A DNA stretch of 41,252 bases. Source: Rufibacter ruber. Lineage in GTDB: Bacteria; Bacteroidota; Bacteroidia; Cytophagales; Hymenobacteraceae. The position numbers and the translations under genes are program-made. Within the stretch, counting starts at the first letter, position 1, and each line of letters opens with the position of its first letter. The stretch lies in assembly GCF_001647275.1 (NCBI RefSeq), contig NZ_LRMM01000043.1, positions 1 to 41,252 on the forward strand, given 5' to 3'. Positions 1-41,252 of this stretch are shown here, in pieces. The notes under the pieces were generated by a model. It saw only the letters and a program-made list of their open reading frames with translations, had not been told where the DNA came from and did not search any database.

Positions 1-31
1 CCTGTTTTTTTCAGAAAACAGGCCGAAAACG
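1..31. repeat. dispersed hairpin repeat, copy 1 (cut by window edge)
   Basis: The right part of the family hairpin: CCTGTTTTTTTCAGAAAACAGG followed by CCGAAAAC. The left outer arm lies outside the window. It is just past the stop of the BNR lipoprotein gene. Confidence 0.8.
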
Positions 32-39
32 CAACGTAG

Positions 40-1290
40 TTATTTTTTCCCTTTCCCCTCTAGCCTTTGATACCAGACCTCGCTGGCCCCTCCCTGTTTC
101 TGGGTGTAGGCCACCAGCAGGTGAGAGTCACCCACTCCCACCACCACCGGATAACTGGCACTGACGGTGTCTGCCGTTATAAAAGATTGCTGCACTGGTG
201 CGCCCGTAGCGTCTCTCACTTGCAGCCCAATGCGGCCCCGGAACGGTTTTGCCTGGGGCACCTGCTCATCCCAAACCAGGGCCAGCTGTTCGTTTCCAAA
301 ACTCACTAGCTGCGGGTGTTTGGCTGAGGCGAGCGTACTTACCGCCTCCCGCGGCGCGAAGGCACCCGCCTGGGGTTTGTGGGTGTAGAAAACCCCGCTT
401 CCGCCGCCCATGGTGTACCATGCGGCATGCAGCCCGCTCCTGGTCCAGGCCAGCGTTGGCCCGGTATGCGGACAGCCGTTGATGACCCAGTTGTCTACAC
501 TAATGCGCTCGCGGGGTTGGAAAGTCTGCCCGTTGTCTGTTGACACCAGGTGCATCATGTCCCGGATGCTGTCATTCAAGATGGCGCGGTAGGCTGCATG
601 CAGGTGGCCTCTACCGTCTACAAACAAATCTGTGCGGCAGCACTGGCAGAGTTGCCGGTCAATCACTTTCTCATAGGTAAAGCCCTGCCGGCCGCTGGTG
701 GAGGAGAAGTAGAGGCTGGAGCCTTCTTTGACCGTGTTCTTGCGGGAATCCAGCCAGATGGCGGCCACTTCGCCGGAAGGCAAAAGGGCTAGGTCAAAGT
801 AGCGTTCATCTATGCTGTTCTCTGCGTCCTGCGCCAGTTGCCGGGCGGGGCTCCAGGTTTTTCCGCTGTCAAATGACTGGGTGTACCTCACCAGGCCGGC
901 GTAGCTGTTTTGGTTACTCGGGTTCTGAACGGCAAAGACCGCTAAGATGTCGCCGTTGGCTTTGAAGACCAGTTTAGACAAGTTTTCGTCATGCGGATAC
1001 ACCCCGGCCGAGGTGGGAATTGCCTGGGGTGGGGCAAAGGTGTGGCCTTGGTCAGTGGAGCGGGCATAGTACAAAAGATAATGGCCGGCTGTATCCTGCG
1101 CCTGCACCCAGCTAAGCACCGGGTTACCCTTGTGGTCTTTGGTGAGGTAGGGGCTGGAGGCTTTCAGGTGGTTCAGGGAAATCCTCTTCGGGCCGGCTTG
1201 TTCCTCCTGGGCCGGCTTCTGCTGGCAACCCACCCCCAGCAGGGCGAGAAAAAGTAACAGGACAGGTTGATAGTTATAGATTGGTTTCAT
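40..1290 (-). CDS. BNR/sialidase-like outer lipoprotein
   Basis: This encodes a probable lipoprotein with a beta-propeller of the sialidase/BNR fold. From the chosen ATG (1288-1290) there is a hydrophobic signal segment ending in LLGVGC, a lipobox, so the mature protein should be lipid-anchored at a Cys. Three Asp-box motifs (S-x-D-x-G-x-T-F/W) are visible: STDQGHTF, SFDSGKTW and STDNGQTF. A longer open frame continues 19 codons upstream but runs into a dispersed repeat and would bury the signal peptide, so I reject that start. The mature part has a Cys cluster (CQCCRT) and a later GCPHTGP, which are unusual for a simple glycosidase and could bind metal (inference). It is the last gene of a minus-strand trio after a TonB receptor and a Cys-rich small protein. 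I do not claim sialidase activity; catalytic residues were not verified. Confidence 0.75.
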   Translation of the reverse strand: MKPIYNYQPVLLLFLALLGVGCQQKPAQEEQAGPKRISLNHLKASSPYLTKDHKGNPVLSWVQAQDTAGHYLLYYARSTDQGHTFAPPQAIPTSAGVYPHDENLSKLVFKANGDILAVFAVQNPSNQNSYAGLVRYTQSFDSGKTWSPARQLAQDAENSIDERYFDLALLPSGEVAAIWLDSRKNTVKEGSSLYFSSTSGRQGFTYEKVIDRQLCQCCRTDLFVDGRGHLHAAYRAILNDSIRDMMHLVSTDNGQTFQPRERISVDNWVINGCPHTGPTLAWTRSGLHAAWYTMGGGSGVFYTHKPQAGAFAPREAVSTLASAKHPQLVSFGNEQLALVWDEQVPQAKPFRGRIGLQVRDATGAPVQQSFITADTVSASYPVVVGVGDSHLLVAYTQKQGGASEVWYQRLEGKGKK

Positions 1291-1324
1291 GTTATTCAGA
1301 AAGGGATAAAGTGAATGGTAAAGG

Positions 1325-1363
1325 CTGTTTTCGGCCTGTTTTTCCAAAAACAGCGAAAAACAG
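1325..1363. repeat. dispersed hairpin repeat, copy 2
   Basis: Left arm CTGTTTTCGGCCTGTTTTT and right arm AAAAACAGCGAAAAACAG. It is imperfect. It lies between the TonB receptor stop and the lipoprotein start within the minus-strand operon. Confidence 0.8.
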
Positions 1364-1380
1364 AAAAAAGAAGAAGTGTT

Positions 1381-3678
1381 TTAGAGCTGCTTACCGTTGG
1401 CCGTGAACTGATAGCCCAGCCCAACCGTGAAGGTTCTGGGTACGCCCTGGCGGTAGCTTTTGCCATAGGCGAATTTGTCAACGGTGGTGGCGTAAAGCTC
1501 ATTGGTGAGGTTGATTACGTTCACCCAGGCTTCCACCCCGTGAAAAGCGTACCCCATTCTGGCATGGAAGAGGTGGTAGCCTTGGTACGTCTCAGAATTG
1601 GCAGGATCCATGTAGTACCGGCCCACGCGCTGCCATTCGGCGCTCAGCCGCAGACCGGGCAGGAAAAGAGGCTTGTACGTAATTTCTGTATTGCCAATGT
1701 ACCTGGGGGCGGTAGCCATCTCATGGCCGGAGTAGTCTTGGCCGCGCTCCACAAAATGCCGGAACCAGTGCCGGGCGTAGGTGCCGCCTACCCTGAGCGT
1801 TAACGCCTCTACCGGGGAGGCCTGCAAGGTAAATTCCAAGCCCCGGTGTCGGGTGCGCCCGGCATTCTGATTTTGGTAGGTGCCGTCTGCCAGCCGCACA
1901 GAGATGATTTCATTGGTCCCGTCCATCTGGTACACGCTCAGGTCCAGATAGGCTTTCTGCTGCCAGAAGCTCCACCAGCCGCCCAGCTCATAGCTTCTGT
2001 AATCAGAAGGTTGCAGGGTAGGTGCTTGCACGCCCCGGTACAGTTCAGTGATCTGCGGCGGGGCAAAGCCTACGCTGTAGTTGGCATAAAGTCCGTTGCT
2101 TTTCCCAAAGTCATACGTCAGCCCCAGCTTGGGCGAGAACTGATGATATCCATCGGTTTTGTCTGGCGCCCCGGTGAAAGAAGAAGGCGGCAGGTAATTG
2201 TCAAAGGCATAGTCCAGCCGGTCATACCTGAGCGCCGCCACCAGTTTCAGGCGCTCTACCGGTGAGATATCTGCCTGGGTGTAGACGGCGGTGTTCAGCA
2301 GGTCTACTGCATAATGCGTCAGGAGTGAATCTTTGGCGGTATAGCCGGTATAGGTTCCGCCTTCGCTGCGGTCAATGTCCAGGAACCGGGCGGTGTAGGT
2401 GGCCGGGCTGTAATCAGCGCTTATTCCTGCTATGAGGCTGGCGTTGAGAAAGGAAACCTGTTTTCTGTGCTGGGCAATAATGCCGTAGCTGGTGAACGCG
2501 TCTTCATTGATTTCCCCTTTTGCCTTGCGCGGGTTCCCAGAGACATTGGCAATGGCGTAAAACGGATTCTGCCCAATGGCATTCTGCCGGAAGAACAAAG
2601 TGGCCTGCGTTTGGTTTTGGGCATCCCAGCTATGCGCCAACGTGCTCCTTATGCGCAGCGCCTCCACCTGGCGGTAGGTGAACGTGTGCGGGCTGCTGTA
2701 TTCCTTCTTGAAGAAACGGGTACTGTCCAGGCCGCCCGTCTGGTCGGTTGTATAATCCACCCACGTGGCAGAGGTGGTGAGCTTGCTGCGGGCCGATATC
2801 TGGTAGTCGGTTCTGAGGGTGAAGGCCAGCTTGTCAAAATCACTGTGGCTGATGAGGCCGTCCCGCTGCGCCGCGTAGTAGCCGCCGGCGTACACCCCCA
2901 CTTTGCCTAAGGTGTTGCTCACGCTAAAGTCTGTGCGGCGGTAGCCCTGGTTGCTGGCTTCCAGCTGTACTTTGGCAGACAGAACGGGCGATGGGGCCAG
3001 GGTAATAAAATTCACGGCTCCGCCAATGGCCTCGCTCCCGTACAGTGAAGAAGCCGGGCCTCTGATCACTTCAATGTTCTTAAGGGCCGCCTGATTGATC
3101 TCAATGAGGGCATTGTGGTTAAAATCGCCGGAGGCGCGAATGGGAATGCCGTCTTCCAGATACAGAAAGAGGCTTTTGTAGCCAATGGGCTGCCTTATTG
3201 CCATGGTATGCTGCTCATTTCCCAGGTTCACCATGTACACGCCGCTCACTTTGTTCAGGACCTGGTCCAGCGTGGTGGCTTTGGTGTCATGCAATACCTG
3301 GGCGGAGATGCTGCTGATGGCCACCGGCGCCTCTGTGCGGCTTTGTGCTTCCCGGCTGGCAGAGACCACCACCTGGTTGATCTGGCTGGCAGCGGGCACC
3401 AGGGCCACTACCAGCGGTTGCCCCTGCACGGGAAGTTGCTGGGGAAAATATCCCAGGTAGGAGACCGCCAACGTCTCCTGCGGTTGGCTGGCAGACAGCG
3501 TGAACCGTCCTGCCTGGTCTGTGCTGGTAGCCAGCGCGCTGGGTTGGCTTTGCACCGTGGCACCCACTAAGGCTTCTTTGGTATAGGCGTTTATCACCCG
3601 CCCCTGCACCGTGTGTTGGGCATGGGCATAGCGGGCCAGCGTCATGCAGAGCATGAGGCAAGCAAAATATCTTTGCAT
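1381..3678 (-). CDS. TonB-dependent outer-membrane receptor
   Basis: This is an energy-dependent outer-membrane transporter. The ATG at 3676-3678 gives a clean signal peptide (MQRYFACLMLCMTLARYAHAQ). A CarboxypepD-regulatory-like domain follows (HTVQGRVINAYTKEALVGAT), then a plug domain (EAPVAISSISAQVL, IEVIRGPASSLYGSEAIGG) and a long 22-strand-type barrel ending in an aromatic-rich terminus (RTFTVGLGYQF). At about 765 residues it has normal length for a siderophore, heme or metal-type receptor and is shorter than SusC-type glycan receptors. No SusD partner is adjacent, which argues against glycan import. The neighbours (Cys-rich small protein upstream, Cys-containing lipoprotein downstream) suggest a metal or metal-complex substrate, but the substrate is not readable from sequence. 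The 24 codons upstream of this Met are probably untranslated. Confidence 0.88.
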   Translation of the reverse strand: MQRYFACLMLCMTLARYAHAQHTVQGRVINAYTKEALVGATVQSQPSALATSTDQAGRFTLSASQPQETLAVSYLGYFPQQLPVQGQPLVVALVPAASQINQVVVSASREAQSRTEAPVAISSISAQVLHDTKATTLDQVLNKVSGVYMVNLGNEQHTMAIRQPIGYKSLFLYLEDGIPIRASGDFNHNALIEINQAALKNIEVIRGPASSLYGSEAIGGAVNFITLAPSPVLSAKVQLEASNQGYRRTDFSVSNTLGKVGVYAGGYYAAQRDGLISHSDFDKLAFTLRTDYQISARSKLTTSATWVDYTTDQTGGLDSTRFFKKEYSSPHTFTYRQVEALRIRSTLAHSWDAQNQTQATLFFRQNAIGQNPFYAIANVSGNPRKAKGEINEDAFTSYGIIAQHRKQVSFLNASLIAGISADYSPATYTARFLDIDRSEGGTYTGYTAKDSLLTHYAVDLLNTAVYTQADISPVERLKLVAALRYDRLDYAFDNYLPPSSFTGAPDKTDGYHQFSPKLGLTYDFGKSNGLYANYSVGFAPPQITELYRGVQAPTLQPSDYRSYELGGWWSFWQQKAYLDLSVYQMDGTNEIISVRLADGTYQNQNAGRTRHRGLEFTLQASPVEALTLRVGGTYARHWFRHFVERGQDYSGHEMATAPRYIGNTEITYKPLFLPGLRLSAEWQRVGRYYMDPANSETYQGYHLFHARMGYAFHGVEAWVNVINLTNELYATTVDKFAYGKSYRQGVPRTFTVGLGYQFTANGKQL

Positions 3679-3776
3679 AGAACTGGATTGACAGGAATAG
3701 AAATAGAAAATCTGCCGTGCCCCAAAAGTGGGAGGCACAGCCAGGCCCACCAGGGTTCACCTGGTGGCATTTACTT

Positions 3777-4154
3777 CTAAACTGCCGTCTGGGGCGGGTG
3801 AAAGATGGCCTGCAAAGACCCGCTGGGTTTGCCTTCTAAAAGAGCCAGGGGCAAGGCTGAACCTTTATGTGCGAACGCCGGGGGGTAGGAGGCCAGTGAC
3901 TGGTAGAACAAGGTGATTTCCTGCTTCTGTTTCTGGCGCTTCTGGTTAGAGTTGTTCTCGGTCTGCTCCGCCTTCCTGAGTTTCTTCATCAGGTAGCATT
4001 TCCCGTTACATTGCAGTTGGGGCTTTTCCCGGTTAAGGCAGAGAAACTTAGTGATGAAGTCTTTGTTGGCCTGGTACTCTAACAAAATGAAAAGCCTGCT
4101 GAATGCTTGGGTCAGCATCACCACCAGGAGTAATATGGTTACTGTTCTTTTCAC
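3777..4154 (-). CDS. small Cys-motif membrane-anchored protein
   Basis: This 125-residue protein starts with a basic and hydrophobic segment (MKRTVTILLLVVMLTQAFSRLF) that is either a signal peptide or a membrane anchor. It then carries a compact motif, FLCLNREKPQLQCNGKCYLMKKL, with three Cys; C-x-G-K-C-Y-L is the core. A highly charged Lys/Gln stretch follows, then a Pro-rich tail ending HPPQTAV. I recognise the C-x-G-K-C-[YH]-L pattern as recurrent in small Bacteroidota proteins encoded next to TonB receptors, but I know of no demonstrated function. It begins the operon, 98 bp upstream of the TonB receptor. The Cys pair makes metal binding plausible (inference). Confidence 0.65.
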   Translation of the reverse strand: MKRTVTILLLVVMLTQAFSRLFILLEYQANKDFITKFLCLNREKPQLQCNGKCYLMKKLRKAEQTENNSNQKRQKQKQEITLFYQSLASYPPAFAHKGSALPLALLEGKPSGSLQAIFHPPQTAV

Positions 4155-4264
4155 GTTCTAAAGGCGGGGCAAAGGTAGCCAGGCAACCTGTAACTAGCTT
4201 AAAGGATTTGTAAAGTTTTTGTTTCAAAGTCAGAAAGTTTCTTTGGTTATGAACGAGACTGAAT

Positions 4265-4310
4265 TTTCTGTTTTAGGGCTGTTTTTGAGAAAACAGCCCT
4301 AAAACAGAAA
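4265..4310. repeat. dispersed hairpin repeat, copy 3 (perfect, 46 bp)
   Basis: A perfect inverted repeat with 21-bp arms (outer TTTCTGTTTT, inner AGGGCTGTTTT) and the 4-bp loop TGAG. It lies just after the stop of the DUF962 gene. This is one of the best full-length examples of the family. Confidence 0.9.
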
Positions 4311-4313
4311 TGG

Positions 4314-4784
4314 CTAATAGGGAATGCCCAGCCTTTGGTAGATAAAACTCAGCAACCACACCGGGCCAATGAGCAGGAACTGCAGGTCTTTTAGAAAGGA
4401 GGGTTTCTTGCCTTCTATCTTGTGCCCAATGAACTGCCCCACCCAGGCCCCAATAAAAATCAGCAGGCAGATAGCCCAGAGCGGGACGGAAGGCACCCTG
4501 TCCAGCTGGTAAACCACCCAGAGAAAGAATGCGCTCACCAGAACCATGCCCGCCGCCAGCCGCGGAGAGAGGAGTAGGTAGTAGACCATGGCCGCCAGCA
4601 CAAACAGAATGCCCCAGTTAAGCAGAAAGGGCAGCTCCAGGAAGAAAGCCGGTACCGGAATAGACCAGATCAACCCCACCAGGCTGATCATGATGGCGGG
4701 TACACAGATCCAGTGAATGGTTTTGTTCGTGCCGTTGCGGTGGCTCTCGGCGTATTCGTTTAGCAACTGGTGAAGGGCGGCCAT
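4314..4784 (-). CDS. Mpo1-like / DUF962 membrane protein
   Basis: This is a small polytopic membrane protein of the DUF962/Mpo1 family; yeast Mpo1 is an iron-dependent dioxygenase acting on 2-hydroxy fatty acids. The ATG at 4782-4784 gives MAALHQLLNEYAESHRNGTNKTIHW, with the family's N-terminal His residues. About four hydrophobic segments follow, then the hallmark GAWVGQFIGHKIEGKKPSF near the C terminus. The length of about 156 residues is typical. An 18-codon upstream extension is open but lacks family features. It is transcribed alone, with a perfect copy of the dispersed hairpin just after its stop. Enzymatic activity in this organism is inferred from family only. Confidence 0.8.
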   Translation of the reverse strand: MAALHQLLNEYAESHRNGTNKTIHWICVPAIMISLVGLIWSIPVPAFFLELPFLLNWGILFVLAAMVYYLLLSPRLAAGMVLVSAFFLWVVYQLDRVPSVPLWAICLLIFIGAWVGQFIGHKIEGKKPSFLKDLQFLLIGPVWLLSFIYQRLGIPY

Positions 4785-5022
4785 GGCTTTTTTTAGGACC
4801 AATGTAACCAATCTGGCAGAAGAAGGAAAGCCCCACATCCCGCTGAGTTACAACTAGAAGAGACTTCCAAAGGAACTTATACCCTCAGCTCTGGTAGAAG
4901 TTGCTAAAGCCATTCTGGTAATCCGGGCTAAAATCAAACGTATGGCAGTTTTGTGGCGAAGGCAGCAGTACCCCGTGTCACTACCACAGAGATGCGCTAC
5001 TTACAGGGCGTAGGTTTGGGCG

Positions 5023-5054
5023 TGCTGTTTTTCTGAAAACAGGCCGAAAACAGG
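5023..5054. repeat. dispersed hairpin repeat, copy 4 (left outer arm missing)
   Basis: Inner hairpin CTGTTTTTCTGAAAACAGG plus the right outer arm CCGAAAACAGG. The left outer arm is absent. It is upstream of the DPP III promoter. Confidence 0.75.
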
Positions 5055-5083
5055 TTTTATGCCTGGGGCAGGTTGGACTGGTT

Positions 5084-5115
5084 TTTGCCAGACTAACACA
5101 TATTAGCTATTTTTA
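5084..5115 (+). promoter_or_regulatory. candidate Bacteroidota promoter for DPP III
   Basis: TTTG at 5084-5087 and TATTTTTA at 5108-5115 are separated by 20 bp. The known Bacteroidota pattern is TTTG-N19-21-TAnnTTTG, so this is a 4/4 and 7/8 match. It lies 26 bp before the ATG. It is inferred only from pattern. Confidence 0.4.
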
Positions 5116-5140
5116 AGATCTTATCAATTAACCCAATAGA

Positions 5141-7279
5141 ATGAAGCACCAACGTTCTGCAGCCTCAGCTTTTTTACTGGCATCACTGCTGGTGGGGGGC
5201 TGTGCCAAAAATACCACTTCCAGTACCAGTACCGCCTCTGCCACCGCTTCAGCGGTGCAGGCGAAGGAAATGGTCTCTGTCACCCAGTCTTCACCCCCGC
5301 AAGTCACCGAGGGCGAGTTTACCTACGTGGCAGACCAGTTCGCCGACCTCCGGATTCTGCGGTACCGCGTGCCGGGCTTTGAGGAGCTCACCACGCAGCA
5401 GAAGGAGCTGCTCTATTACCTCTATGAAGCCGCTCTCTCTGGCCGTGACATCATCTATGACCAGAACTATAAGCACAACCTGCGCATACGCCGCACCTTA
5501 GACGCCCTTGTGGCGAACAAAAGAGACCGCTCCACGTCGCCAGACTGGGAAAAGCTGATGGAGTACACCAAGCGCGTCTGGTTCTCTAATGGCATCCATC
5601 ACCATTACTCCACCAATAAGCTGGTGCCTGAGTTCAGCCAGGCCTTTCTGGCCGAGTCTATCAAAAAAGTGCCAGCCCGGCAGCTTCCGCTGCAGCCGGG
5701 TGAAAGCGTAGAGGCCTTTATCAACTGGATAACGCCCCTTCTCTTTGACCCCACTATTGCGCCCAAGCGCGTGAACCAGGCGGCGGGGCAGGATTTGATC
5801 GCCACTTCGGCCAACAATTACTATGAGGGCGTAACCCAGAAGGAGGTAGAGGATTTTTACGCGAAGAAGTCGAATAAGAAAGACCTCACCCCGGTTTCCC
5901 ACGGGCTCAACTCCAAAGTAGTCAAAGAAAACGGCCAACTGGTGGAGAAGGTCTGGAAAGTGGGCGGCATGTATGACGCCGCCATCAAACGCATTGTGTT
6001 CTGGCTGGAGAAGGCGATTCCGGTGGCCGAGAACGACCAGCAGCGTCTGGCCCTGCAGAAACTGGCCCAGTACTACCGCACCGGTGATCTGAAAGTGTTT
6101 GATGAGTACAACATTGCCTGGGTGAATGATGTGAATTCCAAGACAGATGTGGTCAACGGCTTCATTGAGGTGTACGGTGACCCGCTGGGCATCAAGGCTG
6201 CGTATGAGTCAGTGGTCTCTTTCAGAGACGAAGAGGCCACCAAGCGCATCAAAGCCATTGGGGATCAGGCGCAGTGGTTTGAAGACAATTCGCCGCTGCT
6301 GCCCCAGCACAAGAAGAAGAACGTGGTAGGCATTACCGCCAAAGTGATTACCACCGTGGTAGAGGCCGGTGATGCCGCCCCGTCTACGCCCATTGGCATC
6401 AACCTGCCCAACGCCAACTGGATCAGGAAAGAGCACGGTTCCAAGTCAGTGAACCTGGGCAATATTGTGCACGCATACAATGAGTCTGCCAACACCGGCG
6501 GAAGCGCCCTTTCTGAGTTTGCGTTCTCGCCGGAAGAGATTGACCGCGCCAAGAAGTACGGCTCCCTGGCCAGTGACCTGCACACTGACATGCACGAGGT
6601 GATTGGCCACGCCTCTGGCCAGATCAACCCTGGCGTAGGCACGCCCAAAGAAACTTTGAAAAGCTACGCCAGCACCATAGAAGAGGGGCGGGCTGACTTA
6701 GTGGCGCTTTATTATGTGATGGACCCCAAGCTGGTGCAGATTGGGGTCATGCCTTCTTTAGACGCCGGCAAGGCCGAATATGATGGCTACATCAGAAACG
6801 GATTGATGACCCAGCTCTCGCGCCTGGCCCCCGGGGAGCACCTGGAGGAAGCCCACATGCGCAACCGCCAGATGGTGGCTGGCTGGGTGTACGAGAAAGG
6901 CCAGAAAGACAAGGTGATTGAGAAAGTGACCCGTGACGGCAAAACGTACTTCAGAATCAATGATTACCAGAAGCTGCGCACCCTCTTTGGGCAGCTTCTG
7001 CGGGAGACCCAGCGCATTACCTCTGAAGGGGATTACAACGCCGCCAAGAACCTGGTGGAAACCTACGGCGTGAAAGTAGACCCTGCCCTGCACAAAGAGG
7101 TACTGCAGCGCTACAGCAAACTGAATATTGCCCCGTATGCCGGTTTTATCCAACCTAAGCTTTCACCGGTGGTAAAAGACGGCAAAGTGGTAGATGTGTT
7201 GATTACGTACCCTGCCAACTTTACCCAGCAGATGCTGGAGTACGGCGAAGTGTACAACCTGCTGCCCAACTATAACTAA
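5141..7279 (+). CDS. dipeptidyl-peptidase III, M49, lipoprotein
   Basis: This is a zinc exopeptidase of family M49 that releases dipeptides from peptide N termini. The N terminus (MKHQRSAASAFLLASLLVGGC) is a lipoprotein signal with the lipidated Cys at about 21, so the enzyme is exported and membrane-tethered. A Ser/Thr/Ala-rich spacer follows. The M49 zinc motif HEVIGH lies at residues 485-490 and the second motif EEGRAD at about 514-519, giving the two His and the Glu zinc ligands plus the catalytic Glu. At 712 residues it fits bacterial DPP III plus a lipoprotein leader. It is monocistronic, with a candidate promoter at 5084-5115 and a strong terminator at 7321-7357. A role in nutrient peptide use is likely. 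Confidence 0.93.
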   Translation: MKHQRSAASAFLLASLLVGGCAKNTTSSTSTASATASAVQAKEMVSVTQSSPPQVTEGEFTYVADQFADLRILRYRVPGFEELTTQQKELLYYLYEAALSGRDIIYDQNYKHNLRIRRTLDALVANKRDRSTSPDWEKLMEYTKRVWFSNGIHHHYSTNKLVPEFSQAFLAESIKKVPARQLPLQPGESVEAFINWITPLLFDPTIAPKRVNQAAGQDLIATSANNYYEGVTQKEVEDFYAKKSNKKDLTPVSHGLNSKVVKENGQLVEKVWKVGGMYDAAIKRIVFWLEKAIPVAENDQQRLALQKLAQYYRTGDLKVFDEYNIAWVNDVNSKTDVVNGFIEVYGDPLGIKAAYESVVSFRDEEATKRIKAIGDQAQWFEDNSPLLPQHKKKNVVGITAKVITTVVEAGDAAPSTPIGINLPNANWIRKEHGSKSVNLGNIVHAYNESANTGGSALSEFAFSPEEIDRAKKYGSLASDLHTDMHEVIGHASGQINPGVGTPKETLKSYASTIEEGRADLVALYYVMDPKLVQIGVMPSLDAGKAEYDGYIRNGLMTQLSRLAPGEHLEEAHMRNRQMVAGWVYEKGQKDKVIEKVTRDGKTYFRINDYQKLRTLFGQLLRETQRITSEGDYNAAKNLVETYGVKVDPALHKEVLQRYSKLNIAPYAGFIQPKLSPVVKDGKVVDVLITYPANFTQQMLEYGEVYNLLPNYN

Positions 7280-7320
7280 TTTCTGTTTTCGGGCTGTTTT
7301 TCTGAAAACTGCTTAAAAAC
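7280..7320. repeat. dispersed hairpin repeat, copy 5
   Basis: Left half TTTCTGTTTTCGGGCTGTTTT is intact; the right half is decayed (AAAACTGCTTAAAAAC). It starts at the DPP III stop codon and abuts a separate true terminator hairpin. Confidence 0.8.
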
Positions 7321-7357
7321 AAGAAGCGCCTGATTTTTCAGGCGCTTCTTGTTTTTA
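7321..7357 (+). terminator. intrinsic terminator after DPP III
   Basis: Perfect 13-bp arms (AAGAAGCGCCTGA / TCAGGCGCTTCTT) with loop TTTT, followed by GTTTTTA. The A-rich left flank may let it act in both directions. Confidence 0.9.
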
Positions 7358-7531
7358 TAGGGCAACAGGATGTACAGCATGTCTGTATCTGTTAGCGGTG
7401 AGGGCCAGAATAGGGTTCTGCCAACGTTTTTTTTACCTTGCTAAACCGTGTGATGCGGATAAAAGCGCGGGGGCAGATTCTCACCAAAGCCGTTTGCCTC
7501 CCGGAAAAAAGCGAACAGGTACTTCCGTCTG

Positions 7532-8056
7532 TTAACCGGCAGCTCTCTCCTGCAGGATTTTCACCGTTACCAGCAGTTGGCCCACATGGCGCTGGGTATG
7601 TTCGGCGGCATGGAAAAGCAACCCCAGCACCGTAGACGGCAGCTGTGCCCTGCCTACCCCTCTGGGTTGGGTTAGCTCCGGTTCCGGCGTTTGGGTAAGT
7701 TGGGCCAACGTTAAGTCAACCTGCAGGTTAAACGCCCCCAACAACTCCTGAACAGTGACCTTTTGCTGGGGAGGAATGCCTTCCTGTGAAAGGTAATGCA
7801 ACTGTTCCTGTTGCAGGCCTTCACCGCGGGCGTACGTCAAAAGCCGGTCTAACACTCCGCACAGGTGCTGTAAGTGAAAACCAACCGAAGCCACCCCGGC
7901 AGGTCTCTGCCACAGCAGGTCATCAGAAAATTCCTGCAGGTATTCCTCCAGTTCTTCTTTGGCCTGCAGAAGGGCATGCGCTACTGGCTGCAGCAGCAGC
8001 GGGATATTCGCCACCGGACCGCGCAGCCATACTTCCGGGGCCTTTACTTTAGCCAT
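7532..8056 (-). CDS. DinB-family putative metal-dependent enzyme
   Basis: This encodes a four-helix DinB/YfiT-fold protein. With the ATG at 8054-8056 the protein is 174 residues (MAKVKAPEVWLRGPV...). The expected His positions are visible: HLQHL in the first half and HAAEHTQRH near the C terminus, which in this fold coordinate a divalent metal. Related proteins include thiol-dependent hydrolases or transferases, but this one cannot be assigned a substrate. An 11-codon upstream extension is open but starts with a weak, His/Thr-rich sequence, so I use the internal Met. It converges with the DPP III gene and has no operon partner. Confidence 0.8.
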   Translation of the reverse strand: MAKVKAPEVWLRGPVANIPLLLQPVAHALLQAKEELEEYLQEFSDDLLWQRPAGVASVGFHLQHLCGVLDRLLTYARGEGLQQEQLHYLSQEGIPPQQKVTVQELLGAFNLQVDLTLAQLTQTPEPELTQPRGVGRAQLPSTVLGLLFHAAEHTQRHVGQLLVTVKILQERAAG

Positions 8057-8423
8057 AGTAACGTAAGTTGATGTGTGATGTGACCTCAACCGAAAGAGGG
8101 CAATCTGAGCAAAGATAGAATAACCGCTGTTTTGTCTTCATCTTTAAAAGATTAGCCTTTTAGCTGGCAGAGCACCAATGTATAGTAACTTGTTGAGCTT
8201 TAGGTACATTTATTGGTCCTGCGGGGAGCAAAAGGAGGCGAACGGCAACAGCAAGTACTCCTCACTAACTTAATTCAACGGCAGGTTCATTTGAGAGACA
8301 AGTAGGTAGTTTGCCTTGGCTCAACGCTTAGCAGGTCATACACCAGCCGAGAGAAACCCCTATCTATTCTGCCATGACAAACGCCAGGAGCAGTTCTCTA
8401 TACCCCAGCACCTTGGTACAATA

Positions 8424-8466
8424 TTTCCGTTTTCGGGCTGTTTTTGCAAAAGGAGCCCGAAAACAG
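8424..8466. repeat. dispersed hairpin repeat, copy 6
   Basis: TTTCCGTTTTCGGGCTGTTTT on the left; GAGCCCGAAAACAG on the right, with a slightly altered loop. It is in the gap between ompA-like and dinB-like genes. Confidence 0.8.
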
Positions 8467-8537
8467 CAGCCTGGTTAAACGGTTTAATTTGCATGAAGTT
8501 CCCTGGAAGGCAAAGCCAGGCACATAGGGGTATAAAA

Positions 8538-8571
8538 CAGAAATGCCCCACCAACCGGCGGGGCATTTCTG
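8538..8571 (-). terminator. intrinsic terminator after the OmpA-like gene
   Basis: Perfect 12-bp arms CAGAAATGCCCC / GGGGCATTTCTG around a 10-base loop, placed 22 bp after the OmpA stop on the minus strand. Confidence 0.85.
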
Positions 8572-8593
8572 TTTCTTAACGCAGTCTATTCAC

Positions 8594-10069
8594 TTATTGG
8601 ATGAAGAGACGGAACTCAGCGCGGCGGTTTCTGGCACGGCCGGCGTTGGTGGTGTTTGGTGCCACTGGTCTTTCCTCACCAAACCCTTCTGTGATCACAC
8701 GGTCAGAGCTGATGCCTTTGGTGTCTGTGAAGTAAGACTTGGCAGCTTCGGCACGGCGTACAGAAAGCTCCTGGTTGTACTCGTTAGAACCAATGTGGTC
8801 AGCGTGGCCAGAGATACGCAGGTTGTAGTGCGGATACTTGTTCAACATGGTTGAGATTCTGTCAAGAGTTGGGTATGAAGTTTTCTTCAGTACTGCTCTG
8901 TTGAATTCGAACTCAATCTTAGGAACACGGGCCATGTAGGTGCTGTCAGCGGCGTCTAGGCCTGGGCAACCCATGTTAGCGGCAGAACCGGCTACGTCTG
9001 GGCAACGGTCAACGTCATCATTCACACCGTCTCCGTCTTTGTCAAGTACCACTGGGCAACCGTTGGCATCTACCTGAGTACCGGCTGGGGTGCCTGGGCA
9101 CTGGTCGTTTTTATCGGCTACGCCGTCACCGTCTGCATCTGGGCAACCCCTGGTTGCGGCAGTACCGGCCTGGTCTGGACACTCGTCTTCTGAGTCTCTG
9201 ATACCGTCACCGTCTCTGTCTGGGCAGCCTTGCAGGGCAGCAGTACCGGCTTCGGTTGGGCACTGATCCTGATAATCTGGAACCCCGTCACCGTCACCGT
9301 CTAACGGACATCCTTTTTTATCTACCTGTACACCGGCAGGGGTGTCTGGGCATTCGTCTCTTCTGTCAGAAACGCCGTCACCGTCTGTGTCTTTGGCTTT
9401 CCCTAAACCGAAGGAAACCCCAAACTGGTGCTGCAAGTAGCGGTCGTTCAACTCGTCAGTACCCTGCACCTTGATCCCGTCCAGCAAATCTGTAGATGGA
9501 TAGTTGAAGGTAGATTGGGCAAAGATTTTGAAGTTGTCTGAGATTTTGAAGTTGATACCAGCCCCGGCGGCATAGTTCATGCGCAGGATGCCCTCATCAT
9601 AAGAGGCTGGGGTGGAGCCGGTAGGGTAGTAGGCTTCTACACTGGCATACTGGGCACCTACGCTGGCTAACAGGTAAGGCTGAATAAAGGCGTTCTCATT
9701 CAGGATCTTACCGTTGTTCAACTTGAGTTTTAAGCCCAGGTTGGCGGTACCCACTTCATCGTCAAAACGGGACATGCCGTTGGTGCCGTTGAAGTTGTAC
9801 ATTCCTTCCTGCTTCATGTTGAAGTAGTTCAACTGTAAAGCGACATCAAAAGAAGGAGACAGGTAACGGTTGATCCCAAGGCCGCCGCCCCAGGTAGAGT
9901 TACTCATGTCCCAGATGTCATTACGTAGGTTGGTACGTGCCTGAATGGCATTCGCGTATAAAGAGAGTCCCCAGGGCCTATCAGCAGACTGTGCGAAAGT
10001 TTCAGGGGTGGCACCCATAGACAGCAGGAACGCGCCTACCATGGATGCCTTAAGTAATGATTTCTTCAT
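8594..10069 (-). CDS. OmpA-family outer-membrane protein with TSP3 repeats
   Basis: This is an abundant-type surface protein that links the outer membrane to peptidoglycan. From the ATG at 10067-10069 there is a Sec signal (MKKSLLKASMVGAFLLSMGA, cleaved after about TFA). An eight-stranded beta-barrel-like domain of about 220 residues follows. Five thrombospondin type-3-like calcium repeats come next (DTDGDGVSDRRDECPD, DGDGDGVPDYQDQCP and similar, each with paired Cys). The C terminus is an OmpA peptidoglycan-binding domain containing RISGHADHIGSNEYNQELS and RRAEFRLF. Many homologues read GHTD where this one has GHAD. It is monocistronic, with a strong hairpin terminator at 8538-8571. The 30-codon open extension upstream is A/T-rich leader and is rejected. 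Confidence 0.93.
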   Translation of the reverse strand: MKKSLLKASMVGAFLLSMGATPETFAQSADRPWGLSLYANAIQARTNLRNDIWDMSNSTWGGGLGINRYLSPSFDVALQLNYFNMKQEGMYNFNGTNGMSRFDDEVGTANLGLKLKLNNGKILNENAFIQPYLLASVGAQYASVEAYYPTGSTPASYDEGILRMNYAAGAGINFKISDNFKIFAQSTFNYPSTDLLDGIKVQGTDELNDRYLQHQFGVSFGLGKAKDTDGDGVSDRRDECPDTPAGVQVDKKGCPLDGDGDGVPDYQDQCPTEAGTAALQGCPDRDGDGIRDSEDECPDQAGTAATRGCPDADGDGVADKNDQCPGTPAGTQVDANGCPVVLDKDGDGVNDDVDRCPDVAGSAANMGCPGLDAADSTYMARVPKIEFEFNRAVLKKTSYPTLDRISTMLNKYPHYNLRISGHADHIGSNEYNQELSVRRAEAAKSYFTDTKGISSDRVITEGFGEERPVAPNTTNAGRARNRRAEFRLFIQ

Positions 10070-10296
10070 AGTTTTAAAGTAATTGGAATATAGTGTAATG
10101 CCCATATTTACATGTTTTAGAATAAAATGTTGCCTTTTCACTGAAAAAATAAAATGCAAGGGCGTGTAAATGGCAGAAGGTGAACTAGTTAAAATTTATA
10201 AAAGAAGGGCCTGATTTGCTGGTAGAAGGCTTTTTACAGGCCAAATACCAAGTTTTGCCTTGAGTGGCCCTAGACAGATTATTTATGAATATTTAT

Positions 10297-10326
10297 AAAA
10301 AAAGGAGAGCGTTTGGGCTCTCCTTT
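10297..10326 (-). terminator. intrinsic terminator after ychF
   Basis: 10-bp arms AAAGGAGAGC / GCTCTCCTTT with a 6-base loop. The A-run on the plus strand before it supplies the U-tract for minus-strand transcription. Confidence 0.85.
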
Positions 10327-10361
10327 GTATTATGTTATATAACAATTGCTATACTTAGGTC

Positions 10362-11459
10362 TTAGACGTTAAACCTGAAGTGCATAATGTCGCCGTCTTG
10401 CACCACGTACTCTTTGCCTTCCAGGGCCATTTTGCCAGCCTCTTTGATTTTAGCCTCGGTTTTATACTCCTGGTAGTCTTTCAATTTTATTACCTCAGCC
10501 CTGATAAAGCCTTTCTCAAAGTCTGTATGAATCACCCCGGCCGCCTGCGGCGCCTTCCAGCCTTTTCTAATGGTCCAGGCGCGTACTTCCTTTACCCCGG
10601 CGGTGAAGTAGGTGATCAGGTCCAGGAGGGCGTAAGAGGCTTTGATCAGGCGGTTCAGCCCAGATTCTGTTAAGCCGTACTCTCCCAGGAACAACTCTTT
10701 CTCCTCGGCATCTGTGAAATCAGCAATCTGGGCCTCAATGGCGGCAGAGATCACCACCACCTCGGCGTTCTCCTCTTTCACGTGCGCTTGCAGGGCGTCT
10801 AAGAATTTGTTGCCGGTCAGGATAGACTCCTCATCTACGTTGGCTACATAGATCACCGGTTTAATGGTGAGCAGCTGCAGATCTTCTACAGATTCCAGGT
10901 CTTCTTCTGAGTAATCAAGGGAGCGGGCGTTTTTGCCGCTTTCCAGGTGCTGCTTGAACCGTTGCAGCGAGGCAAACTCTTTCTTCGCCTTGGCGTCTCC
11001 AGACTTGGCGGTACGCTCCACCTTGGCAATTTTTTTGTCAATAGACTCCAGGTCTTTCAGCTGCAGCTCTGTGTCAATCACATCTTTGTCAAACACGGGG
11101 TCTACGCCGCCGGCCACGTGCACAATGTTAGGGTCATCAAAGCACCGCACCACGTGAATGATGGCGTCTACTTCTCTGATGTTAGCCAAAAACTTGTTGC
11201 CCAGGCCTTCGCCCTTGCTGGCGCCTTTCACCAGGCCGGCAATGTCAACAAACTCCATGACGGTGGGTAGTACCCGCTCAGGGTGCACCAGCTCCTCCAG
11301 GATCTGGAGGCGCTCATCTGGCACGGTGATCACGCCCACGTTGGGCTCAATGGTACAGAAAGGGTAATTGGCAGATTCTGCCTTGGCGTTTGACAAAGCA
11401 TTGAATAGCGTAGATTTGCCCACGTTTGGTAAACCCACTATTCCGCAACGAAGTCCCAT
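10362..11459 (-). CDS. ychF: YchF/Ola1 family P-loop ATPase
   Basis: This is the universally conserved Obg-related nucleotidase YchF, which hydrolyses ATP in preference to GTP and associates with ribosomes. The protein begins MGLRCGIVGLPNVGKSTLFN, where the P-loop is GLPNVGKS. It continues with the G3 region DIAGLVKGASKGEGLGN and, in place of the GTP-specific NKxD, the YchF-typical NVDE. A coiled-coil insertion lies at about residues 130-190, and a C-terminal TGS-like domain ends DGDIMHFRFNV. The 365-residue length is standard. It is followed by a minus-strand terminator at 10301-10326. Confidence 0.96.
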   Translation of the reverse strand: MGLRCGIVGLPNVGKSTLFNALSNAKAESANYPFCTIEPNVGVITVPDERLQILEELVHPERVLPTVMEFVDIAGLVKGASKGEGLGNKFLANIREVDAIIHVVRCFDDPNIVHVAGGVDPVFDKDVIDTELQLKDLESIDKKIAKVERTAKSGDAKAKKEFASLQRFKQHLESGKNARSLDYSEEDLESVEDLQLLTIKPVIYVANVDEESILTGNKFLDALQAHVKEENAEVVVISAAIEAQIADFTDAEEKELFLGEYGLTESGLNRLIKASYALLDLITYFTAGVKEVRAWTIRKGWKAPQAAGVIHTDFEKGFIRAEVIKLKDYQEYKTEAKIKEAGKMALEGKEYVVQDGDIMHFRFNV

Positions 11460-11642
11460 ATAAATAAGGTTGGTATAAGTTCAGGTGAAAATTCTGTGTT
11501 TGGCGGCTCCCTGCGCTGAGCAGGGCACCGCCTGAAACGGCCGCAAATATACGCAATCCCTTTTGAATGAGCGTTGGCCGGAAGAAAGGATCTGGTTTTG
11601 CCCCGGTCTGGGAGAAAAGCCCCATACCGCACAGGGGCAGAG

Positions 11643-11685
11643 GCGTTTTGGGGTTGTTTTCAGAAAATCAGGTCAAAAACAGAAA
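11643..11685. repeat. dispersed hairpin repeat, copy 7 (degraded)
   Basis: A divergent copy (GCGTTTTGGGGTTGTTTTCAG then AAAATCAGGTCAAAAACAG). It is 16 bp from another copy, between ychF and the DUF3276 gene. Confidence 0.6.
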
Positions 11686-11701
11686 AGAGGGGATGCAGCG
11701 G

Positions 11702-11739
11702 TTTCTGCCTGTTTTAGCAAAAACAGCCCGGAAACAGGA
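11702..11739. repeat. dispersed hairpin repeat, copy 8
   Basis: TTTCTGCCTGTTTTAGCAAAAACAG followed by CCCGGAAACAGGA. The left outer arm is shortened. It is next to copy 7 and upstream of the DUF3276 terminator. Confidence 0.65.
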
Positions 11740-11751
11740 ACCGGGAAGGCA

Positions 11752-11780
11752 TAAAAAAAGCTCACGCGAGGCATGAGCTT
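11752..11780 (-). terminator. terminator after the DUF3276 gene
   Basis: 7-bp arms AAGCTCA / TGAGCTT with a 9-base loop. A run of A on the plus strand gives the U-tract on the transcript. Confidence 0.75.
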
Positions 11781-11800
11781 GGGGAGAATTGAAAGCGGGA

Positions 11801-12136
11801 CTATTCCCACTTCAGTTCTTCATCCACAGCGGCTTCTGTTTCAGCATGCTCCAGACGTTCCAGTTCAGCCAGTGCCTCTTCAGATAACAATTCGCCTTTC
11901 ACGTGGTTAACGGTATCCTGCAGCGCTTCCATGAACTTGGCAAAGTCTTCTTTGTACAGGAAAATCTTGTGCTTTTCGTAAGAGTAGTTGTCATCCTTGA
12001 ACTTTCTCTTGCTCTCTGTGATAGTCAGATAATAATCATTGGAGCGGGTTGACTTCACATCAAAGAAATAGGTGCGCTTTCCTGCTCTTACTCTTTGCGA
12101 GTAGATTTCTGCTTTGTCGTTGTTCTCTTCCACCAT
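11801..12136 (-). CDS. DUF3276 PUR-like nucleic-acid-binding protein
   Basis: This 111-residue protein belongs to DUF3276, the bacterial PUR-alpha-like family known mainly from Bacteroidota and spirochaetes. The core EIYSQRVRAGKRTYFFDVKSTRSNDYYLTITESKR is diagnostic of a PUR repeat, a fold that binds single-stranded DNA/RNA. It is followed by a second amphipathic part and an acidic C-terminal tail rich in Glu. I chose the ATG at 12134-12136 (MVEENNDKAE); the open frame upstream has only an ATT as a possible start. It is divergent from the rlpA-like gene with about 100 bp between them, and a small terminator follows at 11758-11780. Regulatory targets are unknown. Confidence 0.88.
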   Translation of the reverse strand: MVEENNDKAEIYSQRVRAGKRTYFFDVKSTRSNDYYLTITESKRKFKDDNYSYEKHKIFLYKEDFAKFMEALQDTVNHVKGELLSEEALAELERLEHAETEAAVDEELKWE

Positions 12137-12240
12137 AACTTGAAGGGTTCCTAAAGTATTTGAGGTAGCCAATTTAAAAGAACTGTTTCATATCTAAAAA
12201 TTTTTAAGATTAATTTTAATAGTTAAATTCGAATGTACTA

Positions 12241-12678
12241 ATGTTCCAAGAGGGGCTCCTTGCCGTGATAAACCGCATTATCCTGCTCATTCTCTGCTTC
12301 TTGCCGTATTTTTCAGCAGCGGGCGTTACGCCGCAAAAGGGAAAAGCGACTTATTACGCTTCTTCATTTAATGGAAAAAAGACTACCACCGGGGAGCCGT
12401 ACAACCCAAAATCTTACACTGCCGCCCATGCCACGCTGCCTTTGCACTCGTATGTACGGGTGCAAAATCTGCAGAATGGCCGGAGTGTGGTGGTCAGGAT
12501 CAATGACCGCATGAGCCGTAAATCACGGTTTATCATTGACGTTTCTACCGTGGCGGCCAAAGAGCTGAAGATTTATGGGAAGGGAATGGGGCAGGTGCGG
12601 CTTACCCGTATAAGTAAACAGGAGGCACTGGCGTTACAGAAGAAAGAAAAGAAACAGCATGAGCAGAATAACGGTTGA
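12241..12678 (+). CDS. RlpA-like septal ring / DPBB-domain protein
   Basis: This is a small exported protein with the double-psi beta-barrel of RlpA, whose better-known members are peptidoglycan lytic transglycosylases acting on denuded glycan. The hydrophobic signal segment is INRIILLILCFLPYFSAAG. The domain includes GKATYYASSFNGKKTTTGEPYN, AAHATLPLHSYVRVQNL, and VVRINDRMSRKSRFIIDVSTVAA, corresponding to the RlpA RINDRGP...IDLS motif. There is no C-terminal SPOR domain, only a Lys/Gln-rich tail. The start could be the ATG at 12241 or a GTG at 12265, which gives a more compact signal peptide. The last 20 bp overlap the DUF58 gene, suggesting translational coupling. Confidence 0.85.
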   Translation: MFQEGLLAVINRIILLILCFLPYFSAAGVTPQKGKATYYASSFNGKKTTTGEPYNPKSYTAAHATLPLHSYVRVQNLQNGRSVVVRINDRMSRKSRFIIDVSTVAAKELKIYGKGMGQVRLTRISKQEALALQKKEKKQHEQNNG

Positions 12679-13576
12679 CCTAGACAGTGTGCGGCACCTG
12701 AAGAACCTGGAGTTTCTGGCCAAGCGGTTGGTAGAGGGGTTTATTACCGGATTGCACAAGTCGCCGTACCACGGGTTTTCCGTTGAATTCTCAGAGCACC
12801 GCCTTTACAACTCCGGCGAGAGCACCCGCCACATGGACTGGAAAGTCTTTGCCCGCACAGATAAGCTCTTTGTGAAGCGGTATGAGGAGGAAACCAACCT
12901 GCGGTGCCAGCTGCTGCTGGATGTCTCCGGGTCCATGTATTACCCCACCGCCAACTACGGCAAACTTGCCTACGCCGTGCTGAGTGCGGCGGCGCTGGCC
13001 ACCCTGCTGCAAAAACAGCGCGATGCGGTAGGCCTCACCACCTTCTCTGATGTCATTGAGTTGCAGACCCCCATTAAATCAACCGGGGCCCACCTGCATA
13101 CGCTGCTCCTGCATTTGCAGCAACAGCTGCAGAAGCCGGCCCCCCCGCAGAAGGAAACCAAAGTGGCCGCCATGCTGCACCATGTGGCGCAGCAGCTCCC
13201 CAAGCGATCGCTGGTGATTTTGTTCAGTGACCTGCTAAGCCAATATGAGCAGCTGGATGAGATTTTTCTGGCGCTCCAGCACCTGCGCCACCAGCAGCAC
13301 GAAGTCTTGCTTTTCCATTTCACCCACGCCGAGACCGAAGAGGAATTCCAGTTCCCTGACCGCCCCTTTACCTTTATTGGTCTGGAGAACGGGGAGAAAG
13401 TCAAGGTGCAGCCGGCCGAGCTGCGGGAAACCTACGTGGCGGCTATGCGGCAGTTTAAGAACGAACTGAAGCTGCGCTGTGGGCAGTACCGGATTGATCT
13501 GGTGTCGGTTGACCTGCGGGATCCTATTGAGAAGGTGCTGCAGGCGTATTTGGTGAAGAGGCAGAAGGTAAGGTGA
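12659..13576 (+). CDS. DUF58 / vWA-like protein
   Basis: This 305-residue protein is of the DUF58 family, usually encoded beside MoxR AAA+ ATPases. The family hallmark near the N terminus is visible (HGFSVEFSEHRLYNSGESTRHMDWKVFARTDKLFVKRYEEETN). It is followed by a von Willebrand factor A-type core with a MIDAS motif, LLLDVSGSMYY, and a later ILFSDLLS strand. No membrane segment is seen and no moxR lies next to it here. It starts inside the end of the rlpA-like gene (20-bp overlap, different frame). The biochemical role is unknown; a chaperone or metal-insertion role with MoxR is inferred by family analogy. Confidence 0.9.
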   Translation: MSRITVDLDSVRHLKNLEFLAKRLVEGFITGLHKSPYHGFSVEFSEHRLYNSGESTRHMDWKVFARTDKLFVKRYEEETNLRCQLLLDVSGSMYYPTANYGKLAYAVLSAAALATLLQKQRDAVGLTTFSDVIELQTPIKSTGAHLHTLLLHLQQQLQKPAPPQKETKVAAMLHHVAQQLPKRSLVILFSDLLSQYEQLDEIFLALQHLRHQQHEVLLFHFTHAETEEEFQFPDRPFTFIGLENGEKVKVQPAELRETYVAAMRQFKNELKLRCGQYRIDLVSVDLRDPIEKVLQAYLVKRQKVR

Positions 13577-13954
13577 TCTGGGGTTCTGTGAGTTGTTCTT
13601 GAATATTCAGGTAGCTTTTGGTGAAGCTTGTCTGATCCCCTGGCTTTGCCGTTTGCTCCGGTGCGACATCACTTTTCTGTTTCATGGTTTCCGCTATGCG
13701 CTCACGGCCGCGGGCCCCGTCCTGGCGGCTCGCACTGCTGTTAAAACTACGCCTTTGGCGTTGCCTTCGGCACCGTAGTAACAGAGGCGCTCATCCCCAC
13801 GACTGGTCTCTGTTCCTTCCCTGAACAGCTTGTGCAGTCATGTCTGCCTCTGCAGGTAACCGTTGCTGATCCGCTAGCCTGTGGCGAGCCCGTGCTGCGC
13901 ACATCAGTCGGGGGCATGCGTGGTGGAATGTCTGAGGCAGACTGTTAGTGGCTG

Positions 13955-14047
13955 CTGCTATTGTAGCAGGTCCCGCTGGCGCGAGTCTCCAGACTCGTGC
14001 CTGATGATGACGGGTAGTCTCTGACTACCCTCGCTGCCGGGCAGCGA
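13955..14047. repeat. cluster of four short tight hairpins
   Basis: In order: CTGCTA-TTG-TAGCAG (13955-13969), CGAGTCT-CC-AGACTCG (13982-13997), GGGTAGTC-TCT-GACTACCC (14012-14030) and TCGCTGCC-G-GGCAGCGA (14031-14047). All arms pair perfectly, with 1-3 base loops. Confidence 0.85.
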
Positions 14048-14118
14048 CAATGCGCCGTGGTGATCAATTCGTGCTTCAATTCTTGGACTCCCGCTGGCGC
14101 GAGCTTGCAGCTAGTGCC
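13971..14118 (+). repeat. two copies of a GCTGGCGCGAG module
   Basis: Copy one is 13971-14001 and copy two 14089-14118. Both read TCCCGCTGGCGCGAG, a variable stem, then GTGCC. In copy one the stem is an intact hairpin (GAGTCT/AGACTC). In copy two it is changed to CTTGCAGCTA. Confidence 0.75.
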
Positions 14119-14323
14119 TTTTTACTGGTCTTGCTGTTGTTGGTGATCTGTCACGCCTGAAACTTGGGCATACCTCCTTGGCGGCAGTTTGGAACAGCCA
14201 TGAAGCAAAGCCTTACCTTACTTTTGCATAGAACTGATGCAATAGTGCGGAAGCTACTGACGTGCCTTACATATAGTAAAGCTGTTTAGTGTTTTGATAG
14301 AAATGGTTTGGCAATGATTCAAG

Positions 14324-14369
14324 TTTCTGTTTTCGGGCTGTTTTTCAGAAAACAGCCTGAAAACAGAAA
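14324..14369. repeat. dispersed hairpin repeat, copy 9 (full length, 46 bp)
   Basis: Arms TTTCTGTTTTCGGGCTGTTTT and AAAACAGCCTGAAAACAGAAA with loop TCAG. There is one mismatch, tolerated as G-U in RNA. It lies at the right end of the geneless 13577-14523 stretch. Confidence 0.9.
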
Positions 14370-14523
14370 CCAATGGCTAGTGAAAAACCGTACCCGGCAG
14401 CTTTTGGCTGCCAGTTTCAAAAACTCTAAACATCTTCTTTATATAAAAGGAATAGACCACTCCTGATTCTGCTTTAGAATATCCCTTTCTTAGCTTTTCC
14501 CTTAAATAGTGATAAAACAACCC

Positions 14524-15534
14524 TTACGGTAAGGGTTTGAGCAGGATATCGGCGAAGCCGTGGGTGGTGTCTGTGAAATAGTCTTCTACTTCATACTGGC
14601 AGGCGGCGGCCATCTCGTGGATCTGCCTGAGGGAGTATTTGTAGGAGTTTTCAGTGTGAATGGCTTCCCAGGCCTCAAAGGAGAAGGTTTGCTGAAGGGC
14701 TTGCACGTGTACCTCCTGCGGCTGCTTGCTGATGAGAAAGCTGCGCATAGTGCCCTCCACGGGGTCATACTCAGCAAAGTGCTGGAACTGCTCCAGGGCA
14801 AAATCTGCCGAAAGCTCCTGGTTAATGCGGTGCAGCAGGTTCAGGTTGAAGGCAGAGGTGACACCGGCGGCATCATCATAGGCCCGCCTAATCTTCTCCG
14901 GGTCCTTTCGCAAATCAACCCCTACAAGCACGCGGTCCTGGGGGGAAAGTTTTCGGCGCAGTTCGCAGAGAAACTGCTGGGCTTCTCCGGGGGCAAAATT
15001 CCCGATGTTGGAGCCCAGGAACAACACCAGTTTGCGGGCCGGACTCTGCTCGTTAAGCCATTGCAGGCCCTGCACATACTCGGCGGCCAGGCCGGTGACT
15101 TTCAAAGTAGGATAGGTTGCCTGCAGTTCTTCCAGCAAGTGTTCAACCTGCCGGGGCGAAATATCCAGCGGCACAAAATTGAAATCAGTTTGCTGGGAGA
15201 CCAGTTCCTTGATCAAAAGTTTGGTTTTAAGCGCATCTCCGGCACCAAGGTCCACCAGCTGGAACGGCTCCTGGGTGCCAAAGGCGAAGAGGATCTCTTT
15301 GCGCTGTTTGTCCAGAATCTCGTGCTCCAGTTCAGTGAGGTAGTACTCTGGCAGCTCCATGATTTGCTGGAACAGCTGGCTGCCCCTGGCATCATAGAAG
15401 AACTTTGAGGAGAGTTTTTTGGGGAACTGGCTTAACCCCTGGGCAACATCCTGGGCCAGCCCGCTGTCTTTTTGGTCATTGGTTGGCAACAGGTTGATGA
15501 ACTGCTGTAAAGAGGTGGTAGCCTTTGGGGTCAT
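14524..15534 (-). CDS. egtD: EgtD, L-histidine N-alpha-methyltransferase
   Basis: This is a SAM-dependent enzyme that trimethylates histidine to hercynine, the first step of ergothioneine synthesis. Visible features are the N-terminal LPKKLSSKFFYDARGSQLF-type segment typical of EgtD (FFYDARGSQLFQQIMELPEYY), the SAM-binding loop VDLGAGDALKTKLL, LVLFLGSNIGNF, and DLRKDPEKIRRAYDDAAGVTSAFNLNLLHRIN. The 336-residue length is normal. It lies 14 bp downstream of egtB on the same strand and is clearly the second gene of an egtB-egtD operon. Its reading frame is intact, although egtB upstream is interrupted. Confidence 0.94.
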   Translation of the reverse strand: MTPKATTSLQQFINLLPTNDQKDSGLAQDVAQGLSQFPKKLSSKFFYDARGSQLFQQIMELPEYYLTELEHEILDKQRKEILFAFGTQEPFQLVDLGAGDALKTKLLIKELVSQQTDFNFVPLDISPRQVEHLLEELQATYPTLKVTGLAAEYVQGLQWLNEQSPARKLVLFLGSNIGNFAPGEAQQFLCELRRKLSPQDRVLVGVDLRKDPEKIRRAYDDAAGVTSAFNLNLLHRINQELSADFALEQFQHFAEYDPVEGTMRSFLISKQPQEVHVQALQQTFSFEAWEAIHTENSYKYSLRQIHEMAAACQYEVEDYFTDTTHGFADILLKPLP

Positions 15535-15548
15535 ATTTAAATGTAGGT

Positions 15549-16843
15549 TTATCTTTTGGCCAGCCTGATGCCGGTGAACTGCCAGCGTTTGTCTGCATGA
15601 AAGAAGTTACGATACGTGGGCCTGATATGGTTTTGCGGCGTAGCGCAGGAGCCGCCTCTGAGCACCATCTGGTTGATCATGAACTTACCGTTGTACTCGC
15701 CAATAGCACCGGGGGCGGTTTCAAAGTGAGGGTAGGGCAGGTAGCTGCTGTAAGTCCATTCCCAGGTGTTGCCCAGCAACTGGGCGGCATAGGGTTGTTC
15801 TGCGGGAAACACGGCTGGCACCGGCTGGTACCGCTCACTCTCCACAAAGTTGCCGGTTGCCAAGGGGTTAGGGTATTTCTGCGACAGTGCCTCCCATTCA
15901 AACTCAGTCAACAGCCGGTGCCCTGACCAGTTGGCATAGGCCAGGGCCTCATAGAAGCAGACATGGGTGACCGGTGCTGCCAGGTCAAGCGGCTGCAGCC
16001 CGTGCAGGGTAAACTGGAACCATTGATCCTCCTGCTGCAGCCAATAGAGGGGCGCCTGCCACTGCTGGGCCTGCACCAGTTGCCAGCCCTCTTCCAGCCA
16101 GTGCCTGAAATCAGCGTAGCCGCCGTCTTGCATGAAACGCAGGTATTCACCGTTGGTCACCGGGGCAGCCTGGGCCTCAAAGGCAGGTATAAACACCTGA
16201 TGCGCCTGTAGCTCATTGTCAAAGCAGAAGCCCTGGCCCCGGTGCCCAACGGTGTAAAGGCCTTCTGGCACGGGGAGCCATCTGTTTTGGGCTGTTTTTC
16301 AGAAAACAGGCCCAAAACAGCCGTTGCCGGACTGGGCAGGTAAGCGGGCAGCAGCGGGTTGCAGCTCAGAATGTACTTGATGTCTGTCACCAGCAGCTCC
16401 TGGTGCTGTTGCTCATGCTGCAGGCCCAGTTCCAGCACGGCGGCTAGTTCCGGCTTCTCCAGAAGCAGGGTGTCTGCCAGGACTTTTTCCATGTACTGGT
16501 CCACATGTTGGCGGTATGCGTAAATGTCTTGCAGCGGAGGTCTGGAAAGGGTGCCCCGGTCTGAGCGCGCAATGCGGCTGCCCATGCTGTTGTAGTACGA
16601 GTTAAACAGAAATGCGTACTGCGGGTGGAAGTGCTTGTAGCCGCTAACGTGGGGCTGCAGGATAAACGTCTCAAAAAACCAGGTTGTGTGCCCCAGGTGC
16701 CACTTTGGCGGGCTCACGTCTACCATGGGCTGCATCACGGTGTCTTCTGGGGTGAGGGGCGCGCAGAGTTTTTCGGTTTGCCGCCGTACCGCCCGGTAAC
16801 GGGCCAGGTACAGCTCCGGCTGGGTATTCAGGGCGTGCTGCAT
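15549..16843 (-). pseudogene. egtB: EgtB (hercynylcysteine sulfoxide synthase), split by hairpin repeat
   Basis: The two halves of an EgtB-type non-heme iron enzyme lie in different frames. The N-terminal half (ATG at 16841-16843) has the DinB-like iron-binding domain, with H52 in KWHLGHTTWFF and H143/H147 in LQHEQQHQE. The C-terminal half (to 15549) is the FGE-sulfatase fold with GHRGQGFCFDNE, LGNTWEWT, LRGGSCATP and RWQFTGIRLAKR. The N frame runs through a dispersed hairpin (16282-16320, read as AVLGLFSEKQPKT) and then goes off-frame. The native C frame resumes just after the repeat with W-L-P-V-P-E-G. The break is at the linker between domains. Either the gene is inactivated by repeat insertion, the halves are made separately (an in-frame GTG starts VPEGLYTVGH), or frameshifting restores it. 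All known catalytic-region motifs I can see are otherwise preserved. Confidence 0.85.
16282..16320. repeat. dispersed hairpin repeat, copy 10, inside egtB
   Basis: CTGTTTTGGGCTGTTTTTCAG and AAAACAGGCCCAAAACAG. This is the only copy wholly inside a coding region. It coincides with the frame break between the two EgtB domains. Confidence 0.9.
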
Positions 16844-16920
16844 GTGGTTTCTACGGATTGTTCCTTCCTAAACTTAGATCCCGTAAAAAGGTTATAATTT
16901 TACTTTCTCTTACTCGTGCC

Positions 16921-17997
16921 ATGCCCATAGTTGTCACTCCGTTTTTCAGGAAACTCCTGTTCAAGTTTGATGCCCGCACCTCCAGAGGGGCCATGCGGGA
17001 GCACCATGCCCACTATATTCGCATTCACCATACAGACAACCCGCAGGTGCAGGGGTGGGGGGAGTGCTCGCCGCTGCCCGGGCTGAGCCTTGATTACCGC
17101 CCAGACTTCTATCAGGTGCTGCAGGAACTGTGCCGGGAGTACAACTCCCTGGAGCTCAAGCGGGGGCAAGAGGAGGAAGGCGAATACTTTTGGCTGAAGC
17201 TGCAGGACTTCCCCTCTATTTTATTCGCCTGGGAAACCGCCTGGGTTGATTTTCTGAGGGGGGGCAACAAAGTGCTCTACAAGTCAAGCTTCACCAGAGG
17301 GGAAAGCGGGATTAAGATGAACGGCCTGGTCTGGATGGGAGAGGCTGCCTTTATGCGGGAGCAGATTGAGAAGAAGCTGGAGCAGGGTTTTACGTGCCTC
17401 AAATTGAAAATTGGCGGGCTTGACTTTGTGCAGGAAATCAAGATCCTCAGGGAAATCAGGAAAGTGGCGGGTGCCGACCAACTGGAGCTGCGGCTAGATG
17501 CCAACGGCGCGTTTGCGGTGCAGGAAGCGGAGGAGAAACTCAGGGAGCTGGCTTTGTTTGACATTCATTCTATTGAGCAGCCCATCAGGCAGGGGCAACT
17601 TGAGGCCATGCAGCTCCTGTGTGGTGTGTCGCCCATCCCTATAGCCCTTGATGAGGAGTTAATAGGCGTACAGGGAACCGAGCAGAAATGGAAGTTGCTG
17701 GATTTCATTCGTCCAGCCTATGTGATTTTAAAGCCAACTTTAACCGGCGGGCTTTCCTCTTCCCGGAGCTGGATTCAGGTGGCCGAGTCATTGGGTATAG
17801 CCTGGTGGCTCACCTCAGCACTTGAGTCTAACATTGGCCTGAACGCCATTGCCCAGTTTGCCGCCGAGTTCCACAACCCGCTTCCGCAGGGCTTGGGTAC
17901 CGGGCAGTTATACCACAACAACCTGGCGTCACCGCTGCAGGTAAGAGGCGAGGAGCTGTGGTACAACCCGGAGCAGAGCTGGGAGCTGCCAACCTAA
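16921..17997 (+). CDS. menC: o-succinylbenzoate synthase
   Basis: This is an enolase-superfamily enzyme of menaquinone synthesis that dehydrates SHCHC to o-succinylbenzoate. The ATG at 16921 gives MPIVVTPFFRKLLFKFDARTSRG. The N-terminal capping region contains GWGECSPLPGLS. The barrel carries CLKLKIGG (Lys-x-Lys catalytic pair), LRLDANGAF (metal Asp), IEQPI (metal Glu), ALDEEL (metal Asp), VILKPTLTGG (second catalytic Lys) and LTSALESNIGL. The length of 358 residues is normal. It is divergent from egtB and convergent with the sirtuin gene, with a hairpin repeat between. Related dipeptide epimerases share the fold, but this arrangement of motifs matches MenC of Bacteroidota. Confidence 0.88.
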   Translation: MPIVVTPFFRKLLFKFDARTSRGAMREHHAHYIRIHHTDNPQVQGWGECSPLPGLSLDYRPDFYQVLQELCREYNSLELKRGQEEEGEYFWLKLQDFPSILFAWETAWVDFLRGGNKVLYKSSFTRGESGIKMNGLVWMGEAAFMREQIEKKLEQGFTCLKLKIGGLDFVQEIKILREIRKVAGADQLELRLDANGAFAVQEAEEKLRELALFDIHSIEQPIRQGQLEAMQLLCGVSPIPIALDEELIGVQGTEQKWKLLDFIRPAYVILKPTLTGGLSSSRSWIQVAESLGIAWWLTSALESNIGLNAIAQFAAEFHNPLPQGLGTGQLYHNNLASPLQVRGEELWYNPEQSWELPT

Positions 17998-18000
17998 ACA

Positions 18001-18042
18001 TCCTGTTTTCGCTGTTTTTCTGAAAACAGCCCGAAAACAGGA
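18001..18042. repeat. dispersed hairpin repeat, copy 11
   Basis: TCCTGTTTTCGCTGTTTTTC on the left; AAAACAGCCCGAAAACAGGA on the right, with the left arm two bases short. It lies between the convergent menC and sirtuin genes. Confidence 0.85.
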
Positions 18043-18069
18043 ACTGCTGAAACGGAGGGGGAGAAACGG

Positions 18070-18759
18070 TTATTTTTCCAGCAGCGCTTTGACCAGTTGC
18101 GGCACGCCCACCGTTGCCTTCTCCTGGATTATAGTCACATTACGGCGGTGGCTCAGAGCAGGGGTGTGCGGGTCAACCAGGTAAACAGGGGTGTCATGCG
18201 GGGCGTAAGACAAGAGCCCGGCAGCCGGGTACACTTGCAGGCTGGTGCCAATGACCAGAAAATAATCTGCCGTTAAGGCTTCTTCAATGGCCTGTTCCAT
18301 CATGGGCACGGCTTCGCCGAACCAGACAATATTGGGTCGCAGCTGATATCCTTTCTCGCATAAGTCCCCCAGGTTCAGTTCCCAACCCGTCATGGGGTAA
18401 ACCAAAGATTCATCATAGGTGCTCCGGCTTTCAAAGAGCTTGCCGTGCAGGTGCAGAATGTGGGAGGAACCCGCGCGTTCATGCAGGTCATCTACATTTT
18501 GGGTGATGATACGCACGTCATAATTCTGCTCCAGGTCCACCAGCGCCCTGTGTCCTGCATTTGGCTCCACCCCCTGCGCGCTCTTGCGCCGCTGGTTGTA
18601 AAACTCCAGTACCAGTTCAGGATTCCTGCGCCACCCTTCCGGCGAGGCTACAGCCATGACATCATGGCCTTCCCAGAGACCGTTGGCATCTCTGAAAGTG
18701 GCCAAACCGCTTTCAGCACTGATTCCTGCCCCGGTGAGTACTACAACTTTCTGCCGCAT
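18070..18759 (-). CDS. Sir2-family NAD-dependent protein deacylase
   Basis: This is a class III-like sirtuin of 229 residues that removes acyl groups from protein lysines using NAD. The ATG at 18757-18759 gives MRQKVVVLTGAGISAESGLATFRD, containing the GAGIS NAD loop. TQNVDDLHERAG and the catalytic His in HLHG follow. LEFYNQRR carries the Tyr-x-x-Arg pattern linked with desuccinylase-type specificity. The usual four-Cys zinc ribbon is not present: between HLHG and RPNIVWFGEAVP only one Cys is seen. I believe this zinc-less variant is common among Bacteroidota sirtuins. An 18-codon open extension upstream is rejected because it lacks family sequence. Confidence 0.9.
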   Translation of the reverse strand: MRQKVVVLTGAGISAESGLATFRDANGLWEGHDVMAVASPEGWRRNPELVLEFYNQRRKSAQGVEPNAGHRALVDLEQNYDVRIITQNVDDLHERAGSSHILHLHGKLFESRSTYDESLVYPMTGWELNLGDLCEKGYQLRPNIVWFGEAVPMMEQAIEEALTADYFLVIGTSLQVYPAAGLLSYAPHDTPVYLVDPHTPALSHRRNVTIIQEKATVGVPQLVKALLEK

Positions 18760-18865
18760 AACACTAAGTAAATGAAGAGGTAAGGGTGTCTTGGGTTTAG
18801 TAGGGGTTACCACATTCCCGTTTACTTATTCCCTTTCTAAAAGATTCAGAAGTCTGGAAACAGAA

Positions 18866-18909
18866 ACTCCTTTTTTGCTGTTTTTAGAAAAACAGGCCAA
18901 AAACGGAGT
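18866..18909. repeat. dispersed hairpin repeat, copy 12
   Basis: Outer arms are changed to ACTCC and GGAGT but still pair. The inner part reads GCTGTTTTTAGAAAAACAGGC. The compensating outer change suggests that pairing is maintained. It lies between topA and the sirtuin gene. Confidence 0.75.
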
Positions 18910-18939
18910 GAACAAAGATTAATGCGCCGCCTTTAGCCT

Positions 18940-21369
18940 TTAGCTTGACTTCTTTTTAGTGGCAGGCTTGGTGGTGGTTCCTTTTTTGGCGGCTGCTTTT
19001 TTGGCCGGGCCTTTCTTGGCGGCGGCTGGGGTGTCTGCCGTGGCCGCTTTCTTCTTGAAACCTCCCCGCGCAGGTTTGTCTGGCGTCTTCTCTGCCAAGT
19101 CCAGACACTGCTCCAGCGTCAGTTCTGCCGGCTCTTGCCCCTTGGGGATTTTCACGTTCTTCTTGCCCACCACAATGTAAGGCCCAAAACGACCATTCAG
19201 CACTTGCACGTCCGGGTTCTCCGGGAATGATTTGATCAGCTTCTCGGCATCTGCCTTGCGTTTGGCCTCAATAAGGGCTACGGCTTCCTGCTCTGTCACC
19301 AGCAGCGGGTCCAGGTCTTTGGGCAGCGAGTAGAACTTGCTGTTGTGCTGAATGTAGGGGCCAAACCGGCCAATGGCGGCTTTCATGTCCTTGCCTTCGT
19401 ACTCACCTACCACGCGCGGCAACTTGAATAATTCCAAGGCTTGCTCTAAGGTGATAGACTCCAGGAACTGTCCCTTGCGCAGGCTGGCATAGGCCGGTTT
19501 GGCATCTGTGCCCTCTACCTCTTCCCCTAGCTGCACATACGGCCCAAAGCGCCCCAGCTTGGCAATCACTTTCATGCCAGAGACCGGGTCAACGCCTAGT
19601 TCGCGGGCCCCGCTAACGGTAGACCTTTCAACGTTGGCACTGCTTTCAATGGTTTTATGAAAACTTGAGTAGAAGGTGTCAATCATCTTGTCCCACTGCT
19701 TCTTACCGCTGGCTATCTCATCAAATTCTTCTTCTACCCTGGCGGTGAAGGAATAGTCAATCACACTTTCAAAATGGGAGACCAGAAAATCAGTGACCAC
19801 CATGGCAATGTCAGTGGGGAACAGCTTGGCTTTTTCGGCCCCGGCCATCTCTGTTTTCTGCTGCGCCGTGATCTGGTCTTTCTCCAGAGTAAGTACCTGG
19901 TAAGGCCGCTCTTTCCCTTCTCTATTGTCTTTTTCCACGTAGCCGCGTTTTTGAATGGTAGAGATGGTAGGCGCGTACGTAGACGGGCGCCCAATGCCCA
20001 TTTCCTCCAGTTTTTTCACCAGGCTCGCCTCTGTGTAGCGCGGGGCTGGGCGGCTGAAGCGCTGGGTGGCCTGCAGGCGCTGCAGTTGCAGCGCCTGGCC
20101 TTCTGAGAGCGGAGGCAACATGCCTTTCACATCATCATCGGCCAGTTCCTCGTCATCTGTTGACTCTGAGTACACTTTCAGGAAACCTTCAAAGCGCACC
20201 ACTTCGCCGGTGGCGATGAGTCTCTCTGGCTGGCCGCTAATGCTGATGGTGGCGGTGGTTTTCTCTATCTCGGCGTCTGCCATCTGCGAGGCAATGGCGC
20301 GTTTCCTGATCAGGTCATAGAGGCGCTGCTCATTGCGGTCATCACTCACGAGGGTGGCGGCAAAGTCAGTGGGCCTGATAGATTCGTGGGCCTCCTGCGC
20401 CTGCTTTGATTTGGTCTTGTACTGGCGGGTCTTCACGTAGTTGTCCCCAAAACTGCGGGCAATTTCGGCGGCAGCCGCCGTCATGGCATCCTGAGACAGG
20501 TTCACCGAGTCTGTACGCATGTAGGAGATCTTACCGGCCTCATACAGGCGCTGCGCCACGGTCATGGTCTGGGCAACAGAGAAGTAAAGTTTGCGGCTGG
20601 CCTCCTGCTGCAGGGTGGAGGTGGTGAAGGGCGGGGCAGGGGTGCGCTTGGTTGGTTTTTTCTCCAGGCTCTCAATGGTGAAGGCCGCGCCAATGCAGCG
20701 CCTGAGGAAATCCTCTGCCTCTTCACGGGTTTTGAAGCGGGTGTTCAACTCTGCCTCCAGTCTCTTGCCACCGGCGTCAAACTGCGCCACCACCTTAAAG
20801 GCCGACTCCGCTTTGTGGCGCTCAATTTCCCGCTCCCGCTCTACCACCAGGCGTACCGCCACTGACTGTACACGGCCGGCGGAAAGGCCGGTTTTGATTT
20901 TCTTCCAGAGCACCGGTGACAGCTCAAACCCCACCAGACGGTCCAGCACGCGCCGTGCCTGCTGGGCGTTCACCAGGTTCACATCAATGGTGCGCGGGTT
21001 CTCAATGGCGTTTAAAATGGCATTCTTGGTGATCTCCCTGAACACAATGCGGCGGGTTTTGGCCTCGTTCAGGTTCAGGGCCTCGGCCAGATGCCAGGAA
21101 ATGGCCTCCCCCTCGCGGTCCTCATCAGAGGCGAGCCAGACCACCTCTGCCTCTTTGGCCAGTTTCTTAAGTTGGGAGATGACCTCTTTTTTGTCAGAGT
21201 TTATGACATAAGTTGGCTTGAATCCGTTTTGAATATCAATTGCGTTGTTATCTTTGGGGAGGTCGCGCACGTGTCCGAAGCTGGATTTTACAATAAAATC
21301 CTTGCCTAGATAGCCTTCAATGGTCTTGGCCTTGGCCGGCGACTCCACAATAACTAAGTTTTTTATCAT
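18940..21369 (-). CDS. topA: DNA topoisomerase I
   Basis: This type IA topoisomerase relaxes negative supercoils. The ATG at 21367-21369 gives MIKNLVIVESPAKAKTIEGYLG, the TOPRIM start. The TOPRIM acidic motif is WLASDEDREGEAISWHL. The catalytic Tyr is in ISYMRTDSVNLS. ATYAPTISTIQKRGYV and the rest of the cleavage domain follow. The C-terminal region has three repeats of the form GRFGPY(V/I), which replace Cys zinc fingers. The tail is Lys/Ala/Pro-rich (AAAKKGTTTKPATKKKSS), a disordered basic extension likely to increase DNA affinity. About 809 residues is normal for the phylum. It stands alone; a hairpin repeat lies between it and the sirtuin gene. Confidence 0.96.
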   Translation of the reverse strand: MIKNLVIVESPAKAKTIEGYLGKDFIVKSSFGHVRDLPKDNNAIDIQNGFKPTYVINSDKKEVISQLKKLAKEAEVVWLASDEDREGEAISWHLAEALNLNEAKTRRIVFREITKNAILNAIENPRTIDVNLVNAQQARRVLDRLVGFELSPVLWKKIKTGLSAGRVQSVAVRLVVEREREIERHKAESAFKVVAQFDAGGKRLEAELNTRFKTREEAEDFLRRCIGAAFTIESLEKKPTKRTPAPPFTTSTLQQEASRKLYFSVAQTMTVAQRLYEAGKISYMRTDSVNLSQDAMTAAAAEIARSFGDNYVKTRQYKTKSKQAQEAHESIRPTDFAATLVSDDRNEQRLYDLIRKRAIASQMADAEIEKTTATISISGQPERLIATGEVVRFEGFLKVYSESTDDEELADDDVKGMLPPLSEGQALQLQRLQATQRFSRPAPRYTEASLVKKLEEMGIGRPSTYAPTISTIQKRGYVEKDNREGKERPYQVLTLEKDQITAQQKTEMAGAEKAKLFPTDIAMVVTDFLVSHFESVIDYSFTARVEEEFDEIASGKKQWDKMIDTFYSSFHKTIESSANVERSTVSGARELGVDPVSGMKVIAKLGRFGPYVQLGEEVEGTDAKPAYASLRKGQFLESITLEQALELFKLPRVVGEYEGKDMKAAIGRFGPYIQHNSKFYSLPKDLDPLLVTEQEAVALIEAKRKADAEKLIKSFPENPDVQVLNGRFGPYIVVGKKNVKIPKGQEPAELTLEQCLDLAEKTPDKPARGGFKKKAATADTPAAAKKGPAKKAAAKKGTTTKPATKKKSS

Positions 21370-21521
21370 ACAGGAAAAGAGGCGGGCAGTGCCCAAAAAT
21401 TTTTCAAAGATGAAGTAATTTTCTGAGACAATGCAAACCGGTAGTGAAGGAGACGGTTTCTCAGTAGGTACTTAAATATATACCAAGACTCTGTAAAAAG
21501 GTTTTTTAGCCATCTAGTAGA

Positions 21522-22006
21522 ATGAAGAATCTTTTATTGATGCGGCACGCCACGGCGGCCGAAAAAGAAACGGGGCAGCAGGATGCTGACCGGGAACTGA
21601 CTCTTTTTGGGGAGCGCCAGGCCGGCGAGATGGGCATCAAGCTGAAGAGCCTGGGGCTGGTGCCAGAGCTGGTTCTGTGCAGCCCCGCCGTACGCACCCG
21701 CGCCACCGTTGAGAACCTCATGGCCGAGGTGGGGCGCAACCTGCCTTTGCAGCTGGAGCAGGTGATCTACCATGGCTCTGAGACTGAGATCTGCGTCTTG
21801 TCTCAGATGTTTCTGATGAGGTAGACACTCTGCTGCTAGTGGGGCACAATCCGGTGATCTCTTTTCTGGCCGCCATGCTCCAGCATGAAGGGCAAGAGCC
21901 TGTAAACTTTCTACCGGCCACCGTGGCCCACCTGCATTTCACCGGCATGACGTGGGAGCATTTGCGGGCGGGCACCTGTAAACTGCAGGCTCTCTACACC
22001 GCGTAG
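21522..22006 (+). pseudogene. sixA: SixA-like phosphohistidine phosphatase, frameshifted
   Basis: This is a histidine-phosphatase-superfamily gene of the SixA type, which dephosphorylates phosphohistidine domains. The first part reads MKNLLLMRHATAAEKETG with the RHG-type catalytic motif, then DRELTLFGERQAGEMG and LVLCSPAVRTRATVE, and stops early at about 21822. In another frame the rest of the family continues without a break: DLRLVSDVSDEVDTLLLVGHNP, containing the second catalytic His, to LQALYTA and a stop at 22004-22006. The switch lies near 21786-21797 and is consistent with loss of one base (GAGAT-CTGCG). A sequencing error cannot be excluded. A hairpin repeat begins right after the stop. 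Confidence 0.82.
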
Positions 22007-22008
22007 CC

Positions 22009-22054
22009 TTTCTGTTTTTTGGCCTGTTATCTTGAAAACAGGCAAAAACAGAAA
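22009..22054. repeat. dispersed hairpin repeat, copy 13
   Basis: TTTCTGTTTTTTGGCCTGTTA and GAAAACAGGCAAAAACAGAAA with a disturbed loop. It follows the frameshifted sixA stop and precedes the parA leader. Confidence 0.8.
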
Positions 22055-22127
22055 TGGATTGGCGTTTTCTTTTGTAGTTTAGCGCAGTTTCAGCGGTGAA
22101 AAATTTATTTTAGATTTTCTGCAACCT

Positions 22128-22877
22128 ATGCCAGCAACCATCGTATCGGTCATCAACCAAAAAGGGGGTACGGGTAAAACCACCACTACCATTAACCTGG
22201 GAAGTGCCCTCCAGAGACTGGGAAAACGCGTTTTGTTGATCGATCTTGACCCCCAAGCCAACCTCTCTTATTCCTTAGGTATCACGGAGCCCGCCTGTAC
22301 GCTGGCCGAGGTCTTTTCCGGGCAGCAGAAACTCACTGACTGCCTGCAGGAGAGAAACGGTCTCTGGGTGGCCCCGGGCTCCAATGAACTGGTTGATATA
22401 GAGATTTCACTGGTAAGCCAGAAGGAGCGGGAGCTGTTCCTGCAGCACATGCTGCGGGAGGTGGAAGGCTTTGACTACATCCTGATTGACTGCCCGCCTT
22501 CCCTGTCCCTGTTGACCTTGAACGCGCTGGTGGCCTCTACTGAGGTGGTCATTCCTTTGCAGATGGAAGTGCTTACCCTGCAGGGGTTGGGGCAAATCCT
22601 GAACACGGTGGCGCAGATCAGGGAAACGCTGAACCCTAACCTGCGGGTGAAGGGCATAGTGGTGGTCATGTTTGACAAGCGCCGCAAGTTGAGCTCTGAG
22701 ATTGAAGATTACCTGAAGGAGAACATTGATGAATACATCTTCCACCAGCGCATCAGGCTGAACGTCAAACTGGCAGAGGCGCCTTCCTTTGGGCAAAGTG
22801 TGCTGGATTATGACGCATCTTCTTATGGGGCCAAAGATTACCTGGGGTTGGCCAAAGAATTTGTATCAATTTCTTAG
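22128..22877 (+). CDS. ParA/Soj-family ATPase, solitary, beside chemosensory operon
   Basis: This is a 249-residue ParA-type ATPase of the kind that forms ATP-dependent dimers on DNA and positions cargo. It begins MPATIVSVINQKGGTGKTTTTINLG, with the deviant Walker A KGGTGKTT at about 12-19. LLIDLDPQANLSYSLG (Walker A'), YILIDCPPSLSLLTLNAL (Walker B region) and VIPLQMEVLTLQGLGQI follow. No ParB gene lies beside it and I see no parS-like cluster, so chromosome partition is unlikely for this copy. It lies 132 bp upstream of the giant chemoreceptor, on the same strand. Lone ParA homologues in other chemotaxis clusters (PpfA in Rhodobacter, ParC in Vibrio) position signalling arrays, which is the likely role here (inference). 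Confidence 0.9.
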   Translation: MPATIVSVINQKGGTGKTTTTINLGSALQRLGKRVLLIDLDPQANLSYSLGITEPACTLAEVFSGQQKLTDCLQERNGLWVAPGSNELVDIEISLVSQKERELFLQHMLREVEGFDYILIDCPPSLSLLTLNALVASTEVVIPLQMEVLTLQGLGQILNTVAQIRETLNPNLRVKGIVVVMFDKRRKLSSEIEDYLKENIDEYIFHQRIRLNVKLAEAPSFGQSVLDYDASSYGAKDYLGLAKEFVSIS

Positions 22878-23009
22878 CAAGGGAAACTTTCAGAAGTCTT
22901 ATAATATTAGTAAATTGCGTGGTGGGCAGATTTGCAGCGCCACCGCATAAAAATTAAATTGGCATCTTTTGCCGCAGCAGATACATAACGCTCCTCAATC
23001 ATAGATAAG

Positions 23010-26000
23010 ATGGCTTTAGGTAAGAATCTAAAACTCAACAAGGATAAACTCATTGGGAAGGCAGAGGCTGGAGCTCCTGCTGGAGACCCGCAGGAAGGCG
23101 CCCCTTCCACTCCTGCAGAGACCCCTCCTGCAGAACAGCCCAAAGAAGATGAGACCCTTGTAGTAGAGGTGCCGTTGGCAGATGTAAAAGTCTCTGCCAC
23201 CAAAGCCTCTGCTGGCAAGGAAACCCGTGCAGAAGGAAAAGGAAAAGAAATGGAAAAGGGTGTGCCAATGGCCACAAATTCAATCGCCCGCATGTCTCAT
23301 GACCAGGCAAAGAACCAGGCCAGGAAAAGTGATTCGCCCAGGCTGTCAACAGAGAACCAGGACTCTGACTATATTAACGAGCAGTTGAACCGCGTGCTCT
23401 ACGCGCTGGACGCTTTTAAGAAGGGAGACGTTTCGGTTCGTCTGACCAAGCAGAACAACGACATCTTCTCTGAGATTGCCGAAGCCTACAACTCCATGGT
23501 GGAGATGATTGGCGGGGTAGGCGGCGAGGTGTCCCGTATCTCTAAAGTAGCCGGGGTGGAGGGGAACCTGAAAGCCCGTGCCTCAGCAGAGAACGCCTCC
23601 GGTTTCTGGAAAGACATGATCAACAATATCAACGGCCTGGTTGACTCCATTGCCGTTCCGGTATTAGAGGTGGGCAAGGTATTGAAGAACATCTCCCGGG
23701 GTAATCTGGATGAGACGTTCCAGATTCCCGTGTCCGGTGACTTCAAGGTCATGGCCGAAACCATCAACCGTACCATTGACAACCTGAACCTGTTTGCCGG
23801 TGAGGTAACCCGGGTGGCGCTGGAAGTGGGTACCGAAGGTAAACTGGGCGGACAGGCGTCTGTACCAAACGTGGCCGGTATCTGGAAAGAGCTGACCGAT
23901 AATGTGAACGCCATGGCCTCTAACCTTACCTCTCAGGTAAGGGATATTGCCAAAGTAACCACGGCCGTGGCCCAGGGTAATCTGGACCAGAAGGTAACAG
24001 TAGACCTGAAAGGGGAAATGCTTCAGCTGAAGGAGAACATCAACCAGATGGTGGACTCTTTGAACATCTTCGGGGATGAAGTAACCCGGGTGGCCCGTGA
24101 AGTGGGTACTGAGGGTAAACTGGGAGGCCAGGCGAAGGTGCCGAACGTGGGCGGGGTATGGAAAGACCTCACCGACAACGTGAACACCATGGCCAGCAAC
24201 TTAACCTCGCAGCTCCGTGACATTGCCAACGTGGCCACCGCGGTGGCGAAAGGGGACTTGACCCAGAAGATCACAGTAAATGTGAAAGGTGAGCTGGCCG
24301 AGCTAAAAGACAACCTGAACCAGATGGTGGACAGCCTTAACATCTTCGCGGATGAGGTGACCCGGGTAAGCCGTGAGGTGGGTACCGAAGGTATCTTGGG
24401 TGGGCAAGCCAACGTGCCAAAGGTAGCCGGTATCTGGAAAGAGCTGACCGACAACGTGAACTCCATGGCCTCCAACCTGACCCTGCAAGTTCGTGACATC
24501 GCCAATGTTGCGACTGCGGTGGCGAGAGGTGACCTGAGCCAGAAGATCACGGTAAATGTAAATGGCGAGCTTCTTCAGCTGAAGGACAACCTGAACCAGA
24601 TGGTGGACAGCCTTAACATCTTTGCCGGTGAGGTGACCCGTGTGGCACTGGAAGTGGGTACCGAGGGTAAACTGGGCGGACAGGCATCTGTGCCAAACGT
24701 GGCAGGTGTTTGGAAGGCCCTAACTGACAATGTGAACTACATGGCCTCCAACCTGACGCTACAAGTTCGTGACATTGCCAACGTAGCAACTGCTGTTGCC
24801 CGTGGTGACCTGAGCCAGAAGATCACGGTGAACGTGAAAGGCGAGTTGGCCGAGCTGAAAGACAACCTGAACCAGATGGTGGACTCGCTGAACATCTTCG
24901 CCGGTGAGGTAACTAGGGTGGCCCGTGAAGTGGGTACCGAAGGTAAACTGGGCGGCCAGGCATCGGTGCCAAACGTAGGCGGTGTTTGGAAAGACCTGAC
25001 AGAAAATGTGAACTACATGGCGTCTAATTTGACGCTGCAAGTACGTGATATAGCCAATGTGGCAACTGCGGTGGCTCGCGGAGATTTGAGCCAGAAGATC
25101 ACTGTAGGGGTGAAAGGCGAACTGGCCGAACTGAAGGACAACCTGAACCAGATGGTGGACAGCTTGAACATCTTCGCCGGTGAGGTGACCCGGGTGGCGC
25201 TGGAAGTGGGTACCGAGGGTAAACTGGGCGGACAGGCATCTGTGCCGAACGTGGCAGGAACCTGGAAGGCGCTCACTGACAACGTGAACTCCATGGCCTC
25301 CAACCTGACGCTGCAGGTGCGTGACATCGCGAATGTGGCGACCGCGGTGGCGAGAGGTGACCTGAGCCAGAAGATCACGGTGAACGTGAAGGGCGAGCTG
25401 GCCGAGCTGAAAGACAACCTGAACCAGATGGTGGACAGCTTGAACATCTTCGCCGGTGAGGTGACCCGCGTGGCGAAAGAAGTAGGAACCGAAGGTAAAC
25501 TGGGCGGCCAGGCCAATGTGCCAAACGTAGGTGGTGTTTGGAAAGACCTCACCGAGAACGTAAACTACATGGCCTCCAACCTGACGCTGCAGGTGCGTGA
25601 CATTGCCAACGTGGCGACCGCGGTGGCGAGAGGTGACCTGAGCCAGAAGATTACGGTAGATGTGAAAGGCGAGCTCCTTCAATTGAAGGACAACCTGAAC
25701 CAGATGGTGGACTCGCTCAACATCTTCGCCGGTGAGGTAACCAGAGTGGCCCGTGAAGTGGGTACTGAAGGAATCTTAGGTGGTCAAGCCAGCGTGCCTA
25801 ATGTAGGTGGCGTTTGGAAAGACCTGACTGAGAACGTGAACTACATGGCGTCCAACCTGACGCTGCAAGTGCGTGATATTGCCAACGTGGCAACTGCCGT
25901 TGCCCGTGGTGATTTGAGCCAGAAGATTACCGTTGATGTAAAAGGCGAATTAGCCGAACTGAAGAATAACCTGAACCAGATGGTGGACTCGCTCAATATT

Positions 26001-28466
26001 TTTGCGGACGAGGTAACCAGGGTAGCAAGGGAAGTGGGTACCGAAGGTAAACTGGGCGGACAGGCTTCTGTGCCAAAAGTACGCGGTACCTGGAAAGAGT
26101 TGACGGACAACGTGAACTCCATGGCCTCCAACCTGACGCTGCAGGTGCGTGACATCGCCAACGTGGCGACTGCCGTTGCCCGTGGTGACCTGAGCCAGAA
26201 AATCACGGTTGATGTAAAAGGAGAGTTCTTAGAATTGAAGAACATCCTGAACCAGATGGTGGACTCCCTGAACATCTTTGCCGGTGAGGTGACCCGGGTG
26301 GCGCTGGAAGTGGGTACTGAGGGTAAACTGGGCGGTCAGGCATCTGTGCCGAACGTGGCAGGAACCTGGAAGGCGCTCACTGACAACGTGAACTCCATGG
26401 CCTCCAACCTTACCAGCCAGGTACGTGACATCGCCAATGTGGCGACCGCGGTGGCGAAAGGGGATTTGAGCCAGAAGATGACGGTGAACGTGAAGGGTGA
26501 GATTCTTCAGTTGAAAGACATCCTGAACCAGATGGTGGACTCGCTGAACATCTTCGCCGGTGAGGTGACCCGTGTGGCGCTGGAAGTGGGTACAGAAGGT
26601 AAACTGGGTGGCCAGGCAAGCGTACCAAATGTGGGCGGTGTTTGGAAAGCCCTTACTGATAATGTAAACACCATGGCCTCCAACCTGACCCTGCAGGTGC
26701 GTGACATTGCCAATGTTGCAACCGCGGTGGCGAAAGGCGACCTGACCCAGAAGATCACGGTGAATGTACGCGGTGAATTAGCCGAGCTGAAGGACAACCT
26801 GAACCAGATGGTGGACAGTTTGAACATCTTCGCCGGTGAAGTAACCCGGGTGGCGTTGGAAGTGGGTACTGAGGGTAGACTGGGCGGACAAGCCAAAGTG
26901 CCGAATGTAGCCGGTGTTTGGAAAGCCCTGACTGACAATGTAAACGTAATGGCCTCTAACCTGACTACTCAGGTACGGGGAATTGTGAAAGTAGTAACCG
27001 CGGTGTCTAAGGGTGACTTGACCCAGAAACTGACCCTGCAAGCCAAAGGCGAACTCGCTGATCTGGCAGATACCATCAACAGCATGGTGGAAGACCTGAA
27101 CCGTTTAGCGGGTGAGGTTAGCCGTGTGGCCAGAGTGGCGGGTGTGGAAGGGAAACTGACAGAGCGTGCCTCTGTACCAGGTGTGAGCGGAAGCTGGAAA
27201 GAACTGGTGGACACTTTGAACGACCTGTTGGAGTCAATTGTAACGCCGGTTCTGGAAGTGTCTCGCGTAGTACGTTCCATCTCTGAAGGTGACTTGACTC
27301 AAAAAGTAGAGATTCATACCGCAGGTGATATTTTGGCCATGTCAAACGCCTTGAACCTGGCGGTAGACAACCTCAACGCGCTCTTAGGAGAAATCAACGA
27401 CAGCTCACTGATTGTAGGAAGCTCTTCTGAGGAAATGGCCGCCAAAGGGCTTGAAATGAACCGCGTAACGGTAGATGTGGCCCTGGCCATGCAACAGATG
27501 GCAGAGGGTGCGCAGAACCAAGCCTTGAAAACAGACCAGGCCTTTAAGCTGATTGAGGAAATCATGAAAGCGACCAAAGAAACGGCGAACAAGGCAGACG
27601 TGGTAAACCGTTCGGCGGTAATGGGTGAGGAGACTTCCCAGTTGGGACTGAAAACAGTGGCCGAGGTGGTGCGCAACATGGAGGAGATTTCTTCTTCTGC
27701 CGCGCTGACTGCCAAAACCATTGAAGTATTAAGTACCCGCAGCCAGGAAATTTCCAAGTCCTTGGGCGTGATCACCGACATTGCGTCCCAAACCAACTTG
27801 CTGGCCTTGAATGCGGCCATTGAGGCGGCCCGTGCGGGTGAGGCAGGACGTGGTTTCGCGGTGGTAGCTGAAGAGATCCGTAAGCTGGCAGAAGGTTCCA
27901 GAAAATCAGCCAGTGAGATTGCCACCCTGGTAGAAGATGTGAAGAAAGATACCTCTTCTGCCGCTGCTGCGATTGCGACCATGGAAGGCCGCGTATTGAA
28001 AGGAAAGAATGCTACGTTTGAAGCATCTGGCGCCTTTAAGAATATTGCGACTTCCAGTGGTGAAACCCTTCGCAGTGCCCAGGACATCTTAGAATCTACT
28101 GAGGTTCAGAAATCGTCTATTGGAGATGTAGTGAAGTACGTGGAAGAAGTGGTGGCCATTGCCGAGCAGACAGCCTCTGGTACGCAACAGGTAGCAGGAA
28201 CTGCCAAGCAATTGTCGGCTTCCATGCAGGAACTGACCGCTTCCAGCCAGCGTCTGAATGACATTGCAGATGACCTGCAGGTGGGTATTTCGGCCTTCAA
28301 GCTGATTAACGGGAACATTGTTTTCCCTAACCGGAACAACCGCAAGCTTTCTGCCGTGCCGGCTGCGCGCAAGCGTGCTTTTATAGCGCCTGAAGATGAC
28401 ATAGACTCAGATTTGGCCAAGAAGGCAGTAGCCAAAAAAACAGGTAAATCCAGAGGACAAGACTAA
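23010..28466 (+). CDS. giant soluble poly-HAMP methyl-accepting chemoreceptor
   Basis: This 1818-residue receptor has no transmembrane segment or signal peptide. Residues 1-120 are a Lys/Pro/Ala/Glu-rich disordered leader. Residues 121-172 are a first divergent HAMP. Fourteen units of exactly 92 residues follow (173-1460), each made of a HAMP-like linker ([17 protein letters not shown]...WK.LTDNVN) and a HAMP ([19 protein letters not shown]...[13 protein letters not shown]). Units 2-13 are near-identical and the first and last are divergent. Residues about 1461-1780 form the coiled-coil MCP signalling domain, with the conserved tip [22 protein letters not shown]. The C-terminal 40 residues are basic and end [10 protein letters not shown], with no NWETF-type tether. 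Its stop overlaps cheW by 1 bp. Similar HAMP/linker chains occur in fungal Nik1 kinases and FrzCD-like soluble receptors. Input is unknown. Confidence 0.95.
23802..27113 (+). repeat. 12 tandem 276-bp units inside the chemoreceptor gene
   Basis: Twelve consecutive units of exactly 276 bp (92 codons) run from the Glu codon at 23802 to 27113. They are flanked by divergent units of the same length at 23526-23801 and 27114-27389. Protein identity between units is very high, while many third-codon positions differ. Units beginning VALEV usually carry WKALTDNVN, and units beginning VAREV or VAKEV often carry WKDLTENVN. Units 4-5 and 6-7 look like a duplicated pair, which suggests growth by unequal exchange. 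Confidence 0.95.
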
Positions 28467-28969
28467 TGGAGTCACAGAATATTCGTGATAAAAAAGAGGC
28501 GGCGGTTGAGGTAAAGGTGCATCTCATTGTCTTTAAACTAGGCACTGAGGAATACGGGGTACGCATTGACCAGGTAAAGGAGGTTACCATTACCCCAGAG
28601 ATCACCCGCATGCCCAAAACCCCTTCCTTCATCAAGGGGGTTTCTAATATAAGAGGGGATATTATTGCTATTATGGACCTGGAGGAGCGCTTTAACATTG
28701 AGCGCTCCACAGCAGGCACCCAAAGCAAACACACCTATACTCTTGTTATGGAGGCGAAGGATTATACCATGGGCTTTATTGTCCGGGAGGTGCCGCAGTC
28801 TCTGTCACTCCCGGTTTCAAGCATTGACAAAGCCCCTTCCTTCATTCAGGACATTAACATCAATGAGAACTTCATTGAGGGAATTGGAAAAATTGATGAC
28901 CGTCTGATCATAGTGTTAGACATCTACAAAATCCTGACCTCTGAGGAAATCATGGAACTGAAATCATAG
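28466..28969 (+). CDS. cheW: CheW adaptor
   Basis: This 167-residue CheW-fold protein couples the receptor to the kinase CheA. It has the two SH3-like subdomains of the family: LIVFKLGTEEYGVRIDQVKEV, then TPSFIKGVSNIRGDIIAIMDLEERFN (the RG..I..I.D signature), and later FIEGIGKIDDRLIIVLDIYKIL. The ATG overlaps the receptor stop codon (TAATG, 28464-28468), so translation is probably coupled. The N terminus has about 15 charged residues before the fold. No extra receiver domain is fused. Confidence 0.95.
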   Translation: MESQNIRDKKEAAVEVKVHLIVFKLGTEEYGVRIDQVKEVTITPEITRMPKTPSFIKGVSNIRGDIIAIMDLEERFNIERSTAGTQSKHTYTLVMEAKDYTMGFIVREVPQSLSLPVSSIDKAPSFIQDININENFIEGIGKIDDRLIIVLDIYKILTSEEIMELKS

Positions 28970-28993
28970 TGCTTATTTCTGAACTAGACTATT

Positions 28994-29374
28994 ATGGAAA
29001 TTACTGAGAAAAAAAGAATACTGATTGTAGATGACTCGTTCTACATGCGCACTATGCTTAAAAACATGTTGCTGGATGCGGGTTATGATGTAGTGGGCGA
29101 GGCACCAGACGGTAAGACTGCCCTGGAAATGGCCCGCGACAAGGTTCCGGATCTGGTTACCTTAGACGTTATTTTGCCAGATAACACCGGGCTTGATGTA
29201 TTAAAGGGCATCAAACAAGACAACCCAGAGATCAAGGTGGTAATTGTAAGCGCCGTGGGGCAGGAAGTCATCATGAATGAAGCCGCTGAGTACGGGGCCT
29301 TGCATTACATTATCAAGCCTTTTTCTGAAGACAAAGTGTTGGAGGCATTGACCAATGCATTCAAAGAAGAATAA
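28994..29374 (+). CDS. cheY: CheY-like single-domain response regulator
   Basis: This 126-residue protein is a stand-alone receiver domain. All active-site residues are present: D13/D14 in ILIVDDSFYM, the phospho-acceptor D58 in LVTLDVILPDNTG, S86 in VVIVSAVG and K108 in YIIKPFSED. There is no DNA-binding or output domain. It sits between cheW and cheB with short gaps (24 and 28 bp), so it should be the phosphorylated output of this CheA. Which machinery it binds cannot be read from sequence; no flagellar genes are in the window. Confidence 0.95.
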   Translation: MEITEKKRILIVDDSFYMRTMLKNMLLDAGYDVVGEAPDGKTALEMARDKVPDLVTLDVILPDNTGLDVLKGIKQDNPEIKVVIVSAVGQEVIMNEAAEYGALHYIIKPFSEDKVLEALTNAFKEE

Positions 29375-29402
29375 CAGTTCATTTTAGTACCGCCACAAAC
29401 CA

Positions 29403-30530
29403 GTGCCGCTAACGCCTACACGTAAAATCAGAGTCTTGATTGGAGACGCATCTGTACGCTCCAGATTGGTGCTATTGGGCATGATCAATGCCGATCCCAA
29501 TCTGGAGGTGGTAGATACTGCCCAGTCCAGAGATGAATTGCTGACCAAGGCAATGTCCTACCAGCCTGATGTGATTGTGACGCATAGCGGCTTAACCTTG
29601 AGCGGACATTTACCTTCTTTTACTTCGGTATTAACTACTGAATCTTCCCTGCTTTTGCTGGTGTCTGCTGAAATGGCGCTCCAAAGCCATCCTGCCTCAA
29701 ACGTGAAAGCGTTTCAGGAATCAGAGCCGGAAGCTGTGAGGAATGGCAAAAAGCGCCCCGGATATAAGGAGGAGCTGATGGCTAAGCTAAAGGAGTTTGG
29801 GGGAAGGTTCACAGGCAGCCAAAACGGCTTGAGGAAAGAGAAAAGGAAGGAGCATTTTTCTATGCCCACTTCTACTTCAGCAGTTGATTTATTTTCTTAT
29901 TCTGCGCTGAATAAACCGCTTCGTCTGGTGGTGATAGGGGCTTCTACCGGTGGGTCAAAGGCGGTTGAATGTTTGATCAGAGAGTTAGAAGTAGTACAGC
30001 CAACAGCAGTGCTGGTAGCCTTGCATATGCCGGAGAAATTCACCAAACGTCTGGCCAGAAGGTTGCAGAAACTCACGCATTGGCGCGTGGAAGAAGGCTA
30101 TGAAGGCATGGCTGTTACCCCGCAGACCATCATTATAGCTCCGGGAGGAATGGATATGCTGGTTAGGCGTACGCCGCTCAGGCCAAACCGCCTCTTCCTG
30201 GAAATTATGCCGGCCACTGCTGTGGAGTCACCTTCTGTGGATCTGCTCATGCAGTCTGCCGCCGCCTGTGCCCGGGCGCAGGTGCTGGGGGTGATTATGA
30301 CCGGCATGGGAAAAGACGGTTCTGCCGGGGCCTGTGCCATTCAGGAGAATGGCGGAGTGGTGATTGCGCAGAATGAAGAGACGTCCTCTATTTTCGGGAT
30401 GGCCAAGAATGCGATTGAACGCGGGGTGGTGAATGGGGTTTTCCCGTTGGGGCAGATAAATACCATCATCAATAGATTTGTGAGTGATAGACACCTGAGC
30501 CACGGGCTCTATTGTAATTTGACAGGATGA
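29403..30530 (+). CDS. cheB: CheB-type methylesterase with degenerate receiver domain
   Basis: This 375-residue protein has the CheB two-domain layout. The C-terminal methylesterase (about 170-365) is intact: S181 in VVIGASTGGS, H208 in LVALHMPEKFT and D305 in GVIMTGMGKDGS. It should demethylate or deamidate receptor Glu/Gln sites. The N-terminal domain (about 9-95) still aligns as a receiver but has lost its chemistry. The acidic pair reads GDAS instead of DDS, and the phospho-acceptor position in YQPDVIVTHSGLT is His61. A Lys/Glu-rich linker of about 60 residues joins the domains. The start is GTG at 29403, 28 bp after cheY. Its stop overlaps the cheA start by 4 bp (ATGA). Control by CheA phosphorylation is therefore unlikely. 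Confidence 0.92.
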   Translation: MPLTPTRKIRVLIGDASVRSRLVLLGMINADPNLEVVDTAQSRDELLTKAMSYQPDVIVTHSGLTLSGHLPSFTSVLTTESSLLLLVSAEMALQSHPASNVKAFQESEPEAVRNGKKRPGYKEELMAKLKEFGGRFTGSQNGLRKEKRKEHFSMPTSTSAVDLFSYSALNKPLRLVVIGASTGGSKAVECLIRELEVVQPTAVLVALHMPEKFTKRLARRLQKLTHWRVEEGYEGMAVTPQTIIIAPGGMDMLVRRTPLRPNRLFLEIMPATAVESPSVDLLMQSAAACARAQVLGVIMTGMGKDGSAGACAIQENGGVVIAQNEETSSIFGMAKNAIERGVVNGVFPLGQINTIINRFVSDRHLSHGLYCNLTG

Positions 30531-32158
30531 AATCGAGGGATCAGGAATATAAAGAGATATTTATAGCTGAGGCTCTCGAATACTATGATGCGCTGAACCG
30601 GCACATTAGTGATCTGGAGAAAAGCCCTGAAGATGAACAGCTGTTGGCTGAGATCTTCAGGCTGCTGCACAACCTGAAGGCCAACGCAAAGGCCATTGGG
30701 TATGTTTCTATTGCAGATGTGTCCCATAAACTGGAGACGGCTTTCGGGTTGATCCGGAACAAGGAGCTGAATTTTAGTGATGAGGTGGTGACGGTGCTTT
30801 TTGATGGCATTGATATGTTGGGTGAGATGATCACCAACATTGACAGCCCCAAAGAGGTGGAGCCAAGCCCGGCCCTGCTCCGCAACCTGGACATCATTGT
30901 CAATTCAATTTCAGAGAATACGGCAGAGCTGTCAAAGGTGCAGAAGTACTATACTTCTAAAAACCTTTCGCTCTCTGACCTGATTTATATACAGATAAAG
31001 AAGCTGGACCACCTGCTGAACCTGGTGGGCGAGTTGATCATTGACCGGGACCGGATTGTCTCCATCAGCAAGGAGCTGGACAATGAGGATCTGAAAAACG
31101 TAAGCGCCCACCTGTACCGCATCACAGATGAGCTGCAGTACAGTGTGATGGATGCCCGTCTGGTGAACGTGGGTTCTTTGTTTAACAAATTTCCGCGTAT
31201 AGTACGGGACATAGCCGTGGCAGAGAAGAAGGAGATCAACCTGGAGATTTCAGGGCAGGACATTCAGATTGACCGGAATATCCTGCAGATCATCACAGAT
31301 TCACTGCTGCACCTTATGCGGAACGCCATTTCGCACGGGATTGAGAAAGCAGACATGCGCAAGAAACTGAAGAAGACGCCGCAGGGCAATGTCTTCCTTT
31401 CTGCCCAGAATGACCGTGACACGGTTATTCTGAAACTGACCGATGACGGCAAGGGCATTGACCAGCAGGAAGTAAGGAAGGCCATTGTGCAGCGCGGTTT
31501 CTTGCCGGCTGAGGCCGCTGAGGATCTGCGGGAGTCTGAGGTGCTTTCTTATCTCTTTGAACCGGGGTTTTCACTGGCCAAAGAAGTGACAGAAGTGTCA
31601 GGGCGCGGGGTGGGGCTGGATGTGGTGAAGAATGCCATTGACTCCATTGGCGGAAGAATACGGGTAGACTCTAAAAAAGGCGAAGGCACCACCTTCACCC
31701 TTTTCCTGCCTACCTCTATTGCCGTTAAAGGGGCGCTGCTGTGCCAGGTAGAAGAAAACTTCTATGCTATTCCGTTGATGCATACAGACTCAGTGGTGGC
31801 GCTGCCATCTGTAGAGCTGCATGAGGTGGGCGACCTGCTGGTGGCCGATATCAATGGGGAGACCATTACCATTGTGTACCTGAAGGAGCTCTTTAATTCT
31901 GAGCTACATGAATACAGCGGTAAGAAGTCTAAGTTAGAGGGTGATGTGCAGAACATCATTATTGTGACCTACAATAACCGTAAGCTGGGTTTGATTGTTG
32001 ATAAACTGCTGAGACAGCAGGATATTGTCATCAAAGCCTTAAGCAAACCAGTGAATACGATTGAAATTTATGCGGGGGTAACCTTGTTGGGCTCAGGCAA
32101 AGTGTGCCTGGTGCTGGATGTGGCGGCTATCACCCGTTATTTTATTGCCAGGAGATAA
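30527..32158 (+). CDS. cheA: CheA histidine kinase lacking P2
   Basis: This 543-residue chemotaxis kinase has domains P1-P3-P4-P5. P1 is at about 1-105, with the phospho-His at H48 in IFRLLHNLKANAKAIGY; the usual G-S-A after the Lys reads A-N-A. No P2 response-regulator docking domain is present, only a short linker. P3 dimerisation follows (LNLVGELIIDRDRI), then P4 ATPase with N-box HLMRNAISHGIE, DDGKGID and GRGVGLDVVKNAI, then P5 (CheW-like, VKGALLCQVEENFYAIPL) to the C terminus. The ATG overlaps the cheB stop by 4 bp. Loss of P2 and the compact size suggest a dedicated kinase with few partners. The substrate should be the neighbouring CheY. Confidence 0.94.
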   Translation: MKSRDQEYKEIFIAEALEYYDALNRHISDLEKSPEDEQLLAEIFRLLHNLKANAKAIGYVSIADVSHKLETAFGLIRNKELNFSDEVVTVLFDGIDMLGEMITNIDSPKEVEPSPALLRNLDIIVNSISENTAELSKVQKYYTSKNLSLSDLIYIQIKKLDHLLNLVGELIIDRDRIVSISKELDNEDLKNVSAHLYRITDELQYSVMDARLVNVGSLFNKFPRIVRDIAVAEKKEINLEISGQDIQIDRNILQIITDSLLHLMRNAISHGIEKADMRKKLKKTPQGNVFLSAQNDRDTVILKLTDDGKGIDQQEVRKAIVQRGFLPAEAAEDLRESEVLSYLFEPGFSLAKEVTEVSGRGVGLDVVKNAIDSIGGRIRVDSKKGEGTTFTLFLPTSIAVKGALLCQVEENFYAIPLMHTDSVVALPSVELHEVGDLLVADINGETITIVYLKELFNSELHEYSGKKSKLEGDVQNIIIVTYNNRKLGLIVDKLLRQQDIVIKALSKPVNTIEIYAGVTLLGSGKVCLVLDVAAITRYFIARR

Positions 32159-32191
32159 GTGCGGTAGGAAACATTAAATTAAGAGCCAGCT

Positions 32192-32815
32192 ATGGAGCTT
32201 CAAGTAAATGAACTAGAGCGGGATATCATCAAAGAGATTCTCAACATAGGCTTAGCAAGGGCGGCAGATTCGTTTGCAGTCATTGCCAAAGACCGGGTAC
32301 TCCTCAAAGTGCCGGACTTGCAGTTGATGGAGGCCGAGGAACTCCTGAAAATTGTACGGGCCTATGAGAAAACGCACACGTTTATTCAGTCAGATATAAA
32401 AGGGGAACTGAACGGGGCCACCCTTATGCTCTTCTCTGATGCCCATATAGAGCAGCTTTCCAAAGTTTGCCTGGGAATGAAATTAACGCCAGGTGAACCG
32501 CTCACAGAGATGCAGGAGTCCCTGCTGCTGGAGGTGAGCAACATCATCACCGGCGCCTTGGTGACCCAGCTGGCCAATATCCTCAAGTCAAATATCTACG
32601 GCTCGCCGCCGGTGGCACCCAAACATGACATTGCCATGTCATTGCGTGATATTTTCACTGACCACCCGCTTTTCCAACCGCTGGTGTTTACGGTCATCAC
32701 ACAGTTCACCCATAACTCACAACTGGTGGAGTTGCCGCTGCTGCTGTTCTTTGATACCAACACCTTTATTAAAATTCTGGAGATCATCAGGTCCTATAAT
32801 TTCCTTACCAAGTAG
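32192..32815 (+). CDS. cheC: CheC-family CheY-P phosphatase
   Basis: This 207-residue protein belongs to the CheC/CheX/FliY family, which dephosphorylates CheY-P. Both pseudo-symmetric active-site motifs are visible. The first is D11-x3-E15-x2-N18 (DIIKEILNIG), followed by a Pro 23 residues later. The second is S110-x3-E114-x2-N117 (ESLLLEVSNIITG). Both retain Glu and Asn, so two functional sites are expected, as in CheC rather than the one-site CheX. It ends the chemosensory operon: 33 bp after cheA and followed by a strong terminator at 32848-32874. No cheD, the usual CheC partner, is present. It should terminate the signal from this operon's CheY. Confidence 0.85.
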   Translation: MELQVNELERDIIKEILNIGLARAADSFAVIAKDRVLLKVPDLQLMEAEELLKIVRAYEKTHTFIQSDIKGELNGATLMLFSDAHIEQLSKVCLGMKLTPGEPLTEMQESLLLEVSNIITGALVTQLANILKSNIYGSPPVAPKHDIAMSLRDIFTDHPLFQPLVFTVITQFTHNSQLVELPLLLFFDTNTFIKILEIIRSYNFLTK

Positions 32816-32847
32816 AAAATACTCCCGTTCAACTATCTTATGATAGA

Positions 32848-32874
32848 AAAAGAGCCGCCCCCAGCGGCTCTTTT
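32848..32874 (+). terminator. terminator of the chemosensory operon
   Basis: 11-bp arms AAAAGAGCCGC / GCGGCTCTTTT with a short C-rich loop, 33 bp after the cheC stop. It separates the che operon from the polyamine genes. Confidence 0.88.
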
Positions 32875-32894
32875 CATTTACATAATAGTTGATC

Positions 32895-32939
32895 TCCGGC
32901 GTAGGCGTGTTTTTGTAAAAACAGCCCTAAAACGCCGGG
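32895..32939. repeat. dispersed hairpin repeat, copy 14
   Basis: Outer arms are changed to CCGGCG and CGCCGG, which still pair with each other. The inner part is GTTTTTGTAAAAACAGCCC. Like copy 12 it shows compensatory outer-arm change. It lies between the cheC terminator and the speD-speE gene. Confidence 0.75.
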
Positions 32940-33017
32940 GGCGGGTAACTTTTCATTCCAGTATCTTTTTTGTTGTTTTGCGCGTCTGAAATATAAATAG
33001 TAACTGAATAACCGCTT

Positions 33018-34301
33018 ATGGACGCCTTAGGAAGACACATCCTGGTAGAGTTCTACAACTGTTCCCCGGAGTTAATGAATGATGTGGTGCACATTGAAAA
33101 CAGCATGGTAGAAGCCGCTGAAACCGCAGGTGCCACCGTCATCAACAGTACGTTTCACCACTTCTCCCCCTATGGCGTCTCTGGCGTGGTGGTGATCCAG
33201 GAAAGCCATCTGGCCATTCACACCTGGCCAGAGTACGGGTATGCCGCAGTTGACCTGTTTACCTGTGGGGAGACCGTAGACCCGTGGGTTTCCTATAATT
33301 TTCTGAAAGAAGCCTTCAAAGCCAGCCACGGCTCCTCCATGGAGTGCCGCCGGGGGCAGCAAAGTCTGCTCAAGCGAACAGATTTCACAGTAGAGTCCCG
33401 GGACACAGGCCAGGTGGTGGCGCCCATCCCTACCATTACCCGTGATGTCTGGTTTACCGAGCGGGACGAGAACATTGCCCTTTCGCTAAAGCATTCAGGC
33501 AACCAGCTATATAAAAAGCAGAGCCCGTACCAGAAGGTGGAGGTGTTTGAGACGCTGGCTTACGGCAACATGCTCACCCTGGATGGTATGGTGATGTGCA
33601 CCCAGAAAGATGAATACGTGTACCATGAAATGATTACCCACGTACCGGTCTTCAGTCATGGGAATGTGAAAAGAGCCCTGGTGATAGGCGGGGGAGACGG
33701 GGGAACCGTTCGCGAATTGCTTCGGCACGAGGCTATAGAAGAGGTGGTACTGGTAGAAATTGACGAACTGGTCATTGAGGCCTGCAAACTGCACCTGCCT
33801 GAGACCGCCAGCGCTTTCAACCACCCCCGGTTGAACCTGCTGGTGGCAGACGGTATTCAATACATCCAGGATTGTCCAGATGCGGCCTTTGACCTGATCA
33901 TAGTAGACTCAGCAGATCCGGTAGGCCCGGGCGAAGGCCTTTTTACGGCCGCTTTCTACGCTGAGGTATACCGCTGCCTGACCTCTAACGGAATCATGAT
34001 CACACAAAGTGAGTCGCCGCGCTTCAACACCAAGGTGTTTGTAGAGATCTATGACACTTACAAAAGCATTTTTGGCGCAGAGAAAGTACACTGCTACCTG
34101 GCGGCCATCCCCACCTACCCAACCGGTACCTGGAGCTTCTCTTTCTGTTCTAAAGGAGAGGTGCAGCCTAAGAACTTTGACCAGACGGCGGCGGCGGCGT
34201 TCTCCCGCTCACAAGGGTTGCGCTATTACAATGAAGACATCCATACGGCTGCCTTTGCGCTGCCAAACTTTGTTAAAGACTTACTTTCTTCAAAAGCCTA
34301 A
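33018..34301 (+). CDS. S-adenosylmethionine decarboxylase-spermidine synthase fusion
   Basis: One 427-residue protein joins two polyamine enzymes. Residues 1-130 are a SpeD-type AdoMet decarboxylase. The self-cleavage site E62/S63 in [12 protein letters not shown] would generate the pyruvoyl group, with H68 and C83 ([10 protein letters not shown]) in the expected places. After a linker containing [11 protein letters not shown], residues about 143-427 are spermidine synthase. These include [20 protein letters not shown], the SAM-binding loop [14 protein letters not shown] and the acidic active-site segment [14 protein letters not shown]. Decarboxylated SAM made by the first half is the donor for the second. 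Autoprocessing should release a 62-residue beta chain and leave SpeE attached to the alpha chain. Agmatinase starts 4 bp downstream, so the pair could run from agmatine to spermidine. Confidence 0.92.
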
Positions 34302-34304
34302 ACC

Positions 34305-35399
34305 ATGGACTTTCAGCAACCATCAATGTGCGATTCTAAACGCACCAAATTAACGTCTTTTGATCCTAACGGAGTGGGGGAGGTGGGCAGCGGTCTCTTC
34401 GGGTTGCCCTTTACGGAGGAGGAGTCTGAGGTGGTGGTATTTCCAATTCCGTGGGAAGTCACCGTCTCTTACAACGCCGGTACCGCCCAGGGCCCTGCTG
34501 CCGTGCGGGACGCCTCGCCGCAGCTGGACCTGTTTGACCCTGAGCTGCAAAATGCCTGGCATCTGGGCATTCACATGCCAGAAGTGCCAGAAGAATGGGC
34601 GCAGGAGAGCAGACGCCTCCGGGAAAAGACAGAAGCCTATATTGGCTGGCTGGAAGGCAGCGTGCAAGGCACAGAAGAGCAGTTTCAGCAGACCATTAAG
34701 GAGGTGAACCAGAAAGGGGAGGAGCTGCTGCAGTGGTCTAAACAGGCCACCCTGGAGTACCTGGACAAAGGCAAGCTGGTGGGGGTTTTAGGAGGAGACC
34801 ACAGCACCCCCCTCGGTTTCATGCATGCCCTGGCCCAGAAGCATGAGGAGTTTGGCATTCTGCAGGTAGATGCCCATGCTGATCTGAGGAATGCGTATGA
34901 GGGCTTCACCTATTCGCACGCCTCCATCATGTTCAACGCCCTGAAGCTGCCGCAGGTGAAAAAGCTGGTGCAGGTGGGTATCAGAGACCTCTGCCAGGGC
35001 GAAGCGGAGCTGGTTGACCAAAGCAACGGCCGTATCACCACGTTCTATGACAGCAAAATCAAAACCAAGATGTACGAGGGCAACACCTGGCGCAAGCAAT
35101 GCAAGAAAATCATTGCGCAGCTGCCCCAGAAGGTGTACATCAGCTTTGACATTGACGGCTTAGACCCTAAGCTCTGCCCCGGCACCGGCACCCCTGTTCC
35201 CGGCGGCTTTGAGTTTGAGGAGGCGGTTTACCTGATCAAGGCACTGGTGAAGTCGGGCCGAGAAATCATTGGCTTTGACCTCTGCGAAGTGGCACCCGGT
35301 GACACCGAGTGGAACGGGAACGTAGGCGCGCGCCTGCTCTACAAACTCTGCAACTGGATGGCCGTATCTCAGGGGAGGCTGGTGGCTGACCACAAGTAA
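34305..35399 (+). CDS. agmatinase-like ureohydrolase
   Basis: This is an arginase/agmatinase-superfamily dimanganese hydrolase of 364 residues. Metal ligands are visible: H166 in GVLGGDHSTPLG, D189/H191/D193 in LQVDAHADLR, and D282/D284 in SFDIDGLDP. Its context right behind the speD-speE fusion (4-bp gap) argues for agmatine to putrescine plus urea. The same fold includes formimidoylglutamase and arginase, so the exact substrate is inferred from context. A charged helical insert lies at about residues 92-150. The start may be the ATG at 34305 or an internal ATG at 34326; the first seven codons carry no family sequence. Confidence 0.87.
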   Translation: MDFQQPSMCDSKRTKLTSFDPNGVGEVGSGLFGLPFTEEESEVVVFPIPWEVTVSYNAGTAQGPAAVRDASPQLDLFDPELQNAWHLGIHMPEVPEEWAQESRRLREKTEAYIGWLEGSVQGTEEQFQQTIKEVNQKGEELLQWSKQATLEYLDKGKLVGVLGGDHSTPLGFMHALAQKHEEFGILQVDAHADLRNAYEGFTYSHASIMFNALKLPQVKKLVQVGIRDLCQGEAELVDQSNGRITTFYDSKIKTKMYEGNTWRKQCKKIIAQLPQKVYISFDIDGLDPKLCPGTGTPVPGGFEFEEAVYLIKALVKSGREIIGFDLCEVAPGDTEWNGNVGARLLYKLCNWMAVSQGRLVADHK

Positions 35400-35407
35400 C
35401 CTGTTTT

Positions 35408-35639
35408 CCTGTTTTCGGCCTGTTTTTCAGCAATACTTCGGACAATTCTAAAAGGCAAAAAGAGGCTTTAGAGGCTATAAATGGGGTTTAAGTAATTATA
35501 TGTCAGTTAGGTATTTCCCAAAAGGGAGAAAAACCATTGGATGCTAAACCTGTACATGCCCTCAAACGCTACTAACGCACTTTTTCTACTCATCTAAACT
35601 GTCCGAAGTATTGTCAGAAAACAGGCCGAAAACAGGAAA
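35408..35639. repeat. dispersed hairpin repeat, copy 15, split by an insertion
   Basis: The left half is 35408-35430 (CCTGTTTTCGG, CCTGTTTT, TCAG) and the right half is 35614-35639 (TCAG, AAAACAGG, CCGAAAACAGG). Joined at one TCAG, they form a perfect 19-bp-arm palindrome. The gap holds a 183-bp MITE-like element. Confidence 0.9.
35431..35613. mobile_element. 183-bp MITE-like element in a hairpin-repeat loop
   Basis: The ends are inverted repeats: CAATACTTCGGACAATT at the left and its near-complement AACTGTCCGAAGTATTG at the right, with 14 bp perfect and then one mismatch. A direct duplication TCAG flanks the element (35427-35430 and 35614-35617). TCAG is the loop of the host hairpin, so removing the element and one TCAG restores a perfect family repeat. 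There is no coding capacity. The parent transposase is not in the window and the family is not assigned. Confidence 0.85.
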
Positions 35640-35669
35640 TTTCTACCATGCTTTAACTCAGATAAAACT

Positions 35670-36005
35670 ATGGGATTCATTTTAAAAATCATTCTAACCG
35701 GGATTGCCGCTCTCTTGCTGGCCAATTTTGTGCCGGGCATTCTGCTGGAAGGCATTGTGAGTGGTATTCTGCTGGCCCTGGTGCTGGCTATCCTGAACGC
35801 GGTGGTAAGGCCAATTCTAATCTTTCTTACCATACCGGTTACGTTTCTCACCTTGGGGCTGTTCCTGCTGGTGATTAACGCGATCATACTTTACTTGGCA
35901 GACTTTATCTTAGACGGCTTTTCGGTAGAAGGTTTCCTGAACGCCATCATCTTCAGCTTGATTCTGTCTGTGGTCACCTACATCATTGACTTGATCACCG
36001 GCTAA
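35670..36005 (+). CDS. phage-holin-4-like four-helix membrane protein
   Basis: This 111-residue, very hydrophobic protein has four predicted transmembrane helices (about 4-22, 28-50, 55-76 and 88-108). It matches the bacterial 'phage holin family 4' pattern, including the conserved ILNAVVRPILIFLTIPVTFLTLG loop. Despite the name, chromosomal members are usually not lysis proteins and their role is unknown. No phage genes are nearby. It is monocistronic, with a strong terminator at 36028-36056. The region just upstream holds the MITE-interrupted hairpin repeat. Confidence 0.82.
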   Translation: MGFILKIILTGIAALLLANFVPGILLEGIVSGILLALVLAILNAVVRPILIFLTIPVTFLTLGLFLLVINAIILYLADFILDGFSVEGFLNAIIFSLILSVVTYIIDLITG

Positions 36006-36027
36006 CTCCTGCTAGCAGGTATTGCCT

Positions 36028-36056
36028 TAGCCCGAAGTCATTCGGGCTATTTTTTT
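36028..36056 (+). terminator. terminator after the holin-like gene
   Basis: 9-bp arms TAGCCCGAA / TTCGGGCTA with loop GTCA and a run of seven T. Confidence 0.92.
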
Positions 36057-36189
36057 GCCCGCTACTTTCTCCCCACCGCTGCTTTCAAGAGGAAAAAGCC
36101 TTCAACCTCAGATCTGGTACTGCCAGCAGGGAAAACCCACCCGCGTCTAAGAGGGACTTATTTTAAGGAAAGGTTGCTAAGGAAATTAG

Positions 36190-36228
36190 CCGTTTTTGGC
36201 TTATTTTTGTGAAAACAGGTGAAAAATG
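36190..36228. repeat. dispersed hairpin repeat, copy 16 (degraded, at recQ start)
   Basis: CCGTTTTTGGCTTATTTTTGTG and AAAACAGGTGAAAAATGG. It is a weak match. Its end contains the recQ ATG. Confidence 0.5.
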
Positions 36229-38370
36229 GAAGTACGGGAAGCACGGGAAGTTCTGAAGCTATATTTTGGGTATGACCAGTTCCGGCCGGGGCAGGAGGAG
36301 ATAATCTCTCATGTACTGGCGAAACGGGACACGGTAGTGCTTATGCCAACGGGCGGCGGAAAATCTGTGTGCTACCAGGTGCCGGGGTTGGTAATGCCGG
36401 GAATAACGGTAGTGGTCTCCCCACTCATTGCCCTAATGAAAGACCAGGTGGAGGCGCTGCTGGGCAACGGTGTCAACGCGGCGTACCTCAACAGCTCGCA
36501 GTCTGCCAAAGAGCAGCAGCTGGTAGAGCAACAGTGTTACAACGGCCAGCTTAAAATGCTCTATGTCTCACCAGAGAAACTTTTGTCAGCGGGCTTTTTC
36601 TCCTTTCTGAAGAGTTTAAAAATAAACCTGTTCGCCATTGATGAGGCCCACTGTATCTCTGCCTGGGGGCATGACTTCCGGCCGGAGTACCTGCAGCTCA
36701 AGAACCTGAAGCTCCAGTTCCCGGAGGTACCGGTAATTGCGCTCACCGCCACGGCAGACAGGCTCACCCAGCGTGACATCCTGACGCAGCTGTACCTCCA
36801 GGACCCCAAAGTCTTCATCTCCTCTTTTGACCGCCCCAATATCTACCTGCAGGTGCAGCCGGGGCAGAAACGCATGGAGGCTATTCTTGATTTTCTGGAG
36901 CAGCGCCCTTTTCAGCCGGGCATCATTTACTGCCTGAGCCGTAAGGCCACTGAGAGCCTGGCCAATAAACTGAAGGAGAAAGGCTTCAACGCAGACTACT
37001 ACCACGCCGGCATGAGTGCCAGAGACAGGGAACGGGTGCAGGAGAAGTTTCTGCAGGACAACGTGCAGATCATGTGCGCCACCATTGCGTTTGGGATGGG
37101 GATTGACAAATCTAATGTGCGCTGGGTCATTCACTACAACCTGCCCAAGAACCTGGAGAGCTACTACCAGGAGATTGGCCGGGCGGGTAGGGACGGTGCC
37201 TCTGCCGAGGCGCTGCTGTTTTACAGTTTTGCAGATGTGATGACCCTGCGGGACATCATCAACCAGGGGGAGAACAAAGAGCAGGCCCTGGCGCATGCCA
37301 AGTTGGACCGGATGCAGCAGTTTGCCGAGAGCACCAGTTGCCGGCGCAAAACCCTCATGCACTATTTTGGGGAGGAATATCCCAAAGACTGCGGCAACTG
37401 TGATATCTGTGACAATCCCCCCACTTCGTTCAACGGCACGGAGTACGCGCAGAAGATTCTTTCGGCGGTAGCCAGAACCCAGGAGTCAGTGTCTGCCGCC
37501 CAGGTGGTAGATATATTGCGGGGCTCCCGAAACCAGCAGAGCCTGAGCCGGGGGTATGACAAACTCAAAACCTTTGGCGTGGGCCGTGACGTGGCTCCCC
37601 AGGACTGGCAGCGCTATATTCACCAGCTCATCAATCTGGGCATGTTAGACATTGCCTATGAGGAGCACGGCGCCCTTAAACTGAACAACGGGAGCAAGGA
37701 AGTGCTGTTCAACGGCAAAAATGTGGAGCTGGTGAAGTTCCAGCCGGTAGACCCCAAAGAGGAGAAGGAAAAGCGTCAGAAGAAATCCAGGAGTGCGGTG
37801 GAGAATGCCCTGTTTGAGCACTTGCGCCAGCTTAGGAAGGAACTGGCCAATGAACGGAGCATTCCGCCCTACGTGGTCTTCACAGATAATACCCTGCAGG
37901 AGATTGTGGAGCAGCGGCCTACCAATAAAATGGCGTTTCTGGCTATCTCTGGGGTGGCGCAGGCCAAGTATGAGCAGTACGGCGAGACTTTTATCAATGC
38001 CATCTTGAGTTTTCTGGCGCAGCAGGCAGAGCAGCAGCAGGCCCGCCTGAAGGGAACCACCCACCTGGTGACGTATGAGTTGTTACGGCAGGGCAAGACC
38101 CCGGAGCAGATCTCAGAACAACGGCAGGTGCAGCTCACCACTATTTTCTCACATCTGGCCACGCTTTACCAGCAGGGGTATGAGGTGGATCTGAAGCCTT
38201 ATCTCTCAGACTGGGAGTATTCACGGGTGCGGGAGGGCATTATTGCCACCAAGCAAACCGCGGCGCTGAAACCCATCTTTGAATATCTGGACGGCGAGGT
38301 AGACTATCTTAAAATTAGGCTGGGGATTGGCCGGTTCAACAAAGAAGAGGGCGCCCTGGCTAAAGCCTAA
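36226..38370 (+). CDS. recQ: RecQ ATP-dependent DNA helicase
   Basis: This 714-residue 3'-5' helicase works in recombination and fork repair. The N-terminal signature is FGYDQFRPGQEEII (motif 0). Walker A is LMPTGGGKSVCYQ, the DEAH box AIDEAHCISAWGHDFRPEY, then ALTATA, and motif VI is YYQEIGRAGRDG. The RecQ zinc domain has four Cys (SCRRKTLMHYFGEE...CGNCDICD). RQC winged helix and HRDC domains follow, plus a C-terminal helix-turn-helix-like extension (LLRQGKTPEQISEQRQVQLTTIFSHLATL), as in the longer RecQ proteins of the phylum. The ATG at 36226 lies within a degraded copy of the dispersed hairpin, so the repeat may contribute the leader. Confidence 0.96.
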   Translation: MEVREAREVLKLYFGYDQFRPGQEEIISHVLAKRDTVVLMPTGGGKSVCYQVPGLVMPGITVVVSPLIALMKDQVEALLGNGVNAAYLNSSQSAKEQQLVEQQCYNGQLKMLYVSPEKLLSAGFFSFLKSLKINLFAIDEAHCISAWGHDFRPEYLQLKNLKLQFPEVPVIALTATADRLTQRDILTQLYLQDPKVFISSFDRPNIYLQVQPGQKRMEAILDFLEQRPFQPGIIYCLSRKATESLANKLKEKGFNADYYHAGMSARDRERVQEKFLQDNVQIMCATIAFGMGIDKSNVRWVIHYNLPKNLESYYQEIGRAGRDGASAEALLFYSFADVMTLRDIINQGENKEQALAHAKLDRMQQFAESTSCRRKTLMHYFGEEYPKDCGNCDICDNPPTSFNGTEYAQKILSAVARTQESVSAAQVVDILRGSRNQQSLSRGYDKLKTFGVGRDVAPQDWQRYIHQLINLGMLDIAYEEHGALKLNNGSKEVLFNGKNVELVKFQPVDPKEEKEKRQKKSRSAVENALFEHLRQLRKELANERSIPPYVVFTDNTLQEIVEQRPTNKMAFLAISGVAQAKYEQYGETFINAILSFLAQQAEQQQARLKGTTHLVTYELLRQGKTPEQISEQRQVQLTTIFSHLATLYQQGYEVDLKPYLSDWEYSRVREGIIATKQTAALKPIFEYLDGEVDYLKIRLGIGRFNKEEGALAKA

Positions 38371-38533
38371 CGAAAGAACAGCGGGCTATAGATAAGCTTT
38401 TCAGGTATGGGCACGCCCTGCTTCTCTGGAATTTTAGAGGTCTTCCTGCAGAATTTATAAAACAGCAGAAGCTGAACAGGGTTTCTCCTTTACGAATCCA
38501 AGAGCTTGAAAGGGTAAAAGTGTAGGCTGGTGT

Positions 38534-38579
38534 TTCCTGTTTCTGGGCTGTTTTTCAGAAAATAACCCGGAAACAGGAA
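38534..38579. repeat. dispersed hairpin repeat, copy 17
   Basis: TTCCTGTTTCTGGGCTGTTTT on the left; AAAATAACCCGGAAACAGGAA on the right, with loop TCAG. It is in the gap after recQ. Confidence 0.8.
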
Positions 38580-38753
38580 GCCGTTTCAACCTTAAGGTAC
38601 CTCTTGCGGCGCACGCCTAGGTAAAATCAATAAACTCCTAACAGCTTTACAGTAGGGATGACGGTTCTGGCCACAGGCAGAAATAGCTTCACCTACTTAG
38701 GGTATTCCCTTTACTGAAAGCCCCTTTCAAAGAGATCAGAAGTGAGTGCTGGA

Positions 38754-38795
38754 TTCTGTTTTCGCTGTTTTTCAGAAAACAGGCCGAAAACAGAA
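38754..38795. repeat. dispersed hairpin repeat, copy 18
   Basis: TTCTGTTTTCGCTGTTTTTCAG and AAAACAGGCCGAAAACAGAA. It is just beyond the terminator of the S8 protease gene. Confidence 0.85.
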
Positions 38796-38823
38796 AGGTT
38801 CTTTAACAGAAACCTATTAACGC

Positions 38824-38857
38824 GAAAAGGCCCCTCTACTGGTAGAGGGGCCTTTTC
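38824..38857 (-). terminator. terminator after the S8 protease gene
   Basis: Perfect 15-bp arms GAAAAGGCCCCTCTA / TAGAGGGGCCTTTTC with loop CTGG, 18 bp after the stop on the minus strand. Confidence 0.9.
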
Positions 38858-38874
38858 TGTGGGGGATATGTTAA

Positions 38875-40071
38875 TTATTTAAGGGCGATTGGATCGGCTT
38901 TGCCGTCTGGGTCACCTACAACTGTACCTTGGGAATTCACTCTGCCGCCGTTCAAGGCTAAGATACCGGCAACGTGCGGAGCGGCAAAGGAAGTACCGTT
39001 TCCGTTGGCGTAAGTGCCGTTTTTGCTGGTAGATCTGATGGCAGTGCCAGGGGCCGCAAACTTAACGGAAGTACCGAAGTTAGAGGTGGAGTTGAATTTA
39101 CCGTATGAGTCCATGTTAGACACTACGTACACATTAGGCGCCACTACACGGGCAGGAGAATCATTCTTGCAGTCAATGTAGCTGTTACCGGCCGCAATGG
39201 CTATGTAGATGCCTCTGGCTGCTGTCTTCTTCACTAGATCATCTAACAAGGTAGAGCCGTCTACTCTTAGGCTCATGTTCACCACATCACCTGGCTTTCC
39301 GTTTTTGTACACATGGTTCAACGCAGAGTAAATGCGGGTCAAAGTCCCGTAACCAGTGTCATCAAACACACGCAGGGCTACAATGGTGGCATTGGCGGCT
39401 ACGCCTACCACGCCAATGTTATTGTTCTTGGCGCCAATGATACCGGCAACGCCGGTTCCGTGGCCGTAGCCGTCTTCTACAGACGTAACGCCAGAGATAA
39501 AGGACTTGCTGCGGGCAACGTCCACATTCAGATCAGGGTGGTCAGTGTCTACGCCTGAGTCAATAACCCAAACTGTCTTACCGGTGCCGTCTCCATATCC
39601 CACCCGGGCAACGCCCCATGGAATTTCTTGGGTTGACGTGGTAGTTGTGGTGGTGGTGGTAGTAGAGGAAGTAGAAGTGGTTGAATTGGTAGTAGTTTTA
39701 AGTGGCTTACCGAGCATAACAGCTTGCTCCGGTTCAATGTAGGCAACATCTTTATCAGCTTTCAAGGCTTCCACCTCTTCACGGGACAATGAGCCGGCAA
39801 AACCGTCTGAGGCACCGTCAAAAACCTGCTTAATTCTTTCGCGCTTAATGCGGTGTGCACCCAGCACGCGCTCTCTGAGGCTTTCGCTGCTGGTACTGCC
39901 ATCTTTCAGGACCACAATGTATTTGCCTGCCACGGCAGAGGAGGTAGCCGTTGGCTCAGAAGGAGTGGGAACAGCTTCTTCTAATATTTCGTCCTTTTGG
40001 CAACCCGCCATGGTAAACACAGATGCAAGCGCGAAGAACGACACTGCTTTCTTGAACTTTCCTGATTTCAT
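38875..40071 (-). CDS. S8 subtilisin-like serine protease, lipoprotein with Thr/Ser tract
   Basis: This 398-residue exported protease starts MKSGKFKKAVSFFALASVFTMAGC, a lipoprotein signal with Cys24. An I9-type inhibitory propeptide follows at about 48-118 (GKYIVVLKDG...VAYIEPEQAV). The peptidase S8 domain follows from about 152: D171 in VWVIDSGVDTDHPDL, H204 in GYGHGTGVAG, oxyanion N295 in AAGN and S361 in NGTSFAAPHVAG. Between propeptide and catalytic domain lies an almost pure Thr/Ser tract (residues about 126-148, nine Thr in a row) encoded by a low-complexity stretch near 39630-39700. Such a linker is unusual at this point, where autoprocessing is expected. It is monocistronic, with a perfect 15-bp-arm terminator at 38824-38857. 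Confidence 0.93.
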   Translation of the reverse strand: MKSGKFKKAVSFFALASVFTMAGCQKDEILEEAVPTPSEPTATSSAVAGKYIVVLKDGSTSSESLRERVLGAHRIKRERIKQVFDGASDGFAGSLSREEVEALKADKDVAYIEPEQAVMLGKPLKTTTNSTTSTSSTTTTTTTTTSTQEIPWGVARVGYGDGTGKTVWVIDSGVDTDHPDLNVDVARSKSFISGVTSVEDGYGHGTGVAGIIGAKNNNIGVVGVAANATIVALRVFDDTGYGTLTRIYSALNHVYKNGKPGDVVNMSLRVDGSTLLDDLVKKTAARGIYIAIAAGNSYIDCKNDSPARVVAPNVYVVSNMDSYGKFNSTSNFGTSVKFAAPGTAIRSTSKNGTYANGNGTSFAAPHVAGILALNGGRVNSQGTVVGDPDGKADPIALK

Positions 40072-40428
40072 ATACTAAATTTTAATAGTTAAAGAAAAAG
40101 CATGGATAAAAGAAGGATTTGAAACCACTTCCTTATTTGTCTCGTAACCGCCCCTTTTCAGTAATGGTTCAATATGGACTGAAATAAAACTGATTTATTT
40201 CTGAAGTGATTTATAGCCTATTTGCTCTTTAATTCAGGTATATAGCACTATATAGATGCTTCTATCCCTTTAAAAATCTACTCAACCTTGCCCTATTAGG
40301 AGGAGAGGGCGGGGCTGCAGGGAATTGTCTAACTAGGAAAAATTTTATTTTAAATGAATGCCAAAATATTTAGTTTCGTGCTAAAGAATTAGTATTTTTA
40401 CTAATCATTACCTATAGACTACTTGATC
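40072..40428. other. 357-bp divergent A/T-rich regulatory region
   Basis: It lies between the divergent S8 protease and XRE/S24 genes. It is A/T-rich, as expected for two promoters, and includes the 40388-40405 palindrome. No gene is seen. Confidence 0.6.
40388..40405. promoter_or_regulatory. palindrome before XRE/S24 gene, possible autoregulatory operator
   Basis: Perfect 7-bp arms ATTAGTA / TACTAAT with a TTTT spacer, 23 bp before the ATG. A weak promoter match (TAGTTTCG at 40371-40378) lies just upstream, so binding would block transcription. HTH_XRE dimers often bind such sites; binding here is inference. Confidence 0.4.
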
Positions 40429-41190
40429 ATGCTTAGCACGAACCTTAAATATTTACGAAAACAGCACAACCTCACCCAAGTTCAGCTGGCAGAGAAGCTG
40501 GAGATAAAGCGTTCCCTGATTGGGGCGTATGAAGAAGGCAGGGCTGAGCCTAAACTGGTAACCCTGGTGAAAATGGGCCAGGTGTTCAACCTGCCGGTAG
40601 ATGATTTGATCAGCCCTGACCTGCCCAACGCCCTTCAATCTGGTTCGTCTAAGAACAAATCAAATGTGCGGGTGCTGTCTATTACGGTTGACTCCCAGGA
40701 CCGGGAGAATATTGAGCTGGTACCGTACAAGGCCAGTGCCGGGTATCTGAACGGCTACTCTGACCCAGAATTCATGGAGGAGCTGCCAAAGTTCAGATTA
40801 CCCATGATCCAGGGCCCTGGCACATACCGCGCCTTTGAGATCAAGGGGGACTCCATGCTGCCCATTCCTTCAGGAACGGTCATTGTGGGCCGCTATGTGG
40901 AGCGTTGGCAGGAGATTAAAGACGGAACCCCCTGCATTGTGGTAAGTCTGCAGGAAGGAATCGTGTTCAAGAGAATCTATCAGCAGGAGAAACATACTGC
41001 ACTGAGACTGCACTCAGACAACCCCATTTATGAGCCGTATGAGGTGAAACTGGAAGATGTGGTAGAGCTGTGGGAGGCAAAAGCCTATATCAGTACGTCT
41101 TTCCCTATGGCGGAAATCTCTCTGGACAAGCTTACCTCGCTGGTGTTGGATCTGCAGCAGGAGGTGAAAAAACTTAAAGTCACCAAGTAA
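40429..41190 (+). CDS. XRE/LexA-like transcriptional regulator with S24 peptidase fold
   Basis: This 253-residue regulator resembles phage CI/LexA. An N-terminal HTH_XRE (about 3-60) contains LRKQHNLTQVQLAEKLEIKRSLIGAYEEGRAEP. An S24 peptidase domain follows (about 97-225), with a potential cleavage Ala104-Gly105 in KASAGYLNG, nucleophile S142 in IKGDSMLPI and general base K181 in GIVFKRIY. The C terminus is a short coiled coil (VLDLQQEVKKLK). The catalytic pair appears intact, so RecA-stimulated self-cleavage is possible but not shown. I start at ATG 40429; a TTG lies two codons upstream. A perfect palindrome at 40388-40405, directly upstream, may be its own operator. This XRE-S24 type is common in Bacteroidota. 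Confidence 0.9.
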   Translation: MLSTNLKYLRKQHNLTQVQLAEKLEIKRSLIGAYEEGRAEPKLVTLVKMGQVFNLPVDDLISPDLPNALQSGSSKNKSNVRVLSITVDSQDRENIELVPYKASAGYLNGYSDPEFMEELPKFRLPMIQGPGTYRAFEIKGDSMLPIPSGTVIVGRYVERWQEIKDGTPCIVVSLQEGIVFKRIYQQEKHTALRLHSDNPIYEPYEVKLEDVVELWEAKAYISTSFPMAEISLDKLTSLVLDLQQEVKKLKVTK

Positions 41191-41220
41191 GTCACACCTT
41201 TGTATATAGTAGTACACCCC

Positions 41221-41252
41221 TCTGTTTTGGGGCTGTTTTTTGAAAAACAGCC
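41221..41252. repeat. dispersed hairpin repeat, copy 19 (cut by window edge)
   Basis: TCTGTTTTGGGGCTGTTTT and the start of the right arm AAAAACAGCC. The remainder lies beyond the window. It is 30 bp after the XRE/S24 gene. Confidence 0.85.

Follow-up and report, generated by a model that had tools for sequence, protein, structure and literature searches.

The window, a stretch of 41,252 nucleotides of Rufibacter ruber DNA, was found to encode a chemoreceptor that, as read from the sequence, is soluble, ends in an MCP tip, carries 29 consecutive HAMP modules and lies in one run of genes with CheW, CheY, CheB, CheA and CheC, together with a ParA of its own. We lean towards the reading in which this protein, the sole receptor of its chemosensory system, forms a cytoplasmic array that is positioned by ParA and built on a long HAMP rod. 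Precedents exist for each part, poly-HAMP chains on the one hand and soluble receptors positioned by ParA on the other; it is their combination that is new here, no account of which was found among the papers listed from an open-licence library. New beyond the combination are the family-wide single-receptor setting, the exchange of PAS domains and HAMP arrays, and the stepwise length of the rod.

The receptor and its HAMP array

The receptor is read from one open frame and consists, from the N- to the C-terminus, of a 15-residue peptide, a tail of ~100 residues, a HAMP, 14 HAMP_2+HAMP units, an MCP hairpin and a basic tail of 53 residues:

23010..28466, + strand: soluble poly-HAMP chemoreceptor, 1818 aa, one open frame
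23010..23054, + strand: N-terminal 15-residue peptide, proposed to dock on and activate ParA (conservation, co-occurrence with che-ParA)
23055..23363, + strand: hypervariable low-complexity tail, ~100 residues (sequence comparison)
23364..27383, + strand: HAMP array, a leading HAMP and 14 HAMP_2/HAMP units, aa 119 to ~1458
27396..28268, + strand: MCP kinase-control hairpin, aa 1463-1753 (2ch7 alignment; MCPsignal 1.4e-38)
28305..28463, + strand: basic C-terminal tail, 53 residues, net charge +6

The initial annotation had described 14 tandem units in a strict 92-residue period, and both figures were borne out: an anchor motif recurs in 13 copies at exact 92-residue intervals (aa 259 to 1363), and an HMM built from 12 of the receptor's units detected 14 full units. 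Tandem Repeats Finder reported for the gene a period of 276 bp with 11.5 copies and a score of 3144, which is above chance. A half-by-half comparison assigned all 29 halves to a HAMP model (E <= 0.01), 15 to HAMP (PF00672) and 14 to HAMP_2 (PF18947), confirming the earlier estimate of about 29 HAMP-type modules, and the two kinds alternate along the chain, as had been proposed for HAMP and a HAMP-like linker, well beyond the three consecutive HAMPs that characterize poly-HAMP chains of the Aer2/Nik1 type. The weakest half was the first (aa 119-172, E 0.0022, under the Pfam cut-off). The assignment rests on more than Pfam, since the solved poly-HAMP histidine-kinase fragment 9trk could be aligned without gaps over 158 residues of the array (211 bits); the NCBIfam Aer2 model matched 14 stretches of the receptor, below its cut-off (359 vs 1200 bits). 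The suggested likeness to group III kinases was also recovered, with hybrid and fungal kinases at 57-67% identity among the 120 protein matches listed. The hybrid or fungal kinases found in the protein search have 14 to 27 such units each, so that the number of HAMPs alone is no record, and chains reportedly extend to 31 HAMPs.

No membrane segment was detected in the receptor, its peak 19-residue hydropathy of 1.35 lying below the threshold of 1.6 for such a segment, and Pfam recognized no other sensor family (for ATG17_like, GatB_Yqey and SpoIIID no stretch passed alone), in agreement with the earlier reading of a soluble protein lacking membrane and ligand domains. Group III hybrid histidine kinases combine their HAMPs with kinase and receiver domains; Pfam found neither domain in the receptor. 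The MCP signalling tip that had been placed on the chain was assigned to aa 1536-1716 (E 1.4e-38, 132.9 bits vs a curated cut-off of 34.6), and the whole hairpin (1463-1753) aligns at equal length with residues 8-298 of the MCP chain 2ch7, which we take to be the T. maritima receptor of the 44-heptad class. Residues 1-120 have a net charge of -2.

AlphaFold models of four units predicted alone (pLDDT 46.5) and of a similar stretch aided by 61 aligned segments (41.2) were too poor to establish a fold, though both low-confidence models consisted of helices of 34-39 residues alternating with connectors of 8-12 residues, as expected of a HAMP chain. If each helix spans two HAMP layers, the predicted helix lengths correspond to an estimated rise of ~2.7 nm per HAMP, and the array would then be a rod of ~80 nm (29 x 2.7), to which the hairpin would add ~22 nm. 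As AlphaFold confidence was low, we infer the dimer, the rod and its length. Baseplates in known cytoplasmic arrays are ~30-35 nm apart, according to the available part of one report (PMC3964821), so that a far longer layer is predicted here.

The units do not appear to be young. In 66 pairwise comparisons of 12 units the average identity was 84% for protein and 78% for DNA, the latter leading us to reject recent slippage as the origin of the array. The median dN was 0.106, the median dS 1.03 (64 pairs with valid dS) and the median dN/dS 0.109; the low dN at a dS of about 1 indicates that the units are kept by purifying selection while silent sites are near saturation. Mean column identity over four units reached 90% in 61 receptors. 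When nine Rufibacter loci and one Sabulibacter locus were compared with the window, units 1-3 and the last two had their best DNA match at the corresponding end units of the window's array in 10/10 loci; units 10-12 mostly matched their own window position, and units 4-9 often matched others. With the ends matched by position and the middle units mixed, unit gain and loss seem to take place mid-array.

The che gene run, its ParA and the N-terminal peptide

The receptor gene is flanked by the following genes:

22128..22877, + strand: che-ParA, dedicated ParA-type ATPase (Pfam AAA_31 5e-53), 132 bp upstream of the receptor
28466..28969, + strand: CheW (Pfam CheW 5e-32), 1 bp overlap with the receptor stop codon
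28994..29374, + strand: CheY-type response regulator (Response_reg 3.2e-28)
29403..30530, + strand: CheB methylesterase (CheB_methylest 2.8e-51)
30527..32158, + strand: CheA kinase with Hpt, dimerisation, ATPase and CheW domains (Pfam)
32192..32815, + strand: CheC/CheX-type CheY phosphatase (CheC 1.3e-10)

The order TopA(-)/ParA/MCP/CheW/CheY/(CheB)/CheA/CheC is common to Rufibacter, Sabulibacter, Pontibacter, Adhaeribacter and Botryobacter, judged on those loci of the five genera that reach that far. CheW, CheY and CheA were found in 80/80 family loci and CheC in 79/80, with CheB present in 61/80 and undetected in the other 19. The catalytic motifs of the window's CheB are present by eye; its front part has no Pfam receiver match. 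Adaptation looks reduced from these sequences, because the front part of CheB has, by eye, no phospho-acceptor Asp of the usual kind, CheB is undetected in those 19 loci, and the three CheR domains of the genome lie on other contigs. The receptor has two matches, at aa 1722 and 1736, to what we take to be the methylation-site pattern. Promoter and terminator scans of positions 21400-33100 gave counts near those of shuffled sequences (12 vs 9.0 and 8 vs 11.9), and upstream inverted repeats yielded nothing of use.

The best solved relatives of che-ParA are ParA/segregation ATPases, and it is 39% identical to the genome's own Soj-like copy, which by eye adjoins a ParB-like gene. A ParA tree of 39 sequences was built, comprising 13 of the 47 family ParAs that lie beside a peptide-bearing receptor, five from the outgroup, two distant from the receptor, and 19 further ParAs ranking best or second in the same genomes or in others. 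The 20 chemotaxis-linked ParAs, che-ParA of the window among them, formed one clade (support 100/97), with the other 19, including the Soj-like copy, outside it and with long branches on some rows. The two copies encoded away from the receptor (genomes G277 and G220) belong to this clade, and the receptors of these genomes bear the peptide.

The N-terminal peptide is near-invariant among the 47 family receptors bearing it, with a mean entropy of 0.21 bits over residues 1-16 vs 2.81 over residues 17-80. The first 17 residues of the window's receptor include five K/R and one D/E (net charge +4). Peptide and che-ParA were scored in 85 receptors (100 rows minus 12 cut by contig ends and three with interrupted frames): 54 had both, 30 neither, none the ParA only, and one (G438) a peptide-like start without che-ParA. 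ParA was scored by adjacency within the family and genome-wide in the outgroup, the latter rule and the peptide pattern having been set after inspection of the data; receptors L122 and L130 are concordant only under the genome-wide count, and scoring by adjacency only left 3/60 rows discordant. The frame counted for L121 starts past an in-frame stop, and since the preceding piece also lacks the peptide, its scoring as neither stands. Independent pairs on supported branches numbered three (sign test, p 0.25), rendering the association non-significant after kinship.

The array and the rest of the system are kept without a ParA at the locus and without the peptide in 19/19 intact named Hymenobacter loci, where TopA directly adjoins the receptor gene and receptor starts differ; ParA is thus dispensable for whatever the array does. 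Whole-genome searches for ParA in genera g4 and g6 (seven genomes) returned best matches of 40-41%, two of which were placed in the tree, and the receptor starts of these genera resemble that of Hymenobacter where they could be seen. The start of the genome's ParB-like protein contains a basic stretch and the sequence LGRGLNALI, which by eye is loosely like the LGKNL...KLI of the receptor. For partners of ParA-type ATPases, binding through a positively charged, disordered N-terminus is described as shown or suggested in the accessible text of PMC10241942. The case for the N-terminal peptide as the ParA contact is good but not conclusive, and the start of the receptor probably docks onto the ParA of the neighbouring gene.

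Unit number in Hymenobacteraceae and PAS-type relatives

Going by locus names, the family in question is Hymenobacteraceae, of the order Cytophagales; 80 named loci were kept out of 173 encoding a relative. Units were counted in the 65 intact receptors, leaving out 12 cut by contig ends and three with interrupted frames:

Rufibacter: 14 units (7 receptors), 12 (2)
Sabulibacter: 13 (1)
Pontibacter: 8 (4), 9 (1), 10 (4), 11 (21), 12 (1), 14 (1)
Adhaeribacter: 11, 14 and 15 (1 each)
Botryobacter: 11 (1)
Hymenobacter: 8 (2), 10 (16), 12 (1)

Unit number thus ranges from 8 to 15 between species and changes only in whole 92-residue steps, with a near two-fold spread within a single genus (Pontibacter, 8 to 14), which upholds the earlier suggestion of a chain of adjustable length. 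An assembly fault was rejected on the same 65 intact named loci, whose orthologues have 8 to 15 units. A Hymenobacter protein match (P0107, 1159 aa) has seven units. All 204 family genomes had an MCP match, with exactly one MCP in 202 and two in G064 and G108, so that across the whole family the system has, almost without exception, a single receptor; in the window's genome the poly-HAMP receptor is the sole MCP.

The basic C-terminal tail also differs between genera. In Hymenobacter it has a median of 114 residues and a charge of +13 (13/19 measured), as compared with 50-52 residues and +6 to +7 in Rufibacter (9/9 measured) and Pontibacter (30/32). The tails of the ParA-bearing Adhaeribacter (+10, 1/3 measured) and Botryobacter (+9) are intermediate, with 66-67 residues.

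Outside the family, 291 genomes of the order were sampled, 112 of which matched the Fulvivirga receptor P0096 somewhere, poly-HAMP kinases included. Twenty outgroup stretches were read and 19 contained an MCP of this kind. Two of these receptors (L120 and L121, the latter with an interrupted frame) are poly-HAMP and have neither the peptide nor an adjacent ParA, and the other 17 have a single 92-residue unit; near these 17, tblastn located CheW, CheY and CheA in 14/17 each and CheB in 11/17. A Pfam scan of eight of the one-unit receptors identified two to eight PAS domains, one HAMP_2 and an MCP domain in 8/8. The operons of the relatives therefore hold PAS domains where those of Hymenobacteraceae hold the HAMP array, an exchange that may have gone in either direction. 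The initial annotation had contained no mention of the dedicated ParA, the conserved peptide, the sole MCP, the PAS-type relatives or the long arrays of kinases.

Proposed positioning, input and output of the array

Among known systems, Aer2 of Pseudomonas aeruginosa reportedly has a solved poly-HAMP of three units and a haem-based PAS sensor, judging by the title of a cited work. Like the window's receptor it is a soluble MCP with consecutive HAMPs, according to an excerpt of PMC3570549, but the window's receptor has no PAS and 29 HAMPs. In gene arrangement and proposed contact there is a likeness to TlpT/PpfA of Rhodobacter sphaeroides: there, according to the available part of PMC3964821, the che operon pairs a soluble MCP with a neighbouring ParA homologue, the TlpT N-terminus is the proposed ParA contact, thought to act in a ParB-like way, and PpfA positions the TlpT cluster. 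TlpT has 567 residues and shares its cell with TlpC and membrane receptors (PMC3964821, same part), whereas the window's receptor has 1818 residues and 29 HAMPs, is the sole MCP and belongs to another phylum. The fungal group III kinases Nik1/Os-1/TcsC likewise have a sensing part of several HAMPs (PMC11253588, in extract) but end in a histidine kinase and a receiver instead of an MCP tip with a separate CheA. FrzCD of Myxococcus xanthus is also a soluble receptor with HAMPs between tail and signalling domain, and is nucleoid-associated (PMC12077210, text seen in part); it differs in having two HAMPs and in binding DNA directly by a positively charged N-tail (PMC5716589, likewise in part). A further comparison is with the soluble PAS-type receptors L124, L130, L137 and L138 of other Cytophagales, which share the kind of peptide, the ParA clade and the che genes alongside but have two to eight PAS domains and a single HAMP_2 instead of the array.

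In the ParA-positioned array that we favour, the receptor tips would be packed on a CheA/CheW baseplate with the peptide at the far ends, where it would dock on nucleoid-bound ParA and stimulate it, as ParB stimulates Soj and as is thought for TlpT/PpfA. Such docking would position the array on the nucleoid and share it between the daughter cells. The HAMP chain would form a parallel dimeric rod that sets a wide distance between docking end and kinase layer and that either passes on the two-state HAMP switch or is its source; lacking PAS domains, the receptor would have to draw its input from the rod, through ions, crowding or strain, or else from the engagement of ParA and nucleoid. Soluble arrays positioned by ParA would thereby be known from Bacteroidota as well, and the case touches on the role of HAMP chains beyond relay and on what sensor-less soluble chemoreceptors detect. 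The graded series of 8 to 15 units, in genomes nearly all of which have a single MCP and with or without ParA, means that rod length, ParA docking and sensing could be told apart with simple genetics.

Other readings concern what the chain does. That it is itself the sensor of ionic strength, osmolarity or crowding, like Nik1/Os-1, with serial units sharpening or summing the response, is a possibility that we regard as somewhat doubtful. It would fit the alternating HAMP architecture, shared with hybrid and fungal kinases at 57-67% identity, and the location of the array in the place of the relatives' PAS domains, which in the sole MCP of the genome implies that some input is needed; Meena et al. 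2010, by title, describe HAMP repeats as acting as an osmosensing switch. However, the hyperosmotic response of Aspergillus TcsC needs the N-terminal 208 residues before the HAMPs, as stated in an extract of PMC11253588, so that HAMPs alone may not suffice, and a tuned sensor need not tolerate the spread of 8 to 14 units seen among Pontibacter. Sensing by the chain is compatible with ParA positioning. It is unlikely that the chain is a passive spacer between docking end and kinase layer, with the input elsewhere (ParA state, nucleoid or none): length does shift by whole 92-residue units while the end units are kept, but the column identity of 90% and the dN/dS of 0.109 seem beyond the needs of a spacer, for which a plain coiled coil would be enough. 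Least probable of the readings weighed here is that unit number reflects neutral drift by unequal recombination with only the end units needed, since eight is the lowest unit number among the 65 intact named receptors of the family and the 17 PAS-type relatives manage with one, even though the middle units are mixed and numbers vary within genera.

As to anchoring, a direct tether of the array to DNA by the basic tail, FrzCD-like and without ParA, appears quite improbable for the window's protein, whose C-tail is short and N-tail net -2, and would leave ParA and the peptide without a role. The idea draws on Hymenobacter, in which the C-tail has about twice the length and charge of that of Rufibacter and Pontibacter with no ParA at the locus, and on the binding of FrzCD to the nucleoid through a positively charged tail (PMC5716589, available part). 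On this comparison Hymenobacter may have exchanged ParA for direct binding to DNA, but the C-tails of Adhaeribacter (+10) and Botryobacter (+9) are basic despite ParA, so that the exchange is not clean. More speculative, and a shade less probable than the direct tether, is the wider proposal that the whole family steers by one MCP whose ligand sensors were replaced by a ParA-anchored HAMP rod reading mechanical or ionic conditions inside the cell and not an external ligand, with stepwise rod length and with Hymenobacter having swapped its lost ParA for a longer, basic, histone-like tail binding DNA directly.

The likeliest target of CheY is, as a guess by exclusion, the T9SS gliding motor, for which a ParA-positioned array would be a candidate chemosensory input. 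A two-hybrid test with Flavobacterium proteins showed the CheY-like domain of PorX to bind GldL, a binding abolished by a PorX change that prevents phosphorylation of this domain (PMC10951265, as excerpted). Another study, likewise in Flavobacterium, places the control of T9SS direction at the GldJ-GldK interface, and its GldLM simulations, in the part of the text available, were without sign of direction switching (PMC12239597). GldL serves secretion too, and it is because of this and of the conflict between the GldJ-GldK study and the PorX-GldL results that the motor as CheY target is a guess. Flagellar or type IV pilus output was rejected on 16 genomes of the genus, with flagellin in 0/16 and PilT over the cut-off in 0/16 (one weak PilT match fell below it); GldL was present in 16/16.

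Poly-HAMP receptors outside the Hymenobacteraceae

The poly-HAMP receptors at loci L120 (genome G424) and L121 (genome G324) belong to families other than Hymenobacteraceae, and neither an adjacent ParA nor the near-invariant N-terminal peptide was found at either locus. Both receptors were placed among those of the Hymenobacteraceae in a receptor tree that carried long-branch warnings, a placement that may reflect transfer or an origin shared with the Hymenobacteraceae receptors. The receptor frame is broken in the assembly of L121 (G324), and likewise in those of L016 (Pontibacter harenae), L019 (Pontibacter silvestris) and L039 (an Adhaeribacter metagenome-assembled genome); these breaks may be genuine or may come from sequencing errors.

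The protein search matches P0017, P0016 and P0002 are fungal poly-HAMP proteins, each with 24 to 27 of the receptor's 92-residue units. Their chains hold about 50 HAMPs, exceeding all receptors in this analysis.

CheB of the che gene run

CheB is fast-evolving, with 29-56% identity to its relatives at the family loci where it was found, and was undetected by tblastn in 19 of the 80 loci. As judged by eye, the front part of the protein encoded in the window (29403-30530) is receiver-like and lacks the usual phospho-acceptor.

Other genes and repeats in the window

Further features were recorded:

14524-15534, EgtD-like gene adjoining a putative EgtB-like frame pair (by eye only)
18981-19027, short repeat of a 15-bp unit (3.1 copies), located at the topoisomerase I gene's 3' end
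33018-34301, fusion of S-adenosylmethionine decarboxylase with spermidine synthase (family profile matches)

The frame pair (15549-16843) consists of two overlapping frames that, by eye only, resemble two pieces of a single EgtB-like protein. An agmatinase-like gene comes next after the decarboxylase/spermidine synthase fusion.
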